From: a virus
DNA length: 64,000 nt
Direction: 5' to 3' (one strand)
Virus record (IMG/VR): IMGVR_UViG_3300042400_000421
Location: 22,059 to 86,058 of that record
The position numbers and the translations under genes were made by a program. Shown piece by piece: positions 1-64,000 of this stretch. Every line of letters starts with the position of its first letter. Position 1 is the stretch's first letter. The notes under the pieces are model-generated. The model was not told where the DNA came from. It saw nothing but the letters and a program-made list of their open reading frames with translations, and did no database searches.

Positions 1-351
1 ATCCTTTATGGGATAAGCTCCTGTCATAATTTCTTTATCGTGCCATAGCATTTTTAAAATGTCATCTGGATTAAAAGATAAATCAACATCAATAAACATT
101 AAGTGCGTGTATTCTTTATTAGCCATAAATTTAGCAACTAATTGGTTTCTCGCCCGGCTAATCAAAGAGTCAGACAATGTACTAACAGAAAACTTAAGGC
201 CAATCTCTTTAAAACCAATTGCCGTTTTTAAAAACGACATAAAAAATGGTTCTGTTAGTTGTTGATCATAACAAGGCAAAGCAAAAAGCGGATGCCAACC
301 ATTTATTTCATCAGATGTAATTTCAATTTCTTGTTCTTCAGTTGTAAGCAT
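1..351 (-). CDS. Phage glycosyltransferase, N-terminal part (cut by window edge)
   Basis: This open frame starts at an ATG at 351 and runs off the left edge; only 117 N-terminal residues are present. The stretch SLISRARNQLVAKFM followed by HLMFIDVDLSF and then GAYPIKD is the signature of the phage GT-A type glycosyltransferase family. The D-V-D triplet would bind the metal and nucleotide sugar, and the SRARN segment precedes it as usual. There is no Shine-Dalgarno sequence; a TATACT hexamer ends seven bases before the ATG and a terminator lies just upstream, so this looks like the first gene of a new transcript with little or no leader. The substrate cannot be told; DNA, tail or host surface sugar are all possible. 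Confidence 0.8.
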   Translation of the reverse strand, partial: MLTTEEQEIEITSDEINGWHPLFALPCYDQQLTEPFFMSFLKTAIGFKEIGLKFSVSTLSDSLISRARNQLVAKFMANKEYTHLMFIDVDLSFNPDDILKMLWHDKEIMTGAYPIKD

Positions 352-358
352 ATAAATA

Positions 359-364
359 AGTATA
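359..364 (-). promoter_or_regulatory. -10 box for the glycosyltransferase, leaderless spacing
   Basis: TATACT reads on the minus strand and ends seven bases before the ATG at 351. With a start point six or seven bases downstream of a -10 box, the mRNA would begin at or next to the start codon. The box lies directly after a terminator hairpin. No clear -35 box was seen. Confidence 0.45.
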
Positions 365-365
365 C

Positions 366-398
366 ACAAAAAAAACCCCCTGCGTTTCCGCAAGGGGT
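366..398 (-). terminator. Rho-independent terminator after the 426-764 gene
   Basis: On the minus strand a nine-pair stem (CCCCTTGCG with CGCAGGGG, one G-U pair) closes a GAAA tetraloop and is followed by eight T residues. It ends the transcript that contains the terminase genes. On the plus strand the same stem is followed by a weaker T-rich run, so some bidirectional activity is possible but there is no plus-strand gene to serve. Confidence 0.85.
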
Positions 399-425
399 TC
401 TTTTCGCAATTATTTTAGCTAATAA

Positions 426-764
426 TTACTTAGATACTGTTTTTTCTTTTGGCTTAACACCGGCAACTTCTTTTGCGTTTACTGATGCTGTTTCAGTTAC
501 ATCAGCACTAGCCTTGAAGAAAAGAGTGTTATCATTCGCATCAAAACGGATAACAATATTATAACCCAATTTCTTAGCCTGAGCACGAATACGCTGTTGC
601 ATTGAATTGTAAGCCTTACCTTTTTCAATTCCCTTAATGCAAAACTTATCGCCAGTCTTTACCGACATATCAAGGGCTTCAATAATCATTTTCAATTCTT
701 CTGACACTCTGCCTGAGCGAGAGATTTCAGGGAAGTTATCTACTTTTTGAATATTAATTGACAT
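426..764 (-). CDS. Hypothetical protein, basic, possibly nucleic-acid binding
   Basis: I do not recognise this 112-residue protein. I start it at the ATG at 764 (MSINIQKVDNFPEI) because AAGGA lies nine bases upstream; a longer reading from a TTG at 809 has no such support. The centre (KAYNSMQQRIRAQAKKLGYN followed by a predicted strand pattern) is rich in Arg and Lys and could be a small helix-strand nucleic-acid binding fold, but no named motif is present. It is the last gene before the strong terminator, downstream of the large terminase and a short coiled-coil protein. Confidence 0.75.
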   Translation of the reverse strand: MSINIQKVDNFPEISRSGRVSEELKMIIEALDMSVKTGDKFCIKGIEKGKAYNSMQQRIRAQAKKLGYNIVIRFDANDNTLFFKASADVTETASVNAKEVAGVKPKEKTVSK

Positions 765-902
765 TTTAATTTTTCCTTTTGTTATATGGATTGTGAGTAG
801 GTCGCCCAACTCGTTGAAGATAACTATAACAGCACCACAACAAGAAAGATGCTCGTTTGCAGGATTTCTTTTAAAAAATGTTTTGCCCAGGATTATTCAT
901 GA

Positions 903-1115
903 TTAAAATGTCTCAGTATTAATTTTAGAGTTTACATGATCATTTTCATGTGTATGTTCACTCATATCTTGTAGCGCATTTTGCAGCTTTTGAATTGCTA
1001 ATCTGCTTGCCGTTAATTCAAAGTTTAGGCTAGCAATTTGCTTATTCAATTCTACAACTATATCTTCAAGAGTAACTTGAAGGCTATTCTGAGTATTTAC
1101 AGTAGTTCTATCCAT
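903..1115 (-). CDS. Small coiled-coil protein downstream of terminase
   Basis: This is a 70-residue protein. Residues about 15-50 (LEDIVVELNKQIASLNFEL and onward) follow a heptad pattern of Leu, Ile and Val, so it is probably a short coiled coil that oligomerises; the C-terminal tail is polar with several His. It overlaps the end of the large terminase by 19 bases, and AAGGAGGAGGTGG upstream of its ATG gives a very strong ribosome site within the terminase 3' end. Function unknown; position suggests a packaging accessory. Confidence 0.7.
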   Translation of the reverse strand: MDRTTVNTQNSLQVTLEDIVVELNKQIASLNFELTASRLAIQKLQNALQDMSEHTHENDHVNSKINTETF

Positions 1116-2830
1116 TTGTCCACCTCCTCCTTATTCATAGTGTTTACATCAATAAATTCTTTTGTTTCTTTATGGAGCATATAAACTTTACCTTCATCAT
1201 CAAAATCGTCATCCATTTCAAAATCAATACTTGGAGTCAATACTTCAATCTCCAATTCTGCATTAACGGCAATATGATCTAAAGAATTATACACAGCTCC
1301 GGCTAATGCATCAGCCAAGTCTTTTGAGCCAGTAGAAGGGTGATCAATTTTGTTATTTCCATAAAGTTTTAATTTGAGAAGTTCTTCTTCAACTAATAGT
1401 TCATTCCAATAACCACGCAATCTTGTATCATACATACAAGACATTAATGTATCATAATCGGTTTTCTTAACGCTGTGAAAGTCTGAATTAATTCCCATAC
1501 TTCTAAGACTCTGAATCATTTCAATAGATTGCCAACGGTCAAATGTAACTAATCCAACATCAAATTTCCTATGCAAATCAACAATCATTTGTCTAATAGA
1601 TGCAAAGTTAATTTCAGCACCAACCGTTGCTTCCCAAGAGTAAACTAAATCAACATTAATAATAGGAAGTTGCTCTACACCCATAGAGGTTTTAATTTCT
1701 TTAAAACCGGCACAATGTGACATACAAAGAGCAGCCCTATCTCGCTTTAATGCTAAGTCAACATGAATAAATCTTGTATGCCCATCACTATTATTAAACC
1801 AACTTTTAAAAGTTCCATCTTCATTCATAGGATCTTCACGATACATAAAAGCTTTTCTAACTTGATCTGCATCTCTAAAGTATGCATCTTCCATATTCGG
1901 TGGTTCACATTCAAATCTAGCTCTAGCCTGAATAGGATTACGAATATATTCTGATTCTAATTGTTCTCTCTTAATCGTAGGATTAACTTCCCAAGTAGCA
2001 GCTTTCATTGACCAAGTTTTTGGCTCTTTATTATTTCTAGAATCAAAATACCTCTGTTGAATAAAGTCACCTTTATAGCGAGGGAATGACAAAAGAATAA
2101 CTTTGCCGACTTCTGGGAAACGAGACATAACAGATAACTTACTCATATTGTAAATAGCAGAAGCAGAACCTTTTGATCTTGTTTCTCCTTTTAATTCCAC
2201 ATCTGTTTTAAAAGCTGCAATCTCATCCAAAATGATAGTCATAACTTCATAACCTTCCCAACCTTCACTTTCAGAGTGACCAGAGAAGCATCTAACAGGT
2301 CTACTAAAGAAAAAGATTTCTGAAACTCTTGGCTCAAATCCAACTTCATTAAAGAATGGAGAACCTAGCAATAAGTTCTTGAAAGGCTCAAAGAAAACTC
2401 TTTGCGCTTGCTGTGCATTAACAGCAAGGTTTAGCAAGTCAATATACACACCTTTTGCTTTACCGTAGTAACCAAGAGGATCTCTTAAGCAATGCATTAG
2501 ATAGGCCGTATAAGCCATTGATATACGAGCGCAATGGTCTTTACCAGAACCTTTTCCTAACATACAGATTACTTCGTTATCAGTATATTTATCGTAATAG
2601 TCTGAACCTTCCTGTTCCCCCATCAAATGTTGCAATGTAGTTTTTTTAAAAATTTGTGTGGAATGGCGAACAATTTCTAATTGAATAGGCGATAATGGTG
2701 GTAAGCCAAGGTAATGTTGATCTTGAACAAATTGTTCTATTGATACTGGTTCCATAGTGAATTCATCTTTGCTAAGCAATCTCTCAAAGTCAGCCAAATC
2801 TAAATTCATACCCATAAAATCAGACATCAT
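1097..2830 (-). CDS. terL: Terminase large subunit (packaging ATPase and nuclease)
   Basis: This 577-residue protein drives DNA into the prohead and cuts the concatemer. The ATPase half shows a P-loop variant GKGSGKD at about residues 93-99 and a Walker B strand VMTIILDEIAAF with Asp-Glu at about 202-203. The nuclease half begins with FIHVDLALKRDRAAL (Asp near 358), continues with LVTFDRWQS, and ends with KDLADALAGAV, supplying the RNase H-like acidic residues. Length is normal for the family. The start is ATGATG at 2830 or 2827; AAAGGTG upstream is better spaced for 2827. It overlaps the end of the candidate small subunit. It lies about 60 kb downstream of the portal gene in transcription order. 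Confidence 0.95.
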   Translation of the reverse strand: MMSDFMGMNLDLADFERLLSKDEFTMEPVSIEQFVQDQHYLGLPPLSPIQLEIVRHSTQIFKKTTLQHLMGEQEGSDYYDKYTDNEVICMLGKGSGKDHCARISMAYTAYLMHCLRDPLGYYGKAKGVYIDLLNLAVNAQQAQRVFFEPFKNLLLGSPFFNEVGFEPRVSEIFFFSRPVRCFSGHSESEGWEGYEVMTIILDEIAAFKTDVELKGETRSKGSASAIYNMSKLSVMSRFPEVGKVILLSFPRYKGDFIQQRYFDSRNNKEPKTWSMKAATWEVNPTIKREQLESEYIRNPIQARARFECEPPNMEDAYFRDADQVRKAFMYREDPMNEDGTFKSWFNNSDGHTRFIHVDLALKRDRAALCMSHCAGFKEIKTSMGVEQLPIINVDLVYSWEATVGAEINFASIRQMIVDLHRKFDVGLVTFDRWQSIEMIQSLRSMGINSDFHSVKKTDYDTLMSCMYDTRLRGYWNELLVEEELLKLKLYGNNKIDHPSTGSKDLADALAGAVYNSLDHIAVNAELEIEVLTPSIDFEMDDDFDDEGKVYMLHKETKEFIDVNTMNKEEVDKWIELL

Positions 2831-3452
2831 TTACACCTTTATGGGCGACTGTTTCGGTGACCTTGTTTTCTGTGTCAGAAATTACCTCTGCATCTTGTAT
2901 ATCTTCATCTGCAGATTTCATAATGTCAAAGGCTACAGCGAGTTCTCTTCTTACCTCATCAGCAATGTTTGGATACTTAGATATAACATCTCTCAAAATC
3001 TTAGAAAGAATCTGATTAACATTCTCAGCCTTCTGCATTCGGGCAATGTAATCGTTATCGCCAGAAACACCACTCATTAATTTATGAAGTTGTGCTTTTT
3101 TATTTGCAATCTCTGAGGCTAATTTAAGTGCTTGAATTCTTGCCGGAACCATTCCATGATCTGTCGCAATATTGACAGTCTCCCAAGCCTCCTTGCTTAA
3201 CTGGTCAAATTCCTGAAGGGCTTTGATTGTATTAAATTGGATTCTTTCAAGAAAATAAGGGTCATCATCAGCCTGCTTATTTAGTATTTTTTTGTACTCT
3301 TGAATGTACTCTTTTGCTTCGGTTACTTTTAATGAAAGAAGTGTTGCAATTTCGTGGTGAGAATATCCTTTAACAAATAAAAGACCTACTTCCTCAACTT
3401 TACGCAACTTATCAATCATGCTGTAATTGCTTGCTGGTTCAATATTTGACAT
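2820..3452 (-). CDS. Candidate terminase small subunit
   Basis: This 210-residue protein sits immediately upstream of the large terminase and overlaps it by 11 bases, the usual place for the small subunit. The N-terminal 60 residues include GLLFVKGYSHHEIATLLSLK, which reads as a helix-turn-helix for recognising phage DNA. The rest is mostly helical, with ARIQALKLASEIANKKAQL typical of the oligomerisation helices of small terminases, and an acidic tail. No Shine-Dalgarno sequence precedes the ATG at 3452; a TGATAAACT element ends seven bases upstream. The assignment rests on position and helix pattern, not on a decisive motif. Confidence 0.7.
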   Translation of the reverse strand: MSNIEPASNYSMIDKLRKVEEVGLLFVKGYSHHEIATLLSLKVTEAKEYIQEYKKILNKQADDDPYFLERIQFNTIKALQEFDQLSKEAWETVNIATDHGMVPARIQALKLASEIANKKAQLHKLMSGVSGDNDYIARMQKAENVNQILSKILRDVISKYPNIADEVRRELAVAFDIMKSADEDIQDAEVISDTENKVTETVAHKGVNDV

Positions 3453-3459
3453 AATCTAT

Positions 3460-3468
3460 AGTTTATCA
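3460..3468 (-). promoter_or_regulatory. Possible extended -10 box before the terminase genes
   Basis: TGATAAACT reads on the minus strand, seven bases before the ATG at 3452. The hexamer matches the -10 consensus at four of six bases and carries the upstream TG of extended -10 promoters. It follows a terminator by about 16 bases, so some new start is needed here if the terminator is efficient. Confidence 0.3.
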
Positions 3469-3483
3469 CACTAATGTAGAAAT

Positions 3484-3512
3484 AAAAGCGAAAAGCCCCG
3501 CCGAAGCGAGGC
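3484..3512 (-). terminator. Rho-independent terminator between 3531 gene and terminase
   Basis: A seven-pair stem GCCTCGC/GCGGGGC with one G-T wobble closes a TTCG tetraloop, followed by TTTT and a further T-rich run on the minus strand. It ends transcription from the resolvase-side genes and from the small frame at 3531-3617. Confidence 0.8.
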
Positions 3513-3530
3513 AATTCACCATTATGTCTT

Positions 3531-3617
3531 TTACTGAGAAACAACTCGGTAAATTGTGAGCTTGTCGGTTTGCGAGAAAACGACAAAAGTTTCTTGTACT
3601 TGTACTGGGTGATTCAT
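3531..3617 (-). CDS. Possible 28-residue peptide with its own promoter
   Basis: A short frame encodes MNHPVQVQETFVVFSQTDKL and eight more residues, ending shortly before the terminator stem. Its ATG lies six bases after an extended -10 box (TGGTATGAT), the spacing of a leaderless mRNA. The unit promoter, short frame, terminator occupies an otherwise empty 227-base gap. It could equally be a small non-coding RNA. Coding nature is uncertain because the frame is so short. Confidence 0.35.
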   Translation of the reverse strand: MNHPVQVQETFVVFSQTDKLTIYRVVSQ

Positions 3618-3623
3618 ACTCTT

Positions 3624-3632
3624 ATCATACCA
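3624..3632 (-). promoter_or_regulatory. Extended -10 promoter TGGTATGAT
   Basis: TGGTATGATA on the minus strand matches the extended -10 pattern. Nearly the same string occurs before the metallophosphoesterase gene (24574-24582) and before recA (11274-11282), which suggests a shared promoter class. It lies in the gap between the cysteine-cluster protein and the terminase genes. Confidence 0.5.
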
Positions 3633-3679
3633 CTCTTTGAACAGTTATTAGGCCGTTTGTTTTGTTTATATAAAAATTA

Positions 3680-4432
3680 TTAATCTTCTTTAAAACCCAA
3701 TTTGTCATCATTTTTTGTAGCAAATGATTCAAGTTCTTTATAATCATATCCATGCATTTTAGTGAATGTTAATCGATAGTTATACCATCCTCTAACACCT
3801 TCCCAAAATCTTTGGTCAGTCTCGTCAGATAAAGCTGCCAATTCATCACTCGTTAAAAGAAAACTTAACACTCCTAATGGCATATAAACAACGCTGTTAT
3901 ATGTTGGATCTTTATCCTCACCATATTCCTGAAGTAAGTCTTGGAACTGTTTAATAATCTTAGAAACGCCATCTCCGGAATAATGGTCAACCTGTCCATA
4001 GGCATTTCTTATTCTTGGGCAATAATCATCAACATTAGTGATAGTGCCAAATGTTCTACAGACCATTGGGCGGTATCCATAGATTGTGCAACCACCCTTA
4101 TAGAAAGCACAATGGCGTTTGGTTTCACCATCAGCTTGCCAGTCTTCATCATGCATTGCTTCTTTAAGGCTATCTATAACGCCCTGCATCCATTCATTAG
4201 CAAAGTCTTCACCTTGCCCCTCCATCTTTAAATAGAATTCCTGCGTCAGCCTGAAGGCAATGTTAGAACATTCTGCGAGAGGTATGCGTAATCCGATTAC
4301 ACAACACCCTCCAGAGCCTAAGCATTTAGATTCAGAACTATTCTGCTTTGCTTCAATAAATCTAACTTGGTTATATACCATATCTAATTTAGCAAAAGTC
4401 GTAATATCTTTAGAAGATACTGCTCTTTTCAT
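3680..4432 (-). CDS. YkgJ-type cysteine-cluster protein
   Basis: This 250-residue protein has the cysteine pattern of the YkgJ (zinc- or iron-chelating) family: CLGSGGCC near residue 37, then CAFYKGGCTIYGYRPMVCR at about 108-127 and a later DYCPR. Family members bind a metal or Fe-S cluster, but their biochemical role is not well defined. The C-terminal third is helical and has no motif I recognise. It abuts the helix-turn-helix gene upstream and is followed by a 227-base gap with a promoter and terminator. Phage members are known but their use in infection is unclear. Confidence 0.8.
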   Translation of the reverse strand: MKRAVSSKDITTFAKLDMVYNQVRFIEAKQNSSESKCLGSGGCCVIGLRIPLAECSNIAFRLTQEFYLKMEGQGEDFANEWMQGVIDSLKEAMHDEDWQADGETKRHCAFYKGGCTIYGYRPMVCRTFGTITNVDDYCPRIRNAYGQVDHYSGDGVSKIIKQFQDLLQEYGEDKDPTYNSVVYMPLGVLSFLLTSDELAALSDETDQRFWEGVRGWYNYRLTFTKMHGYDYKELESFATKNDDKLGFKED

Positions 4433-4725
4433 TATAATTTTCCTCTTTTCTTTAAGTCATTTTGTTTGCGCATCTCTCTGCGTCTTTGTTCAACCATTTT
4501 TTGGGCTGGAGATCTTGGCACTTTTGCACGACCGGCACCTAAGTTGCGGCCTTTGCCTCTGTATTTTAAAAGCTCATACTTCTTACACCAGTTGTAAACA
4601 GTTTGAGGACTTGTCTTGATATTATAATTCTTTTCAAGGAGTTTGACAATATCTGTGAGATTCATTCTTTTAGTAACGTAGTGTTCATATAAAAAACTTT
4701 TATCTTTATAAGGTTCAAGACCCAT
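4432..4725 (-). CDS. Small helix-turn-helix DNA-binding protein
   Basis: This is a 97-residue protein. I start it at the ATG at 4725 (MGLEPYKDK) because AGGTGG lies six bases upstream; an earlier ATG at 4758 has no such site. Residues 15-48 (MNLTDIVKLLEKNYNIKTSP then TVYNWCKKY) form a clear helix-turn-helix of the resolvase/homeodomain-like kind. The C-terminal half is strongly basic (GRAKVPRSPAQKMVEQRRR). The start overlaps the end of the resolvase gene by 11 bases. Likely a regulator or a DNA-end recognition protein; a role in packaging is possible because the terminase follows. Confidence 0.75.
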   Translation of the reverse strand: MGLEPYKDKSFLYEHYVTKRMNLTDIVKLLEKNYNIKTSPQTVYNWCKKYELLKYRGKGRNLGAGRAKVPRSPAQKMVEQRRREMRKQNDLKKRGKL

Positions 4726-5296
4726 TGTTACCACCTGTCTTGTAATACCATAATGCAATTCCTAATGCATCAACAATATCTTCATCTTCAATACCGGGGG
4801 TATCATCACCATATGCAATAGAAACTATCTCTCGGACCCTTTGCTTTCTTTCATTCTTCATTTTAATTTGAATTGAGCCTTTCTGACCATTATTCTCTAA
4901 AGAAGCCTTATCTTGCTTAGTCATATTTTTATAACCAATGCCCGGTTTCCAGCTTAGAGGATTAATATCTCTAGTTCTTATTCCATTCTGATACAGCAAT
5001 CCCCAAGTAAAACCAATCATATAAGAGATAATACGACTGCTTTGAAAATTCTGAATATAGACGGACTGTTCAATAGCAGCGACATCAGGCTTGTATTTAT
5101 TTATAATTGTTAACAACTCATCTGCTATTTTTGCGAATTTTTCTGATTCAGTTTTATCTTTTTTAAGATCAATTTTCCCAGTAGCAATAACATTTTTATC
5201 TGAATCAATAACTGCCCAAGCCAGAGAATGAGAGGCCGGATCTATGGCTATAAGCTTTGACCAAGTTTGTTTAGCAACAATGCTTTTAATACTCAC
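4715..5296 (-). CDS. RuvC-like Holliday-junction resolvase
   Basis: This 193-residue protein has the RNase H fold pattern of RuvC. The first strand reads LIAIDPASHSLAWAVID with the first catalytic Asp, the second acidic site is in VAAIEQSVYI, and the last is IEDEDIVDALGIALWYY. Such enzymes cut four-way junctions and clear branches before packaging, which fits its place between recombination genes and the terminase. Length is near that of bacterial RuvC. It starts with GTG at 5296, without a Shine-Dalgarno site; TATACT ends six bases upstream. Confidence 0.88.
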   Translation of the reverse strand: MSIKSIVAKQTWSKLIAIDPASHSLAWAVIDSDKNVIATGKIDLKKDKTESEKFAKIADELLTIINKYKPDVAAIEQSVYIQNFQSSRIISYMIGFTWGLLYQNGIRTRDINPLSWKPGIGYKNMTKQDKASLENNGQKGSIQIKMKNERKQRVREIVSIAYGDDTPGIEDEDIVDALGIALWYYKTGGNNGS

Positions 5297-5302
5297 TTAT
5301 AT

Positions 5303-5308
5303 AGTATA
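5303..5308 (-). promoter_or_regulatory. -10 box for the resolvase, leaderless spacing
   Basis: TATACT lies on the minus strand with exactly six bases between it and the GTG at 5296. The 21-base gap to the preceding gene has no ribosome site. A start point six bases downstream would put the GTG at the mRNA 5' end. Confidence 0.45.
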
Positions 5309-5317
5309 GCGCATAGC

Positions 5318-5629
5318 CTAACGCTCTTCTTTACGGAGTTTCTCTTCATCCCAACCCCAACCGACAAGCCTTTGGATGAATCTCTCACCCTTGCACTGCT
5401 CGCAGATATCCTCATCATTATATGACGATAAGACGGTGGTACAACCGTCTGTTACGCATACTCGTTTACGAGTTTTATTCTCTTTTTTTCTGTAGTAATT
5501 ATCTAAGAGTTTTTTATTTGTTACGACTTTTCTACAGTCGGTTGAGCAATAGATTGTATTATATACCTTTGCAACAAACTCTTTCTTGCATAAATCGTTA
5601 CTGCATATCCTTATTTCACCTTCAAACAT
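5318..5629 (-). CDS. Small zinc-finger protein
   Basis: This 103-residue protein starts at 5629 (MFEGEIRICS), overlapping the end of the Cas4-like gene by 8 bases; the longer frame to 5836 is a shadow within that gene. Three cysteine groups are visible: C-x4-C near residue 9, YCSTDCRK near 27, and CVTDGC plus CEQC further on. The first two form a treble-clef or CGNR-like finger of a type common in phage HNH and recombination accessory proteins. It lies between a Fe-S nuclease and the resolvase, so a DNA-processing role is likely but unproven. Confidence 0.72.
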   Translation of the reverse strand: MFEGEIRICSNDLCKKEFVAKVYNTIYCSTDCRKVVTNKKLLDNYYRKKENKTRKRVCVTDGCTTVLSSYNDEDICEQCKGERFIQRLVGWGWDEEKLRKEER

Positions 5630-6344
5630 TCCCTGACCAGCATTTATCAGCCAAATTGCAGTCTGCACACTTTGCAGAACTACGCTTGTAAGGCTGTGTG
5701 GGTATCTCTTTGGCCAAGAAGGCTTCATAAATCCCTGTATATTTTTTGAATAATTTATCAATAAAAGCATCGTCACGCTCAATGAAGATTGGCAATATTT
5801 CTTGATTATTTTTATTCTCGTATATAACAAAACCACTAGGCAAATCTAAGCAGCGCATATAGATTTGTGCTTGGCGAATATGATCATCTTTTGGTTTGTT
5901 ATGCAATTTCCTATAATGGAAACCTTCATTTGAAATTGATTTAAGTTCAATGAGTTTATGACCATTAAGATCAATAATCCCATCAGCAGTGCCCTCAATA
6001 GGCGGAGAATCATGAGTAACAGGAATTTCTTCTGCTACTAAGATACCCATACCACGAAGATAAGTGTAAAGTCTTTCATGGACTGCATGACCGTTATCAA
6101 AGATACGATAAGTCTGTGGTTTAAATGAGGGAGTCATTTCTGTTCCTTCAAAAAGGTAATACCAATATCTAGCACACTGATTTGTGTAACTAGGATGGAA
6201 TCCACCTACCTTTTTCTGTTCTGGAGTGTTCCTTGCTTCCAAATAAGTATCAATAGACTTATTTAGTTCGTCAACGAGTTCCTCGCCAGTTTTTTTTATA
6301 ATGTTCGTTGGCTTAGGCAAACGAAGTGCATTTAAAGATTTCAA
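5622..6344 (-). CDS. Cas4-like PD-(D/E)XK nuclease with Fe-S cysteines
   Basis: This 240-residue protein shows the RecB-family nuclease core: GTADGIIDLNGHKLIELKS gives Asp121, Glu133 and Lys135, and QAQIYMRC provides the QxxxY motif. One cysteine at 57 (NQCARYWYY) and three near the end (C226, C229, C235 in CADCNLADKC) form the four-Cys iron-sulphur set of Cas4 and AddB exonucleases. It probably resects DNA ends for recombination with the phage RecA. There are no cas1, cas2 or repeat arrays nearby, so it is not part of a CRISPR locus. It overlaps the next gene upstream by 4 bases. Confidence 0.88.
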   Translation of the reverse strand: MKSLNALRLPKPTNIIKKTGEELVDELNKSIDTYLEARNTPEQKKVGGFHPSYTNQCARYWYYLFEGTEMTPSFKPQTYRIFDNGHAVHERLYTYLRGMGILVAEEIPVTHDSPPIEGTADGIIDLNGHKLIELKSISNEGFHYRKLHNKPKDDHIRQAQIYMRCLDLPSGFVIYENKNNQEILPIFIERDDAFIDKLFKKYTGIYEAFLAKEIPTQPYKRSSAKCADCNLADKCWSGNV

Positions 6345-6658
6345 TTAGCTCCTTTAGCTGATAGCTTTAATGTATTAATATTCTCTTGAAGAGCTTCATA
6401 CATAGTTTTCCAAATATCGTTTACGAATTTATCGTTGTCACTCATAATGGAAGATTTTCTTTTAAACGCTTGAGATTTTACAATCATCATTGTTCTATAG
6501 GCTGCTAATATATTAGCATACTTGATAGCTTGCGATCCTACATAAGTCTCTGGATTGTCAATAATATCTTGAACAATTCTCATACACTCAATAAATTCAT
6601 CTGCCTTATCACCCATATGTTGGGCAAGCAGTTCAGGGCTTACAAAAATATCAGCCAT
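6341..6658 (-). CDS. Hypothetical helical protein
   Basis: I do not recognise this 105-residue protein. It is mostly helical, with a central AIKYANILAAYRTMMIVKSQ and no cysteines or catalytic motif beyond one Cys. It overlaps the cytosine methyltransferase by 8 bases and the Cas4-like nuclease by 4, so it is translated as part of this tight operon. A partner role for the nuclease is possible on position alone. Confidence 0.72.
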   Translation of the reverse strand: MADIFVSPELLAQHMGDKADEFIECMRIVQDIIDNPETYVGSQAIKYANILAAYRTMMIVKSQAFKRKSSIMSDNDKFVNDIWKTMYEALQENINTLKLSAKGAN

Positions 6659-8042
6659 TTACTTCTCCACTTTCTATTAGTTTCTTTAATTCTACACCAA
6701 TCCACTCGGCTACTGGCGATGCAATTGCGTTTCCGCACATTTTATATCTATTTGTGTCGGCAATCTTCTTGCCAGTGTAATCAACAGCCGTATGGTTGTC
6801 GGGAAAACCCATAAGCCTTTCACATTCAATAGGAGTTAATCTTCTGAGTATAAGTTCAGGAGACATTACCCCATGTTGAGATATTGTATCTAATGTATAA
6901 GAAGGATCACCAATATCCCCAAAACCCTTGCCCTGCGGACCGGAGGTGTCTGCACGACCAATAATTGTTCCTTGAATTGGGATTGCAATATGGTCTGCTG
7001 AATCAACACCTGTACGGATTGTACGATAGATATCTTCAGTAATCTTATTGTTATAACCATCATAAGCAAGAACAGGAACTTGACCACCGCCAGTACCCAT
7101 ACGGTGCTTCAATGTTGGAACCATATCATCATCATAAACACGAACATCATTAACTCTTGTACCATCAACAACTAAGACTGTCGCTCTTGACTCGCCAGTA
7201 TTATCAAATGCATTAAGCGTTGGAGCTACTGCATTATCAATCCATGATTCATCATCAGTAGAATTCTGTGCTCTTCTAGACTTTACGAATGGCTCAAGGA
7301 CAAAGTTTCTCTCAGGGCGTTTGTAATCACTGGCAGCAAGAGTTACTCCTCCTTCTGTCCACTTTGCGTGTCCAGATTGTCCGTACCAGACAGTTTCTGT
7401 AGTGCTACTCTCAGTAGTTCTGGCAGACTGTTTCCTTTTCTTTCTGCCCTTCTTAATATCCCCCCTGCTGTCTTCGGGGACAGGTAGTATTTTTCCGCTA
7501 CTTCGTTCAATGGCTGAAGAGTCCCAGCAAGCGAGGACAAAGATTCTTCTTCTGCGTTGTGCGACTCCGAACCATTGTGCATCCAAGATGTGCCATTCAA
7601 TTGCCAATGCCCCGATGTTAGCCATTTGGTTGAGGACTTCTGCGAAGTCTTCTCCCTTATTACTTGTGAGGGCACCTGGTACATTTTCCCAGATTGCCCA
7701 TTTAGGAAATTCTCCATTAGTTGCTTCTCTCATTTCTTTTATTATTCTTATACCTTCAAAGTATAAACCTGAACGATCTCCTTCAAGACCGGAACGCTTA
7801 CCTGCTACAGATAAGTCTTGACATGGTGAGCCAAATGATATTAAATCAACTGGCGGTAACTCTGCACCATTTACATCTCTTACATCTTCAAATTTGGGTA
7901 CACTAGGCCAGTGTTTTTTTAATACACTTTGGCAGTTCTTATCCCATTCAACTTGGAATGAGCATTCCCATCCCGCCGAGTCAAATCCTAAATCAAATCC
8001 GCCGACTCCTGCGAATAGGCTTCCATACTTTAATTGCTTCAT
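6651..8042 (-). CDS. C5-cytosine DNA methyltransferase
   Basis: This 463-residue enzyme transfers a methyl group from S-adenosylmethionine to C5 of cytosine. Motif I is FAGVGGFDLGF at the N-terminus, motif IV GSPCQDLS carries the catalytic Cys74, motif VI is WENVPGA near 119, and motifs VIII-X are at RRLTPIECERLMGFPDNHT and YKMCGNAIASPVAEWIG. Between about 190 and 390 lies a long target-recognition region, so the sequence specificity cannot be read by eye. AAAGGA precedes the ATG at 8042. No partner restriction enzyme is seen, so it probably protects phage DNA from host restriction. Confidence 0.95.
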   Translation of the reverse strand: MKQLKYGSLFAGVGGFDLGFDSAGWECSFQVEWDKNCQSVLKKHWPSVPKFEDVRDVNGAELPPVDLISFGSPCQDLSVAGKRSGLEGDRSGLYFEGIRIIKEMREATNGEFPKWAIWENVPGALTSNKGEDFAEVLNQMANIGALAIEWHILDAQWFGVAQRRRRIFVLACWDSSAIERSSGKILPVPEDSRGDIKKGRKKRKQSARTTESSTTETVWYGQSGHAKWTEGGVTLAASDYKRPERNFVLEPFVKSRRAQNSTDDESWIDNAVAPTLNAFDNTGESRATVLVVDGTRVNDVRVYDDDMVPTLKHRMGTGGGQVPVLAYDGYNNKITEDIYRTIRTGVDSADHIAIPIQGTIIGRADTSGPQGKGFGDIGDPSYTLDTISQHGVMSPELILRRLTPIECERLMGFPDNHTAVDYTGKKIADTNRYKMCGNAIASPVAEWIGVELKKLIESGEVNG

Positions 8043-8044
8043 TA

Positions 8045-8440
8045 CTATTTTCCTTTAAAAACTACAACAACCGAGGGGAACGGTGCCGGATTCTTTTGAT
8101 CATCAAATTTTAGTCTACCCTTGATAAAGCGAATTTCATCAGAGTTCATGACAAAATTATGCCACCACCGAGTATCTGTGCGACTAGGGATTAGAAATAC
8201 AGAGGTCTTACCTTTTTCCTGCTCTCCGACAGCCTTCTCTAGCCATTTAGCAATAACATTGCCATAAGGAGGATTAACAAAATTGCAGTTACCCCATTCA
8301 ATCTCTAAACCGTCAAAAGAAGGGTCAGGAGGGCAAGGATCAAAATCAAAGTTAAACTCTTCATTAAGTTTTGCATAAAAAAGTTTTGGTGTTTTCCAAT
8401 TATCTCTGCTGGCTGTAAAATGGACTCTACTTGTATTCAT
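8045..8440 (-). CDS. Phage N6-adenine DNA methyltransferase (Dam family)
   Basis: This 131-residue protein matches the short phage Dam family: an N-terminal DNWKTP segment, FDFDPCPPDPS, then the catalytic NPPY in CNFVNPPYGNVIAKWLEKA, and FLIPSRTDTRWWH. It would methylate adenine at N6. It lies between two cytosine methyltransferase genes and overlaps the upstream one by 14 bases, leaving two bases before the next start. Small size is normal for this family. Confidence 0.92.
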   Translation of the reverse strand: MNTSRVHFTASRDNWKTPKLFYAKLNEEFNFDFDPCPPDPSFDGLEIEWGNCNFVNPPYGNVIAKWLEKAVGEQEKGKTSVFLIPSRTDTRWWHNFVMNSDEIRFIKGRLKFDDQKNPAPFPSVVVVFKGK

Positions 8441-9083
8441 TATATTTCTTCCTATTGTTTGTAATTGAGTTTAGGATTTCTAAACCTAAATCGTAAGGAA
8501 TGCGAGATCTATCTCTCGCTCCCTTGATGCCTTGTGTACCAGTTATTGAACCTCTAGGAGCAGCAACATGGCATGAGTCACCATTCTTGCAAGGAATACG
8601 AGGCTCCCAGTTTAAAACTTCACCCCATAAGTCAGTAGGTTTCATTCTTTTGTCCCCATACGAACAATATGTAATTGTATTTCTTGGCAACCCCTGAACA
8701 GCAGGGAGTTTGCGAAGCACTCCTCTTGGGTTTTCAATTAAATAACCATAAGTAGGATTTAAATTTTCAATTATGTTTCTAACATGCGTAACAAGATTTT
8801 GACTCTGAATAGCCATTTCTGTTTTAGGAATATAAGCACCTTTCCCTCCTGTCCAATGATGACCAATAGATGCAACGCTGAAAGCAGTGCAAGGGGGTGA
8901 TGCCCAAATAAAATCTGGTGTCCCATAAGTATTGTATAACCATTCACTTGTTATATCCATCATGTCAACAGTATGTGTTGATTCAAAGTCTGGACTTAAT
9001 TCAAAGCTAATGACTGTATGTCCGGCATCCTTAAATGCCTGTGTTGAGGAACCTGTCCCCGAAAAGAAGTCAAATATCAGCAT
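8427..9083 (-). CDS. Second C5-cytosine methyltransferase-like protein
   Basis: This 218-residue protein begins with the SAM-binding FDFFSGTGSSTQAF, then has an ASPPCTAFSVAS stretch corresponding to the catalytic Pro-Cys of C5 methyltransferases, and YLIENPRGVLRK as the ENV-like motif. It lacks the long recognition domain and is about half the size of the neighbouring enzyme, as in phage-type short cytosine methyltransferases. A cysteine-rich segment near 180 (RIPCKNGDSCH) may bind a metal. It may modify an unusual site or pyrimidine; the motifs support methyl transfer but not the exact product. Confidence 0.82.
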   Translation of the reverse strand: MLIFDFFSGTGSSTQAFKDAGHTVISFELSPDFESTHTVDMMDITSEWLYNTYGTPDFIWASPPCTAFSVASIGHHWTGGKGAYIPKTEMAIQSQNLVTHVRNIIENLNPTYGYLIENPRGVLRKLPAVQGLPRNTITYCSYGDKRMKPTDLWGEVLNWEPRIPCKNGDSCHVAAPRGSITGTQGIKGARDRSRIPYDLGLEILNSITNNRKKYNEYK

Positions 9084-9240
9084 CCCATTTTTTCCCTGCT
9101 ATTAGTTTTGGTGATTGATGGCAGATTCCACATTTACCGAAATATCCATCTCCGTAGTGCGTCTTCCACTCACGACAGCATAGCACTACTACTTCCATCC
9201 CAAAGCGTTGCTCAAGTTTTTTTCTTTCTTCACTTTTCAT
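9070..9240 (-). CDS. Small cysteine-containing protein (56 aa)
   Basis: This short frame encodes 56 residues starting MKSEERKKLEQRFGMEV, with VLCCREW and later FGKCGICHQSPKL, so four cysteines and a histidine could form a small zinc ribbon. It starts three bases after the stop of the 9244-9870 gene and its stop overlaps the start of the 218-residue methyltransferase by 14 bases. This snug fit between two genes is the main argument that it is expressed. Function unknown. Confidence 0.65.
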   Translation of the reverse strand: MKSEERKKLEQRFGMEVVVLCCREWKTHYGDGYFGKCGICHQSPKLIAGKKWDADI

Positions 9241-9243
9241 TGA

Positions 9244-9870
9244 TTACTCAATGTCATAATGGTATCTATTGTCATCAGATGTTTTCCACTTGTTAGCATC
9301 TTCAACATCCCATTTTCTAGTATTAACAAATCTCTCAATCAAAGTTCCAGTCTTTGTTGTAAAAGATGGATCAAATAATCTAACTCTATTGTTTGGCTGT
9401 ATAGCATAGTTTCCGTCATCTCTAAGCATTACATGGCCGCATTTGTGTTGCCCAGGGTTTGTACTAAATCCAAGGTTTATGGTGTTATCATCGGGGGCAT
9501 GCCAATCAAGCGTGAATAAATACTTAGCGTTTACAAACTCACCAGAACGAGCAACATAAGTCATTCTCATATTTCTCATTGCTTGAAATTCAGTAACCGC
9601 TACATGAGGACTAAAAGAGTTCCAAAGAACAAGTTCATGAATATCAACTTCAGGAACATTTGGTCTTTCACAAAAAGCATTTATAGGCATTCTCCACCAA
9701 ACCCCTCCATCCTCCATTAAGAAGTGAAATAAAGGACTTCTCCCTTGAATACTTGTTACTCCAAAAATCATGCAAGGGAAGTATTCATCATGAGAATCTA
9801 ATTGATCTCTTAAGAAGTTACCTCTAACGTAACATTCAATCATTGGTATATTGGCATTAAGTTCTGGCAT
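9244..9870 (-). CDS. Conserved-type hypothetical protein, mostly beta
   Basis: This 208-residue protein is read from the ATG at 9870 (MPELNANIP); the earlier start at 9945 would run through the preceding gene. It is rich in aromatic residues and predicted strands (GGVWWRMPINAFCERP, YLFTLDWHAPDD) and has no catalytic motif I can name. It lies between a nuclease-like gene and the methyltransferases. Its globular, single-domain look suggests an enzyme or inhibitor rather than a structural part. Confidence 0.72.
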   Translation of the reverse strand: MPELNANIPMIECYVRGNFLRDQLDSHDEYFPCMIFGVTSIQGRSPLFHFLMEDGGVWWRMPINAFCERPNVPEVDIHELVLWNSFSPHVAVTEFQAMRNMRMTYVARSGEFVNAKYLFTLDWHAPDDNTINLGFSTNPGQHKCGHVMLRDDGNYAIQPNNRVRLFDPSFTTKTGTLIERFVNTRKWDVEDANKWKTSDDNRYHYDIE

Positions 9871-9886
9871 TTTGTTTATCTTTCTT

Positions 9887-10186
9887 TTATTCGTAATCTG
9901 AATCTTTAATAAGTTCCTTAAAAACTTCCCATTCAATGATGGCAACTTTTACATCAGAATCTTCTCCAAGAACAACGGAGATGCAGGGGTGTTTATGGTT
10001 AGACTTCCAAGCGTCTTTTCTCATCTTTAACCAGTTAAGTCTAGTTAGACTAAACGAAGAACCATTGTGTTTATAGTCCAAGAGAAAACTGTGAAACTCA
10101 GCATCACCTTTTTTCAAACCCCTACCAGAATTCTTAACAGCCTTGGCAGCGTCTTTTTTAATCTCTTCTTTTTCTGTTCTTTTCAA
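9887..10186 (-). CDS. Possible small PD-(D/E)XK-type nuclease
   Basis: This 99-residue protein contains KKGDAEFHSFLLDYKHNG followed by a helix and CISVVLGEDSDVKVAIIEW. The Gly-Asp, then Asp-x-Lys two strands later matches the minimal core of small Holliday-resolvase or VRR-like nucleases. The start appears to be a TTG at 10186 with AGAAAG upstream. The nuclease call is an inference from this short motif and could be wrong. Confidence 0.55.
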   Translation of the reverse strand: MKRTEKEEIKKDAAKAVKNSGRGLKKGDAEFHSFLLDYKHNGSSFSLTRLNWLKMRKDAWKSNHKHPCISVVLGEDSDVKVAIIEWEVFKELIKDSDYE

Positions 10187-10201
10187 TGCAATTCTTTCTG
10201 A

Positions 10202-10330
10202 CTATTCCCAAAAATAATCATCGTCTTCAAAATCTTCCTCAATCTTCTTAATTAAGGCAATAGTTCCTATGACTAAAAGACCCGAAGCAATAGTAAAGGG
10301 TAGTGTTATAAATATAAGCAGTTTTTTCAT
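10202..10330 (-). CDS. Tiny single-pass membrane protein (42 aa)
   Basis: A 42-residue frame starts at the ATGA that overlaps the recA stop codon. It begins MKKLL and is hydrophobic to about residue 24 (FITLPFTIASGLLVIGTIAL), then turns to an acidic tail (EEDFEDDDYF). The basic start and acidic end suggest one membrane helix, or an uncleaved signal, with the tail outside. GTAGG lies directly before its ATG. Function unknown. Confidence 0.6.
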   Translation of the reverse strand: MKKLLIFITLPFTIASGLLVIGTIALIKKIEEDFEDDDYFWE

Positions 10331-11244
10331 CCTACTAATATTTTAGCACTAATCTCCTCAATCTGCTTTTCGGTTAACTCAATCTTACCCATACCATTCC
10401 ACTTCTCTTCCTGATAGAAGAACCAAGCGCCTCTGCGTTCAATAATCCCCATCTCAATGGCGATATCAAGCATTTCACGATACTTATCAATAGAAGCCTC
10501 TTGGGGGAGAACATAATACTCACCCTTTGTGCCGATACTCGCTCTTTGCTTTGTCTTCTCAATAGTCCAAGCAACCTTCTGAGAAGTAATCATATTACGA
10601 TCATCTCTTTCCATTTCCTTAGATGACTGTGACAAGAACAACTTAACAATATTATGCATATTATGGAAAACTGAGTTACCAATTTTTGCCTTAGTAACTG
10701 CATACATTCCACTCAAGTCCATTGTCTGATGAGCAATAAAGATCATTATGTTTCTCTCTTTATGGAGGTAGTTAACCAACTGCTGAAGAAGAGCGCCTTG
10801 AGAGCGAGCAAGCAAACCAATTGCTTTACTTCCTTCCGGCTTGTCGTATGCTTCCTGTCTAATGATATTTGATAGAGAGTCAAACAAGAAGATGTGCTTC
10901 TCTTCTTGATGGTTCAGGTAAGGATAAAGATTCTTTAGAATATCCTCAACAACTGTTGATTGAATTACAACAATATCCTCAATGTTTACACCACACTTAG
11001 CAGCATACTCTTCATTAAATGAATATTCAGAGTCAACTATTACAGGCCTAAAACCTTTAGCCTGAGCTTCAGCAAGAATTCTGAAACAAATAGTTGACTT
11101 ACCTACTGAGGGGTTGCCCCAAAATAAATGAGTAGCCCCAGTATTTAAACCACCGCCTAGTGCTCGGTTAAGACCGACACTTGGAGTTTCAATAACCTCA
11201 TGGATTGGCATGAGGTCGCCTTTACGCTTATCTACAATTAGCAT
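10327..11244 (-). CDS. recA: RecA-type recombinase
   Basis: This 305-residue protein carries GNPSVGKST as Walker A at about 43-51, DSEYSF as the following strand, HIFLFDSLS as Walker B and IMIFIAHQT as the glutamine-sensor strand. The C-terminal GAWFFYQEEKWNGMGK is the typical RecA end of core. It is shorter than host RecA and lacks the long N-terminal helix, as in phage forms. It would drive strand exchange for replication and repair. An extended -10 box and an A-rich leader precede it, so it may head its own transcript. Confidence 0.93.
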   Translation of the reverse strand: MLIVDKRKGDLMPIHEVIETPSVGLNRALGGGLNTGATHLFWGNPSVGKSTICFRILAEAQAKGFRPVIVDSEYSFNEEYAAKCGVNIEDIVVIQSTVVEDILKNLYPYLNHQEEKHIFLFDSLSNIIRQEAYDKPEGSKAIGLLARSQGALLQQLVNYLHKERNIMIFIAHQTMDLSGMYAVTKAKIGNSVFHNMHNIVKLFLSQSSKEMERDDRNMITSQKVAWTIEKTKQRASIGTKGEYYVLPQEASIDKYREMLDIAIEMGIIERRGAWFFYQEEKWNGMGKIELTEKQIEEISAKILVG

Positions 11245-11273
11245 ATACTTTTCTTTCTTTTATAGTTTTTATT

Positions 11274-11282
11274 ATCATAACA
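11274..11282 (-). promoter_or_regulatory. Extended -10 promoter for recA
   Basis: TGTTATGAT reads on the minus strand, 29 bases before the recA start, in a 46-base gap. It shares TGnTATGATA with the boxes at 3624-3632 and 24574-24582. The leader downstream contains AAGAAAG and GAAAAG as ribosome sites. Confidence 0.5.
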
Positions 11283-11290
11283 CATGGATA

Positions 11291-12325
11291 CTATAGAGTT
11301 CCCATCCAATTATGAATTATTTCCGCACAATATTCAAAATCAACACAATTTTTAAATGTTTTATATGCATTAATAGACATTTCATCTAATACATCTTTAT
11401 TGATATAAATTTCTTTTATTTTCTTTATTGCATCGTCATTTGAATACTGATCTAAGTCAATGCAACTTTTATCATTAAATAGTTCTTGAGCTAACTGATT
11501 TCGGTACAGAGAACTTCTTATGATTGTTGGTCTTCCACAGGCGTAAGCATTATAAATTATATGACCATACCCATCACCATGATCTTTGACATGAAAAACT
11601 AAATCATCATTATTCATTGAGTTTGCTAGGTCTACAACACCTGACATATTACCATCACGGCACTGACCACCATAGCTGTTGAATTTAATTTCTGGTATGG
11701 ACTTCTCAAGTTCATTAAAATCTCTCCAGCCAATTGGTAATTCCTGTAACAAATTTACATAGCTACTTATTCTTCCAGATTCTTTATGACTTGTTGGCTT
11801 AAATATATTTGTATCAAACTCTTGATGATAGTAGATTACATTAGCATCTTCAATAGTCCCCGGATTAACAGATCCCATAACATTAAGTCCTCTGAATATA
11901 TTAGGGTCCCAATTATTTCCAATTTGAATTATCAACTTAGCCTGTGGTTGAAACTTTTTGATTAACTCTTGAAATACAGAAATGTGCGCTGGTATTGAAG
12001 CAATCATGAAATCAAATTTCTGGCTCTTAAAAGCTTCTAATGTTATTCCATTATGTGTTGTTATATTGCCGGGGTCATACACGCTATATACACCATCTGA
12101 ATGTTCTTTAACAACATTAAGAGGAGGAGTGTTATCTGCTAATACTTGGGTTTTAACATCAAGAAATTGTTTAGCAGTATCTAATTGGTCATTGATAGCC
12201 CAGTAGCCTTCATAGAACCATTCAAGCCCGATTGGTCTATATACATTCATTCCTAGCCTCTCCTCAAAAAGCATCACCAATGAACGCAAAAGAGAGTTGT
12301 GATGAAAATCAGTTAAGATATTCAT
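11291..12325 (-). CDS. Glycosyltransferase-like protein
   Basis: This 344-residue protein has a two-domain GT-B look. The C-terminal domain contains HGDGYGHIIYNAYACGRPTI, the place where GT-B enzymes bind the nucleotide sugar (the E/G-x7-E type loop), then a helix-rich end. The N-terminal half mentions no known motif. It overlaps the FkbM methyltransferase by 4 bases and is the last gene of a sugar cluster running from 15132. A role in modifying DNA bases or virion proteins with sugars is possible; the acceptor is unknown. Confidence 0.72.
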   Translation of the reverse strand: MNILTDFHHNSLLRSLVMLFEERLGMNVYRPIGLEWFYEGYWAINDQLDTAKQFLDVKTQVLADNTPPLNVVKEHSDGVYSVYDPGNITTHNGITLEAFKSQKFDFMIASIPAHISVFQELIKKFQPQAKLIIQIGNNWDPNIFRGLNVMGSVNPGTIEDANVIYYHQEFDTNIFKPTSHKESGRISSYVNLLQELPIGWRDFNELEKSIPEIKFNSYGGQCRDGNMSGVVDLANSMNNDDLVFHVKDHGDGYGHIIYNAYACGRPTIIRSSLYRNQLAQELFNDKSCIDLDQYSNDDAIKKIKEIYINKDVLDEMSINAYKTFKNCVDFEYCAEIIHNWMGTL

Positions 12326-13071
12326 TGTTTTTCAAAATATGCTAAACCAATAGTTTCATAATTTTGTACATCTGCAAAACGCTTGTTTGTTACATCTTTA
12401 AACTGATTGCCAATAAGAGTATTAAATTCTTTATACATCTCCTTGGTTGTTGGCAAAGCATGAAGTTCTGCAACAATGCTATTAATCTTCTCCAATGTCT
12501 CAGGAGATGCTCCCTTGAAAGCACTCCACTCAGCGCCTTCGCAATCAATCTTAAGAATATCTACATTATCAATATCACCAAGAACATCATCAAGACTAAT
12601 TGTGCTTACTTTAATTTCGCGGCCTTCTGTCCAAAGATCCTTTTGCCATTCTGAAGAATCGATAGTATTCCCAATAAAGCGATGATGTGAACCTGATTCT
12701 GTATTCTCATTGCCATATCTTAATACAACTTCCTTACCTGATACTTCATTAATAGCTTTATGGTGGAGAGTAAAATTGTTTTCCCATCCATTTGCTTTAA
12801 CATTCTTCATAATAAGTTCAGCATTCTCCGGCAATGGCTCAACTGCAATCACTTTGAATCCACGACTGAGCATTGCGAGTGAGCAACCTCCAGCATGTGC
12901 GCCAATATCTACTGCTGTAGATTTTTCAAGGTCAACCTGCAAGTCGCCAATCTTGTATTCATCCTCGGCAATGCAAGAATACAAAGTATTCCAGTCATTA
13001 GTTCCTTGTCTTGTGAATATAGTTACCTCCACACCCCAAGGTGTTTTAATCTTATCTTCTTTATATTGCAT
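12322..13071 (-). CDS. FkbM-family methyltransferase
   Basis: This 249-residue enzyme has the SAM-binding motif VDIGAHAGGCSLAML near 50-64, an acidic VIAVEPLPENAELI that binds the ribose, and DILKIDCEGAEWSAF near 171-185, the FkbM hallmark. Family members usually methylate a hydroxyl on a sugar or polyketide, and here the gene sits between two glycosyltransferases with 4- and 11-base overlaps. The cluster therefore probably builds an O-methylated glycan. Confidence 0.9.
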   Translation of the reverse strand: MQYKEDKIKTPWGVEVTIFTRQGTNDWNTLYSCIAEDEYKIGDLQVDLEKSTAVDIGAHAGGCSLAMLSRGFKVIAVEPLPENAELIMKNVKANGWENNFTLHHKAINEVSGKEVVLRYGNENTESGSHHRFIGNTIDSSEWQKDLWTEGREIKVSTISLDDVLGDIDNVDILKIDCEGAEWSAFKGASPETLEKINSIVAELHALPTTKEMYKEFNTLIGNQFKDVTNKRFADVQNYETIGLAYFEKQ

Positions 13072-14059
13072 CTAAAAATTCCTTCCATTGTTTCATTATT
13101 TTCTTTTTACCAAATACATCAATAGCGTAGGCTCTTTGCTTTTCACTAATCTGTTTTGCGTATGCATCGTTGTCAATCAACTCTTGTGTTTGTGAAATCA
13201 TTTCCTCAATGCTTCCACATACGATTCCACCAAAATCCCTAAGAATATCTTCCACTTCATAGAAATCAAAATTATATATAATATTTGCCATTTGATTACT
13301 GATTGCGACAATTGGCAATCCCATCATTAATGCTTCAATAAAAGACAGCGTATATGATGCAGGAGCAGTTCCACCATATGGCATAACTCTTGCCTCTTGC
13401 ATTCTCTTTATCTGAGCCTCGTAAGGTATAGCACCGCCGTTATATTTACCTAAGTCATCATTGCCGGGGCCATAGATTGTCCCATCAAATTTCTCAATAA
13501 CAGCCATGACTTCATCGTAATGACAATGATCTCTTCTACCTTTTAATGTCTGGGCAAAGTTAACAACATTGCGACCATCGCCAGTCCAGCCCGACAACTC
13601 ATCTTCATCTTTGCAAAAACGAATGAGTATATCTTCCCCAATGTAATTAGAAATCCTTCTTTCGTTTGGAGAGTATCTAATAATCTTTAGACCTTCATCA
13701 CGCATTGGTTTCAAAGCTGCCTCTACTGCTTCAGTAGACTGACCTATTGTTCTCCAAATTACATTCTTATGCTTAATCCGACTCCAGTTTTCAATAATTA
13801 CATTAGGCGAATGCATTACGATAATGACATCAAATGGGTCAATAAGTTCACTTGGCAAGTTTGTCTTTGGAAAATTGGTTGCAAAAGGTACATACTCATG
13901 ATACATAACCGCATTCTTAATTGCTGGTCTTGGATGACTGATATGCCCCGCCGGATCAATGTATGCTCCATTAGAGAATACCTCATGACCCAAATCTGTT
14001 AGCAGCTGTACTTCATCATATTCCAATATTGAATGACAACTTAAATAATGTATTTTCAT
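13061..14059 (-). CDS. Glycosyltransferase (GT-B fold)
   Basis: This 332-residue protein is read from the ATG at 14059 (MKIHYLSCHSILEYDE), which overlaps the stop of the upstream gene as ATGA and has AGAGGAAGT upstream. The C-terminal half has YTLSFIEALMMGLPIVAIS, the classic donor-binding loop of GT-B transferases. The N-terminal half has the Rossmann pattern DVIIVMHSPNV. It lies between a second glycosyltransferase and the FkbM gene. Confidence 0.85.
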   Translation of the reverse strand: MKIHYLSCHSILEYDEVQLLTDLGHEVFSNGAYIDPAGHISHPRPAIKNAVMYHEYVPFATNFPKTNLPSELIDPFDVIIVMHSPNVIIENWSRIKHKNVIWRTIGQSTEAVEAALKPMRDEGLKIIRYSPNERRISNYIGEDILIRFCKDEDELSGWTGDGRNVVNFAQTLKGRRDHCHYDEVMAVIEKFDGTIYGPGNDDLGKYNGGAIPYEAQIKRMQEARVMPYGGTAPASYTLSFIEALMMGLPIVAISNQMANIIYNFDFYEVEDILRDFGGIVCGSIEEMISQTQELIDNDAYAKQISEKQRAYAIDVFGKKKIMKQWKEFLDAI

Positions 14060-15132
14060 TTTACTTCCTCTAGTATTTCCCATGCTCTTTTGATGTACGG
14101 TTGAGATACTTTCTCCCAAGTCATGTTTTCACTTATATACAACGCACTATTATATGTGTGTTGTGCAATCTGTTCGTAGTTACTAGTAACATGAATCATT
14201 TTGTCACACAAGTCGTCAAAGATTGGCTCTGCCCATAATCCACAGTTCTCATACCGACCAAACATTTTCCATGTACTCCAATTAAAATCAAGAGGTACTG
14301 ACATATCTGCGAACTCAGTGCAGGCTAATGCATTTGTACAAATTGTTGGGATACCTTTAGCAATTGATTGAAACGGTATATTCCCCCATCCTTCTCCGCT
14401 GGTCGGATAGATGAGACAGTCAGCCATATCATAAATCTCTCCCAGTTTCTCATGTGAAACTTCATCATCAATAATCTCAATCTGGGGATGGCGAAGAGAA
14501 TGCATCTCTCTACCTCTAAAGATTCTTCCATCAGGTTCACCATTGGATTTATAAATTAAACGGTAGTTATCGTTACCCTCATACAATCTTAAAAAAGCAT
14601 CAACAGCCATTTGAGAGTTCTTCCGGCTGGAAGGTGAACCCATAGACAAGAATGTAAATGTTGAATGTGGTGTTCTTAGCTTGGGAGAATAAATATTGGG
14701 GTCAACTCCAAGCTTAAACTCATGAACCGGCCGATGAACACCCGACTCAATGAATACCTTTTGCATAGCAACACTGCATGTCCAAATCTCATCCATGCTA
14801 TTGCATAGATCAACCCAATAATTAGGAAGTCTATTTGTCTCCCAGAATGTAAATCCAACGGAATAACGTTGTGACTTTACAAAACCATCAGGTACGGAAT
14901 GATTAATGATAATCTCTTGTGTGCAATCATCTTTCTCCATGTACCCGATACCAAGACCTTCCAGCATCGCCATATCAGGTGGCATTTGAATCTTTCCAAT
15001 CTCGGTCCAGTCCGTGGGCTTGCTTCTACGGATTGGCAATCCGCTTGACCCAATGAAGTCCCATAGGCGGTCGGGCGTGTATCCGTAGCCCTCACTAAAT
15101 TTTGGTATTTGGTTATCCGACCAAACCAGCAT
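14056..15132 (-). CDS. Group 1 glycosyltransferase
   Basis: This 358-residue protein has a typical GT4 donor site: YPTSGEGWGNIPFQSIAKGI then PTICTNALACTEFAD near 255-285, preceded by TFLSMGSPSSRKNSQMAVDA at the start of the second domain. It transfers a sugar from a nucleotide donor. It starts within the last 20 bases of the DNA polymerase gene, so it is translated from the same message as the replication genes. Confidence 0.9.
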   Translation of the reverse strand: MLVWSDNQIPKFSEGYGYTPDRLWDFIGSSGLPIRRSKPTDWTEIGKIQMPPDMAMLEGLGIGYMEKDDCTQEIIINHSVPDGFVKSQRYSVGFTFWETNRLPNYWVDLCNSMDEIWTCSVAMQKVFIESGVHRPVHEFKLGVDPNIYSPKLRTPHSTFTFLSMGSPSSRKNSQMAVDAFLRLYEGNDNYRLIYKSNGEPDGRIFRGREMHSLRHPQIEIIDDEVSHEKLGEIYDMADCLIYPTSGEGWGNIPFQSIAKGIPTICTNALACTEFADMSVPLDFNWSTWKMFGRYENCGLWAEPIFDDLCDKMIHVTSNYEQIAQHTYNSALYISENMTWEKVSQPYIKRAWEILEEVK

Positions 15133-18100
15133 GCACTAATCCTTTCATATCTATATACTTTGCAATTGGAATCATTGCTCTCTCATTTTCAATCTTGTAC
15201 GAGTCAAGCCGTGTCAAAGTTTTCTTGTCCTCAATTTTAGCAAGTTTTGCAGCATACCATGAACCCTTTTTGATGATACTTTTTACCTTACCAAATACCC
15301 CAGGGAATACAACAATCTTAAAGATCTGTTCCCCATCCCAGCAATAAAGGTTTGCCATATCCTTACCAGTCTGTGTTGTAAAGAATCTAGTGTGAAAGAT
15401 ATACAACAACGTCTTTTCATCGTCAGCGCCACCCAGTCCCGATGGATACAGCCACGCATAGTCATGCTCTTTTGCCTTAGCACGAAGTTTTACAAACTCA
15501 TGCATCGGTGTATCTATATAATGGTATGCGTCACAAAAAGAGTGAAGTGTCCGGTCACCAATCAATGCGTACACATAGTCTCTCACGGCCACTTCTGTAT
15601 CACGCTCTGCAAACACCGTAGCAGAGCCTGACGCATCTTCAAACTCAATACGGAGGTATTGTGGTGTTTTCTTAGTAGAACGCACCACAGCCTTTACCAT
15701 CGTCAATGGAGAGTTAATCTCATGGAAGTTCGCTATGTCTTCTACGAATTCATCCATCTCGTTCTTCTCCGAATGAATTGTAATTGGAAAACCCAAAATT
15801 GGAAGATAGTAACGCTCATGTTCATATTGAGAAGCAAACCCAATTGATTTGAATGCGCCTACCTTATCTAAGTTATCTTTAACATTAACTCTAACTGCTC
15901 TCTTAGAGCATTTGTTTGTGAATTCATCGTAAGAGTTAAATGGTCGCTTAGCTTTAATCTCGTCAATTGCTGTACGACCACATGCCTGAACATTGCTTAG
16001 TCCAAACCTAATTCCTACTTGCCCATCAACATAACCAACGGTAAAGTACTCATCTGACTCATTAATATCGGGAGGAAAGATATTCACACCCAATCTCTGC
16101 GCTTCCATCAAGTAAGCCGTAATCTTATCCGTTGCATCTTCATTGCAAAGCAAAGCCCAAGTGAACTCAAGCGGATAGTTGACTTTGAGCCACATAGTCT
16201 GGTAAGACAACATTGAATAAGCAACAGCATGAGACTTGTTAAACATGTACAAGGCTGCTAACTCAAAGTCCAGCCAAATCTTTTCCGCTTTCTCTTTTGT
16301 AATATATTGGTTATTGACAAACTTTTCTCTGTATTCATCAAATCCAGCAGCGTCACGCTTCTTACCAATGATTTTTCTAAGTTTGTCTGCTTCAGCCCAA
16401 GTGAAGTCTGCAAGCAACACAGCCATTTGCATTAGTTGCTCTTGGAAGATGACAGTTCCGTAAGTTTCACGAAGAATATCTTCAACCAAAGGGTGAGGGT
16501 AGCGAGGCTTCTTCTCACCTTTCTTGCAGTCAATATAAGTCTTACCTTGTGACAACAATGCCCCCGGTCTTACTAATGCGTTACTAACTACTAAATCATT
16601 GAAGTTATCCACGCCCATTCTTTCAATAAGATTTCGATAAGCAGCAGCATCGGCTTGGAATACACCTACTGTATTTCCGTCATTAATTGCTGTATATACT
16701 TTAGGGTCATTAAGCTCAAGAGATTGTTCTGTTACATCAATACCAGTTCTCTCTTTGATCTTAGACAAGCAATCCTTAATCACTGAAACGGTTTTAAGAC
16801 CTAATACGTCAATCTTAATTAACCCAACCGCTTCGGCATCTTCCATGTCAAAGGCTGTTACGACTGAACGAATACCAGCATTGACATCTTTTCTAGACTC
16901 AACAGGGCAAATTTCAGTTAAAGGAATAGATGAAACGACCATTCCGGCAGCATGAATGCCTGCATTACGAATACGACCTTCAAGTTTCTTTGACAACTCT
17001 GCAACATCAGGATACTTCTTACAAAAGATCTTACCCTTATCAGATGTTTCTAATTCTTCAATTGTCTCAAAGTATGGAGTAATTGCATTAATCTCTTGAA
17101 ATGGAACTTGGAAAACTCTAGACACATCCTTAACAGCAGACTTAGGCTTATATGTTCCATAAGTAGTAATTGCTGCTACTTTGTCATGACCCCATCTATC
17201 ACGAAGATAATTTCTTACTTCATGTCTGCGCTTATCTTCAAAGTCCAAGTCAATGTCGGGGTAGTCATTACGCTCAGGGTTAATAAATCGTGCAAACAAC
17301 AGATTATATTTGATTGGATCTACTTTAGAAATATCAAGAAGATAGGCCATAAGGCTTCCTCCAACTGAGCCACGACCAGTGCCACGACCAATATTATTTG
17401 CGTCTGCCCATTTAACAAGATCCCAAACAATTAAGAAGTAGTCAGAGAAACCAAGTTGTTTAATAATTCCCAACTCTTCTTCAAGACGAACTTTGTATTC
17501 TTCTCCTAGATTGCGATTAGATAATTCAAATTCTGTAAGTTCACGAATGTAATCATCAGAATTAAATAACTTTGAATATTTAGGAAGAAGATTCTTTCTC
17601 TTCTCAATCTTTGCAGTGCATTTCTCTGCAACTTCAATAGTATTTTCAAGATATGAGATATCAGAGTACCCAGCATCTTGAAACCAATTATAAACGGTAT
17701 CGGCATCTGCCATGTAAGGATTGATATCGTCAAACCGGAGGCTTCTCTGCGGATACATTTTATTAATCTTGTCTACGATAGAAGAGTCGGGGTCGTTAAG
17801 AACCGGCATATTTTCTTTTGCGTAGCGCTCTTCTCCTGCACTTAGGCTTGGATACTGGGAAACCATCAACAATACTTCTTCACAACCCTTTTCATCATGT
17901 GTAGGAAAGTGACAGTCAGCAGTTGCAACAACTTTCTTATCAAAGGCTTTTGACAAGTCAATAAGCCCATCATTTATAGACTTTGGATTCCATGCTTGAA
18001 TCTCAAAATAGAAATCGTCTTTGAATATCTTTACAAATCGTTCGGACAATTGTTCAGCTCTTGAATAGTTGCCTGACTCAATAGCCTTTGCAATAGAGCT

Positions 18101-18517
18101 ACCACGACAGCCTGATAATGCAATGATATCGTCATCAACTAAATCTTCTAGTAGCTCAAAGTCCATTCTTGGTTTATAGTAGAAGTTGTCAACCCAGCCA
18201 GTTCTTGATGCTTTGAATAACTTATTCAACCCCTCGTTGTTTTTTGCAAGAAGAATTAAATGGAATCGCTCATGTTTCCCATCACCATCACCTTTAATCT
18301 CTGGAACAAAGTATGCTTCAATACCGAAGATTGGCTTAACGCCTTCTTTAACGCATGCATCTTGAAACTTCAAGACACCGCCCATTGTTCCGTGGTCAGT
18401 GATAGCAGAAGCGTACTGACCGTTCCGGCTAGATGTTTTAGCCATTTCCTGAGGCGTAGACATTCCATCAAGGAGTGAATACTCCGAATGGCAATGCAGG
18501 TGAACAAAATCAGTCAT
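15113..18517 (-). CDS. dnaE: C-family replicative DNA polymerase (DnaE-like alpha subunit)
   Basis: This 1134-residue protein is a full-length bacterial-type polymerase III alpha subunit. The N-terminal PHP domain starts FVHLHCHSEYSLLDG and retains HGTMGG and CHFPTHDE histidines. The palm has GRGTGRGSVGGSLMAY near 377-392 and PDIDLDFED near 420 with the catalytic aspartates, then ITTYGTYKPKSAVKDV. A tandem helix-hairpin-helix and an OB-type region follow. Phages more often carry a family A polymerase; none is seen here, so this is the replicase. It overlaps the HAD gene by 8 bases. Confidence 0.95.
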   Translation of the reverse strand: MTDFVHLHCHSEYSLLDGMSTPQEMAKTSSRNGQYASAITDHGTMGGVLKFQDACVKEGVKPIFGIEAYFVPEIKGDGDGKHERFHLILLAKNNEGLNKLFKASRTGWVDNFYYKPRMDFELLEDLVDDDIIALSGCRGSSIAKAIESGNYSRAEQLSERFVKIFKDDFYFEIQAWNPKSINDGLIDLSKAFDKKVVATADCHFPTHDEKGCEEVLLMVSQYPSLSAGEERYAKENMPVLNDPDSSIVDKINKMYPQRSLRFDDINPYMADADTVYNWFQDAGYSDISYLENTIEVAEKCTAKIEKRKNLLPKYSKLFNSDDYIRELTEFELSNRNLGEEYKVRLEEELGIIKQLGFSDYFLIVWDLVKWADANNIGRGTGRGSVGGSLMAYLLDISKVDPIKYNLLFARFINPERNDYPDIDLDFEDKRRHEVRNYLRDRWGHDKVAAITTYGTYKPKSAVKDVSRVFQVPFQEINAITPYFETIEELETSDKGKIFCKKYPDVAELSKKLEGRIRNAGIHAAGMVVSSIPLTEICPVESRKDVNAGIRSVVTAFDMEDAEAVGLIKIDVLGLKTVSVIKDCLSKIKERTGIDVTEQSLELNDPKVYTAINDGNTVGVFQADAAAYRNLIERMGVDNFNDLVVSNALVRPGALLSQGKTYIDCKKGEKKPRYPHPLVEDILRETYGTVIFQEQLMQMAVLLADFTWAEADKLRKIIGKKRDAAGFDEYREKFVNNQYITKEKAEKIWLDFELAALYMFNKSHAVAYSMLSYQTMWLKVNYPLEFTWALLCNEDATDKITAYLMEAQRLGVNIFPPDINESDEYFTVGYVDGQVGIRFGLSNVQACGRTAIDEIKAKRPFNSYDEFTNKCSKRAVRVNVKDNLDKVGAFKSIGFASQYEHERYYLPILGFPITIHSEKNEMDEFVEDIANFHEINSPLTMVKAVVRSTKKTPQYLRIEFEDASGSATVFAERDTEVAVRDYVYALIGDRTLHSFCDAYHYIDTPMHEFVKLRAKAKEHDYAWLYPSGLGGADDEKTLLYIFHTRFFTTQTGKDMANLYCWDGEQIFKIVVFPGVFGKVKSIIKKGSWYAAKLAKIEDKKTLTRLDSYKIENERAMIPIAKYIDMKGLVHAGLVG

Positions 18518-19037
18518 TGATTTCCAATTCTAAAAGACTACCAATTGTAGGTAGTTGATTCCAATATTTTTTATTGTACCATGCTCGTCTGAGGAAAGCG
18601 TTGTGCCCCTCCTCAAGAAGTGTGATTACTTCGTTTGGATTATCTTCTACAATGAATTCAGCGTTAAGATCATTAATAACATTATGCTTTTCACCCATAT
18701 TACAAAAAATTGGTGTCATTGTTGATATTTGCCATTCATCAAGCCATTGCTGAGTCACACTCATTGATGCATCACTTCTTCTTGCAGTTACAATGTATAC
18801 ATCGTTGCCTTTGGCAAACCATTTATTAACTTGATACCAAGCATCCTCAAAAGGTTTTAAATTTTTCCAAAATAATAAGTCTTCCATTATTTCATTTGAT
18901 AAGTCACACTCATGATATGTTGTTAACCAGTCTGTGTAATCATAATCAAAATGCCCTCTTATTTCAAGAGCTACGGTTAATGATTCGCCAATATTAGCGA
19001 TTACACCGTCAAGATCTAAAGCAATTGTTTTTCCCAT
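18510..19037 (-). CDS. HAD-family 5'-nucleotidase-like phosphatase
   Basis: This 175-residue protein begins TIALDLDGVIANIGESL with the two catalytic aspartates of the HAD family, has VYIVTARR as motif II and AEFIVEDNPNEVI as motif III/IV. Family relatives in phages are 5'(3')-deoxyribonucleotidases or pyrophosphatases that adjust the nucleotide pool. It lies just before the polymerase. There is no ribosome site before its ATG, but a hairpin ends 11 bases upstream. Confidence 0.82.
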   Translation of the reverse strand: MGKTIALDLDGVIANIGESLTVALEIRGHFDYDYTDWLTTYHECDLSNEIMEDLLFWKNLKPFEDAWYQVNKWFAKGNDVYIVTARRSDASMSVTQQWLDEWQISTMTPIFCNMGEKHNVINDLNAEFIVEDNPNEVITLLEEGHNAFLRRAWYNKKYWNQLPTIGSLLELEIND

Positions 19038-19048
19038 ATAAATAGCAA

Positions 19049-19072
19049 GCAGGGGAGATTTCTCCCCCCTGC
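19049..19072 (-). terminator. GC-rich hairpin between ssDNA-binding and HAD genes
   Basis: GCAGGGGGGAGA pairs with TCTCCCCTGC with two bulged G and almost no loop on the minus strand. It is followed by TTGCTATTTAT rather than a T tract, so it is a weak terminator or a mRNA stabiliser that would let the abundant ssDNA-binding message end here while part of transcription reads on. Confidence 0.45.
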
Positions 19073-19093
19073 GCCATTACCTCTCTATTAGAG

Positions 19094-19741
19094 TTACCAC
19101 TCGTCTTTTGAAATTTCGCCAGTTGTAAAGAATCGCTCTTGCTTGTCATATGACAATGTTAAATAAACATTGTCAAGATCATGCATTGGCAGTTCTGCTA
19201 CATCCTTTGGCATTTCTGAAACACTCAATGGAATAAGGCTATAGTTTGTGTCTGACGCACCTGAACCTTGACGAGAATACTTGTACTCTCTATCAGTAAT
19301 GCTACCGAATTCCTTTGCATACTCAATAAGAATTGAACCAATATGACGCTGATTGAATGTTGTATCAATAATTCGTGGTTCCCAAACTCCCGGCTCTACC
19401 TCAACTGCAACATTAATTACTAAGTGAGTCTTTGGCTTCCATGCCTTATCTTTATGAGTTTGTTCCGAACCCCAACAACGGAACCCAAACTTTTCAAGTC
19501 CGGCGGTAGAGGCTGCTCGCCACTTCCAGTTGATTGGTGATGTAATAACTGGAACCATTACTCCAGTCCCAAACTTTTCATCAAAGTTTTTTGCATCTTC
19601 TGTCAACTCTTGACGGAAGCGCACCTTGATTGATTCTCCTGCTTGGATTGTTAGGTACTTCTTAGTACCAGTTTTATTTGCACCCTGTGCAGGTGCAACT
19701 GCTTTTTCTAGCTCTGATAGTGTTTTTACTGTTTTAAACAT
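19094..19741 (-). CDS. Putative single-stranded DNA-binding protein
   Basis: This 215-residue protein has a beta-rich core (YLTIQAGESIKVRFRQEL, THLVINVAVEVEPG) and ends in the acidic tail TTGEISKDEW, features of phage ssDNA-binding proteins that use an OB fold and an acidic C-terminus to contact replication partners. It sits between primase and polymerase. AGGAGATATAAAT gives a good ribosome site. No single motif is decisive; the call rests on context and the acidic tail. Confidence 0.65.
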   Translation of the reverse strand: MFKTVKTLSELEKAVAPAQGANKTGTKKYLTIQAGESIKVRFRQELTEDAKNFDEKFGTGVMVPVITSPINWKWRAASTAGLEKFGFRCWGSEQTHKDKAWKPKTHLVINVAVEVEPGVWEPRIIDTTFNQRHIGSILIEYAKEFGSITDREYKYSRQGSGASDTNYSLIPLSVSEMPKDVAELPMHDLDNVYLTLSYDKQERFFTTGEISKDEW

Positions 19742-19752
19742 ATTTATATCTC

Positions 19753-20697
19753 CTATATATGTGATTGTTTGTTTGTTAATGTGTTTATTATTTCTTCCTG
19801 TGTCATCTCTCCTGCGTCTTTTTTGTCCGCAGGCAATTGCACAGTGTAGAGGTCTTTACCGCTACAAGCAAATAGTATATCACGCTTCATGTACTCTCCT
19901 GCCTCATCATTGTCTGAAAATACAATTATTGAATCAAAATATTTTTTCAATAACTTGAACTGAAAATCAGAAATCTTTGAGCCAAGTGTAGCAACAACAT
20001 TGGGGAAACCAGCCTGATGAATGAACATTGCATCAATACTTCCTTCCACAACTATGCATGAATTATACTGTTTAGCATTTTGAATGTTAAATAAAACATT
20101 GGCTCTCTTAAAGCCTTTGTTGTACAAGTATCTTGGTTCTTGCTCGCTCTTTATAGCACGACCAATAAAACCAACAGCCTTATACTGTGCATCCCTAACA
20201 GGGATTACAACTCTCTCTTTTGCTGCCGAATATCCAACTTCAAAATGTTCTAATATATCATACTCCAAGCCTCTCTCATAGAGAGTTAAGAGTTTTTGTA
20301 AATCTTCATCATTGGTATAGTCAATTTCAACATCAGATATATTGAGTTGTTCTTCCTCAGCCTCTTCATAATTAAGTTCTCTATCAATATGATTCTGAAG
20401 AGCAACATGATCTAGCTTGATATCTTTACCAAAAGGTTTCCCAGTAACTTGTTTATACAAGTGCCTGAAGTTACCTTTTTTACCGCAAGATGGATTAAAG
20501 CATTGCCATAAACCAGTCTTGATGTTGATATAAAACGCTGGACTATGCAGATTTTTATGGAAAGGACAGAAGATATTTACTTCACTCATGCCCTCACTTT
20601 GGACATGAATGTTGTAGTCATTAAATAAATCTCTAATGTTCTTTTCGAGATTACTTGATGAAATGTAACTGGAATTTGAAAATGTTTGATTTCGCAT
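19753..20697 (-). CDS. DnaG-type DNA primase
   Basis: This 314-residue protein has a zinc-binding domain at about 44-75 (FCPFHKN, then WQCFNPSCGKKGNF) and a Toprim core with VVIPVRDAQYKAVGFIGRAI, CIVVEGSIDAMF (Glu) and IIVFSDNDEAG (Asp-x-Asp). It makes RNA primers for the phage fork. It is compact and lacks the helicase-binding C-terminal domain of host DnaG. It overlaps the short 20651-20827 frame by 47 bases, longer than most overlaps here. Confidence 0.92.
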   Translation of the reverse strand: MRNQTFSNSSYISSSNLEKNIRDLFNDYNIHVQSEGMSEVNIFCPFHKNLHSPAFYINIKTGLWQCFNPSCGKKGNFRHLYKQVTGKPFGKDIKLDHVALQNHIDRELNYEEAEEEQLNISDVEIDYTNDEDLQKLLTLYERGLEYDILEHFEVGYSAAKERVVIPVRDAQYKAVGFIGRAIKSEQEPRYLYNKGFKRANVLFNIQNAKQYNSCIVVEGSIDAMFIHQAGFPNVVATLGSKISDFQFKLLKKYFDSIIVFSDNDEAGEYMKRDILFACSGKDLYTVQLPADKKDAGEMTQEEIINTLTNKQSHI

Positions 20698-20827
20698 TAT
20701 AATCTGTTACCAATTTTGTTTTAATAAAGCTTCCATGAACGGCTCTCCATTCATCTTCTATCCAAGGTCTTAACCTTACAATAGTCTCAATATCTTGAGC
20801 CTCTCCATTAATGTATCTTTTGGGCAT
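20651..20827 (-). CDS. Small hypothetical protein between helicase and primase
   Basis: This 58-residue protein starts at the ATG at 20827 (MPKRYINGEAQ), within the TAATG at the helicase stop, with GGGAG six bases upstream. It is basic and aromatic (LRPWIEDEWRAVHGSFIK). The 47-base overlap with the primase start is unusual, but both frames have good support. It may be a helicase-primase adaptor. Confidence 0.62.
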   Translation of the reverse strand: MPKRYINGEAQDIETIVRLRPWIEDEWRAVHGSFIKTKLVTDYNAKSNIFKFQLHFIK

Positions 20828-22044
20828 TATAGCTCCCATTCTTCATTCCACTTTCCTGTTTCAAGGTTCCATCTAAGATAGAAACCAAATTGTGTTGATC
20901 TTCTTACTTTTCGTGATACAACCTGAAAAACATCAGAGTTATATTCACGATGAATTGCTAATACTAAGTCGGCATCATAGGCCAACTGCTTACTCCATGC
21001 TACTTCTTCAAGTTCAGGTGGTCGCTCTGAGTGACCCTCATTCATTGTTACAGCAGCAACATCGATAATGGGGATACCATTCTTAACAGCCATACGCTTG
21101 AATGCTTTAGAAAGGTTCTTTGCCTTTTCTGTTTCATTCTTTGCGCCAGTCGCATCATCAAATAGGCCGTGATAGTCAAGAATAACCATGTCCGGATGAT
21201 ACTGGTCAATCTTTGCTTGAACCATATTTTGGTCAGCAGATTCTAACCCCTCTGATGTCACCAAATAGATTGGATGCTTACCCTCAAATGTATTCTCAGC
21301 CCATACTGCATAGTCATCCACAATGCTTCTGTTGGCTTTTACAAGGTCTGTATTGGTAAAGTGCCCCTCGCCGTTATTTAAAAGCGTGTCCAGTCTCTGA
21401 CCTTCCTGTTGTTTATTCATTTCTAATGAAATAATCAAAGGTCGGTATCCTGCCCGCCATGCATTTACTGCAAATAAACGAGCAATAAAACTTTTACCAA
21501 CGCCAGTCCAACCAAGAAGAACAACAAAGTCTCCCGGTTGCCAACCGCCGAAAGACTTATCAAGAACTTTAATTCCACTAGGTATTCCAGGAATATCTCT
21601 TGACTCTTCTAGTGATCTTCTTTTTAAATCGCTAGCTCTATCTTTCCACTCACTTACAAGGTCAGTATCCTTAAGACTACTGGAGAACTTATATAATTGA
21701 GATGTTGATTGCATGAGATATGCCATAGCCTCTTTAGGGCCCATATCCTTAAGCATATTATTGGCTTTAGAAATAATCTGCCGTGTTTGATACGACAAAG
21801 ATTCTTTCTTTGCTTCTATTAAGTAATAACTTAATGGTTCAGGAGTATTGATAAACTCAAAGTCTGGATAGTGGTGTTTTACCGTATCCTTTGAAGGAGT
21901 CTTTTTATGCTCGTCATAATGTTGCACTACGAAGTTCCAAATGTCACGATGTTCAACAAAGACATTTTCAATGCCCTCATTAACCGCCTCAACATAGTTA
22001 CCCGAATTAAGTAAAGAGTTAATAACTCTTATTTCATAATTCAT
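20827..22044 (-). CDS. dnaB: DnaB-like replicative helicase
   Basis: This 405-residue protein has the RecA-like motor of hexameric helicases: WQPGDFVVLLGWTGVGKS with Walker A at about 178-185, PLIISLEMNKQQEGQRLD (H1a) and MVILDYHGLFDD as Walker B, then an arginine-rich KVRRSTQFGFY end. The N-terminal 110 residues are helical and shorter than DnaB's. It unwinds the phage fork; primase follows downstream and a possible loader precedes it by a 11-base overlap. Confidence 0.92.
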   Translation of the reverse strand: MNYEIRVINSLLNSGNYVEAVNEGIENVFVEHRDIWNFVVQHYDEHKKTPSKDTVKHHYPDFEFINTPEPLSYYLIEAKKESLSYQTRQIISKANNMLKDMGPKEAMAYLMQSTSQLYKFSSSLKDTDLVSEWKDRASDLKRRSLEESRDIPGIPSGIKVLDKSFGGWQPGDFVVLLGWTGVGKSFIARLFAVNAWRAGYRPLIISLEMNKQQEGQRLDTLLNNGEGHFTNTDLVKANRSIVDDYAVWAENTFEGKHPIYLVTSEGLESADQNMVQAKIDQYHPDMVILDYHGLFDDATGAKNETEKAKNLSKAFKRMAVKNGIPIIDVAAVTMNEGHSERPPELEEVAWSKQLAYDADLVLAIHREYNSDVFQVVSRKVRRSTQFGFYLRWNLETGKWNEEWEL

Positions 22045-22342
22045 TTTCCATTCGCTTTCTTGTTTCTTCTAATATTTCTTGGAATCTGTTATCAGACTTG
22101 TTGTTGAACTGCACTCTGTCTATATGTGTTTTAGATTCAATTGCAAAATCAAATACTAAAACCGGCCCTGTCTTCCCTTTGACAAAAGATTCAATAGCTT
22201 TAAACAATAGTTCTGATTCATAAAACTCAGATATTGCTTTGGCTACTGGCTCTTGTCTAGGGGAGTCAGGAATAAATAGCTTAGAGTGCTTTTTGCAACA
22301 ATCCTGAAAGAATAGAATCGTCTGCTCTCCAGTTGCTTTCAT
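22034..22342 (-). CDS. Hypothetical protein, possible helicase partner
   Basis: I do not recognise this 102-residue protein. The second half (AIESFVKGKTGPVLVFDFAI, then RFQEILEETRKRMEN) looks like one strand-helix domain. It overlaps the WhiB gene by 62 bases at its start and the helicase by 11 bases at its end. The position before dnaB is where loaders or organisers often sit, but there is no ATPase motif. Confidence 0.68.
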   Translation of the reverse strand: MKATGEQTILFFQDCCKKHSKLFIPDSPRQEPVAKAISEFYESELLFKAIESFVKGKTGPVLVFDFAIESKTHIDRVQFNNKSDNRFQEILEETRKRMENEL

Positions 22343-22577
22343 TTTCCCTCGTTGCTTCTTGCCAAGTGTGGACTAGGTAATCATACTCGGAGATACCGGC
22401 AATTACCCCAACAAAAGAGGTATTTTTTAAAGCAGTAATTAGACATTCTTTTTTGACAGTACATCTTGAGCAGCCTTCTTTTGCATACTCAACTTCTTTA
22501 ATGTCATAAGATAACCAACTACTTGCTTTGGCATCACCTGTGCAGATTGCTTTAGATCTCCAATTACTTTGCATCAT
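22281..22577 (-). CDS. WhiB-family Fe-S transcription factor
   Basis: This 98-residue protein has the four cysteines of WhiB proteins: Cys12, Cys36, Cys39 and Cys45 in the order C...CxxCxxxxxC, with an acidic start and a GIS turn near 61 in place of the usual G-I/V-W-G-G. The family binds a [4Fe-4S] cluster and the host sigma factor; phage members can shut down host promoters or prevent superinfection. WhiB proteins occur only in Actinobacteria and their phages, which fixes the host group. Start is ATGATG (22577 or 22574). Confidence 0.88.
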   Translation of the reverse strand: MMQSNWRSKAICTGDAKASSWLSYDIKEVEYAKEGCSRCTVKKECLITALKNTSFVGVIAGISEYDYLVHTWQEATRENESNWRADDSILSGLLQKAL

Positions 22578-22761
22578 CTAATTCTTGAAGCTTTGCCTCA
22601 ATTTGCATATCAATGGAATCCCATAACTTCTTCCACGAAGCCTCATCATCCAACGATGGTGCCATTGTTTTAGCACCTGCGTCAAGACGAAGTGACTCGT
22701 AGTTTCCAAGGTTCTTGGTGATTCCAAGGGATGCCCATATTTCTACTTTTTCTTCACTCAT
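22564..22761 (-). CDS. Small conserved-type phage protein
   Basis: This 65-residue protein contains GITKNLGNYESLRLDAGAK, a pattern I associate with a small family common in actinobacteriophages, of unknown role. The C-terminal half is an acidic amphipathic helix. It overlaps the WhiB gene by 14 bases and the MerR-like gene by 4. Confidence 0.72.
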   Translation of the reverse strand: MSEEKVEIWASLGITKNLGNYESLRLDAGAKTMAPSLDDEASWKKLWDSIDMQIEAKLQELDDAK

Positions 22762-23192
22762 AACTTTAACTTTACCTTTTCCTGTATTGTTTTAATTTTG
22801 GCATTGATGCCAATATTTTTTTCTTGTGTTGGTCTACCGGGTGTTCTATCATTAAAGAATTCAATCATTTCATAAACATCTGATTCTTCATAATAGCGCC
22901 AATTCTGGTAGCTCTTATACTTTTCACCAAATTTACTTGGCTCTGGTATTAGATTCTTTTTTTCATATTTTCTAATTGTGTCAGTTCTACGCTCAACAAT
23001 TTTAGCAACTTCTCCAACAGTATATAGCCTGATTAGGAGAAGTTCTGACTGCTGATACGGAATTAAAATGTTTTCTCCATTATCAAGTCTTTCAGCATAA
23101 ATTTTATTGCTATTTTTATTTACTTTCTTTAACTTAACGATAGTATCAGAATAGCGATAAAACTTATTTAGGACTGGTTTTTTTGTAATCAT
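22758..23192 (-). CDS. MerR-like helix-turn-helix regulator
   Basis: This 144-residue protein has a MerR-type winged helix at about 54-110: LYTVGEVAKIVERRTDTIRK, then KKNLIPEPSKF and WRYYEESDVYEMIEFF. A 50-residue basic N-terminal extension precedes it. MerR-like single-domain proteins in phages act as regulators or as excisionase-type DNA benders; with no integrase seen, regulation is more likely. It overlaps the zinc-ribbon gene by 29 bases. Confidence 0.78.
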   Translation of the reverse strand: MITKKPVLNKFYRYSDTIVKLKKVNKNSNKIYAERLDNGENILIPYQQSELLLIRLYTVGEVAKIVERRTDTIRKYEKKNLIPEPSKFGEKYKSYQNWRYYEESDVYEMIEFFNDRTPGRPTQEKNIGINAKIKTIQEKVKLKL

Positions 23193-23376
23193 TCCTTGCC
23201 CTCTTTCCTTGCTTTAGTTTCTCTAAAAATAATTCTAGTTTTGCAACTTCTATATCCTTAGTATCACCACACACAACGCATGTAACATCTACATAATAAG
23301 TTCCATTGGCATAGTAATCTGCACCAATAAACTTTTGCTGTCCACATTTAGAACATTGCAATCTTATGTTTCTCAT
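23164..23376 (-). CDS. Zinc-ribbon protein
   Basis: This 70-residue protein has two CxxC knuckles, CSKCGQ at 8-11 and CVVCGD near 33-36, separated by a short beta segment (YYANGTYYVDVT): a zinc ribbon. A basic helical tail follows. It probably contacts nucleic acid or RNA polymerase. It begins six bases after the metallophosphoesterase stop. Confidence 0.75.
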   Translation of the reverse strand: MRNIRLQCSKCGQQKFIGADYYANGTYYVDVTCVVCGDTKDIEVAKLELFLEKLKQGKRARNDYKKTSPK

Positions 23377-23382
23377 AGAATT

Positions 23383-24549
23383 TTAATCAAGCCAGCATGT
23401 ATATTCTGCTGTAACAATTCCTCTTTCTGGATGAACAAACATCAACGGTTGAGATGCTTGACCGATAGCAGCAAGACTCTCCATAGCGTAAGTATTAGTT
23501 GACTCAGGGCTTCCTGAGATACGACACTGCACACTGTTAAATGTCATCTTAGTTGGGGTATGGAAATGACCAAAGTAAACATCATCAAATGGCTCTTCAA
23601 TTGCTCCAACTTTCCATCCAAAGATTTTCTTTTGGAATGAATAAAAAGTTGAAAGACTGCCAAATTGATCACCGTGAATAAGCAATGACTTATAGTTGCC
23701 AATTGTATCAATTGCGTACCAGTTTCTTTCTCCACGACCATCGGGGATGTGGAACTTAATACGCTTTTCATTCTCAAACATAAGTTGAAGAATCCTATAA
23801 AGCATACGATCACCATTAGTTTCAGGATCATGGTCACGCCTTGCACGACCTCCAACTGAGCCATGATTACCAATTACACCAACAAATGTAACTGTCTCAA
23901 AATTCTCAAGCATTTTAGTAACAAAGTTCTTTAAAATTCTTGGCCCATCAACAGTAATTTGACGATATAAACCACCATCAATTAAAAATGATTGACCAGG
24001 GAAAATTAATTCTCCCTCAATAATGTCTCCTAATGCCCAAATATGCAAGTGCTTAACTGGGTGTTCTGCTCTTTGAATTTCTGTCAACTTAATAACAGTT
24101 TCTGCATACTGCTCAATTCTGCGCTCACATATTTCAGAGTTATAAGTAGGTGTTACCTTAGCAAGTTGCCAGTCTGCTAGAACAGCAACAGCAACTTCCT
24201 CAGAAGCCTTTCTCTTATCTTTTGCAGGAGTTGGAATGCGATCAATTTTATTGTCCGCAATGTCCTCTTTTACTGCACGATAAACGGCACTTGCAAGTTC
24301 AGTACTCTTGCCCTTAAGTTTTTCATACTCTTGCAAAAGCTTTGCATATGAAACCTTAAGTTCTGATTCATTTGTCGGTGTTTTTCCAACCACCGGATTT
24401 ACAGGGATTTCCACAAATCCATTTTCTTTTCTAAATTTACACAGACCCATTGAGTCAATAGACTTTCTACAACTTGCATCTGCGTATTTTTGGTTTTGTG
24501 TATTTGGTTCAAAGGTCTGATTACAGCCTTCTGCTCCACATTCTTTCAT
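23383..24549 (-). CDS. Metallophosphoesterase with N-terminal zinc finger
   Basis: This 388-residue protein has all five calcineurin-like motifs: VLADWQL, LGDIIEGE, VIGNHGSVGG, LIHGDQFG and FGHFHTPT, between about 125 and 345. They bind two metal ions for phosphodiester or phosphate hydrolysis. The first 40 residues have four cysteines (CGAEGC, then C-x8-C) that probably form a zinc finger, which suggests a nucleic acid substrate. It is the first gene of the replication module, with AAGGAG six bases before the ATG and a promoter 24 bases upstream. Confidence 0.88.
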   Translation of the reverse strand: MKECGAEGCNQTFEPNTQNQKYADASCRKSIDSMGLCKFRKENGFVEIPVNPVVGKTPTNESELKVSYAKLLQEYEKLKGKSTELASAVYRAVKEDIADNKIDRIPTPAKDKRKASEEVAVAVLADWQLAKVTPTYNSEICERRIEQYAETVIKLTEIQRAEHPVKHLHIWALGDIIEGELIFPGQSFLIDGGLYRQITVDGPRILKNFVTKMLENFETVTFVGVIGNHGSVGGRARRDHDPETNGDRMLYRILQLMFENEKRIKFHIPDGRGERNWYAIDTIGNYKSLLIHGDQFGSLSTFYSFQKKIFGWKVGAIEEPFDDVYFGHFHTPTKMTFNSVQCRISGSPESTNTYAMESLAAIGQASQPLMFVHPERGIVTAEYTCWLD

Positions 24550-24573
24550 TCGGACTCCTTCGTAGTCTCGAAT

Positions 24574-24582
24574 ATCATACCA
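24574..24582 (-). promoter_or_regulatory. Extended -10 promoter of the replication module
   Basis: TGGTATGATA reads on the minus strand in the 41-base gap after the HNH gene. It gives a leader of about 18 bases that includes AAGGAG. The same string appears before the small frame at 3617 and, with one change, before recA. It marks the switch from tail to replication genes. Confidence 0.6.
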
Positions 24583-24590
24583 TAGGAAAG

Positions 24591-25028
24591 TTAGATATTT
24601 GACCTTTTAAGTCTATTTTCTATGGGTTTATTTTGAGCATGATTTCTCTTTTTAGTATGGGGTTTTGTATTCTTTACAGTCTCTCTCATCTTTGTTTTAT
24701 GAGCAGCTGAGGACTTATGACCTTCTTTATGCAATGCACTATGTTCTATATGAGTACATAAAAAAAGATTATCTAAACGATTGTCATCTTTAATTTCATT
24801 AATATGATGGACCGTTTCCCAAGGCTGCAAATAGCGTTGCACGTACTCTTCCATAACAAGTCTATGCTCATAAGCATAACCACGAATATTCTTTGGGTGA
24901 TCTGTTTTTAATACCCTGACGTAACCTTTATCGTCAATGTACTTTCCACCATTATAGTTTGCACTATCTTCGCCAGAAGGCGGTTTGTCTGACCAACTCA
25001 CATCTTTACGCTGTGATGCAAGAGCCAA
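24591..25028 (-). CDS. Free-standing HNH endonuclease
   Basis: This 145-residue protein has the HNH core AYEHRLVMEEYVQRYL, then VHHINEIKDDNRLDNLFLCT with the catalytic His pair and Asn. The tail is strongly basic (KTKMRETVKNTKPHTKK). It seems to start at a TTG at 25028 with GGAG upstream. It lies between the tail-fibre gene and the replication module, a usual site for homing-type nucleases. No intron or intein is seen around it. Confidence 0.85.
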   Translation of the reverse strand: MALASQRKDVSWSDKPPSGEDSANYNGGKYIDDKGYVRVLKTDHPKNIRGYAYEHRLVMEEYVQRYLQPWETVHHINEIKDDNRLDNLFLCTHIEHSALHKEGHKSSAAHKTKMRETVKNTKPHTKKRNHAQNKPIENRLKRSNI

Positions 25029-25030
25029 GG

Positions 25031-25672
25031 TTATGCAACTCCACCGATATCTTCGATATAGAATTGAACTAGTGACGAATCAGTAAGCGCCCATGTACTT
25101 GGGTTTGCAGAACTTGCACCAGCGATTCTTTGTACTTCAATAAAGAATGATTCGTTAACTTCATCTGAAGAATAAATTGAAGAGTAAACTCCAGCCCCAA
25201 AAGTCTTTCCAGTTCTTAAAGTTGTATTTGCAATATTCGCACCACCACTGACTAAGTTGATAAAAGTTCCAATTCCAGAATTAAGTGTGTATGTTGTTAT
25301 TGTATTACCACTACTTACTCCATTTCCTTTGCAAAACCTAATCTCGTATCGGCTATCTTCTCCACCAGAACTCGCTTGGGTTATTCCAGGAAGATGAAGA
25401 GTTAATCTATAATATCTTGTTGACTCAACTGTAACACGATTATCAGCACCTCCGACTAAATCAAGAGAGGCTAATTTGACATTGGCAAACTCTGCTGAGA
25501 CTGAGGAGCCATTAGTAATGACAGTATTAGAAATTTTAAGAAGACCTTTAGGCTTATCTTCATTAAAAATTTTAACCTGCTCAATATTAGTAGACATCTG
25601 GTTAAGACGAACGCTACTAATCGGGGTTAAATCTGTCCATGTAACAAGGGAGTAGTTTGTATAGTCAGCCAT
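25031..25672 (-). CDS. Minor structural protein at end of tail module
   Basis: This 213-residue protein is Ser/Thr/Gly/Asn-rich and beta-predicted, beginning MADYTNYSLVTWTDLTPISS, with no catalytic motif. It follows the S74-type fibre and is the last structural gene, so it is probably a fibre or fibre-cap protein. No ribosome site precedes the ATG; TATAAT ends eight bases upstream. Confidence 0.7.
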   Translation of the reverse strand: MADYTNYSLVTWTDLTPISSVRLNQMSTNIEQVKIFNEDKPKGLLKISNTVITNGSSVSAEFANVKLASLDLVGGADNRVTVESTRYYRLTLHLPGITQASSGGEDSRYEIRFCKGNGVSSGNTITTYTLNSGIGTFINLVSGGANIANTTLRTGKTFGAGVYSSIYSSDEVNESFFIEVQRIAGASSANPSTWALTDSSLVQFYIEDIGGVA

Positions 25673-25680
25673 ATCTATCT

Positions 25681-25686
25681 ATTATA
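25681..25686 (-). promoter_or_regulatory. TATAAT box eight bases before a start codon
   Basis: A perfect TATAAT on the minus strand overlaps the stop codon of the fibre gene and ends eight bases before the ATG at 25672. It has the same flanks (GGTGTATAAT) as the box before the protease gene. Confidence 0.5.
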
Positions 25687-27619
25687 CACCTTCTGAAGTT
25701 TGTCCGCTGCTCTCTAGCTCTTCAACTCTTGCTGTCAATTCTTGAATAGCTCTAACTGCAATCGACATAATTGCATTCTCTTTATACATTGTAGGCTTAA
25801 TATCTTCAAAATCTTCTTCTAAAGAAAAAGGTGTTCTATCGACACGATCAAATTTTCCAGGATCAGTCGCTTCATATGACAATAGTGACACATCTATTTG
25901 GTCTTGAACTTCTTCAATGTCTTCAATAATAAACCCGGCTTCAGTACTGAGTTGTCTAAGAGCATAAGTGTAGTCAGTATCCCTTTCATTGCGCTTCACT
26001 GTGAACTTGACTGGGCGCAACTTCTTTAATATGTTCGTAGCAGCAACGCTAGGGTCTTCATCAAAATACTCAATGTTTTCTTTAATTGCTCGTGTTGACG
26101 ATCTGAAATAAAGAAATCCGTCTAATCTAAGCACAGCGCTTCCACCAGTAGCTAGACCCGGAAACTGTGAACAGGAAACAAAGCCATTGGCTCTTGTTGA
26201 TAAGGCAATACCCCCACCACTTCTTTGTGATTCAAACATGATGCCTTCAGCGTCATTACCTTGGCTTGTTGTCAAAGAGAAATTAGAAACAGTTGCGCCC
26301 CCCAATGGCATCAATGATGGTTTAGAAGTTATTTCCGAATATGAATGTGTATGACTAGAAGTTGCATATGTATTTGCAACACCGCCATAAACTTGAAGTG
26401 TTCCACCGCTTGTGATGCAAACTAACTTATTGCTAGATGTTGTGGATGGATCATCATATAAAGCAGTCGCATTGACCACACGCATGGTTCCGGTTGAAAC
26501 GCTGTCAGAGTCTCCACCAAGATATGTGTATGTGCCTCTTCCTCTAATTCCATAACCAGAACCGACCCAGATATTAGTAGCTGACTCAAGATACAGCCCC
26601 GCACGAATTACGGATGATGTTATAGAGCTAGTAAGATCAGTTCCATTTGTCGTTCCTCTTACGGTTATTCCAGCGTCAGTATCATTTATATCGACATTTA
26701 CCCAATAATCATTACCAATAATATTATCAACATATTTATAGGCTATAAAATGTCCAGAAGCGTCTATTTTTACATATTCTCCAACTGCACTAAGTGCAAC
26801 TTCATCACCTGCTACCAAGTTACCACCAGTAACATCTAAACCGCCAACAGAACCTGCTGCTAAAGCACCTCTGACAGTTACATTATTAAATTCAGCATTT
26901 CCATCTGCGCCTATTCTAAACCCAGCAGAGCCAGCAGAAAAACCATTACTTTGAATTTCACTTGCATTAATATTAATACCACCAATGAAACCATCAGTAA
27001 TTGCATCGCCATTGTCAAAAGTGCCAGGCGTTGAACCATCAGGAAATTGCAGAGTTCCTTTTATTGTCAAGGTACTTCCATTCCAAGTAAAATTGCTTCC
27101 TAAAGAAAAATATCCACCTATGTTTGCAAATATTGGCGTATTAGTGTTTGCATAAACACCAGTTCCAGCAACTAAGTTTCCTCTAATCTGAATGTTATTA
27201 AAAATTCCAGTACCATTACTGTAAATAGCCCATCCAGTTTGAGTTGTTGTATTGTTAATAAAGTTATTACTTCTAATAATATTATTAACTAATACAATAT
27301 TAGAGGATAACTCATCTGCCGTAATAGTTCCTGCAATAATCTCTCTGGCAGAAATGGCATTGGCCTGAATGCGAATACCTGCAGGATTTAAAACCCTACC
27401 CTCAATAGTGTCAATAATAAAAGTTTTAAGAACATTTTTATTATTCTGCTGTCTTGCAGACCTAGAAGTATCTCTAGCGTTTTCAGTAGCAACAAAATCA
27501 AACATTGAATATTTTGATGTATCAATCAGTGTAGAGGTAAGACCATCATGCTTATGCCCCTCAACCCTTTTAAAAGTTACTTGGCCTTCACTTATTACAA
27601 CATTAGATTTAGCAGCCAT
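25682..27619 (-). CDS. Tail fibre with S74-type intramolecular chaperone
   Basis: This 645-residue protein has three parts. The first 100 residues resemble the tail-tip docking region, with IQANAISAREIIAGTITADE. The centre is a long beta-rich fibre with repeated NG/GNL units. The last 120 residues begin SSTRAIKENIEYF and end in a coiled coil (SIAVRAIQELTARVEELES): this is the peptidase S74 chaperone, in which the Ser and Lys carry out self-cleavage after trimer folding. It is likely the main host-binding fibre. It abuts the tail-tip gene. Confidence 0.88.
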   Translation of the reverse strand: MAAKSNVVISEGQVTFKRVEGHKHDGLTSTLIDTSKYSMFDFVATENARDTSRSARQQNNKNVLKTFIIDTIEGRVLNPAGIRIQANAISAREIIAGTITADELSSNIVLVNNIIRSNNFINNTTTQTGWAIYSNGTGIFNNIQIRGNLVAGTGVYANTNTPIFANIGGYFSLGSNFTWNGSTLTIKGTLQFPDGSTPGTFDNGDAITDGFIGGININASEIQSNGFSAGSAGFRIGADGNAEFNNVTVRGALAAGSVGGLDVTGGNLVAGDEVALSAVGEYVKIDASGHFIAYKYVDNIIGNDYWVNVDINDTDAGITVRGTTNGTDLTSSITSSVIRAGLYLESATNIWVGSGYGIRGRGTYTYLGGDSDSVSTGTMRVVNATALYDDPSTTSSNKLVCITSGGTLQVYGGVANTYATSSHTHSYSEITSKPSLMPLGGATVSNFSLTTSQGNDAEGIMFESQRSGGGIALSTRANGFVSCSQFPGLATGGSAVLRLDGFLYFRSSTRAIKENIEYFDEDPSVAATNILKKLRPVKFTVKRNERDTDYTYALRQLSTEAGFIIEDIEEVQDQIDVSLLSYEATDPGKFDRVDRTPFSLEEDFEDIKPTMYKENAIMSIAVRAIQELTARVEELESSGQTSEGV

Positions 27620-30600
27620 TAAACAACCTTCCTTAAAACAAGAGAATGAGATATAGACTCACCATAAGAGAATTCTTGTGATGTAACCCAATACTCTCCA
27701 TCAATTATATCAAATGCATCTAATGCACCAATCTTAATACGATCCCCAAGCTGAATTGTTGGAATTGCCATTATGCTGACATTGATAATAGGGACTGGCT
27801 CACTCATCTTTTCAATGATAAATTTAGCAATCTTGCTGGCATGCTCAAGTGATGTTATGTATGGGCTATCAATAGTTAATTCTTTTAATCCATATTTTCT
27901 TATATTCTCTTGGAGCAATTCTGTCTGTTCGCTCACTTGCTCAGTGCTTGAAACAACTGTGACTGGAATGCCAGAAATGGAGGTAAAATATTCCTTCTCA
28001 CTGATGGGGTCTTTCCCTTGTGCGTAAACAATTGCACCATAGTCGTTTTGATCAGAAGCTGCGATAACTAATTTTGCACTATAGCCACTATACTCAAACT
28101 TAAGAATATTGATTATATCTGGATTTTCATCATTAATACCAATAATAAAAGGTTGATTAACACCAATTGCCGGAGATTTATCATAGTTAATCTGAAAATA
28201 TCTTGCTTCTCTAACCTTTGTGTCGGCATCAAAGGCAAGAGCAGTCGTGTCAAACTGAGCTCTTTCAACCTCAAGAAATGATGTGTCAGTTTTAGATTTA
28301 TATTTAATAATCTCAGTTTTAACTTCTGAACTCACAGTTTTGCTTAGTGCTAAATATCCAGTGTTAGAAAATATAGGGTCAGTTGTAGTAGATACAGGAA
28401 TCAATGTATCGTCTAGTGTAATGTCAGATGTTAATTTTACAACTGCTAAAGTAGTAGGGCTAGGTGCAGTCCAAAGAGGTTGAGTACCTGAGTCAATATT
28501 TGCAACCGAACTAATTTTTACAACAACTTTATTAGTCTGCAATTGGCTAGTGTAATCACTACTTATAATGTCTGATGAATCATTGATTGTATATTGGACA
28601 TTTGCATGTTGATCAATTGATTCCTCAAAGAAGCGATTATATGACTCATATCTAGCATAACCTTCTTCATCAATATAGAAACGACCTAAATCTCCGAGAG
28701 TAATTGCATCAACTGCTTCTCTGATATGCCCAATTCCTGAGTATAGGAATGGGAATGTTTGAGGAGTGTCAACCTGTGATGATATATATCTATTAAGGAC
28801 ATCTGCAGCAGACAAAGTTTTTTTATAGATAGCAAATTCATCAAATATAAAATCACGGCCTGTTACGATTGGGACTTCTCCAACTCCCGCAGTAAATGAA
28901 GCACCTCGCCCCCCGATTGTAATATCACCTGTTTGTGTAACAATATTTCCAACAAGAGTTGTTTGCCCTTCCATTGAGCCATTTAGGTAATATTTTAATT
29001 TTTTATCATCAGTATTATATGTTGCAACAATATGATAAAAAGTATCATTAATTAGCTCAGATGTTCCAGTTGCTGAATAAGTTCCGGAAGATGTTTTTAT
29101 CTTAATACCATGTGATGAATCATCATTGAAATAAAACTCATACCCATTTGCTGGAGATGAATTTGCCCATGTTGACAAGTACTCTCCTGAACCAGTTGTA
29201 AAATGACCGTCATAAAATTTAGCAATAAGTTCAATAGAGAAATCTTTTTCACTTATAGTAATTGATGAATGGTTTGGAATTCTTACATAGCCATTATCAA
29301 TTAATAGAATTCCACGATTATTTTCCTCAGTTGTAATGCTGTCAGCATAGGCTAACTGAACATTGGAAGATAAAAAACCATCGTTTTGATGATGACTTAA
29401 TGCGACATTACCAATGCTGTATGAACCAAGTGCTTCGTTGGAATTACGCCCCCCTAACCCATCTCTTGCGACTACGGATCTAACTTCAGAACTTGGCATA
29501 AGCGTATATGCTAAAGATGAATTCCCCCTGTAAAGACCGATAGAGAAGTTTGCATCGCCAGAGCCATGCCAAAATTCAACCCTTAAGCGATAGGGGATAC
29601 CGGCTTCTAGATTTAAAAAACTATTACCTCTAAAAGTGTAGGCTGAAAAGTCAGCAGAGGAAGTTGCATCTCTCCTAGTATCAATAATAAGTAAATCATC
29701 TAAATAAACTCTTGCCCCGCCATTTGCAATCCTAAGCATTAAGTCTTGATTGCCACTATTTAATGGCATGTAATAACCATCAACAACTCCATTAAAGTAT
29801 TTTGTAAAAGTCTCTGAGGTTAATATTGAAGTAAAAGTATAGTTACTATATGATAGTGCGTGAACTGCTGAACCGGGGTTCTCTGTTGTTAAAACTGTAT
29901 TGTCAGGTGTTGAAAAAGATTTGACACCTGCAATCTTCTCTTCAATAGAAAGATTCTTTTCAAGAACATCAACTTTTATATTCTTATATTCTTCTAACTT
30001 ATCGCTTCTCATTCCCCAAAAGCGAGCTCTTAATCCTGGTTCTAATGATGCAATAGAGCCTGTCTTGTCAATTGAGTTCTCACTAAATGAATAACTAGCA
30101 ACTGCTCCATAATTAACACCATCTTTTGAATAAGCGGATGTTTGTTTAAATTTACTCTTTGGAAAATTAGCTTGCATTAAAAGATTCAATACACCACTCC
30201 CTACCGTTGAGTTTTCAACAAGAAAGCCATTTGTTAAGTTCTTCTCAGAAAGGAACTTAGAAAAATCACTAGCTTTAATTGAAACAGTCATGTCAGAAGT
30301 TGAAGATGCCCATTCGTCTACATAATATGTTCCCATATCTACATATTCATAAGGATCAAATTGAACGATTGCGCTGTCAGCATGGGCTATAGGGTCAGAG
30401 TCGTAATATCCACGCTCTAGAAAACTTACCGTATTTGTACCAGTTACGGTGTTACAAAGTATAATTTCGCGGCTCTCGTTGTCTGGGTCAATAGTGACAT
30501 AGAAAGAGCCTGACGGGCCTCCTGATGGGAATATGGCGGTATCTAGCACCGTCATTGAAGTCGCAGAATTAGAGAGGCTTTCTGCCAAATGGGTGTGAGA

Positions 30601-31512
30601 AAGAATGTCGTCTGTTTTTTTAATTCTCCAGCCAGTAGCAACTGTTACCTTCAAGTCTTTCTTCATATATTTGCCATAGCCAGTTGTTTGATTAAAAGCA
30701 TTCCATTGCTTATCCGTATTATCTAATTTAATATTTACGCTAGGGCTCTGTGTTCCGCCAATTGGGAGACTTGACTCATGTGTATCTCTAGACCTTGACA
30801 CTGAGTAATCAATTACTTCATCTGTAATGTCAAGTTCATATATTGGTGCAATCTCATGTATTCTTGCAACATCCGACCCATTTTTGGTAGAAATAACAGT
30901 AAAGATTATTTTGGCAGCATTATATGAGGCATTAGATGCATTTGTAGACTTTAAATAAAAATCTTTATAGTATTCATCTTCAGTAAGTGTTACTGTTTTA
31001 TCAAGCAAATCAATAAAGGTAGCACTTTGAACACGAATTCTAAATTGTTTAATTTGACCTAAGCTTTCTGATGTTACAACTCTAACCTTATTTACTTTTC
31101 TTTCATCAAATGTAATTGTCAGAACTGGAGAAGAGGCAAAAACACCATTTGCTTGACTCTTAGTTTTTGACCACCAGCCAAACTCATAATCATCTTCTAG
31201 GACTGCCGGAGTTGCATGGAATCTTCCATCAGCTTTAATGACAGTTCCATCTTTTTCTTTAGCATCGCATACAGCCCAAGTAAAAGACTCTTGCTCATAT
31301 CCATTCATTAATTGATTATTAGTAAAATAATAACCAACAGAACCTTTAGTGTTTACGGTATGGACATCAGTATTGGTAATAACAACATTTGACAAGTGCC
31401 TACTATCTAGTAAGTCAATTGTAATCTTTGGTTTTACTACCTGTGAATACCCAGAGATGGCTGAGCTGAAAAAGGTAGACAGTGTTTTACCATATATGTC
31501 ATTCTTTATCAT
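27619..31512 (-). CDS. Large tail-tip protein with PA14 and LamG domains
   Basis: This 1297-residue protein opens with beta-rich tail-tip sequence (Dit/Tal-like position). Around 490-680 it has a PA14-type domain (GLRARFWGMRSDK, then PLNSGNQDLMLRIANGGARV, YLDDLLIIDTR and GIPYRLRVEFWHGSG). Around 740-920 is a LamG/concanavalin-type lectin (IPNHSSITISEKDFSIELIA, then WHIVATYN-like FYHIVATYNTDDKKLKYYLN). Both fold types bind carbohydrate. The C-terminal 100 residues (IQLGDRIKIGALDAFDIIDG) look like a hub domain. It probably senses a host glycan at the tail tip. Confidence 0.82.
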   Translation of the reverse strand: MIKNDIYGKTLSTFFSSAISGYSQVVKPKITIDLLDSRHLSNVVITNTDVHTVNTKGSVGYYFTNNQLMNGYEQESFTWAVCDAKEKDGTVIKADGRFHATPAVLEDDYEFGWWSKTKSQANGVFASSPVLTITFDERKVNKVRVVTSESLGQIKQFRIRVQSATFIDLLDKTVTLTEDEYYKDFYLKSTNASNASYNAAKIIFTVISTKNGSDVARIHEIAPIYELDITDEVIDYSVSRSRDTHESSLPIGGTQSPSVNIKLDNTDKQWNAFNQTTGYGKYMKKDLKVTVATGWRIKKTDDILSHTHLAESLSNSATSMTVLDTAIFPSGGPSGSFYVTIDPDNESREIILCNTVTGTNTVSFLERGYYDSDPIAHADSAIVQFDPYEYVDMGTYYVDEWASSTSDMTVSIKASDFSKFLSEKNLTNGFLVENSTVGSGVLNLLMQANFPKSKFKQTSAYSKDGVNYGAVASYSFSENSIDKTGSIASLEPGLRARFWGMRSDKLEEYKNIKVDVLEKNLSIEEKIAGVKSFSTPDNTVLTTENPGSAVHALSYSNYTFTSILTSETFTKYFNGVVDGYYMPLNSGNQDLMLRIANGGARVYLDDLLIIDTRRDATSSADFSAYTFRGNSFLNLEAGIPYRLRVEFWHGSGDANFSIGLYRGNSSLAYTLMPSSEVRSVVARDGLGGRNSNEALGSYSIGNVALSHHQNDGFLSSNVQLAYADSITTEENNRGILLIDNGYVRIPNHSSITISEKDFSIELIAKFYDGHFTTGSGEYLSTWANSSPANGYEFYFNDDSSHGIKIKTSSGTYSATGTSELINDTFYHIVATYNTDDKKLKYYLNGSMEGQTTLVGNIVTQTGDITIGGRGASFTAGVGEVPIVTGRDFIFDEFAIYKKTLSAADVLNRYISSQVDTPQTFPFLYSGIGHIREAVDAITLGDLGRFYIDEEGYARYESYNRFFEESIDQHANVQYTINDSSDIISSDYTSQLQTNKVVVKISSVANIDSGTQPLWTAPSPTTLAVVKLTSDITLDDTLIPVSTTTDPIFSNTGYLALSKTVSSEVKTEIIKYKSKTDTSFLEVERAQFDTTALAFDADTKVREARYFQINYDKSPAIGVNQPFIIGINDENPDIINILKFEYSGYSAKLVIAASDQNDYGAIVYAQGKDPISEKEYFTSISGIPVTVVSSTEQVSEQTELLQENIRKYGLKELTIDSPYITSLEHASKIAKFIIEKMSEPVPIINVSIMAIPTIQLGDRIKIGALDAFDIIDGEYWVTSQEFSYGESISHSLVLRKVV

Positions 31513-32507
31513 TATGCCTCTTCCAATGTCAAACTACAGTCAAAATAGTATACACCATCAGATAAATCTCTTCTTAGCAGAGTTTCTGAATATGACCTCA
31601 CAAATACATTATAAGTTGTCTCTGTGTAAGGAGTTAAGCCGTTTTGATCTTGATTAATGACTTTAAGGACATGTACATCGGGGTCTTCTGAGACTGAAGA
31701 AATAAAGTCCCTTCCGTGTCTAGTATCAACTGTCTTCTCCATAAAGTTTGGCAAAAATCTCCATGACAATGAGAAAGTCTTTCTTCCCGACTCCGATGCT
31801 CTTTTATAATATCTATTTTTTCTATTATTCCAATTTCTATTTTCAATAAAAGATGGTGCTATAGAAATATCAAATTCTCTATTATGATTTGTTAATGGCT
31901 TACCATCGAGAATTAAAAATGTTCTTATAGAAGAATAATCTATAAATGAAGGACTAAATCTCACTGGGGGATTAATATTAGCTTTAGAAACTAAACGAAT
32001 TAAAGCTAAACCAAAAACAATTTCACCAGCAAGAAATGATGTAGATGTTGTAACACCGACCACTGATCTACCATTAACAGTTTTAATGGCATTAATTTGC
32101 GCCGTTGTTGTTACTGCAATATCAGTATGAGCCTTGGTGATTCTTGTCCCCGTCATCACAAGTGAAGAAACAATATCTACTGCAGAGGATGCCTTAGCAA
32201 CCTTCATTGCAGATGCTGTAACGGATGTTTCCGAATCTAAATGAATCAAACCTTGCAATATCTCGGTAGGGGTAGAAGTTTTAGATATTGATAAATCGAT
32301 TGATGAGCTTGCAAATGAAATTTTTGAACTAGAGAATGCGGATGACGATTGTATTTCTGAAGAAGATATCCCTGTTGCAATAGTAATTGCAGATGCCGTT
32401 ACTGATATTGAAAGATCATTAATAAAAGCGCTAGCAGCAAGTCCACCAACATAGAAGTCAATATCCTTAGCCTGTGGTCCTATATTAAACTTTTCATCAC
32501 CAGCCAT
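31512..32507 (-). CDS. Distal tail protein, paralogue of the next upstream gene
   Basis: This 331-residue protein ends with a 110-residue domain (KTFSLSWRFLPNFMEKTVDT, then YSETLLRRDLSDGVYYFDCS and LEEA) that matches the 152-residue protein encoded just upstream. The first 170 residues are Ser/Ala/Thr-rich with repeated short hydrophobic units and have no counterpart in that neighbour. The family is probably distal-tail or tail-tip assembly. Start is TAATG at the upstream stop. Confidence 0.75.
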   Translation of the reverse strand: MAGDEKFNIGPQAKDIDFYVGGLAASAFINDLSISVTASAITIATGISSSEIQSSSAFSSSKISFASSSIDLSISKTSTPTEILQGLIHLDSETSVTASAMKVAKASSAVDIVSSLVMTGTRITKAHTDIAVTTTAQINAIKTVNGRSVVGVTTSTSFLAGEIVFGLALIRLVSKANINPPVRFSPSFIDYSSIRTFLILDGKPLTNHNREFDISIAPSFIENRNWNNRKNRYYKRASESGRKTFSLSWRFLPNFMEKTVDTRHGRDFISSVSEDPDVHVLKVINQDQNGLTPYTETTYNVFVRSYSETLLRRDLSDGVYYFDCSLTLEEA

Positions 32508-32965
32508 TACTGCTCCTCCAACCCAAGGCTTACATCATAATAAGCACAATTAGTTTGTAAGTCTCTTCTTAGCAATCTTTCACTATATGAATTAATATAA
32601 CATGTATATGCTCTATATTCATCATTTGGATCTAGTTTGATTAATAAATAAACAAGCCCTCTTGTCTGAGCTAGAATATTCAAATAATCACGACCTTTTC
32701 TGCCATCGGCGGTTTTATCTTGGAGAGTAGGGAGATATTTAAATGACAAAGAAAATGTTCTTTTATTCTTTTGCACATATCTTTTAATACGCCCTCTTGC
32801 CAATTCAACATCAGAGCCAGATTGATTTATTTCTGATGAAAATGTTCTTCCATGTTCTGTAATCTCACACCCCTGTTTTTGCAACGCTGTAAGAGATTCA
32901 AACGGAGTTGCGCTAATCAAAACAAGATGAGTGAGCCCTGTTTGCTGGTTCTGAACAGCGACCAT
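32507..32965 (-). CDS. Distal tail protein (short paralogue)
   Basis: This 152-residue protein consists almost only of the domain shared with the gene downstream: RTFSLSFKYLPTLQDKTADG, then GRDYLNIL and INSYSERLLRRDLQTNCAYY. It lies directly after the tape measure, the normal place of the distal tail (Dit) protein, and its length and beta pattern fit that. The Dit assignment is from position. Confidence 0.72.
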   Translation of the reverse strand: MVAVQNQQTGLTHLVLISATPFESLTALQKQGCEITEHGRTFSSEINQSGSDVELARGRIKRYVQKNKRTFSLSFKYLPTLQDKTADGRKGRDYLNILAQTRGLVYLLIKLDPNDEYRAYTCYINSYSERLLRRDLQTNCAYYDVSLGLEEQ

Positions 32966-35900
32966 TAAAGACCTCTGTTCAAGCCGCTGTATGTAGAGAT
33001 TGTTCTACTTTGCAATCCGGCATTCTTTTGATTTTGTGGTCCAACATTAATATTGTAATTTTTCATCATAGATTCAAACCATTGCTTTTCACCAATGAAG
33101 TTATCAACATAAATATGAACGGTTGATGATGATGTTGTCTGAGGCTGTACAGGTCCGTTATATGATGGAGTTTTAGGAGTGTTAAATCTCATGTCATTCA
33201 TTGCCTGAAGAGCAGTGATGCCAATATTCTTAACTGCGTTAGAGTTAATTACATAATTTCCACCGTGAAGCATTGCAGGGAGTCCGGGAACTGCGCCACC
33301 AATTTTATATTCGGGGATTATACCACCGTTTTTAAACGGCTTTGGCTGATATGTCCCTTGGTTGATATTCTGAAGCATCCCCCAACCGTATTTCTTAACG
33401 GCTGAATTTCTTACAACATATTCACCACCATGGAGGATGGCAGGAATTCCTTGTTGAATTGGACCAGTGGTTGCTCCACCGTCACCATAAGGAATGGGAC
33501 CACCCATTTCACGAAGTTTGTATCCGTTATATCCTTCCGATCTAGAGCCTTTTGTATACAAATTTCTAATAATTGTTAATGATGTTTTATTGGCAGTATT
33601 TGAAAGTGTTGGGTATTTCTTAACAAAGTTTTCAAACACCACTAGCGCATTTTCATTTGCTTTATTATTTTTAAGCATGGTAAATGCAGTTGCGAGGTTG
33701 TTAACAATAAACTGTCCATTTGCACCACGGTAATTACTCATCATTACCTGAGCCATTCCTCTAGGAGTTACAATTCCACCTTTACCAACTTGCACAAGAC
33801 CTGTTTCTGTTCCAGTGCCTCCACCAGTGCCTCCACCAGTGCCATCGCCAGTGCCTCCACCTTTTCCACCACCAGTGCCTCCACCAGAGGATTCTCCTTC
33901 ATTCTTTGCAACAAGTTCTTTGTAGTCTGCGTAAATCTTGAATAGTTCTGCAAACTTAGTTGAAGACTCTCCAACGGCTGTGTTTAAAGTATCTGTAAGA
34001 CCGATGTACTTTTGCTTCATCCCTTCAATTGAGGCATCAATGGTTGTTTGCCACACACCATTCTCACCAAAAGGATTATTCTTAGCAATAGTGTCAGCTA
34101 TTGATGCAAGACTCGTAGTCAATGGGCCTTGAGCGTCTACTCCAAGTGCTCCAAGTGCACCTGTAAATGTTCCAGCAAAACTACCGCCAGCAGATGTTCC
34201 ATATTCATTTGCAGCAGTCTTTAATTTTTCTAGCTGTTCATTAAATTTATCAGCAGTTGTTGGAGGGAATTCAGTAATCTTCTTTGCCGCGTCTGTAAAG
34301 TTCTTGATCATGTCATCAAAATACTTAGTTGCAATTTCTTTTGCATTCTTGATTGAATCAACCAAATCTGCTTTTCTTTGGTCTGCTAATTCTTGATTTC
34401 TTGAAACTTCAAGATCTGCTATTTCTTTCTGAGAATCTACTTCAGACTTTCTTCCTTCAAGTGAAATTTGTCTTGCATCGTCAATACGACCTTCATAAAT
34501 TGCAAGTTGATAGTTGCGCTGAGAGTTGAGTTGGTTAAGAGCTCTCTTCTCTTCCATCTCTCTTTTCTTATTTTCATATTCTTTTGTCTTAGTAAGTCTT
34601 TCTTCAGCCTTGGCAACCGTTTCAATTTTTGTAATTTGATCGTCATAAAGCTTAAGAGATGCTTCTTTTTGTGTTTTAAGACCTTCAGTAAGAGCAGTTA
34701 CTGTGTCTGACATTATTGTTTTAATGCGGTCTTGGATATCGTTCTGCAACTCTTCCTTTAAAGATTTCGAGTAACTTGCCATCCTCTTGGCAAGAGCTTT
34801 ACCACCCTTATCTGCACCTTCCTCAATGCCAGTACCAATATCATTAGCAATCTTTTCTTGCATTGATTTTGTATTGGGGACAGGGACTACTGGAGTAACC
34901 TTGACAGTTGCCTTAACAGACTTCATGCTTCGTGCTTTGTCAATATATTCTGCAGTTGCGTCTAATGCCTGCGCAGCCTTTTTAAATACTCCTCCAACAA
35001 ATGGGAGTTTGCCCATAGCCCCAATAACTTTGGAAATCATTTTTAATATTCCGGAGAACAGACCACCAAATGGTCCCATTAATCCAACAACAGTTTTTCC
35101 AATTCCATCAGCAATTTGACTGAAACCTTTAGCAAAATCTCCTTTAAATAGATTAATAATTCCAGAAACAAAAGATATTACACCACGGATAACTGCAAGC
35201 AATGGCTTAAGAGCCTGACCAACTCCACCACCTATTACATTTTTAAATAACCAGCCAATAAGTTTAGCAATAAACTTAATAACATCTGCAAGAATATTAA
35301 ATGCGGTAGCAATGACTTGAACGACCATACTGCTACTGCTGGCACCGCCTGTTAGTTCTCCAAAGAAGTCAATGATTGGTTGAATTGCACCCTTAACACC
35401 GTCAACAATAAGACCCCATGCCTCTTGGAATGCTTTAATGCCAGGAGCGATTGCTTGTTTAAATTCTTTCCAGTTTTTTACAAGAATAATTATGATTGCA
35501 ATAACAGCAGCAATAACAGCACCTACACCCGTGAACATTAAGAATCCACTACCCATGCTCGCAATAGCAGGGATTATTCCCATAATTGTTGAGCCAAGAC
35601 TTGCAAACATTGGGCCAATTTTTGCGAGAAGGGACATTGGATTTTTAAGAGCAGTCATAAAGCTTGGTCCAACCTTTGCCAACGCTGACCCCATGTCTTT
35701 GATGCCAGTAACTGGGTTCTTGGCAAAACTTGCAACGCCCTCTACTGCCCTAAATGTAGTTGCACCACCAAGGAATTTTGATCCAACTGCTTTTGTTGAG
35801 TCATAGGCTTTAGGAACAAAGTCTTTAACTTTGTCAGCAGCTAAACCAACATTTAACTTAGTTGTCGCTAGTCTGCCCTTAAATCCACCACCCATAATTG

Positions 35901-38900
35901 TGTCAACTGTGCTTTCATCAATTTTTTTACCTTTGAAGAATCTTTCCTTTATGAGTGTTCCTGTGCCAACACCACCAAGTTTTGTTGTTATACCCTTTGC
36001 TTCAAGTTCAAGTTTACGCATTGTTGCAACATGCTTACGCATTGCATTTTCTTCAGCGAGCAAAACAAGAACTTGCTTGTCTCTATTGAGAACCATTGCA
36101 TAGAATTTTTCTAATGCAATTTTATTTGAATCAGTTAAATCGGCTCTAAGCAGTGCAATCCTGTCTGCATTAAATTTTTTAAGGCGAGCAAGTCCTCTTG
36201 CATTTTCCAATGATTCAACTCTTGCTGAGACAGCAGCAGCCTCTAAAGCTGCTTGTGCTTGTATTTTTCTCCAGTTAAGAATTCTTCCACCGACTTTTGT
36301 GCCATCGGCTGCAGTTGAACCTGCAGGATAACGATACATTCCAGTAGGGCTAACGCTGGGTTTGAAAGCAGGTGTGCTTGCAGGAAGCATTCCTGCAGCA
36401 AGTTTTTCAGAGTAAGACATTGCTCCTCCACTTGCTAATGGAATTGGTCTACCCCCAAGAAGTCTTTCAATTGTTCTCTTGTATCTATCAGCATAAGCCG
36501 CTGCTGCTTTTTTAGCGACATCTGCCTCATGAGCAATTCTGTCTGCATCTGGTAAACTTAATTCAGCAGCAGTAAGTTTTCTTGGGACTGGCATGATAGG
36601 CATGTCAGGCATTCCTCCAGCAGTTTTAGCAGAAAACATTCCTTTAAACCCTTTTGCTGGAGAACTACCATCTCCTGTGCGACTAAACATTCCAGAAGAC
36701 ATGAGATCTGCTGTCATAGCAGCCTCTCTTGAAGAATTTAATTCAAGGACTGATTTTGATAATGCGATATTTGCAGTTGTTTGTTTCTGAAGAACGCCAG
36801 TTACTAAACCAATCTTCTCAGCAAACTTAGCTATTGGGCCGCCACCGCTAGCCATCTGTGAAATGAACGTTGCAAACTTACCACTTGTATTTACAACAGT
36901 ATCGCCCATAACAGTAAGAGGCTTAGTTAAATTAAGCATCTTTGTATTTGCAGCGACCATTTCAACTGTCATTGTTTTTAGACCCGGCAAGAATCCAAAT
37001 ACAACTTTTGCAACGCTTCCAATTGCCAGCCTTACTTGACCAAATGCAAAAATTAATGGTCCAATCGCAGCAGTTGCAATCCCAATCCCAACAACTAGTT
37101 TTGCTATAAATTCTTGAGTTGCAGGGGTAAGCCTTTTCCATGCATCATAAAGGTTTGATGCAACTTCTGCAATCTTTTCAATTCCTGGTCTAACAATTTT
37201 AAGGATATCAGTAGCAAAACCCTTAAATGTGTTCTTAACCCTTTGAATGGTTACGTCTAACGAAGCTAGCGCTGTTTCTAATTCTCGGTCAGCAACTTCT
37301 TGAGCGTTTTTAACACCAGCAAGTTCAACATACATCGCTTTACCCGCTTCAGTTGCTGTTTGTCCAATTAAGTCAATGCCTTCTTTTTGTGAAACATTTT
37401 TAATACCTTCTGCAACGGCATCTCTTACTTTGATAGCCTCGTCAATTTGCGATTGCGTTACGCTCGCAGAAAAACCTTCAACTGCTTTGCCCGCTTGTGC
37501 GGTTGCAATTCTTGCGATAATCGCAATATCTTTGTATGATTTAATTAATGGTAATTGAGCATTCTTTGTTGCATTGGCACTAGTAATAGCATTATTAGCA
37601 AAACCTTGAAGTCTTGCATCAGCAGAATTAATTGATTTGTTGGTATCTTTAAGAATAGAGTCAAACTCAGCAAGTTGCTGGATTGGAAGCAACATTCTTG
37701 TTCCCTGTCTTTTACCAAAGACTTGAGAGAAGAATTGAAGAATACCTTCATTGCCAGGACCACCAGCTTTACTAAGAGCACCATACGCATCAATTAAAGC
37801 TTGAATGGCATCTAAGCCAGTTCCTCTTACTAATTTAAAGTGATCTCCATACTTTTCTGTAAGGCTTGCAAACATTTTTTCTGTCTTTACAGTTGGATTT
37901 ATTAGACTCTGCAAAGAGAACTTAATACCATTAGCAGAAGCACCAACTTCAAGACCAGCAGCTTTCATAGGGGCAAGAAGACTTGCTGCTTCAGTCATTG
38001 ACAAACCGAAAGTTGTTGCAGCAGATGCAACTTCAGGGAATGCTTTAGCAATGTCTTTCATGCTTAAGGCTGTTTGGTTTTCAATAATGTTGAAAAGATT
38101 TAATTGGGCGGTAGCTGCAGCAATCGCCCTTGTTTCAAATTGTTCAGCAGTTAATCCTTTTGACTCACCGCTCTGCTCCATCGCTCTTCTCGCTTGGAAA
38201 TATAAACTCTGGACAAGATCTTGCGCAGCTCCAATATCCATACTACCAAGTTTTTCAGTCTTAGCAGTTAGCTCAGTTATCTTGGCAATACTTTCTGCAG
38301 TTTGAATACCTAATTCAGCAAAGTCTGCAGCAAGACCAACGGTGAGGCTTTTTGCTATACCGAATCGATTACTTGTTGCTGAGAGTGATTTATCAAGTTG
38401 ATTAAATTTATCAACCATTGTATTTAACTGTTCATTCTGAGCCTTTGTTCCTGCCCCCAGAACGCCCATCTTGCGAGCAGCAGCATCAAGATTTGGAGCA
38501 ACACCTTCAAGAATTTTATTTAAACGAACAAACTCTTTATCAACAGCGACAACCGCTTGCAGACCATAACGACCAAAAGCCATAATTGGTGTTGTAAGAC
38601 CAATGATAAGACTTCTACCAACGAATTGTGCGTCTTTACCTAAACGCTTTTGTTCTTGTGAAACAGATTTTAAATCCTCAACTAAAGCACCGAGCTTAAC
38701 GCTCTTGATTGCTTTTTGATAATTTTGCATATCTTTGATTCCGGCCCGTGAAAAAGCCGCAGAATGCCCGCTAGCAAGGCTGAACTCTTTGCCAAGCCCA
38801 GCAATCTCTTTTTTAACTCTTCCCATTTCATTGGAAAGCACGACCTGATTACGAGTTAACTGAGAAAGTGTTTTAGCATGGCTTTTAAGTGATGAGTCAG

Positions 38901-39066
38901 CAGAACCGACTGCTTGTGACAATGCTCGACTTCTTGCGTCAAGATTTTTCATTGGATTAGATACGCTGTTAATCGCACGATTAAGTTGCGTCATTGCATT
39001 ACTAAGTTTGTAGACTTCCTCTACACCCGTAGTGGCAATTCCTAATACAATATCTACATCACTCAT
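32965..39066 (-). CDS. Tail tape-measure protein
   Basis: This 2033-residue protein sets tail length and is injected with the DNA. The N-terminal 250 residues are coiled coil; about 300-620 resembles the TP901-type core (AGLEVGASANGIKFSLQSLI, FGKRQGTRMLLPIQQLAEF). Hydrophobic stretches near 670-700 and 1180-1300 (MFTGVGAVIAAVIAIIIILV) are membrane-type. A long Lys/Glu coiled coil is near 1480-1560, a Gly-Thr linker near 1740-1765, and two copies of a GG-PA-LHGG-YV-NS-AVK unit near the end. AAGAGGTG precedes the ATG. At about 1.5 angstroms per residue it implies a tail near 300 nm. Confidence 0.95.
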   Translation of the reverse strand: MSDVDIVLGIATTGVEEVYKLSNAMTQLNRAINSVSNPMKNLDARSRALSQAVGSADSSLKSHAKTLSQLTRNQVVLSNEMGRVKKEIAGLGKEFSLASGHSAAFSRAGIKDMQNYQKAIKSVKLGALVEDLKSVSQEQKRLGKDAQFVGRSLIIGLTTPIMAFGRYGLQAVVAVDKEFVRLNKILEGVAPNLDAAARKMGVLGAGTKAQNEQLNTMVDKFNQLDKSLSATSNRFGIAKSLTVGLAADFAELGIQTAESIAKITELTAKTEKLGSMDIGAAQDLVQSLYFQARRAMEQSGESKGLTAEQFETRAIAAATAQLNLFNIIENQTALSMKDIAKAFPEVASAATTFGLSMTEAASLLAPMKAAGLEVGASANGIKFSLQSLINPTVKTEKMFASLTEKYGDHFKLVRGTGLDAIQALIDAYGALSKAGGPGNEGILQFFSQVFGKRQGTRMLLPIQQLAEFDSILKDTNKSINSADARLQGFANNAITSANATKNAQLPLIKSYKDIAIIARIATAQAGKAVEGFSASVTQSQIDEAIKVRDAVAEGIKNVSQKEGIDLIGQTATEAGKAMYVELAGVKNAQEVADRELETALASLDVTIQRVKNTFKGFATDILKIVRPGIEKIAEVASNLYDAWKRLTPATQEFIAKLVVGIGIATAAIGPLIFAFGQVRLAIGSVAKVVFGFLPGLKTMTVEMVAANTKMLNLTKPLTVMGDTVVNTSGKFATFISQMASGGGPIAKFAEKIGLVTGVLQKQTTANIALSKSVLELNSSREAAMTADLMSSGMFSRTGDGSSPAKGFKGMFSAKTAGGMPDMPIMPVPRKLTAAELSLPDADRIAHEADVAKKAAAAYADRYKRTIERLLGGRPIPLASGGAMSYSEKLAAGMLPASTPAFKPSVSPTGMYRYPAGSTAADGTKVGGRILNWRKIQAQAALEAAAVSARVESLENARGLARLKKFNADRIALLRADLTDSNKIALEKFYAMVLNRDKQVLVLLAEENAMRKHVATMRKLELEAKGITTKLGGVGTGTLIKERFFKGKKIDESTVDTIMGGGFKGRLATTKLNVGLAADKVKDFVPKAYDSTKAVGSKFLGGATTFRAVEGVASFAKNPVTGIKDMGSALAKVGPSFMTALKNPMSLLAKIGPMFASLGSTIMGIIPAIASMGSGFLMFTGVGAVIAAVIAIIIILVKNWKEFKQAIAPGIKAFQEAWGLIVDGVKGAIQPIIDFFGELTGGASSSSMVVQVIATAFNILADVIKFIAKLIGWLFKNVIGGGVGQALKPLLAVIRGVISFVSGIINLFKGDFAKGFSQIADGIGKTVVGLMGPFGGLFSGILKMISKVIGAMGKLPFVGGVFKKAAQALDATAEYIDKARSMKSVKATVKVTPVVPVPNTKSMQEKIANDIGTGIEEGADKGGKALAKRMASYSKSLKEELQNDIQDRIKTIMSDTVTALTEGLKTQKEASLKLYDDQITKIETVAKAEERLTKTKEYENKKREMEEKRALNQLNSQRNYQLAIYEGRIDDARQISLEGRKSEVDSQKEIADLEVSRNQELADQRKADLVDSIKNAKEIATKYFDDMIKNFTDAAKKITEFPPTTADKFNEQLEKLKTAANEYGTSAGGSFAGTFTGALGALGVDAQGPLTTSLASIADTIAKNNPFGENGVWQTTIDASIEGMKQKYIGLTDTLNTAVGESSTKFAELFKIYADYKELVAKNEGESSGGGTGGGKGGGTGDGTGGGTGGGTGTETGLVQVGKGGIVTPRGMAQVMMSNYRGANGQFIVNNLATAFTMLKNNKANENALVVFENFVKKYPTLSNTANKTSLTIIRNLYTKGSRSEGYNGYKLREMGGPIPYGDGGATTGPIQQGIPAILHGGEYVVRNSAVKKYGWGMLQNINQGTYQPKPFKNGGIIPEYKIGGAVPGLPAMLHGGNYVINSNAVKNIGITALQAMNDMRFNTPKTPSYNGPVQPQTTSSSTVHIYVDNFIGEKQWFESMMKNYNINVGPQNQKNAGLQSRTISTYSGLNRGL
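33812..33887 (-). repeat. GGTGGAGGCACTG-type repeat in tape measure
   Basis: On the minus strand, near-identical 12-base units (GGTGGAGGCACT and variants) repeat about six times and encode a Gly-Gly-Gly-Thr linker in the tape measure. The linker separates the coiled-coil rod from the C-terminal end. Repeat number may vary between relatives. Confidence 0.8.
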
Positions 39067-39114
39067 TAATTAGCACCTCTTAAATTATCCCATTTTAATC
39101 TGCAAAACGCAATG

Positions 39115-39761
39115 TTATTCTTCAATAGTTTCAAATCCGAGAGATATTGGAAGTGATCCATAGTTAGAACTGTTAATGTATGGAGCTTCTTCTTCCGGCA
39201 TAGGGTCGTACCAATCATCACTAAAGTCAACCTCACCACCAAAAGCAACTGCTGACGCTTTAATTGACTTTGTATATTCATTTCCACATGCCCGATACAA
39301 AAGGAACAACTCATGCAAAAGCAATGAGTCTTCCAGTTCTTCTAGGCTTTTCCAAGCACCGATTTGTACGAATATTTCTGATTCGTATTTAAGCAGGGGG
39401 AGGTCATCCCAAGCGATTGGTTCGCCTGTGCCTCCAGACTCCCCCTCTATTGGTTTGGGTCGCCACCCATAGCAACCAACATGAGCTCTTGGAAAGAGCG
39501 TAAGTCAAGTGCGTCTTCCAATGCTTCATCATCAGCAGCAAGTTCTGGGTCTACCTTTTTAAGAGCAATCTTTGCCGCAGCAACCATCTTATCAATGTCC
39601 TCATCCGAGAGTGAACCTTCGTCAGTTGACTTCATATCATTGGCAACCTTCATAAATTCTCTAAGCGAGCGAATTGTAAGAGGCTTGATAGATCTCGTTT
39701 TTCCGTCTGCAAATACAATATCTGTACCCTTATGCATATCGACATTCTTATTATTAGCCAT
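39115..39761 (-). CDS. Tail assembly chaperone G-T fusion by -1 frameshift
   Basis: The upstream chaperone frame and a second frame (39115 to about 39460) are joined if ribosomes slip back one base at CCCAAAC (39453-39459), giving a 215-residue product. The second frame lacks a good own start; its internal ATG at 39324 is far inside. The T part is acidic, with YRACGNEYTKSIKASAVAFG and DDWYDPMPEEEAPY. Such G and G-T pairs between the tail tube and tape-measure genes chaperone the tape measure during tail assembly in most siphophages. The slip site lies three codons before the first stop. Confidence 0.85.
39447..39761 (-). CDS. Tail assembly chaperone (G protein)
   Basis: This 104-residue protein is read from the ATG at 39761 (MANNKNVDMHKGTDIVF) with AGGTAGGAAA upstream; the longer frame to 39824 crosses a hairpin. 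It is acidic and helical (LKKVDPELAADDEALEDALD), like other siphophage G proteins, and ends with the frameshift site at its last codons. It would be the main product, with the fusion made at a few percent as in lambda. Confidence 0.85.
   Translation of the reverse strand: MANNKNVDMHKGTDIVFADGKTRSIKPLTIRSLREFMKVANDMKSTDEGSLSDEDIDKMVAAAKIALKKVDPELAADDEALEDALDLRSFQELMLVAMGGDPNQ
39453..39459 (-). promoter_or_regulatory. Programmed -1 ribosomal frameshift site CCCAAAC
   Basis: In the chaperone frame the codons are GAC CCA AAC CAA TAG. The heptamer C CCA AAC fits X XXY YYZ, so both tRNAs re-pair after slipping one base back. The -1 frame stays open for 115 codons and ends 48 bases before the tape-measure ATG. 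Confidence 0.85.
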
Positions 39762-39796
39762 TTTGTAATTTCCTACCTTTGCGTGTATACAGAGAA

Positions 39797-39831
39797 ATCC
39801 TCTGTGCAGTATATAATACCACACAGAGGAT
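39797..39831 (-). terminator. Hairpin after the major tail gene
   Basis: Perfect ten-base arms ATCCTCTGTG and CACAGAGGAT flank a 15-base AT-rich loop, followed by TTCTCT on the minus strand. It lies between the tail-tube gene and the chaperones. A partial terminator or 3' end protector would raise the tube message over that of the chaperones. Confidence 0.5.
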
Positions 39832-39861
39832 TGCCCAAGTACTAATTTTAAATGTTATTTA

Positions 39862-40461
39862 TTAAGCTGGCTTCTGGTCAATAATCTTGCCGTACTCGTA
39901 TCCAGTATCATCAGATGCTGGGAGAACACGGAATGAAACTGCGAAGACTGTTGCCTCTGCTCGCTTCATGCTGATTGTTGAAGATTCCATCGAAATAGCT
40001 CTCTTTGTTCTAAACTTACGGGTATAAGTCGTTGAAGCGGTTGAGTTTGGCGCATTTCCTTCAATCTGAACTGCTTTTTCGAATGGGTAAACATTCTGAC
40101 CACCAAACTTGAATGTTGTGGTGTTTGTACCGTCAAGGTTGTTAACAATATCAGAAGCTGCTGAGTCAGAGTTTGCAACTGTTGAGTTGTAACTCCATGC
40201 TACAGCAAGGTTCTCCAATGTGCCTTCAGCCATAGTCGTCTTGACCATAACCTTAACCTTCGACTGGATGACTTTTGCAGCGTCACCGAACTGGTCAACC
40301 TCAATGTCAACCATATCTGGTTGCCATGAAATTTCTACTCCACCTTGCGTGTATCCCACATGGCGGAGGGCATCGAAATCGGATCCAGTCATTGTCAAGT
40401 TGGATGTTCCAACTCTTACGACTGCTTCACCTACGACTATATTTGCGGCTGTTGTTGCCAT
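39862..40461 (-). CDS. Major tail tube protein
   Basis: This 199-residue protein is beta-rich (VGEAVVRVGTSNLTMTGSDF, then VDIEVDQFGDAAKVIQSKV) with the spacing of strands seen in phage tail tube proteins, and ends VFAVSFRVLPASDDTGYEYG. It lies between the completion proteins and the chaperones, as expected for the major tail gene. AGGAGGAAT gives a very strong ribosome site, fitting a highly made protein. Confidence 0.88.
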   Translation of the reverse strand: MATTAANIVVGEAVVRVGTSNLTMTGSDFDALRHVGYTQGGVEISWQPDMVDIEVDQFGDAAKVIQSKVKVMVKTTMAEGTLENLAVAWSYNSTVANSDSAASDIVNNLDGTNTTTFKFGGQNVYPFEKAVQIEGNAPNSTASTTYTRKFRTKRAISMESSTISMKRAEATVFAVSFRVLPASDDTGYEYGKIIDQKPA

Positions 40462-40477
40462 TTTAGATTCCTCCTAA

Positions 40478-40672
40478 TTATTCGAGAAAAAAGATTTTCT
40501 TTCCTCTTTTGTCACGCCATTTAGCGATCTTTTGTACATGATCTGGGCTAACTTCTTCTTTTTTATTACCAATTCCCAAGCCTTTTTGCCATTCAAACTC
40601 GTAAGATTTAGCGCCCATTTTAACGGTATACCCTTCGGCCTTACCAATGTATGTAATAGTAGTATACTTCAT
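40478..40672 (-). CDS. Small hypothetical protein before tail tube gene
   Basis: This 64-residue protein (MKYTTITYIGKAEGYTVKMG) is basic, with a predicted beta-hairpin followed by a Lys-rich helix (PDHVQKIAKWRDKRGKK). It may be a small completion or tube-associated protein. AGGAT precedes the start, and a TGGTATGCT box ends eight bases upstream. Confidence 0.65.
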   Translation of the reverse strand: MKYTTITYIGKAEGYTVKMGAKSYEFEWQKGLGIGNKKEEVSPDHVQKIAKWRDKRGKKIFFLE

Positions 40673-40680
40673 ATCCTATT

Positions 40681-40689
40681 AGCATACCA
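40681..40689 (-). promoter_or_regulatory. Possible extended -10 box before tail-tube genes
   Basis: TGGTATGCTA lies in the 22-base gap between the tail terminator-type gene and the 64-residue frame. It differs in one base from the boxes at 3624 and 24574. A promoter here would raise tail-tube expression. Confidence 0.35.
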
Positions 40690-40694
40690 CAAAT

Positions 40695-41111
40695 TTAAAG
40701 ACTTGTTGAGAATATGCGGAAATCTAAGTCCATCTGATACCAGCCTTCTTTTTCAAGAGGTTCAATCAAACTAGAACCCAGAAACACAGAGGATTTGAAC
40801 CGATGATTGGCACTTGTAATACCACCAGACTGCTGCACACTGTCCCCATGACCTAATAAATAAATTATTCTTTCTGCTAATTTAAAGAGTCTATCAACAT
40901 CGCTATCATACAAAGAATACCTGACCAAATCATTCCTATTCCAAAACGCCTCTACTGACGGGATTGAAGGACTAAAGAAGTAAACAACAAAAGGAGGGGA
41001 CTCAGTTCCATATCCGATAACTGGGAAGAAGTTCATGGTCTTCCCAGCAATACTTTGAAGAGTTGCATCATTCTTTAAAAATGTATTTACATCATAAACG
41101 CTTATTGTCAT
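40695..41111 (-). CDS. Probable tail terminator / tail completion protein
   Basis: This 138-residue protein (MTISVYDVNTFLKNDATLQS, later PPFVVYFFSPSIPS and ERIIYLLGHG) sits fourth in the connector series, where the tail terminator (gpU-like) is found, and has the alpha-beta pattern and length of that family. No single motif proves it. Confidence 0.68.
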   Translation of the reverse strand: MTISVYDVNTFLKNDATLQSIAGKTMNFFPVIGYGTESPPFVVYFFSPSIPSVEAFWNRNDLVRYSLYDSDVDRLFKLAERIIYLLGHGDSVQQSGGITSANHRFKSSVFLGSSLIEPLEKEGWYQMDLDFRIFSTSL

Positions 41112-41653
41112 TTCGCTCTACTCCTAACTCTTGGCAAATCAATTATGCCAGTTGCCCCGCCTCTTGGACCAAAGCCAAAACGAGCCAATGCATATTCCAA
41201 GTTCTTAATAATCTGCTCTTTAGCCTCTCTCTTGAGTTCATCTTCATGCCCTGGCATTCTCGGAATTTTTGCATCCCATAATGCGGATGGATAAGGGGGG
41301 ACAGATTCTTTTCTTAATTTCATACGATAATCGCCTTTTGCTTTTACAGAATAAGATTTACGACCTTTAAGAAATACTGAAGCTGCAATATATGCATCAC
41401 CACCAGCAGATGTCTTTGCAGTCTTTGTTGGTGCTATTGTCAATTTATAACCTAATTTACCAGATGCAGCAATAGTGTATTCCAGATATTGTGATGCTGG
41501 ATATTTCCTATAAAGATTTTGACCAAGATTATTTGCTGTACGAAACAAAGCTGATTGCTGGGCAGAAGCAACTCTGTTTGGAAAAGTATCAATTTTATTC
41601 ATAATAGCTTCCATCTGTTTAGTCGCATTAGAATTAATAGTCATTTTAAGCAT
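41108..41653 (-). CDS. HK97 gp10-like neck or tail completion protein
   Basis: This 181-residue protein is started at the ATG at 41653 (MLKMTINSNATKQ), which overlaps the upstream stop and has AAGGG nine bases before it. The N-terminal helix and the A-S-F-L-K-G-R central part, with PRMPGHEDELKREAKEQI near the end, fit the HK97 gp10 pattern. Basic tail GPRGG, then RVRSRAK. It joins head and tail. Confidence 0.7.
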   Translation of the reverse strand: MLKMTINSNATKQMEAIMNKIDTFPNRVASAQQSALFRTANNLGQNLYRKYPASQYLEYTIAASGKLGYKLTIAPTKTAKTSAGGDAYIAASVFLKGRKSYSVKAKGDYRMKLRKESVPPYPSALWDAKIPRMPGHEDELKREAKEQIIKNLEYALARFGFGPRGGATGIIDLPRVRSRAK

Positions 41654-42020
41654 TTTCAACAACCCTTCTTGCGCCAACAATTAGATGATGAAGTCTTCCA
41701 CCAAAACCCATTTGCTTACGGATACTTATTATTTCCAATGGACCAGTTTCAATTACATTTCCATAACGATCTTTTACATTTAAAATTCTATTATTGTAAG
41801 AGATAAAACCAGAGTCTTGATAAGAAATGTAAAACTTATATTCTTCAATGTTTTCAATATATGGCTCAATTCTTCTTTCGCTGACTCCTGACTGGTAAGA
41901 GGCAGGGATAGTCGCTGTTTTTGTAAATGTTATTGTTTTTTGACCGGCAGCATTTGTATCAGTTATTTTTTGATAAACATCAACCGTGTGTACAAACCTT
42001 AGATATGTTTTTGCTGCCAT
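41646..42020 (-). CDS. Head closure / stopper protein
   Basis: This 124-residue protein is beta-rich (YLRFVHTVDVYQKITDTNAA, then NIEEYKFYISYQDSGFISYN, and GPLEIISIRKQM). Size, fold pattern and position, second in the connector series, match phage head-tail stopper proteins. It overlaps its neighbours by one and eight bases. Confidence 0.7.
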   Translation of the reverse strand: MAAKTYLRFVHTVDVYQKITDTNAAGQKTITFTKTATIPASYQSGVSERRIEPYIENIEEYKFYISYQDSGFISYNNRILNVKDRYGNVIETGPLEIISIRKQMGFGGRLHHLIVGARRVVENA

Positions 42021-42931
42021 TAGACCACATAATCCATCACAAACAGTGTGTAATCCATAAGCAAGATATCTGCTTCAATGTTCCCCGTTGATTCATAGAA
42101 GTTCTGATTCATATACAACGAGATTGCATCCATGTCAGCTCTATAAATTCCGTGATTACGATATTCAGAGTCATTATTCATAATATCGGCAACAAGAAGT
42201 TGAGCAGCCTGCTTTATATTGTCAGGAACATATCTCCAGCCATAATCTCCAGTTACTTTATAAATAGAGTCATTATTAAATTTTCCAATAAGAAATGTGT
42301 TCTCTAAACTATTAGATTTCTTAAATCTAATGTTCCAGCTTGTATCAAAGCCAAAACCTTGCTTTACTTTTTCAATATTTGATGTATTCTCTCCGTAAAG
42401 AATAAACTCATCATCAGTTCCGGGATCTTGTACAACATCAGTCATTGTTGAGATAGGTAATGGTAATCTAAGGCTCGAAAAACCGTTGCCATTTATAGAG
42501 ATTGAAAGATCCTGATAGAAGTCAAAGGACTGTCCACAGAATGTATTAATTATGTTCCTGACCCTCTTGTTCAGAGCTTCAAAATTGTTGGCAAATGTAT
42601 CCTCAAGTTCTGGATAAAGGTCAAAAAACTCTGAGGCCGTCAAGTAGGGGGTATAGACATTTATATAGTCAGATTGGGTATAGGAAACACCAGATACCGT
42701 ATAGGTAAAATCAACCCTGTGCTTGCCTGCTGAATTTAAAATATAGATTCCCGAACTTCTCTGCCCAAAGGTGATTGTATAAACCCCTGTGCCCGTTCTA
42801 GTGGCGCTGGTTGGACCTGAGACTAGATCGCCGAATTCATGATAGAGCGACACCGATACCAGATTTGAGGTTGGGTCACTTGGCAGGGTTAGTGTAAGGG
42901 TTTTAGATGTGTTGATTTTTACTTCATCCAT
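42020..42931 (-). CDS. Head-tail adaptor with N-terminal beta domain
   Basis: This 303-residue protein has an Ig-like beta domain in the first 105 residues (KTLTLTLPSDPTSNLVSVSL) and then a helical adaptor part, YLTASEFFDLYPELEDTFAN, with the FDLYPEL helix of head-tail connectors and IKQAAQLLVADIMNNDSEYR. It would plug onto the portal. The ATG has no ribosome site; TATAAT ends nine bases upstream. It is separated from the capsid genes by about 15 kb. Confidence 0.8.
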   Translation of the reverse strand: MDEVKINTSKTLTLTLPSDPTSNLVSVSLYHEFGDLVSGPTSATRTGTGVYTITFGQRSSGIYILNSAGKHRVDFTYTVSGVSYTQSDYINVYTPYLTASEFFDLYPELEDTFANNFEALNKRVRNIINTFCGQSFDFYQDLSISINGNGFSSLRLPLPISTMTDVVQDPGTDDEFILYGENTSNIEKVKQGFGFDTSWNIRFKKSNSLENTFLIGKFNNDSIYKVTGDYGWRYVPDNIKQAAQLLVADIMNNDSEYRNHGIYRADMDAISLYMNQNFYESTGNIEADILLMDYTLFVMDYVV

Positions 42932-42940
42932 TATGCTTTA

Positions 42941-42946
42941 ATTATA
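42941..42946 (-). promoter_or_regulatory. TATAAT box of the connector operon
   Basis: A perfect TATAAT reads on the minus strand, nine bases before the ATG at 42931, in the 41-base gap after the halogenase cassette. TTACCA lies 17 bases upstream as a partial -35 box. It would restart transcription after the cassette. Confidence 0.6.
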
Positions 42947-42972
42947 CAGCATATAGGTTTAGTTGGTAAATC

Positions 42973-43263
42973 TCAAAACCACCAAAAATGTTTCACTATA
43001 GACAAACTGGCTAGGATGACCCAAAGCACATTGAAGAGGATAATTGTTGGCAAAGTCTTGCGGGTTGATGTCCAGATAAGACTTATGCTTGAAATGATGG
43101 CAAAGATATATAACCACCACCATTGTTTATCAAGAAGAAGACCCGGAAAGATAATTGCAATCTTTGTTGCAAATCCCCAAGCCTCTACTGAGTTAACCCT
43201 TGTCCAATAAGAACGACTACTCATCGTCTTGATTGCATCAATTATTTTCTTAAAGAATACCAT
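42973..43263 (-). CDS. Small membrane protein of the halogenase cassette
   Basis: This 96-residue protein has two or three membrane helices: WGFATKIAIIFPGLLL, WWWLYIFAIISSISLIW and TIILFNVLWVILASLSIV. It is the last gene of the cassette and overlaps the upstream gene by 22 bases. AAGGAAA precedes its start. It may anchor or transport a product, but nothing in the sequence shows this. Confidence 0.68.
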   Translation of the reverse strand: MVFFKKIIDAIKTMSSRSYWTRVNSVEAWGFATKIAIIFPGLLLDKQWWWLYIFAIISSISLIWTSTRKTLPTIILFNVLWVILASLSIVKHFWWF

Positions 43264-44042
43264 TTCTTTTTTTCCTTCATCTCTTGCTCTATTCTAATCT
43301 GGTGCTGTCTATAAATCCGGCTATCATCCCTTTGAGCTAAGCTTCCTTTGCCCATACCATTCCCATTTATAAATCTACGCATTGATTCATTTCCCCAAAT
43401 AATATTTTTAAAATCTCCATGCCTATGATATGGAATCATATGCTGGATAGGTGTTCCGGCTGGAATAGTAAACTCCTTGTCCGTTAAAACATTTATCACA
43501 ACATTTATTTGGTTATAAAAATCAGTATGAACAATGCCCGGAACAATTGTATAATTTTCATTAGGTTCGTGTAGCATTGGTAGCGCAATAAGAGAAACCC
43601 CTTTTGGAGTGCGATATCTCCAAGGTGTTACTAATTTAGGGAATTGACCTGTTTGAACTTTATTATGTTTTGATATAGGACACCCCTCAGCCATTTCTTT
43701 GTTGAAGCCATCAATTGGAAAAGAATAATGATCATTGAAATCAGATGTTTTAAATTCAAAACGCTTACCAGTGGAGTCTGGTCTTATTGTTACATCACAC
43801 CATAGAGGGATTACAAAACCAGCAGTTGAGTAATCGTATACACCTTGGCATCTTCTCAATGAAAAACGGTCATGTGGTAAATCTTTCCACCAAGAAGGTA
43901 ATTTTTTTTCCGTAAGATATGGCGGAATGCCCATGATCCTATTGTCATCAGGGATTATTACAATTTCATTCTTCTTGGGCTTAGGTATATCTTCTAAGAA
44001 ATTTACAACCTTATATTTGTATTTGTTTGAGCGATTCCGCAT
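43242..44042 (-). CDS. Beta-rich protein, possibly DUF6065-like
   Basis: This 266-residue protein has LPSWWKDLPHDRFSLRRC near 50, STAGFVIPLWCDV, and a C-terminal barrel-like part VPGIVHTDFYNQINVVINVL then FTIPAGTPIQHMIPYHR. The last segment resembles a dUTPase- or cupin-type fold and the pattern I associate with DUF6065. Such proteins occur with Trp halogenases and oxygenases in viral and marine bacterial clusters. It overlaps the halogenase end by 32 bases, implying coupled translation. Confidence 0.7.
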   Translation of the reverse strand: MRNRSNKYKYKVVNFLEDIPKPKKNEIVIIPDDNRIMGIPPYLTEKKLPSWWKDLPHDRFSLRRCQGVYDYSTAGFVIPLWCDVTIRPDSTGKRFEFKTSDFNDHYSFPIDGFNKEMAEGCPISKHNKVQTGQFPKLVTPWRYRTPKGVSLIALPMLHEPNENYTIVPGIVHTDFYNQINVVINVLTDKEFTIPAGTPIQHMIPYHRHGDFKNIIWGNESMRRFINGNGMGKGSLAQRDDSRIYRQHQIRIEQEMKEKKKWYSLRK

Positions 44043-45480
44043 GGTCTACCTTTGCATGATTTGATTGTTCTATCTTAGCAGAGTCAACAAGATGAATTAC
44101 ATGATCTCTAATATTGAAGTACTCAATTAACCTAGTGGCATTCTCTCTCTTCAAGACCCCTTGCCCTTGTGCAACATGATACAAATGAGGAACATGGAAA
44201 AGTTCAAAATCAACATTGCCAACATCAGTTGCCATTGGGCTGCGTACACTCCATAGATCTAATAAATTATTCAAATACTCTGGCTTTTCCATGTTCTTCT
44301 GGTTTCTCCACATTTCACTATCATCTCTATCAGAAATATAGTGAAGGGAAATCATGGAAACCAAGTTATCCATCATAACATCCATTTTTTTATTAAAGTT
44401 GTTACCGACTATAGAATTAGAATCATCATAGCCTACAAAGTTTTCAATAAAGCACCTAATTTGCTGAATTGTTGAGCTTATTGAAGTAGCCTCTAGTGGT
44501 TCAACAAATGAAGAACACAGACCCAAAGCCAAACAATTCTTATACCACATTTTGTCAAGACTTCCCGGTTCAAATTTAAAAGACTTCTTTGGTGTAACTT
44601 CAAACCCAAGCAAATCTGATACATCCTTTATAGCCTGATCATCCGAAATTAAGTCAGAGTTGAATACATAACCGTTACCCCGCCTGCTTTGAGTTGGAAT
44701 TTCCCAAACCCATCCATTAGCAGTTGCTCTAGCCCGAGTATAGGGTCTAATCTGACCACTGGGGTCAGACTCTGTTGGGAATGCTATAGCAGCATTCATT
44801 TGAAGGAACTTTGAGTAAGACCTCCACTTAGTATTCCCCATTGCATTCATCAAGACTCTGGCTGTACCACTAGCATCAATCCAAAAATCCGATGTTTTTA
44901 CATCCATATTGGATGTCATAACAGATTCGATATATCCATTTTCATTATTCAAATTTACTTTTATAACCTCAGTATCTTCAATACTGATTCCTCTATTTTG
45001 GCATAATTTTTGCAAATAATCATTTAATCTATTTGTATCAAAATGGTATTGATTGACTGATGTATGTGGATTATCCGCTCTGACCTTGTTTTCAATCATA
45101 GCTCTAGATGCAGTATTTTCAGTCAGTGTTTTTCCAGCTTCAACCAATCCATTGTATAAACCACTTATTTGAAAAGGACCTTCATAGGGAACAGACGCAA
45201 CGCTATGGAAATAATCAGGGGTATGCTTTGTCCAATTTTCAAATCGAATACCATTTTTATGAGTAGCATGTGTCTCATTAAGCATTTCTGCAAGGGGTAT
45301 CTTGCAGATATCCATGAACATACGCCAATGTTCTGTGCTACCTTCCCCAACACCAACGATTCCAATCTTTGATGAAGACAATATTGATATATTGAATCTT
45401 GGATAAGCTGCTTTTATCATTAAGCCAGCTAACAGTCCAGCAGTGCCAGATCCAACTATTGTAATGTTCTTTGTATACAT
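44011..45480 (-). CDS. Flavin-dependent halogenase (tryptophan-halogenase family)
   Basis: This 489-residue enzyme shows the FAD motif IVGSGTAGLLAG at 8-19, VGVGEGSTEHWR at 42-53, a lysine at about 75 in THKNGIRFENW that matches the catalytic Lys of PrnA and RebH, the WxWxIP signature as WVWEIP at 257-262, and SSFVEPLEATS near 323-333. Together these indicate a working halogenase that makes hypohalous acid and passes it through the Lys. It needs reduced FAD from a host reductase; none is coded here. A cyanophage homologue (VirX1) is an iodinase with broad aromatic substrates. The substrate here is unknown; free tryptophan, a peptide or a virion residue are possible. Confidence 0.93.
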   Translation of the reverse strand: MYTKNITIVGSGTAGLLAGLMIKAAYPRFNISILSSSKIGIVGVGEGSTEHWRMFMDICKIPLAEMLNETHATHKNGIRFENWTKHTPDYFHSVASVPYEGPFQISGLYNGLVEAGKTLTENTASRAMIENKVRADNPHTSVNQYHFDTNRLNDYLQKLCQNRGISIEDTEVIKVNLNNENGYIESVMTSNMDVKTSDFWIDASGTARVLMNAMGNTKWRSYSKFLQMNAAIAFPTESDPSGQIRPYTRARATANGWVWEIPTQSRRGNGYVFNSDLISDDQAIKDVSDLLGFEVTPKKSFKFEPGSLDKMWYKNCLALGLCSSFVEPLEATSISSTIQQIRCFIENFVGYDDSNSIVGNNFNKKMDVMMDNLVSMISLHYISDRDDSEMWRNQKNMEKPEYLNNLLDLWSVRSPMATDVGNVDFELFHVPHLYHVAQGQGVLKRENATRLIEYFNIRDHVIHLVDSAKIEQSNHAKVDHAESLKQIQI

Positions 45481-46538
45481 ACAACCTTATCTATCATTTT
45501 TTTTGGATCAATACTTGGTGAGTATTGTAAACTATTTTTATTTTCAAAATAAACTTGAATAAGTTCAAGGTAATCTTTGCCCTCATAATCAATATTATTC
45601 CTTGTAACAATGTCATACATAAAAGTATCTATTTGATGTCTTTCTGAGGCAAGAACGCTTGGTGGTATTACAACACCACTTGGATGTGAATTGCTCAAGG
45701 ATGTTAGGGTTCTATACTGGCAATTTGATTTAATAAAATCAGAAAGGACTTCCGGCATTTCTTCTGCTAATTCATTTTCTCTTCCAGTATATGGCTGACC
45801 ATTTAAATACTTGGATAGCCTAGACGGAGGATATTGAGTGGACAACCATTCTTCTAATTCCGATGGGATGTTTAAACTTGCCCATAAAGCCTTTGCCTTT
45901 TGAGAAATCTCAATATGCTCTTGAACATCACTATCCGACACCTTAGCCCATTCATAAATAAGTTTAAGTATTGAAGAATAAGACCTTCCAGCTAGAAGCT
46001 GGTTGAATTCGTCATTAGGGTTTTCATTTTCTACTTGTAGAGTCTCAAAATATGCAATATGACAGACACCAGAAAGGCTAATTGGATTGAATGTTTTGGA
46101 TATCACATAGGGGTTGGTATTTTTAGGAATAAAAAAAGGAAATCCGCCATATTTCCCGTAATCGCATCGAAGCGGGTGTGTTCCATCTTTTGTTTTTGAA
46201 GTACCTTCAATTTTAGAATAGTCTTCAAAACTTGGCAATTCAATGGAATTAACAAATAAAAAAAATTTAAAATAATCAAATACTTTTTTATCTAAAATAT
46301 CAAACATTTGATCAAAATAAGTTAAATTAATATTTATACCATTACAAATAAAATTATGGACACCAACGCCCCTGACTGGGAAGGCAATAATCTTGCCAGA
46401 TTCTGTATTGATTACATCATAATCATTATAAGGAACCAAACCGTCTACGGTATTAACCTTTAAATCAGTATTGCTCACATCCCCTATGAAATAGAAGCTT
46501 TCATAGTCAAGGGGGTTAATTTCATTAATGCTTTTCAT
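45456..46538 (-). CDS. Unrecognised protein of the halogenase cassette
   Basis: I do not recognise this 360-residue protein. I start it at the ATGA at 46538, overlapping the oxygenase stop; a second ATG lies nine bases upstream. It has no signal peptide or membrane segment. The N-terminal half is beta-rich and aromatic (IIAFPVRGVGVHNFICNGIN), and the centre includes CDYGKYGGFPFFIPKNTNPY. Sitting between an oxygenase and the halogenase, it may be a partner or carrier of the substrate. Confidence 0.75.
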   Translation of the reverse strand: MKSINEINPLDYESFYFIGDVSNTDLKVNTVDGLVPYNDYDVINTESGKIIAFPVRGVGVHNFICNGININLTYFDQMFDILDKKVFDYFKFFLFVNSIELPSFEDYSKIEGTSKTKDGTHPLRCDYGKYGGFPFFIPKNTNPYVISKTFNPISLSGVCHIAYFETLQVENENPNDEFNQLLAGRSYSSILKLIYEWAKVSDSDVQEHIEISQKAKALWASLNIPSELEEWLSTQYPPSRLSKYLNGQPYTGRENELAEEMPEVLSDFIKSNCQYRTLTSLSNSHPSGVVIPPSVLASERHQIDTFMYDIVTRNNIDYEGKDYLELIQVYFENKNSLQYSPSIDPKKMIDKVVCIQRTLQ

Positions 46539-47137
46539 ATGAACCATGTTACCAGACTATATTTTACACCATTATCAACTGGGTGCGCTATGTGTGTATA
46601 TGGAAAATTGGATGGGAAAAGAATCACATCATCCTTGTTCAGCTTGACTGTCAAGTTGAAATTATTAAATTCCAATTCTCCTCCATCAAAACCATCTTCC
46701 CCTAGGCAAGCAACCATGCTAAGAATTCTTTCATTTTCGGAACCATGATCATGGTGTATATGGTATTCAGAACCACCTGTGTATTTTAATAAAGAATACC
46801 CTGTCTCTGTTTTTAATGAAAGGTCAAAAAAGTTTCTATAGTCCCAAATGCATTCGTTTAGGGGTGTAAGAATGTTTTCTATAAACTTTCCTTTTAAATC
46901 TTTTAAATCTTCATTAACATCTTCGGATAAGAGTACATTCATTGACATTTCAAGAGAAGTTCTGTAATCGCCAACAAACCCATTGTTTACACCATTGCCA
47001 GTTGATGACTGCATCCATAACAAATATGCCCAATCTCTATTTGCTTCACTTTCAATTAAATTAGTAAAATTTTCACTTTTTAATGCGTTTCTATATATAA
47101 AAATACACGGAGCTTGTTCAAATTTTTCAATTGACAA
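46535..47137 (-). CDS. 2-oxoglutarate/Fe(II)-dependent oxygenase
   Basis: This 200-residue protein has the prolyl-4-hydroxylase-type core: YHIHHDHGSENERILSMVAC with the H-x-D pair, GGELEF, and PYTHIAHPVDNGVKYSLVTW with the distal His and the Lys that binds 2-oxoglutarate. It would hydroxylate a residue or small molecule. I favour a TTG start at 47137, about ten bases after GAGGA; the ATG at 47173 lies inside the preceding gene. It is the first clear enzyme of the cassette. Confidence 0.85.
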   Translation of the reverse strand: MSIEKFEQAPCIFIYRNALKSENFTNLIESEANRDWAYLLWMQSSTGNGVNNGFVGDYRTSLEMSMNVLLSEDVNEDLKDLKGKFIENILTPLNECIWDYRNFFDLSLKTETGYSLLKYTGGSEYHIHHDHGSENERILSMVACLGEDGFDGGELEFNNFNLTVKLNKDDVILFPSNFPYTHIAHPVDNGVKYSLVTWFI

Positions 47138-47531
47138 CAAAACTAAATTCCTCTTCTTTATTATCGTCAACAAGAATACTGCACAGATGCTCGCCAGAGG
47201 TTTGACAAAGGTAGTTGTACCTTACAGTGTGCATTTCTTCATAAATAGGTTTAATTGATTCATTGTTTATTAAAAGTTTAATGTTATTCTTTAAAGTTTT
47301 ATATTCATTAATATATCGGATACATTGATGAAAACCAATAGGTGCTTCTGTGTACAACAGACTTAGATCCTTCTTTTCTGGGATTTTAATCACTGACACA
47401 GTGTATCTATTGAAATCAACATCTGTGGATTCTTGCGAATCTCCAATTAAAATTGGAAGACCTGTTTTGATCGCCAACTCTTCTGCGCTAGCAATATGGT
47501 CATCGCTAGGGCAATACACATATCTTCTCAT
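47127..47531 (-). CDS. Hypothetical protein upstream of the oxygenase
   Basis: I do not recognise this 134-residue protein. The start resembles a Rossmann-like strand-helix (MRRYVYCPSDDHIASAEELA, TGLPILIGDSQE); the end has SGEHLCSILVDDNKEEE. It overlaps the oxygenase start and the upstream gene stop by one base. It could belong to the cassette or to the fibre region. Confidence 0.68.
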   Translation of the reverse strand: MRRYVYCPSDDHIASAEELAIKTGLPILIGDSQESTDVDFNRYTVSVIKIPEKKDLSLLYTEAPIGFHQCIRYINEYKTLKNNIKLLINNESIKPIYEEMHTVRYNYLCQTSGEHLCSILVDDNKEEEFSFVVN

Positions 47532-47764
47532 TACAAGTATCGATTCAGCAAGTCTTTTGTTTGGATATAGTGCTCGTAAGCATTTTTTAATGAAGCAAAT
47601 TTAACAACATCTTCTGGGGATGTTTTGTCGTCAAAAAACCCTGATTCAAAACTGTCAGGATCTATTCCTGCTTGAATCAGACCAGAATACAGACTTCTTT
47701 GAGCTTGTGTTATATTTTCTTCAACAATTTTTTTCTTGTCTTCATCTGTTATGTTAAATATCAT
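47531..47764 (-). CDS. Small hypothetical protein
   Basis: This 77-residue acidic helical protein (DKKKIVEENITQAQRSLYSG, later YEHYIQTKDLLNRYL) has AGGAG six bases before its ATG. No motif. It lies right after the large Gly/His-rich fibre-like gene and may be its chaperone or the first gene of the oxygenase/halogenase cassette. Confidence 0.68.
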   Translation of the reverse strand: MIFNITDEDKKKIVEENITQAQRSLYSGLIQAGIDPDSFESGFFDDKTSPEDVVKFASLKNAYEHYIQTKDLLNRYL

Positions 47765-47772
47765 AAAATCTC

Positions 47773-49872
47773 CTATGTGTTTAAAATTGTAATTACTGAA
47801 CCAGATTGACCTGCTCCACCACCAGACACAGTTCCACCAATTGTTGATGTTACCACCGTGTTGGCTATTGAGTCAGTAATGATAATTATACCACCACCAC
47901 CACCAGTGATGCCAGCTGATCCGGCAGTTGATGAACCAGCAGCGCCTGCAGTTCCACCATTTTTTACGACACTTCCTTGACTTGATACGGACCCCGCTGT
48001 TCTGTAGCGATATGTCCCATGATTGTATTGGTTGTGATACCTTGGCCATGCAGATGCAATATGCCATGCCCCGCATCCGGAAAAGAATTTATCCCCCCCA
48101 TGACCACCGTTATGCTCAACACCCTGATGGGGACCATCATGACCAATATGAAATTCACCGCTTGTGTGTGAGCTATCTGCGATTCTTGCTTCTCCAATAT
48201 TACCTCTATGCCCCGGAGTATGGTCAATGCTATTAATCCCATAGTATGTTCCAGTTAATGAATCAACATGTGCGTTATTGTTATAATCACCGCTGTGATG
48301 TGCATAATTTCCTCCTTGGTTATTTGCAGCACCAAAGTTATAAGTTCCGGGACCATGACCAAAAGTGCGATTAGTTTGTACCCCGCACCAATAAGAACAA
48401 TCCCCCGAACAGGTAGTATGGTGTACCACACCTCTATGAACATGGTGGTAGGTATACCCATGCCTATAATTCTCTGCATAGGCAACATTCGGTCCGCCAT
48501 GTGGAAGATTTGGGGTAGGAGTTGAGGCATGAGGTCCATGTGTTCCATCACCTGTTATATAATGCTTTGAACCATCAACCAAGTGAGTTAATGGTTGATT
48601 AGGAGCTGCTGTACCTGCACTTCCTGTTGAGCTATTTGCACCAACATTTGCATTCTGCCCTTGAGCTAAAATTGTTCCTAATCCAGTGATTTGCTTGGCA
48701 ACAATGAGGACAATACCCCCGCCGATTCCGCCGGTTCCTCCAACAGACGCAGGTGGTGTTGTACCAGCAGTTCCGGGACCGCCCGGTGCAAGAGCATTTC
48801 TGTTAAGTTCACCAGCACCACCATTTGTTGCAGGGGTTAAAGTTCCAGACGCACCAGACGCACCAGCAGCTCCGCCTCTTATTGCAGACACTGTTCCTTC
48901 GGTATCTATCACGATACCAGAAATCAATGTTTCAATATTTTTCCTATCAGAGTCAGTTATTTGTGATGCTGTATATGTATTACCACCAGAATTTCCTCCG
49001 ATGGCTTTTGCGATATTACCAGAGCCAAGGAGCATACGCTCTGCAAGGGTCGAATTAGAATAAAGTTGTTGCGGGATGACTCCAATATTACCAGTAAGAG
49101 TCAGTGTATTTTTTACAAATACACGATAACCGTTTGTATTCAGATGAACTCCGGTATTAATAGTAAGATTGTTGTAGTACATATCTCTAGAAAGAGATGT
49201 GTTTGAGGCAATTACAACAGTACCGTCAGACCCGGTTCCGTAAACTGAGTCATTACCAATTCTTTGAACTGAAGAGGATGGCTCAACTGAGAACATCCGC
49301 ACCGGTCTTACGCTGTGTGATTCAGATTTCAAAGGACCAACGGCATCCAAGTATAGCCACATAGAAGCTCTTGAGAATGCATCGCCATAGATAGTTCCAG
49401 TTTCTTGCGTTGAACCCCAATAGTTAGCATTGCCTAGATTGTCTGGATTGTTAAGGCCTCCTATGTCTCCATTATCATAAAAAAGAGCGGATACCATTTG
49501 ACCAAGTTCAAATGAAGATGGAAGAAACCAGTCATTCTTACCACCAGAAGTGCAAGTTCTAGCCAAAGCTGCTGCTGATGTAGCGGGGTCTGTATTTCCC
49601 TGAGCGATAATGGCTAAAGTATTAGCATAACCAGTTCCATATGCAGTGCCAGTCGCTCCGAGAACATTGGATGTTTGATAAGATGTTTGCGCCCAAGTCC
49701 TTTTAGGATCTGCCCCAACCCCATTCCACCCATAAGGAGCAGCTTCAAAATATTTCCCTGTTTCATTACCGGAAGTTGATGGAGTAGCAAATATAAATCC
49801 ACCGCTTGGACCAATATCGCCAACTGCAAATGTTCTTAATGTTTTAGGACTATATCTTTCTAAACCAGCCAT
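47773..49872 (-). CDS. Fibre-like protein with Gly-rich and His-rich regions
   Basis: This 699-residue protein has four parts. Residues about 15-195 (GPSGGFIFATPSTSGNETGK, NDWFLPSSFELGQM, NYWGSTQE, HSVRPVRMF) match the DUF1566/Lcl-type beta domain seen in bacterial surface lipoproteins. About 205-265 is a unit shared with the next upstream gene. About 335-420 is Gly/Ala-rich. About 430-620 is extremely rich in His, Gly and Tyr with several HxH pairs. It ends with a Gly-rich cap and VSGGGAGQSGSVITIL. Likely a receptor-binding fibre whose tip binds metal ions, as in T4 gp37. Confidence 0.75.
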   Translation of the reverse strand: MAGLERYSPKTLRTFAVGDIGPSGGFIFATPSTSGNETGKYFEAAPYGWNGVGADPKRTWAQTSYQTSNVLGATGTAYGTGYANTLAIIAQGNTDPATSAAALARTCTSGGKNDWFLPSSFELGQMVSALFYDNGDIGGLNNPDNLGNANYWGSTQETGTIYGDAFSRASMWLYLDAVGPLKSESHSVRPVRMFSVEPSSSVQRIGNDSVYGTGSDGTVVIASNTSLSRDMYYNNLTINTGVHLNTNGYRVFVKNTLTLTGNIGVIPQQLYSNSTLAERMLLGSGNIAKAIGGNSGGNTYTASQITDSDRKNIETLISGIVIDTEGTVSAIRGGAAGASGASGTLTPATNGGAGELNRNALAPGGPGTAGTTPPASVGGTGGIGGGIVLIVAKQITGLGTILAQGQNANVGANSSTGSAGTAAPNQPLTHLVDGSKHYITGDGTHGPHASTPTPNLPHGGPNVAYAENYRHGYTYHHVHRGVVHHTTCSGDCSYWCGVQTNRTFGHGPGTYNFGAANNQGGNYAHHSGDYNNNAHVDSLTGTYYGINSIDHTPGHRGNIGEARIADSSHTSGEFHIGHDGPHQGVEHNGGHGGDKFFSGCGAWHIASAWPRYHNQYNHGTYRYRTAGSVSSQGSVVKNGGTAGAAGSSTAGSAGITGGGGGIIIITDSIANTVVTSTIGGTVSGGGAGQSGSVITILNT

Positions 49873-49873
49873 A

Positions 49874-50605
49874 TTACACCAATTGAGAGTATATCACTGA
49901 ACCATTGACACAACTTGTTCCGCCTGTTACATTTGTTGTAATTCCAGTTGGTAAGGCTGAATGGGTTGAAACAACAATGATTACTCCACCTCCTCCTCCA
50001 CCGCCACCAGTTAATCCAGAGGCTTTAAAATAAGAAGTTGCGGTTGGGGAAATATAACGAGCAGCGATAATAAGAACTCCACCTCCCGGACCTCCAGAAC
50101 CACCTGCACCCCCTCTTAAAAAGAGTGGTGTTGTGTTGCTTGCGTTAATGACATATCCTTTTACAGATTGGGTTGGTTGGTACCAGAATCCACTTGTCGT
50201 TGTTTTATCGCCTGTACCGCCTTGTGCGACTGTTGGTGGAGTTGCAGTCTGTGTTGCACTGTTTCCTCCAAGGCTATTTGTAACCGCAGTATTAGTAGCA
50301 CCACCACCCGCAATAGAGCCAGTGCCTGAAAAACCAGTCGTCATCGTATAGTTGTTGGCTGTACCTACTCCAATAGTAGAGTTGGAAGCCAGAGTTAAAA
50401 TATTTTTTACAAAAATTCTATAACCCGCAGTATTTAAAACAACATCAGAGTTAACAGTGAGGTTATAATAAAATTGATCAGATGTTAAAGTTGTATTTGC
50501 AGAGATAGTTACTGTACCATCAGAGCCAGTCCCATAGGTTGAATCTGGGGCATCAATGAATGATGAGAAAGCATTTGCGGAAGGAAATCTAGATATACCG
50601 GCCAT
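49874..50605 (-). CDS. Gly-rich fibre-like protein (short paralogue)
   Basis: This 243-residue protein shares with the 699-residue protein the unit DSTYGTGSDGTVTISANTTL and NTAGYRIFVKNILTLASN, and ends in a Gly-rich sheet (GGSGGPGGGVLIIAARY, GGGGGGGGVIIVVS). The long Gly runs suggest polyglycine helices like those of adhesins such as S16 gp38. It begins at the stop of the next gene and probably forms part of the same fibre. Confidence 0.75.
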   Translation of the reverse strand: MAGISRFPSANAFSSFIDAPDSTYGTGSDGTVTISANTTLTSDQFYYNLTVNSDVVLNTAGYRIFVKNILTLASNSTIGVGTANNYTMTTGFSGTGSIAGGGATNTAVTNSLGGNSATQTATPPTVAQGGTGDKTTTSGFWYQPTQSVKGYVINASNTTPLFLRGGAGGSGGPGGGVLIIAARYISPTATSYFKASGLTGGGGGGGGVIIVVSTHSALPTGITTNVTGGTSCVNGSVIYSQLV

Positions 50606-50964
50606 TACGACTCCTCAACTCCAAAAATAGTTACATTCAATGCAGAGTTTGCAGAGCATAAAAATGTAATCTGATCACTAGTTGTATTGCTTGCAGTATT
50701 TCCATTGTTAATTAAAACCATTGAACAGTTAAAAGCAAGAGTTTCATTAGCATTAACTGTTATATTACTTAATATATCATGTGTATTGGCTTCGGCAACA
50801 TTAAGAGGCTTTAAACGAATGGTTGCAGTTCTTGAAGACGCTGTTGTATTTGTGATTAGAATTTGTTTAACAATTGTAGTTGTGTTTAGAGGTACAGTAT
50901 AAGCAACAGCAGTAACTGTTGATATCTGGGTTGGACCAGCCAACCTTTTTTGACTAATTGGCAT
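50605..50964 (-). CDS. Small beta protein, family shared with 57128-57460
   Basis: This 119-residue protein is an all-beta domain: VKQILITNTTASSRTATIRL, then ILSNITVNANETLAFNC and VTIFGVEES. The last third matches the 110-residue protein at 57128-57460 (TVNANET, then a VEYSA end). It is likely an Ig-like virion-surface or fibre-joint protein. Confidence 0.72.
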   Translation of the reverse strand: MPISQKRLAGPTQISTVTAVAYTVPLNTTTIVKQILITNTTASSRTATIRLKPLNVAEANTHDILSNITVNANETLAFNCSMVLINNGNTASNTTSDQITFLCSANSALNVTIFGVEES

Positions 50965-51722
50965 TATATAACCTCCATATAGAATCTGATCATGTTGTCA
51001 CGAACAGTATTGCTATTTACCCATAAACTACCATTATATTCTAAAACCTGTCCTGATGCTGGGGTTGTGATGGAAACATCGTGGAGTTCATCTATTTCGT
51101 ACCCATTCTGTGTTGCAACATAGACAATTCCGTTATTTGTTGCACGAACAACAACGCCAACAAAGACGAGGTGTTCTGGGGCAGATGGTTTTGTTTTTGT
51201 AAAAGCCCCATTTTCGCCAAGCCATAAAACATCGCCAGCCGTGTATCCAACCGACAGATCAATACCATCGACATATCCACGAGTGACAACAGGACCGTTT
51301 TCAGAAGTTGCAATCGATGAAGCGACTAATCCTATTGTTTTGGATGATGTAGCATCAGAGTCATTGTCTGCTCTTTTTACTGTTGCATGGTCACCTGTTG
51401 CCCCAAAGAGATAAACAACAGTTCCGGTTGTAAGCGTTGTTGCCTCAGCATTACGAACATAAGTTGCGTTTGAAGCATACTTATTAACCCAGTTGGTACC
51501 GTCATAAACAAGAGATTCATATTCTAGTGGCGATGTAATTACGACATCGGTAAGACCATCTAGATTTAAAGAACCAGAACTCCCGAATTCAACAATAGTA
51601 TTAGAAGAGTTTTTATAAAAAAGCTTACCGTCAGCATAATTAAGCCCTAACTCTCCATGCTCAAGCGTAGAGGGGACTGCAGTAGTTGTTCCTGAGTTTT
51701 TAATTTTAATGGTGTTAGCCAT
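50964..51722 (-). CDS. Fibre-type protein starting MANTIKIK
   Basis: This 252-residue protein starts MANTIKIKNSGTTTAVPSTL, the N-terminal signature shared with the next upstream protein and with many fibre proteins of marine and freshwater phages, followed by GELGLNYADGKLFYKNSSN. The middle reads GTVVYLFGATGDHATVKRAD, like a head-fibre domain. It is probably one of a set of interchangeable fibres. Confidence 0.75.
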   Translation of the reverse strand: MANTIKIKNSGTTTAVPSTLEHGELGLNYADGKLFYKNSSNTIVEFGSSGSLNLDGLTDVVITSPLEYESLVYDGTNWVNKYASNATYVRNAEATTLTTGTVVYLFGATGDHATVKRADNDSDATSSKTIGLVASSIATSENGPVVTRGYVDGIDLSVGYTAGDVLWLGENGAFTKTKPSAPEHLVFVGVVVRATNNGIVYVATQNGYEIDELHDVSITTPASGQVLEYNGSLWVNSNTVRDNMIRFYMEVI

Positions 51723-51734
51723 TACTTCCTCCTA

Positions 51735-52835
51735 CTAGAAAGTACCGCCATCTACTGTATCAGACCATGCAGGTACACCTGCTACAACTTTCAAGAACTG
51801 ACCTGTTGTTCCGATTCCAAGATTGGAAAGAGTGTTTCCAGATGAGGAATAAACTAAATCACCAGTTGTGTAAGAAGTAAGACCAGTACCTCCAGATGTT
51901 GAAGCAATTGCTGTACCATTCCATACACCAGTCACAATAGTGCCAAGTGTAGTCAAACTTGAGTATATGACTCCTGACCCTAAAGTTGTATTTGAAAGAA
52001 CTGAAGTTCCAGCGATTTCGTAAACTTTTCCTGCAACGAGGTTTAAATCTTCAGATGAAGTCCATGCGTCTGTTGCATCAACCCAGTTGAAGGTTTTGTT
52101 TGTTGCGCCAAGAATTGTAATACCAGCGCCATCAGCCGTTGTATCTGTTGGAGTAGCAACATTTGCAAGAACAATATTCTTATCCTCAACAACCAGAGTT
52201 GCGGTATTAAGAGTTGTTGTATTCCCATTAACAATCAAGTCTCCTGTAACGGTAAGTGTATTTCCAATTGTTACATCATCTGGAAGACCAATTGTTACAG
52301 CACCAGTCCAAGGACCAGTGCCAGTGCCAGAGACAGTAACTTCATTTGATGTTCCTGTGACTGATGTAACAGCAGCTGTTCCAAGATCGCTAATTTGTGA
52401 ACCAGTAATTGAAATCGTTGTATTACCAGCAGCAGTTAGACGACCATCCCCCTGTACAGTGAATGTAGCAACAGTATTTGCACTACCATAAGAACCGACT
52501 GTGACTGCTGTATTGCCAAGAGTAACTCCAGAAATTGCATTATCAACATAAAGTTTTGTTGCAGCATGAGTGTTTGCTGTTGGAGTAGGTACAAGAACAA
52601 GACCATTGAAAGTCTTATTTCCTGATACTGTTTGAACACCAGAGAGGGTCAAGTATGCGCCTGCACCACCAATTGCTTCTACTGTTGTAGCAGTGCCTCC
52701 TGCACCACCCGTTCCTTTACCGTAGTAAAGAACATCGTCTACTTCGTTATATGCAAGTTCTGCATTCTCCAGAGAGGCTGGTGCACCGGCTGCTCCTCCA
52801 GAAGCCCTTCTTTTAATTCTAATTGTATTAGCCAT
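51735..52835 (-). CDS. Fibre-type protein with repeated beta units
   Basis: This 366-residue protein is started at the ATG at 52835 (MANTIRIKRRASGGAAG), with GGAGG upstream; the longer frame to 52907 crosses the preceding gene. After ENAELAYNEVDDVLYYGKG come repeated strands such as SGVQTVSGNKTFNG, TPTANTHAATKLYVDNAI and TIGNTLTVTGDLIVNGNTTT, typical of trimeric tail fibres. It ends TTGQFLKVVAGVPAWSDT, a common fibre end. Confidence 0.8.
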   Translation of the reverse strand: MANTIRIKRRASGGAAGAPASLENAELAYNEVDDVLYYGKGTGGAGGTATTVEAIGGAGAYLTLSGVQTVSGNKTFNGLVLVPTPTANTHAATKLYVDNAISGVTLGNTAVTVGSYGSANTVATFTVQGDGRLTAAGNTTISITGSQISDLGTAAVTSVTGTSNEVTVSGTGTGPWTGAVTIGLPDDVTIGNTLTVTGDLIVNGNTTTLNTATLVVEDKNIVLANVATPTDTTADGAGITILGATNKTFNWVDATDAWTSSEDLNLVAGKVYEIAGTSVLSNTTLGSGVIYSSLTTLGTIVTGVWNGTAIASTSGGTGLTSYTTGDLVYSSSGNTLSNLGIGTTGQFLKVVAGVPAWSDTVDGGTF

Positions 52836-52836
52836 T

Positions 52837-53112
52837 TTAGTAATTACCTCCATCAAGTAATGTATTTGCGATTGAGTGAGCATGGTCTGCTCTACTTGCA
52901 ACCTCAAGAGTTCCGCTATTTGCGGACCTTGTTATATCCAACGGCGCTGCGTCAGATAATGTTAAAATTCTTTCTAGTGTTATTGTTGTTGGAGCACCAA
53001 CGATGGTTGTTATATCACCATTCTGAACGCTCAATATACTTGCATCACCACTAGACACAGATAAACTTGTTATATCACCAGTATTAACCTGTAAGATTGT
53101 TGTATCAGCCAC
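52837..53112 (-). CDS. Small fibre-associated protein with repeats
   Basis: This 91-residue protein starts with short repeated units, TILQVNTGDITSLSVSSGDA and SILSVQNGDITTIVG, about nine residues each, forming a small beta solenoid or spiral, then ITLERILTLSDAAPLDITRS. It ends HAHSIANTLLDGG. Its stop lies one base before the next fibre start. Confidence 0.7.
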   Translation of the reverse strand: MADTTILQVNTGDITSLSVSSGDASILSVQNGDITTIVGAPTTITLERILTLSDAAPLDITRSANSGTLEVASRADHAHSIANTLLDGGNY

Positions 53113-53440
53113 GACTTACCTGACCTGTCAATGAAACTTTGCCTGTCATTAAAGTTGTTACATACGAACCATTTGTTTCTTCAAAGTCGTAAAAATAAAT
53201 TCCAGGTTCTATTGAAGATGTAGCATCTGAAGAAAGAGACATTGTTACAAGACCATTAGCAGCACTTGTTACAGCAACGGTGAAAGAAAGGACTACGGAA
53301 TCAGACGAGCGAGATTTGCGCATCTGAGCCGTATAAGTTCTTCCTGTAATGTTTGTATTAACATTCGCACTATTTCTAATCCGAATTTCGTGCGTATAAC
53401 TATCACCTTTGTAAATTGAGATATTTCTTTCTGCAGCCAT
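53105..53440 (-). CDS. Small baseplate/fibre-type beta protein
   Basis: This 111-residue protein (ISIYKGDSYTHEIRIRNSAN, TYTAQMRKSRSSDSVVLSF, GIYFYDFEETNG) has the pattern of small BppU-like N-terminal domains that attach fibres to the baseplate. It starts three bases after the stop of the nine-cysteine peptide and overlaps the next gene by eight. Confidence 0.7.
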   Translation of the reverse strand: MAAERNISIYKGDSYTHEIRIRNSANVNTNITGRTYTAQMRKSRSSDSVVLSFTVAVTSAANGLVTMSLSSDATSSIEPGIYFYDFEETNGSYVTTLMTGKVSLTGQVSRG

Positions 53441-53442
53441 AG

Positions 53443-53541
53443 TTAGCAGTCACAAGTCTCACAACCACAGTCGCATTGTTCAACACAATCGCAATCACAC
53501 TCACAAGACTTATTTCTCCCCTTTGTCAAATCTTCCATCAT
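53443..53541 (-). CDS. 32-residue protein with nine cysteines
   Basis: This tiny frame starts at ATGATGG overlapping the stop of the lysis peptidase (ATGA) and ends two bases before the ATG of the next gene at 53440. The last 20 residues read CECDCDC, then VEQ, CDCGC, ET and CDC: nine Cys with Asp and Glu between them. The CxC spacing is that of metallothioneins and other metal-thiolate peptides, though much smaller. AAAGGGG lies inside the frame, not before it; translation is probably coupled. The exact fit between two genes supports a real gene. It may bind Zn or Fe or cap a fibre; no function is shown. Confidence 0.75.
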   Translation of the reverse strand: MMEDLTKGRNKSCECDCDCVEQCDCGCETCDC

Positions 53542-54068
53542 GCACCTGGCTTTGGCAAGGCTCTCCATGCTGCTTCAAATTTAGCAGCGTCTTTTGCCAT
53601 TTCTGGAGAAAGTTCCACATGCAACCACTGGCCGCCAAATGAACCAGCATTATCATCTTTGGTAAAAATTTTTACCCCAGCCTCATTTTCTCCTCTTGAG
53701 CAGCGAAATCCTCTTCCATACCCTTGCACTTTATCTTTAACATTAGTATCAAAAGCATAGTCATGGATTTCTTCAATTCCTAATTCTTTAGTATGAGCAA
53801 GGAACCAATTCCACATTTCAACTCCTGTCTTACGATCTGGATAACCTAAGTCAACAGCAGCGCCAGTTGCATGAACAGACATCCACTTCTCCATACCAGG
53901 ATCTCCAATCTTCTTACCTTCGGTATGAGAGTTTCTCATCAGCCTGGCAACATAGATCCCCATATTGGTTGCTTTCCATCTTTTATTGCAAAGTTCAGCG
54001 AGTTTTTGAGTTCCAGGCTGTGCTTTTTTTCCGTCAAAACTTGGGTAATAGCTATACTTTCTTGGCAT
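53538..54068 (-). CDS. M15-type peptidase, likely endolysin
   Basis: This 176-residue protein has the zinc site of M15 D-Ala-D-Ala / L-Ala-D-Glu peptidases: SVHATGAAVDLGYP with His66 and Asp73, and WLHVEL with His150. It would cut the peptide stem of peptidoglycan. There is no signal sequence, so it needs a holin. It is a single-domain enzyme with no cell-wall binding part. It overlaps the small membrane protein upstream by one base. Confidence 0.88.
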   Translation of the reverse strand: MPRKYSYYPSFDGKKAQPGTQKLAELCNKRWKATNMGIYVARLMRNSHTEGKKIGDPGMEKWMSVHATGAAVDLGYPDRKTGVEMWNWFLAHTKELGIEEIHDYAFDTNVKDKVQGYGRGFRCSRGENEAGVKIFTKDDNAGSFGGQWLHVELSPEMAKDAAKFEAAWRALPKPGA

Positions 54069-54256
54069 TATTTTGTCTTCCCAAATGCCGAATCATTAGG
54101 ATTCAGATAGCGCATAATGACAGGAAGGGCAGCAGCCCATAATGCATTTGCAGCCATTTTTACATCACCAGTTGATGCGTATACAGCAACAGCAGCTCCC
54201 AATACGCTTCTTGCGTAGGATGCAGCCATTGCCTTTTGTGCTTCAGTAATTTTCAT
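54068..54256 (-). CDS. Small membrane protein, candidate holin
   Basis: This 62-residue protein starts at 54256 (MKITEAQKAMAASYARSVLG) with AAGGAG seven bases upstream. It has hydrophobic stretches VLGAAVAVYAST and AANALWAAALPVIM and a polar end. The place right before the endolysin suggests a holin or pinholin. The earlier start at 54292 has no ribosome site. Confidence 0.68.
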   Translation of the reverse strand: MKITEAQKAMAASYARSVLGAAVAVYASTGDVKMAANALWAAALPVIMRYLNPNDSAFGKTK

Positions 54257-54291
54257 ATATATCTCCTTTTGTGGATAACCACTATAAGTCA

Positions 54292-54297
54292 ATTATA
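54292..54297 (-). promoter_or_regulatory. TATAAT box before the lysis genes
   Basis: A perfect TATAAT reads on the minus strand in the 43-base gap between two small membrane-protein genes. It leaves a leader of about 29 bases with AAAGGAGAT, so the holin candidate and endolysin could be transcribed on their own late in infection. Confidence 0.5.
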
Positions 54298-54299
54298 CC

Positions 54300-54548
54300 T
54301 TAGATGTCTTTTTGAGGCTGACTTTTAGAACCATTAAAGATTTCATCAATTTCATTTGCGTCAAGTTTGCCATCATTAAGAAAGGCTTTTGCAAGACCTT
54401 CAACAACTTTAGCAACTCCGCCAATTCCAGCCATAAGGACTGCTTGGGGGAGGTTGACTCCAGCAATAGAGCCAGCCCCAATTACTCCAAGACCAGATGC
54501 CCCAAATACAGCAAGTATTCTCAATAATATATTTTTAGTATTATTCAT
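54300..54548 (-). CDS. Small membrane protein with EF-hand-like tail
   Basis: This 82-residue protein has two hydrophobic segments (ILLRILAVFGASGLGVIGAG and NLPQAVLMAGIGGVAKVV) and then NDGKLDANEIDEIF, which resembles a calcium-binding loop. It may be a second holin or a regulator of the first. AAGGAGAAAAATAA precedes it. Confidence 0.65.
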   Translation of the reverse strand: MNNTKNILLRILAVFGASGLGVIGAGSIAGVNLPQAVLMAGIGGVAKVVEGLAKAFLNDGKLDANEIDEIFNGSKSQPQKDI

Positions 54549-54565
54549 TTTATTTTTCTCCTTTT

Positions 54566-55240
54566 TTACTCAAACAAAGTATTGTTTATTCTATAAACTA
54601 AAAACTCTTGAGCTCCAATATTTTTATTTTGAATTAAAATATCATCTAATTCATAAAAGAATTTGTTAATTAATTTATACATAGTCTCAATGTTTCCTAT
54701 GTAAATATTGTCAATTCCATAATTATTTTCATTATCAAAAATAAATGCATTTTTTGTAAATATCATTTTATTATTATCTTTTATAAAGTTAATAATTTTT
54801 TCTTTTTCAAAATTATTACTATTGTCCATAATGTCAAATCTTAAATTTATAATTGCTTTATTTTTGTCTACATTTTTATTATGGATATCTTCTATTACTC
54901 TATGTTTTCCATACCAATAATTTTTCCAACCAATGAGTGGAGTGGTTATATTCTGAATATTTCCAGATGTATTACCTATCAAAGTTATTTGAGTATCATC
55001 ATCAATAATAATGTTTTTAATTAAATGTTGTAAATCATCAAAATAATCATAAATAATTTGATTATTTACTTTTTTATTATTAACAGCTATTTGTCTATAG
55101 CTAATATTGTTCGCAAATATATCCCAAGTATGTATAAAAATTTTTAAATCTGGGTATAGGGCATAAATTTCTTTCACCAAAGAGTAAAGATCCTTTCTTT
55201 CAAATGAATTACGGATATGCCCTCTAATCATAAGTATCAT
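54566..55240 (-). CDS. Unusually AT-rich glycan-synthesis-like protein
   Basis: This 224-residue protein begins MILMIRGHIRNSFERKDLYS and IFIHTWDIFANNISYRQI, the signature of a family found in phages and capsule loci (WavE-like), with IINLRFDIMD as a possible D-x-D-type site. It is full of Asn, Ile and Lys because codons are almost only A and T, clearly more so than its neighbours: this suggests recent gain. It is probably a glycosyltransferase-related or surface modifying enzyme, inserted in the lysis region. Confidence 0.7.
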   Translation of the reverse strand: MILMIRGHIRNSFERKDLYSLVKEIYALYPDLKIFIHTWDIFANNISYRQIAVNNKKVNNQIIYDYFDDLQHLIKNIIIDDDTQITLIGNTSGNIQNITTPLIGWKNYWYGKHRVIEDIHNKNVDKNKAIINLRFDIMDNSNNFEKEKIINFIKDNNKMIFTKNAFIFDNENNYGIDNIYIGNIETMYKLINKFFYELDDILIQNKNIGAQEFLVYRINNTLFE

Positions 55241-55247
55241 TTATAAA

Positions 55248-55415
55248 TCATTCCTCTTTTTTAATTAGTGCTCCAAACATATGGACAACAAAAGCAGTAA
55301 CTGTTAGCCATAATCCATAAGTTTGAGTTTTGCCAGATAATGTAATTAAAACAATTACACCTCCAGATAATGTCCATGCCAAAGCATGGAGTTCTTTTAA
55401 TATTTTTTTAAACAT
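55248..55415 (-). CDS. 55-residue membrane protein, candidate holin
   Basis: This short frame starts in TAATG at the stop of the secreted protein, with AAGGAG six bases upstream. It encodes MFKKILKELHALAWTLSGG followed by two membrane helices (VIVLITLS and YGLWLTVTAFVVHMFGALI) with a tight turn between, and a charged KKEE end. Two short helices with charged ends is the usual shape of class II holins. It ends seven bases before the AT-rich gene. Confidence 0.68.
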   Translation of the reverse strand: MFKKILKELHALAWTLSGGVIVLITLSGKTQTYGLWLTVTAFVVHMFGALIKKEE

Positions 55416-57103
55416 TATTTTCTCCTTGATCGGCTACTACCCCGATCTGTATTACCAGAACCACCGCCTCCGGATGGTCCACCAGCACCTCCACCCGATG
55501 GGGCAGAACTGCCTCCAGAGGGCATAGGAGCTGTTGTAATCATTGTTAAAGTAGTTGTTACAGCAATGAGTGCCCTTCTTGCTTTTACATCTATCCCAGA
55601 GCCTGTAGGGATATAATCATCAAGACCTTCTCCGAAGATGTCAATCGCCCCCTCGAAGGCTTCTTTAATTTCAGTTGGGGCATCGGTAAGTGTTTCAACA
55701 AGAGCAACTTCTTCTGCTGGAGTAAGATTCTCAACAGCAATTTCTTGGAAGATTTCTGTAGCTTGATTTGCGTCAATACTTTCCAAAACCTTTGCGCTCG
55801 TAGCAAGGTCTGTTGCTTGGTCTTCTGTAACACCAAGTTCCAAAACACTGTCAACAGCATTAGACACCTGTTCTTCAGAAACAGAATCTGACTCTAAAAT
55901 TCCAACAACCGCTTCAAATTGTTCATCTGACAACGGCGTATCTAATACAGAGTCAATAACTGATGCAAATTTTTCATCCGAGATTGGCTCATCAAAAATA
56001 GAATCAAGGGCAGCAGAAAATTGCTCTTCAGATAACGGCTCAGAAAAGACTGCATCGACAGCAGCTTCAAATTGTTCTGCACTTAGTTGAGATGTATTGT
56101 CAAAGACAGCTTCCACTGCAGCAGAGAAGTTTTCGTCAGACATAGGCCCATCAAACACTGAATCAATAACTGTAGAAAACTGCGAATCAGTTAAATCTTG
56201 ACCAAGAAGAGAATTAACCACTGCCGTAAGTTCTTCAGGAGTTCCGACATCTGCTACTAAGTCATCAACAGCATTTGCAAGGTTTGCATTAGTTATAGGT
56301 GCATCGAAAATATCATCAACCGTTGCGTCTATAGTTTCTTGAACCTCTTGGGGAACTTCAATTGTTGGCGTTGGGTCTTCAGGAATTTCAACAGGTGTTG
56401 TATCTATTTCTGGAGTAGAAACTGGAGTTTGGTCCAACTCGGGAATTGAAACAGTGGTGTTTTCTGTTGGAAGTGTTTCAACAGGAGGGGGAATAACTTC
56501 CTCAACAGTCGTTGTAGTCGGTTCAGGCTCAGGTGCTATAGTTGTTGTAGAAGTTGTAGTGGAGGTTGTAGTTGAAGATGTTGTTGTTGTGGTCGGCACC
56601 ACTGTCGTTGTGGTTGTGGTTGTTGTGGTGGTCGTTGTAGAAGTTGTAGTAGTTGGCTCTATTGTGGTAGAAGTAGTTGTGGTTGATTCCACTGTCGTAG
56701 AAGTAGTTTGAGTAGAACCAACACCGTTAAAACTTAATTCATATTGTAAGTTCCACCCTCCATTGGTATGCCAAGCATCAGGGTTGCCACAACAGATACC
56801 AGCCCTTAGCCTATAACGACCAGCAGGCACCTCCATTGAGATATACGACTGCAGACCAATGGAGTCATCAATGCTATAGAGAAGCGTTCCAGATTCGTTA
56901 TATAACCAAAGCATAGGGTCTGAGTTATAACCAGCAATCATATAGGTTTGCGCTATGAACTGAGTAGTCTCACTGTATTCAAACCAAACATCCGTTGGCT
57001 GTGTGATTATTAGGTTTTCAGCCTTGGCGGGGGATGCAAAAATAGAAATAAAAATTAAAGGTATTAATACCCAAGAACCTTTTTTAAATCTTAATTGTCT
57101 CAC
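55415..57103 (-). CDS. Secreted Thr-rich repeat protein
   Basis: This 562-residue protein has a signal peptide (FKKGSWVLIPLIFISIFASP then AKA, cleavage after about residue 28), a beta domain to about 130 with VPAGRYRLRAGICCGNPDAW, a long Thr/Ser linker from about 131 to 195, a Pro/Glu region, then at about 255-425 repeats of 18-19 residues of the type VFSEPLSEEQFSAALDS, and a C-terminal hydrophobic patch with Gly/Ser and a basic end. The build matches surface proteins of Actinobacteria. Start is GTG at 57103 without a ribosome site; TATTAT ends six bases upstream. Confidence 0.85.
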   Translation of the reverse strand: MRQLRFKKGSWVLIPLIFISIFASPAKAENLIITQPTDVWFEYSETTQFIAQTYMIAGYNSDPMLWLYNESGTLLYSIDDSIGLQSYISMEVPAGRYRLRAGICCGNPDAWHTNGGWNLQYELSFNGVGSTQTTSTTVESTTTTSTTIEPTTTTSTTTTTTTTTTTTVVPTTTTTSSTTTSTTTSTTTIAPEPEPTTTTVEEVIPPPVETLPTENTTVSIPELDQTPVSTPEIDTTPVEIPEDPTPTIEVPQEVQETIDATVDDIFDAPITNANLANAVDDLVADVGTPEELTAVVNSLLGQDLTDSQFSTVIDSVFDGPMSDENFSAAVEAVFDNTSQLSAEQFEAAVDAVFSEPLSEEQFSAALDSIFDEPISDEKFASVIDSVLDTPLSDEQFEAVVGILESDSVSEEQVSNAVDSVLELGVTEDQATDLATSAKVLESIDANQATEIFQEIAVENLTPAEEVALVETLTDAPTEIKEAFEGAIDIFGEGLDDYIPTGSGIDVKARRALIAVTTTLTMITTAPMPSGGSSAPSGGGAGGPSGGGGSGNTDRGSSRSRRK

Positions 57104-57109
57104 CTAACA

Positions 57110-57115
57110 ATAATA
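57110..57115 (-). promoter_or_regulatory. -10 box for the secreted protein, leaderless spacing
   Basis: TATTAT ends six bases before the GTG at 57103. The gap to the previous gene is 24 bases and holds no Shine-Dalgarno sequence. This fits a leaderless mRNA. Confidence 0.45.
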
Positions 57116-57127
57116 CTAGATTATGAG

Positions 57128-57460
57128 TTAAGCAGAATACTCAACACCACTAATCGTAAAAGTACACTTATTATTAGCATTTACTACATAAATTTTTTGC
57201 TCAGCGCTAAGAACAATTCCTGCGTCATAAGAAACAGTTTCATTTGCATTAACAGTAAATGTTTTAAGAATTGCATTATTATTTCCCGGAGTGCCAGCAG
57301 ATGATAAAAGATGAATATCACATGTTGCAGCAGTTCCAGTAACATTACAAATGTTAATATTTCTAACTATTGAATAACTTCCTGCAGTGTTAGAAACTGT
57401 GTAGACATTTGAAGCGGTGTCATTACCGATATATAAATTTTTTGGCAATAAGTTAGCCAT
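57128..57460 (-). CDS. Small beta protein, family shared with 50605-50964
   Basis: This 110-residue protein (LYIGNDTASNVYTVSNTAGS, then FTVNANETVSYDAGIVLSAE and TISGVEYSA) has the same strand plan and the T-V-N-A-N-E-T motif as the 119-residue protein at 50605. It lies in a run of head-decoration-type genes, so the family may serve as an Ig-like decoration or fibre joint. Confidence 0.72.
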   Translation of the reverse strand: MANLLPKNLYIGNDTASNVYTVSNTAGSYSIVRNINICNVTGTAATCDIHLLSSAGTPGNNNAILKTFTVNANETVSYDAGIVLSAEQKIYVVNANNKCTFTISGVEYSA

Positions 57461-57810
57461 TAGACCCCCATCCAGTAAAGGATTTGACCGTCAAAGACGG
57501 CCGTGTTCATTGATTGAACAGCAGTTGCATCTAGAACATGATCAACAGTTGAGCCAGCAGCGTGTGGCAATGCAACTGTACCGTCATAACCTCTTGATGC
57601 AACAGTAAAATCATTTGAGATTCTTGACGAAACTAAAATTTTTTCTTCATCAGTAGTAGATCTTCCTATGACTATAACGAACGGATTTGTATCGCCAGTT
57701 GGGAATGTAGAGCCATCAGATACACTAAAAGAAGTAGATGAGTTTGAAATATTTGCACTTAGAGTCTGGACAATAACAGCCCCAGAAATCTCTCTTCTTT
57801 CAATTCCCAT
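57460..57810 (-). CDS. Small structural protein
   Basis: This 116-residue protein (AVIVQTLSANISNSSTSFSV, FVIVIGRSTTDEEKILVSSR, then SRGYDGTVALPHAAGSTVDH) shows the pattern of ubiquitin-like/Gly-rich phage fibre N-terminal domains where an RGYDGT motif is followed by a His. AGGAGT precedes the start. Probably a virion-surface component. Confidence 0.72.
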   Translation of the reverse strand: MGIERREISGAVIVQTLSANISNSSTSFSVSDGSTFPTGDTNPFVIVIGRSTTDEEKILVSSRISNDFTVASRGYDGTVALPHAAGSTVDHVLDATAVQSMNTAVFDGQILYWMGV

Positions 57811-57821
57811 ATGAACTCCTA

Positions 57822-58202
57822 TTAGTCAATTGTGATGTCTAAGTCACCAGTTGCAATTCTTAATGTGTCGCCAGCATCAAGAGATTTGTTTGCGGTTAAT
57901 GTTCCATGAATAAGAATGTTTCCACCAGTGCTGTTGTCAAGAACAGCAACTGCGACTACGGTGCATGCAGGCATTCCAGTAAAGTCTAGGTTGCTTGAAT
58001 TAGCTGTAGCACCACCTGTTGAAGCAGTCCATGCCCCTGCAATTCGAGCATAGGAGCCTCCTGTAACTTCTGTGCCTGCCGAAGAATCGGTCGGGGCAAC
58101 GGTGTACAACGCAACATATGTTGTTGGCATTGTATATGCTGTTGTTCCTAGAACATGATCTAGAACTTTGTTTTCAGCGTAGTTTGTAAGGCTTCCTGCC
58201 AT
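57822..58202 (-). CDS. Phage tail fibre/decoration protein (Gp80-type family)
   Basis: This 126-residue protein matches a widespread small phage family: LTNYAENKVLDHVLGTTAYT then PTTYVALYTVAPTDSSAG, EVTGGSYAR, and GDTLRIATGDLDITI at the end. Annotated as a tail fibre or head decoration in relatives. TAAGGAGGA upstream is a very strong ribosome site. Confidence 0.85.
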   Translation of the reverse strand: MAGSLTNYAENKVLDHVLGTTAYTMPTTYVALYTVAPTDSSAGTEVTGGSYARIAGAWTASTGGATANSSNLDFTGMPACTVVAVAVLDNSTGGNILIHGTLTANKSLDAGDTLRIATGDLDITID

Positions 58203-58204
58203 AA

Positions 58205-58519
58205 TTAATCCTCCTTAGAATTAAGATAATCCTCAAGCTCTAATTGGTTTGGAGCTCTAAAATTGTCAAGAGTTAAAAGGAAGTCTGCTTGATCTTCCGA
58301 AACTTCTTTTATATTGTCTTCTCTTGTGAAAAAAATATCCCCTGATACATAAGATGCACCAGACTCAAAGATGATTACTTTTAAACCAGTTGCTGCAGGA
58401 GTATCTTTCTTTTCTGCTTTTGGTTTTGCTGCAGCCTTTTTTGCTGGAGCTTTTTTTACAGGATTGCTTTCTGCTTTTGCAGAAGTTACGTCTGTGCTTT
58501 TAATAACATTGTCACTCAT
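58205..58519 (-). CDS. Protein with Lys/Ala-rich N-terminus
   Basis: This 104-residue protein has an N-terminal tail PVKKAPAKKAAAKPKAEKKD like a histone tail, and a beta C-terminal domain (LKVIIFESGASYVSGDIFFT). It follows the capsid gene and its hairpin, so it may bind DNA or the capsid inside. There is no ribosome site; TGGTAATCT ends seven bases before the ATG. Confidence 0.72.
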   Translation of the reverse strand: MSDNVIKSTDVTSAKAESNPVKKAPAKKAAAKPKAEKKDTPAATGLKVIIFESGASYVSGDIFFTREDNIKEVSEDQADFLLTLDNFRAPNQLELEDYLNSKED

Positions 58520-58555
58520 AGTTAATAGATTACCATATCCTTATATAAAATGCGA

Positions 58556-58581
58556 GAAGGAGGGGAATTAACCCCTCCTTC
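58556..58581 (-). terminator. Hairpin after the major capsid gene
   Basis: Perfect ten-pair arms GAAGGAGGGG/CCCCTCCTTC with a six-base TTAATT loop on the minus strand follow the capsid stop by 25 bases. The following TCGCATTTTA is only partly T-rich. It may stop part of the transcripts or stabilise the capsid mRNA, giving a high capsid level. Confidence 0.65.
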
Positions 58582-58605
58582 CACAGAAATTTTATTTTCT
58601 AAATG

Positions 58606-59637
58606 TTAGAGGCTACGAAGCTTAACATTCTTGCCGATTACATACGAATCTGCGTTTTCAATGTTGTTACCAACACGCATAAACTGAGTATACTCAATTG
58701 TGTCGCTCTTTGGCTTGAACTGACGATAAACTGTAATATCACGGTGGATACCAATGATACGGTTGTTAGGGAATGTCAATTCAATGTGACCATGGGAACC
58801 GGCTGTACCTGAGTAATCGCCCGTAACGGTTTCTGGCATAAGTGGAACTTCCACCAATGGGATACCGAATGGAGAGATACCAGTTGAACCAGGACCACCA
58901 TTCATACGCATTGAACCTTGCAAGAAAGCCATGTCACCTGCTAATGAGCCTGGTGATGGTGCGCCTGCAGTTGCGGCTGTAGCGGAGTTTGGATTGCCCA
59001 AGCTGTAGATTGTGTCCTGAACAACGCCTGAACCAGAGAAGAACTTCAGTTCATTTCTGCGCTGAAGGTACTTGGTTGGCATGTTGCGAAGGATACGGTC
59101 GTAAGTAGCTCTTGAAACCTGATTACCAGCTTCATCAACTGTACGGCCATTGGCTTTTGCAAGCTTAATGAAACCATCGACAGCCTTGATAAGACCATTG
59201 TTTGAAGATGTATTACCATTGATGAACAAATCGTCAAGGTCGTTAGCTGTTTGACGAGCCATAACCTGTGCGATGTGGTCTTCAAGGGAAGCGCCTTCAA
59301 TGTTGTCCTCAAGTGACTCTGTTGATACGGACCAATCAAGACGCAACTTAACGGTGCTGATTGATACCTTGCTGAAGGTGACGGCTGCATTTGTGCCGTC
59401 ATCTGTTGCCTCGGTTGCCTTTGAAAGCAAACGAGTTCCAACGGAAACCTTATCGATTTCCATTTGTGGAGTACGCATGCGAACGACTCTTGCGTTCTGC
59501 ATTAATACTGATTGGTCAATGACGAAATCAAGGAAACGATTCGACTGGGCTGGCTTTAACAGACCACCAGAATCATTACCAACAACACCTGTTGTTACTT
59601 CATTAGCCTTTGAAAGAATTTCTTCTTGTGATGCCAT
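58606..59637 (-). CDS. Major capsid protein (HK97 fold)
   Basis: This 343-residue protein shows the HK97-fold major capsid pattern: an N-terminal arm (LSKANEVTTGVVGNDSGGLL), SVLMQNARVVRMRTPQMEID, the E-loop region, an acidic SLEDNIEGASLEDHIAQVMA helix with DLFINGN, and a late R-V-G-N beta segment. It directly follows the protease/scaffold. GAGGAGGAATATA is a strong ribosome site. Hairpin downstream. Confidence 0.93.
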   Translation of the reverse strand: MASQEEILSKANEVTTGVVGNDSGGLLKPAQSNRFLDFVIDQSVLMQNARVVRMRTPQMEIDKVSVGTRLLSKATEATDDGTNAAVTFSKVSISTVKLRLDWSVSTESLEDNIEGASLEDHIAQVMARQTANDLDDLFINGNTSSNNGLIKAVDGFIKLAKANGRTVDEAGNQVSRATYDRILRNMPTKYLQRRNELKFFSGSGVVQDTIYSLGNPNSATAATAGAPSPGSLAGDMAFLQGSMRMNGGPGSTGISPFGIPLVEVPLMPETVTGDYSGTAGSHGHIELTFPNNRIIGIHRDITVYRQFKPKSDTIEYTQFMRVGNNIENADSYVIGKNVKLRSL

Positions 59638-59652
59638 ATTATATTCCTCCTC

Positions 59653-61215
59653 TTATGACTCGTAACCAAGGGCGCTGATAACGCTCTGTGGTAAATATAC
59701 GTTGTTCCATACTGACTTTGGAGCAGACTTGGCAATTGCCTCGTCTTCTTCATCGTCTTCTGGGTCAACACTCTTTTTGATAGCTCCAGCGTCAGCAAAC
59801 TTGCTAACTTGCTCTTCTGTCTCAGAGAGAGCTTTTTCTGCGGCTTCTAATTTTTCTTGAAGTTCAGCAGTGCTGGCTTCAAAACCCTTTGTAATATTGT
59901 CGATCTTATCGTTTAGCGATGCCTCAACTTCTTCCTTAATGGAAGTAGCGAAGTTAGCCAACTTATCGTCAACAACAGCACTCAGAGCATCTTTAAGGAC
60001 TTCAATATCCATATGTTCCTCCTGTGTGTTTTCATTAACTTCAACTATATCTGTTGTTGAAGCATTTTCTTGAACATCTGGAACAAGCCAATTGACTAAT
60101 CTCTTCAAAAGAGATAGCCTATTTATTTCTTGTTCATTCATGTCTAAGACCATATCACAGTTTACATCATTTTGCAATAAAATATCCTGTGTTTCAATTA
60201 ATTCTGTATCTTCTACAGATTTATTTGCAATCATTTCATCTTTTTCCTTTTTCTTTTTCTGGGGCTGTGTTGGAGTTTTAAAACTTCCTTGTGTTGGATT
60301 TTTAATTCCCGCACCCATATTCCCAGATGTGACTTCACCTTCTTTCTTCATACCTTTCTCTTTAGTATTCTGATAGCGTTCAAGAAGTCTGCGACCTTTT
60401 GCAGCAAGTTCTGCTGCATCTTGTGCGTTTTGTGGTACTGGTTCTCCCCAAGCTGCTGCAGAGAGAGCAAGCCTTGTAGGTCTACCTTTTGGATCTTTCA
60501 TTGGACCAGATGGATTTGTAAAAAAGCGTGTAAGGAATGAGCCTTTTCTACGCATTTTCTCTGGCGTATCTGCTGCACCTCGGACTCCGGGCTTGAGATT
60601 TGCGCCCTCAGTCTCCTTGAAGTGTCTACGACCTGCAGCAGTCAGACCACCCTTAGGGTCTTTGAGAGGTTGCTTTGCTTTTTCAAAATCAATATCTTCA
60701 AGAACATCCAAAATATAGTCAAGATTGCCATCAATATCCATTTTGATAATATCAACAATTGCAAGTGCATTTGCGGGGTTATCAACTAAACTCAACTCAC
60801 CAAGCGTATATTTTTTAATAATATTAACTGGTCGGCCTCTAAACATTTTTTCTGTAGACTCAGCCTTTTCCATAATTTTTCCACCAATGGAAAATGCTTG
60901 AAGAGTTCCATCAAGGATTTTTTCCCAAGTATCTTGGGCACCCTTTGAAATATAAGCACTTACTTTAATAGCCTTATATTTTTCACCATCTTCAGATTCA
61001 ATTTCAACTGGTTCATAACTAATAGCTTTACCTACGGCAATGGGGTGATGCATTTCTCTAATATTTCCACCCCAATTCTTGAATGCCTCTAAAGAAGCAC
61101 TAAACTCAACAATATCGCCGGACTTATCAATATTGTCAGCAGTAGCAATACCACTAACAATTCTTTCTTCTCTTTTGATCATATCAATAGGGAAAGATAA
61201 ATTAAAGTTTTCCAT
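59653..61215 (-). CDS. Prohead protease fused to a middle module and scaffold
   Basis: This 520-residue protein starts with an S78/XkdF-type prohead protease: VSGIATADNIDKSGDIVEF, REMHHP with the catalytic His near 57, then AFSIGGKIM and GELSLVDNPANA near 140-150. At about 180-290 lies a distinct module (GLTAAGRRHFKETEGANLKP, RRKGSFLTRFFTNPSGPM, LSAAAWGEPVPQ). The last 130 residues are an acidic coiled coil (LQEKLEAAEKALSETEEQV) like the delta domain that acts as scaffold. GAGGTAATC precedes its ATG and TATAAT is 19 bases upstream. Confidence 0.88.
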   Translation of the reverse strand: MENFNLSFPIDMIKREERIVSGIATADNIDKSGDIVEFSASLEAFKNWGGNIREMHHPIAVGKAISYEPVEIESEDGEKYKAIKVSAYISKGAQDTWEKILDGTLQAFSIGGKIMEKAESTEKMFRGRPVNIIKKYTLGELSLVDNPANALAIVDIIKMDIDGNLDYILDVLEDIDFEKAKQPLKDPKGGLTAAGRRHFKETEGANLKPGVRGAADTPEKMRRKGSFLTRFFTNPSGPMKDPKGRPTRLALSAAAWGEPVPQNAQDAAELAAKGRRLLERYQNTKEKGMKKEGEVTSGNMGAGIKNPTQGSFKTPTQPQKKKKEKDEMIANKSVEDTELIETQDILLQNDVNCDMVLDMNEQEINRLSLLKRLVNWLVPDVQENASTTDIVEVNENTQEEHMDIEVLKDALSAVVDDKLANFATSIKEEVEASLNDKIDNITKGFEASTAELQEKLEAAEKALSETEEQVSKFADAGAIKKSVDPEDDEEDEAIAKSAPKSVWNNVYLPQSVISALGYES

Positions 61216-61233
61216 GATTACCTCGTAATTTTA

Positions 61234-61259
61234 AATTATACACCATTATTTGTATAATT
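61234..61259 (-). promoter_or_regulatory. Inverted repeat with TATAAT box before the protease gene
   Basis: AATTATACA and TGTATAATT form perfect nine-base arms around an eight-base spacer. Read on the minus strand, the distal arm holds TATAAT (61235-61240), which gives a leader of about 12 bases with GAGGT. The symmetry could be a hairpin, an operator, or facing -10 boxes. Confidence 0.45.
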
Positions 61260-61518
61260 AGCCAACTGCGTAAGCTGCAAGACTTACTCCGGCTGTAACA
61301 ACTTTAATCGTTGTATAGTCTCCCGGAATTTTATGGTATAAATGACTTCCATTAGTTGGTGAATGTGGAATAAGAATTTGATGTCTTCCATTTAATTCAA
61401 TAACAACATTGGTGTTATTGTCAGTGTTATGGACAAACAAATAATCAGTGTGATGTCCAATTGACACCACTCCATCTGTGCTTGCGATAGCTGTTGTTGT
61501 ATATACAATACTACTCAT
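61258..61518 (-). CDS. Small head-associated protein
   Basis: This 86-residue protein is started at the ATG at 61518 (MSSIVYTTTAIASTDG) with GAAGGAG seven bases upstream; the ATG at 61533 has none. It is a small beta protein (HTDYLFVHNTDNNTNVVIEL) that lies between portal and protease and may be a decoration or portal-associated protein. Confidence 0.7.
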   Translation of the reverse strand: MSSIVYTTTAIASTDGVVSIGHHTDYLFVHNTDNNTNVVIELNGRHQILIPHSPTNGSHLYHKIPGDYTTIKVVTAGVSLAAYAVG

Positions 61519-63145
61519 TTTTTTCTCCTTCAAATACCTTAACGGTATCTATATTGTCGCCAGAATCTTGACTCTGGCCTCTTTCTTTTTGATCTCCACT
61601 GCCTTGAACACCCGTTGGTGTTGAGCCAGCATCTGATCTAGACTTTGGTGGAATTGATGAAGCATTATTGGAATTGCCAACTGGCGCTCCTGCTCCTTCC
61701 TTTTTAACTTTTGTAGGGAAAGGAAGGACTTCATCACCATCTTTACGTTCTGGCAACCCAACCTTAGTTCTAACTTCATTTGGAGAAATAACTTCAGTTC
61801 TAAGATATCTATCGTAGATTCTTGATTCCATATCTTCATCCATAAGATCAATCTTATTAAGTTTGAATTGCAGAAGGTCTGTAAACTCTTTAACCAGACG
61901 ATTGAGTTTCTTTTCAATAACTGCTTGATCTGGTCCAATCACTTGCATCTTAAATGTTTTATCGGCATCTCTTGACACTGCCAAGTTTGCATTGTCATAA
62001 ACTCCGACTTTGGGAGCAGGAACCCTATTTGCGACAAGTATCTCATCACGGTTTGATTTACGATATTTATCAAAAGATGAATCTTGAATTCCGGCTTCTA
62101 ATTTTTCAAATTTAATATCAGTATCAGAACCAATAGATGCAGGCAAAGGAATAATTAAAGTACCGTGATTGCGACCTTTAACTTCGTTTCTAAAATAATT
62201 AACAAGCTCTTGTTTCGAGCGCTGACTAATCTTTGCACCTTTAAGGATAATTGCATAACGAGGAATGGCTTTGTTTTCAAAATAGTCAATATTATATTCT
62301 TTAGCAAATTTGTCTCCAATTATTGCTGCAGCAGCAGAAACGGCTGCAGGAATACCATAATAAGTATTGTTTGGAGAATACATTTTAAAGTGAATAATCT
62401 CGTTAGGGCTTGGGTCCATGTTAATTGGGTCTTCCATCCCCAAGTCTTGAAAGTTTCTAAAGAATACAGCTTGAATCTTATTACTTCTAGAAATCTGTAC
62501 AAAACCATCTCTTTTTCTACGAACTCTTACCATTGTTCCAGGGATATGACCGATATACCCAATCTTCCCAGAATTATTGCGACCAATTTCTAGATAACCG
62601 TTCCCAATTGTAAGAACATCTTGCCAAACACGAACCATTGTCTCAATCAAAGTCTCTTCAATATTAAGATCCTCAAAAGCGTCATCAAGTTCTTCTTTGA
62701 GATCTTGCATCTGTCTTCTCATTCTCTCAAGTTTTACTTTGTCATCTTGAACTCTTTCAATCTTCCTTTTAGCCTTCAAAGTTTCTTGGAATTCATAACC
62801 TAGACCAACGGTATTCATTACACGGGCATTAATAGCCGCATAATGAATAGAACTTTGATCATAAAGATGTGCAAGATTATCTAAATCATAAGGAGGATTG
62901 ATAATGTCCCATAGTGAATATCCGTTAACAACAAGAGGATCAATATATTTACTTGCTGTACCGTCTTCGCCTTCATACTTCTTTTGAAGTCTTTGCGCTT
63001 TCCTCTTCATTCTTGGAGAAAGTGAAGACATTTTAACTGATAAGAATGGATCTGTTACTTTCTTTTCTGCATCAAAAGCGCTGTACGAGATATCGTCAAA
63101 CTCTACTTCAACTTGTTCATCTTGAACGACTTCCATTTTTTGCAT
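61511..63145 (-). CDS. Portal protein
   Basis: This 544-residue protein has the PBSX/HK97 portal pattern: YDLDNLAHLYDQSSIHYAAI, NGYLEIGRNNSGKIGYIGHI, then NEIIHFKMYSPNNTYYGIPA and the clip region. The long C-terminal part has the tunnel helix and a Ser/Gly/Gln tail. It forms the dodecameric gate for DNA. It overlaps its upstream neighbour by one base. Confidence 0.92.
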   Translation of the reverse strand: MQKMEVVQDEQVEVEFDDISYSAFDAEKKVTDPFLSVKMSSLSPRMKRKAQRLQKKYEGEDGTASKYIDPLVVNGYSLWDIINPPYDLDNLAHLYDQSSIHYAAINARVMNTVGLGYEFQETLKAKRKIERVQDDKVKLERMRRQMQDLKEELDDAFEDLNIEETLIETMVRVWQDVLTIGNGYLEIGRNNSGKIGYIGHIPGTMVRVRRKRDGFVQISRSNKIQAVFFRNFQDLGMEDPINMDPSPNEIIHFKMYSPNNTYYGIPAAVSAAAAIIGDKFAKEYNIDYFENKAIPRYAIILKGAKISQRSKQELVNYFRNEVKGRNHGTLIIPLPASIGSDTDIKFEKLEAGIQDSSFDKYRKSNRDEILVANRVPAPKVGVYDNANLAVSRDADKTFKMQVIGPDQAVIEKKLNRLVKEFTDLLQFKLNKIDLMDEDMESRIYDRYLRTEVISPNEVRTKVGLPERKDGDEVLPFPTKVKKEGAGAPVGNSNNASSIPPKSRSDAGSTPTGVQGSGDQKERGQSQDSGDNIDTVKVFEGEKNE

Positions 63146-63483
63146 TAAATTGACCTCTGATGAGCGAAATATGCATCATACATATCTTCGTATGGGTCTG
63201 CAATTAAACCATTGGAAAGTCTTTCAGCTTGATCATCTCTTTCTGAAGAAGAAATTTTCCTTGCTCCAGCAATCCATCGGATAGTTCCTTCGTTAGTTCC
63301 AGTCCAATATTTGGCAGCCTGTGAAACACTTTTTTCAACCTTTGGGTCATTCATTAGCCCTTCTGCCGAAAGAACTCCATCGCCATCAGACAAAGGAAGA
63401 CCGTCTGGAAGAATCCAAATACAAACACCATAGGCTCTTTCCGGAACCCAGATTTTCTTATTTTTAATAATGTCAGAACTCAT
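63145..63483 (-). CDS. Conserved-type protein upstream of portal
   Basis: This 112-residue protein (KIWVPERAYGVCIWILPDGL, VEKSVSQAAKYWTGTNEGTI, ADPYEDMYDAYFAHQR) is of a type often found just before portal genes of actinobacteriophages. It has no motif. No ribosome site precedes its ATG; TAGAAT ends nine bases upstream. It opens the head module. Confidence 0.72.
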   Translation of the reverse strand: MSSDIIKNKKIWVPERAYGVCIWILPDGLPLSDGDGVLSAEGLMNDPKVEKSVSQAAKYWTGTNEGTIRWIAGARKISSSERDDQAERLSNGLIADPYEDMYDAYFAHQRSI

Positions 63484-63492
63484 ATAGTTACA

Positions 63493-63498
63493 ATTCTA
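63493..63498 (-). promoter_or_regulatory. -10 box of the head module
   Basis: TAGAAT (as TGTAGAAT) reads on the minus strand nine bases before the ATG at 63483, in the 62-base gap after the reductase gene. It is the only promoter-like element there besides a weaker AGATAAT further upstream. Confidence 0.4.
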
Positions 63499-63545
63499 CA
63501 TCACTTTCTTTAAATTATCTACACACTAGCGACAGTTTTATGTGA

Positions 63546-64000
63546 TTAATGAACAATGTTGTCTTTAATAAGTTTGATTTCGCAACTATCTGTTGTGCAA
63601 TAGCTTTCTCCAACTGCGTCAGCAGCCATTCCTGCATATACACCTTCAAAGTCAATCGGGAATAATTTCATCTCACCATCGTTGATATATTCATCTTCAG
63701 TAATTTGAGTGTAGGGCATTTGTGGATAAGTAAAGTTTCCAGAAGGTAGGAATGAAACAGTCTTTAATTGACCATCATACATATGAAGAACTGTCCCAAC
63801 ATGCTTTTGCTCAGTTTCCGAATCAAAAGATATTGTTACAGAAACAGAATTATCTGACCAATATCTCTGAGCAACAGAGGCAATCGCCATCTTTTCAAAG
63901 ATAGTTACATCACGCTCTGCTCTTTCAGCATCAGATTTAATTGGGAAAAATACAACAGATGTTGTATCTGGAGATTCAGATGCAGGCTCAACACGATAAT
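63546..64000 (-). CDS. nrdJ: Class II (B12-dependent) ribonucleotide reductase, C-terminal part
   Basis: The frame is open to the right edge and gives 150 C-terminal residues; the ATG at 63890 is internal. The text SVVFFPIKSDAERAERDVTI, then VAQRYWSDNSVSVTISF, LKTVSFLPSGNFTYPQMPY, ITEDEY and the final YCTTDSCEIK match the end of monomeric adenosylcobalamin-dependent reductases (RTPR type), including the C-terminal Cys pair that passes electrons. It supplies deoxynucleotides without needing oxygen. The active-site part is outside the window. Confidence 0.85.
   Translation of the reverse strand, partial: YRVEPASESPDTTSVVFFPIKSDAERAERDVTIFEKMAIASVAQRYWSDNSVSVTISFDSETEQKHVGTVLHMYDGQLKTVSFLPSGNFTYPQMPYTQITEDEYINDGEMKLFPIDFEGVYAGMAADAVGESYCTTDSCEIKLIKDNIVH

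Follow-up and report, generated by a model that had tools for sequence, protein, structure and literature searches.

Locus organization

Here, we describe a gene module in a 64,000-nucleotide stretch of viral DNA (the window; positions 22,059 to 86,058 of IMG/VR record IMGVR_UViG_3300042400_000421) from a phage of uncultured aquatic microbes. Seven minus-strand open reading frames, overlapping one another by 1 to 47 bases, fill positions 42973-47764, and an ORF check reproduced the seven-gene cassette of the initial annotation. In gene order, they encode the small protein P77 (47531..47764), P134 (47127..47531), a 2-oxoglutarate (2OG)-Fe(II) oxygenase resembling prolyl 4-hydroxylases (P4H; 46535..47173), P363 (45456..46547), a flavin-dependent halogenase (44011..45480), a 266-residue phrog_7084 protein with a dUTPase-like beta core (43242..44042), and a small membrane-type protein that is 82-99% conserved (42973..43263). 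The cassette lies, as first reported, between fibre genes and head-tail connectors, the latter represented by an adaptor (phrog_442, 1.9e-9). A TATAAT hexamer, a putative promoter, is present on the minus strand at 42941..42946, as had been noted, but only 9 nt separate it from the start codon of the adaptor. Three relatives have TATACT instead, and some relatives that lack the cassette have a Shine-Dalgarno-like GGAGG in its place. Because of this spacing and these variants, a promoter role is not established, and neither is the proposed restart of transcription.

Adjoining the cassette, just outside the interval first annotated, is a large fibre of 699 residues (47773..49872, minus strand; phrog_13336), the proposed substrate of the enzymes, recognized by profile and by a conserved domain (49078-49257, residues 206-265). 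It is 17% Gly overall and Gly-rich runs flank a tip insert on both sides, the arrangement of a gp38-like polyglycine adhesin. The insert (47998..48585, minus strand, residues 430-625) is hypervariable and contains 26 His, 15 Tyr and 3 Trp in 196 residues; this His-rich tip had been missed in the initial annotation. A small fibre paralogue with no insert and a single His (49874..50605, minus strand) provides an internal control.

P363 had been considered a partner of the halogenase. It also occurs in relatives with neither halogenase nor oxygenase, beside other Gly-rich fibres, and for that reason it looks more like a fibre partner or chaperone; halogenase partner was dropped as its sole role. 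Its predicted model (pLDDT 81) has no match in the PDB and significant BFVD matches solely to uncultured phage proteins, and the match list from its profile search was noise. For the 266-residue protein, the label DUF6065-like was withdrawn: PF19541 gave no match to it at E<=1 and reached only one homologue out of 11, with E=0.21. Its likeness to dUTPase concerns the fold of the core only, the dUTPase profile scoring 18.3 bits, below the curated cut-off of 22.

Catalytic residues

The halogenase matches PF04820 over the whole domain (residues 5-447 on profile positions 1-449 of 458, 2.4e-94), phrog_2928 (1e-94) and PrnA-type structures (~3e-50), and the solved structures closest to it are Trp halogenases. 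GSGTAG (GxGTAG, residues 10-15), Lys75, GWVWEIP (256-262) and Glu327 in FVEPLEAT are kept and line up with the same motifs of PrnA in sequence alignment, so that both the halogenase identity and the intact motifs first reported stand, and the catalytic Lys and Glu align, by sequence, as the proposed check asked. It is very unlikely that this PF04820 protein is now another flavin oxidase or a scaffold, with a His-rich tip that simply binds metal. Such a change might be read from the TSI that follows the catalytic Glu motif, where PrnA has TGI, but 17 aligned phage halogenases show little or no variation in the FAD motif, at Lys75 and Glu327, or in the WxWxIP region.

The oxygenase (PF13640, 1.2e-12) keeps the iron triad His140-x-Asp142 and His194, confirming the H-x-D and distal His noted earlier, together with the basic 2OG-binding residue Lys204. 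Its nearest relatives are peptidyl prolyl 4-hydroxylases (profile against structures, 1e-14), which suggests that it may hydroxylate protein residues.

A rival reading is that the two enzymes act on a small molecule (free Trp, a phenol, a signal or an antimicrobial) or on a host surface component, and that their linkage to the fibre reflects shared host specificity. The Trp halogenases among the nearest solved relatives fit this reading; the resemblance of the oxygenase to protein hydroxylases does not, and the local alignment with PrnA, which stops at PrnA residue 433, before the Trp-binding residues of the C-terminal part, may also speak against it. Small-molecule chemistry would also agree with the usual classing of phage halogenases as auxiliary metabolic genes (PMC10452541) and with the ties of cyanophage 2OG oxygenases to 2OG and nitrogen metabolism (PMC3037559). 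With the comparisons given below, we consider this reading unlikely.

Fibre tips and enzyme content

Distinct fibre tips of one fibre family on viral contigs were compared, with His counted per 100 residues. All 70 tips with at least 12 His/100 have a halogenase within 8 kb, and all 41 halogenase-free tips have at most 10 His/100 (some 9-10). Among the latter, 38 are Tyr/Asn/Pro-rich and accompanied by an oxygenase without halogenase, and 28 halogenase-free records carry no halogenase anywhere on the record. Four halogenase-positive tips are exceptions, being low in His (L151, 6; L278, 7; L119, 8; L145, 11 His/100). A scan of genome contigs added two more halogenase loci (L277 and L278) and halogenase-free fibres, with no firm host.

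The synteny that had been proposed as a check was found to be conserved across viral phage contigs. The oxygenase and the phrog_7084 protein are each present in 72 of the 73 distinct halogenase-positive fibre loci, P134 in 62, P77 in 60 and the small membrane-type protein in 39. P134 is also found in 34 of the 38 oxygenase-only loci and in 0 of 4 loci with neither enzyme; P77 occurs in 3/38 oxygenase-only loci, and the membrane-type protein in 0/42 other loci and also at L156. At L156 and L158 the halogenase, nested in this clade, sits beside a different tail-like protein without such a fibre, which would suit a small-molecule substrate. That alternative leaves unexplained the match between halogenase and tip composition in more than 110 tips, and does not account for tips that stay rich in His although the insert itself has turned over completely.

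His is the most enriched residue in halogenase-positive tips (median 7.9% vs 2.7% in halogenase-free tips), Tyr is scarcer there (3.0% vs 7.1%), and Trp is equal in both classes and missing from seven halogenase-positive tips. Trp is thus not supported as the obvious target, and among aromatic residues, first suggested as targets, the comparison does not point to Trp or Tyr. Between relatives the His-rich inserts are unalignable, their 28% pairwise identity being that of shuffled sequences, and they form 37 sequence clusters, yet His-richness persists. Where inserts do align, His is the best-conserved residue and Tyr and Trp are less conserved, in pairwise alignments of low-complexity sequence that are biased toward matching abundant residues. 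A fibre modified at Tyr or Trp, its His-rich part serving another purpose such as metal binding, would accord with the indoles and phenols on which flavin halogenases of this family act (PMC8407142) and with the retention of at least one Tyr in every His-rich 150-residue core. The scarcity of Tyr, the tips without Trp and the lower conservation of both residues leave this alternative somewhat unlikely.

On the fibre-paralogue tree halogenase presence switches only once, so the tree offers no phylogenetic replication of the link with His. This single change is what would be expected if the association were one of shared ancestry only, one ancestral phage having happened to carry both; we hold this to be distinctly unlikely, since the inserts keep a high His content despite their unrelated sequences, and fibre and cassette move between phages together. 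One relative shares 90-99% identity through most of the DNA in common, yet its fibre and cassette, and precisely these, are different. In the L002 record, identity is 70-82% for the greater part and rises to 95% in 42644-50321; the breakpoint relative to L024 is the start of the small membrane-type protein gene. Fibre and cassette are swapped between phages as one unit. Such exchange suggests that phages chemically finish the protein with which they grip the host, although it could also reflect a common host-specific role in place of an enzyme and its substrate.

Proposed function

Gene content, intact catalytic motifs, gene order, co-exchange and the match of halogenase to tip composition, all observed here, make it probable that this is a receptor-binding-protein maturation module, in which the P4H-like 2OG oxygenase and the flavin halogenase modify the adhesin tip. 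The initial proposal that the enzymes act on virion or fibre residues is accordingly the best-supported reading on synteny, co-exchange and tip composition, though Trp and Tyr are not the residues to which the comparison points. The large fibre would be a gp38-like polyglycine adhesin whose insert is remade almost anew in each phage with His-richness retained, and the downstream genes would finish it before virion assembly. The oxygenase would hydroxylate the adhesin, and the halogenase would chlorinate or brominate aromatics of the insert, most likely His imidazoles and possibly Tyr. P363 may act as fibre partner or chaperone, with accessory or scaffold functions for P134 and the dUTPase-like protein. 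Modification could change the pKa of the tip, its binding of metal or its contacts with the receptor.

More tentatively, the halogenase could be a peptidyl-histidine halogenase. The module would then be the first enzyme system to halogenate (and hydroxylate) a viral receptor-binding tip rich in imidazoles, and enzyme set and tip would co-evolve, halogenase with His-rich tips and oxygenases alone with Tyr/Asn-rich tips.

Comparison with known systems

VirX1 of cyanophage Syn10 and the phrog_2928 halogenases are likewise phage-encoded PF04820 flavin halogenases. VirX1, whose active site is large and open (PMC8407142), matches the window halogenase more weakly than Trp halogenases do. Unlike the window halogenase, the more distant phage halogenases have no adjoining His-rich adhesin or other His-rich neighbour in the DNA examined, and such a neighbour was rejected as a general trait of phage halogenases. 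The pairing of halogenase and hydroxylase, initially thought undescribed in phages, is already in public genomes: for example, in Pelagibacter phage HTVC008M (gp078/gp079) the genes of a 2OG-Fe(II) oxygenase and a halogenase overlap within structural genes, as here, but the pair adjoins terminase and neck genes, with no His-rich Gly-rich fibre within the 21 kb examined. The best profile matches of the window oxygenase are prolyl 4-hydroxylases of the B. anthracis type.

By tblastn (E<=1e-3), the fibre domain matches nothing in the isolated-phage collection, though its profile reaches the HF2 adhesin HrrHF2_490 (E 2.7e-9), a member of this fibre family among the gp38-like, hafunavirus Gly-rich adhesins. 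In hafunaviruses, Gly-rich tail-fibre adhesins determine host range (PMC8651126). A phrog_7084 homologue lies ~0.9 kb from the HF2 adhesin; the tip of this adhesin is not His-rich, and no halogenase or oxygenase was found nearby. Halogenated His/Gly-rich structural proteins of animals offer an analogy only, being animal materials made by unrelated genes. The Nereis jaw contains halogenated His and Tyr. Sponge skeletons contain 5-bromohistidine and halotyrosines (PMC8659048).

Both the enzyme families and the pairing of halogenase with oxygenase in phages are known, and the adhesin-bound module is not: the open literature searched yielded no described system in which a receptor-binding protein comes bundled with a halogenase and a hydroxylase of its own. 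Phage halogenases, like the many 2OG-Fe(II) oxygenases of phages, have been catalogued as metabolic genes without an established substrate (PMC3037559, PMC10452541), and the module offers a concrete candidate, the adhesin encoded next door. If this is correct, the proteins by which phages recognize hosts have a chemistry that goes past the twenty amino acids, and there would be a dedicated class of protein-acting halogenases that could be of use in peptide labelling.

Seven minus-strand genes at 42973-47764, described in the initial annotation as a halogenase cassette within the structural region, are present as reported, and encode P77, P134, an oxygenase, P363, a halogenase, a 266-aa protein and a membrane protein. 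The halogenase matches PF04820 (2.4e-94), the oxygenase matches PF13640 (1.2e-12), and catalytic residues are intact in both. The 266-aa protein, previously suggested to be DUF6065-like, belongs instead to phrog_7084 (2.5e-28), and its modelled core resembles dUTPases. The top solved relatives of the oxygenase are prolyl 4-hydroxylases, whose substrates are protein residues. Phrog_2297, named 'DNA endonuclease', also matches the window's 2-oxoglutarate (2OG) oxygenase (6e-6), and because of this match that name may be wrong, as may be the label 'DNA endonuclease V' on a protein adjoining the S-H38 halogenase (13431-13922 in viral record L045). The window proteins scanned included no recognisable flavin reductase, and reduced FAD for the halogenase would therefore probably be supplied by the host. 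The window comprises bases 22059-86058 of an 86,058-base IMG/VR virus record with a G+C content of ~38%; Streptomyces phages share ~50% identity with the record's major capsid protein, and the host may plausibly be an actinobacterium. Elsewhere, in the replication region (12322-15132), an FkbM-type methyltransferase lies near a GT4-conflict glycosyltransferase.

The conserved synteny that the initial annotation suggested looking for is found in other viral contigs, where all or most of the order fibre, P77, P134, oxygenase, P363, halogenase, phrog_7084 protein, membrane protein and head-tail adaptor recurs. Wider profile scans gave 73 distinct halogenase-positive fibre loci, often in fragmentary records, with the oxygenase and the phrog_7084 protein each in 72 of the 73 and P363 in 39; gene orders differ in other halogenase-positive lineages. 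P134 accompanies the oxygenase with either type of fibre tip (described below), and P77 and the membrane protein occur mainly with the halogenase. P363 is found also beside Gly-rich fibres that have neither halogenase nor oxygenase, its predicted fold has significant matches only among uncultured phage proteins, and we infer it to be a fibre chaperone. In one phage (L063/L128) the halogenase group and the His-rich fibre are encoded on opposite strands and converge, and some phage contigs (L018, L022, L179 and L189) carry three to five clustered halogenase paralogues.

Comparison with two related viral records shows exchange of the fibre and cassette together. Most of the 53 kb of record L024 is 95-99% identical to the window, with 90% at 49851-54576, and the largest interruption of this match, at 43268-49851, coincides exactly with the fibre and cassette; record L002 has the opposite pattern, with 95% identity at 42644-50321 and mostly 70-82% elsewhere. 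Fibre and cassette are therefore transferred as a single unit. A second block, encoding a 562-aa protein (55251-57163), is 93% identical in L002 with surroundings at ~80%, and is possibly another exchanged gene. Separately, ~1 kb within a 645-aa tail-type protein (25698-26737) diverges from L024 between flanks that are both 96% identical. The TATAAT hexamer proposed to restart transcription after the cassette is indeed present at 42941-42946, but it is at most a candidate promoter, since a start codon follows only 9 nt after its end and several cassette-free relatives lack it.

The adjoining large fibre (47773-49872, minus strand, 699 aa) is Gly-rich and related to the adhesin of HF2 (profile E 2.7e-9), which belongs to a class of proteins shown to determine the host range of hafunaviruses (PMC8651126). 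The insert in its tip, at residues 430-625, contains 26 His in 196 residues, and the adjoining small paralogue (49874-50605, minus strand) contains 1 His in 243. Residues 1-200 form an extra N-terminal domain with a weak Lcl_C match (E 0.013) that is present in L002, L003, L011 and L021 and missing in many relatives, suggesting modular gain or loss. Among 114 distinct metagenomic tips (73 halogenase-positive and 41 halogenase-free), the halogenase accompanies 70/70 tips with at least 12 His per 100 residues and all 41 halogenase-free tips have at most 10, although P-values from such locus counts overstate independence because the tree of these fibre paralogues has just one split between lineages with and without the halogenase. 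Three of the 73 halogenase-positive tips fall below 12 His per 100 in this set; exceptions that are halogenase-positive yet low in His occur at L151, L278, L119 and L145. Most halogenase-free tips (38/41) have the oxygenase and are rich in Tyr, Asn and Pro, and the other three lack both enzymes and are enriched neither in His nor in Tyr, Asn and Pro. The His-rich inserts fall into 37 clusters that are unalignable, with 28% identity equal to that of shuffled sequences, so inheritance of common residues does not account for their richness in His. Loci L156 and L158 retain a nested halogenase adjoining a different tail-like protein, and a His-rich neighbour was not found beside the more distant phage halogenases examined.

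The simplest account of these sequence patterns is that both enzymes modify the adjoining adhesin: tips of both kinds would be substrates of the oxygenase, and His-rich tips those of the halogenase. His is the favoured candidate for the halogenated residue; Tyr is a less likely candidate, since every His-rich core has at least one. In the inserts that can be aligned, conservation is highest for His (0.84), followed by Gly (0.79), Trp (0.65) and Tyr (0.61). Halogenated His occurs in nature as 5-bromohistidine in sponge skeletons (PMC8659048).

Phage halogenases and 2OG oxygenases are classed in the literature as metabolic genes, and in the open literature searched we found no description of a receptor-binding protein that comes with a halogenase of its own. 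A halogenase and a 2OG oxygenase are already known to occur together in the structural region of phage HTVC008M, and related halogenases are present in P-SSM2 and S-H38. In haloarchaeal virus HF2 (6917-9774 in record L274), the adhesin lies ~0.9 kb from a phrog_7084 homologue, indicating that the pairing of adhesin and phrog_7084 protein extends to archaeal viruses.
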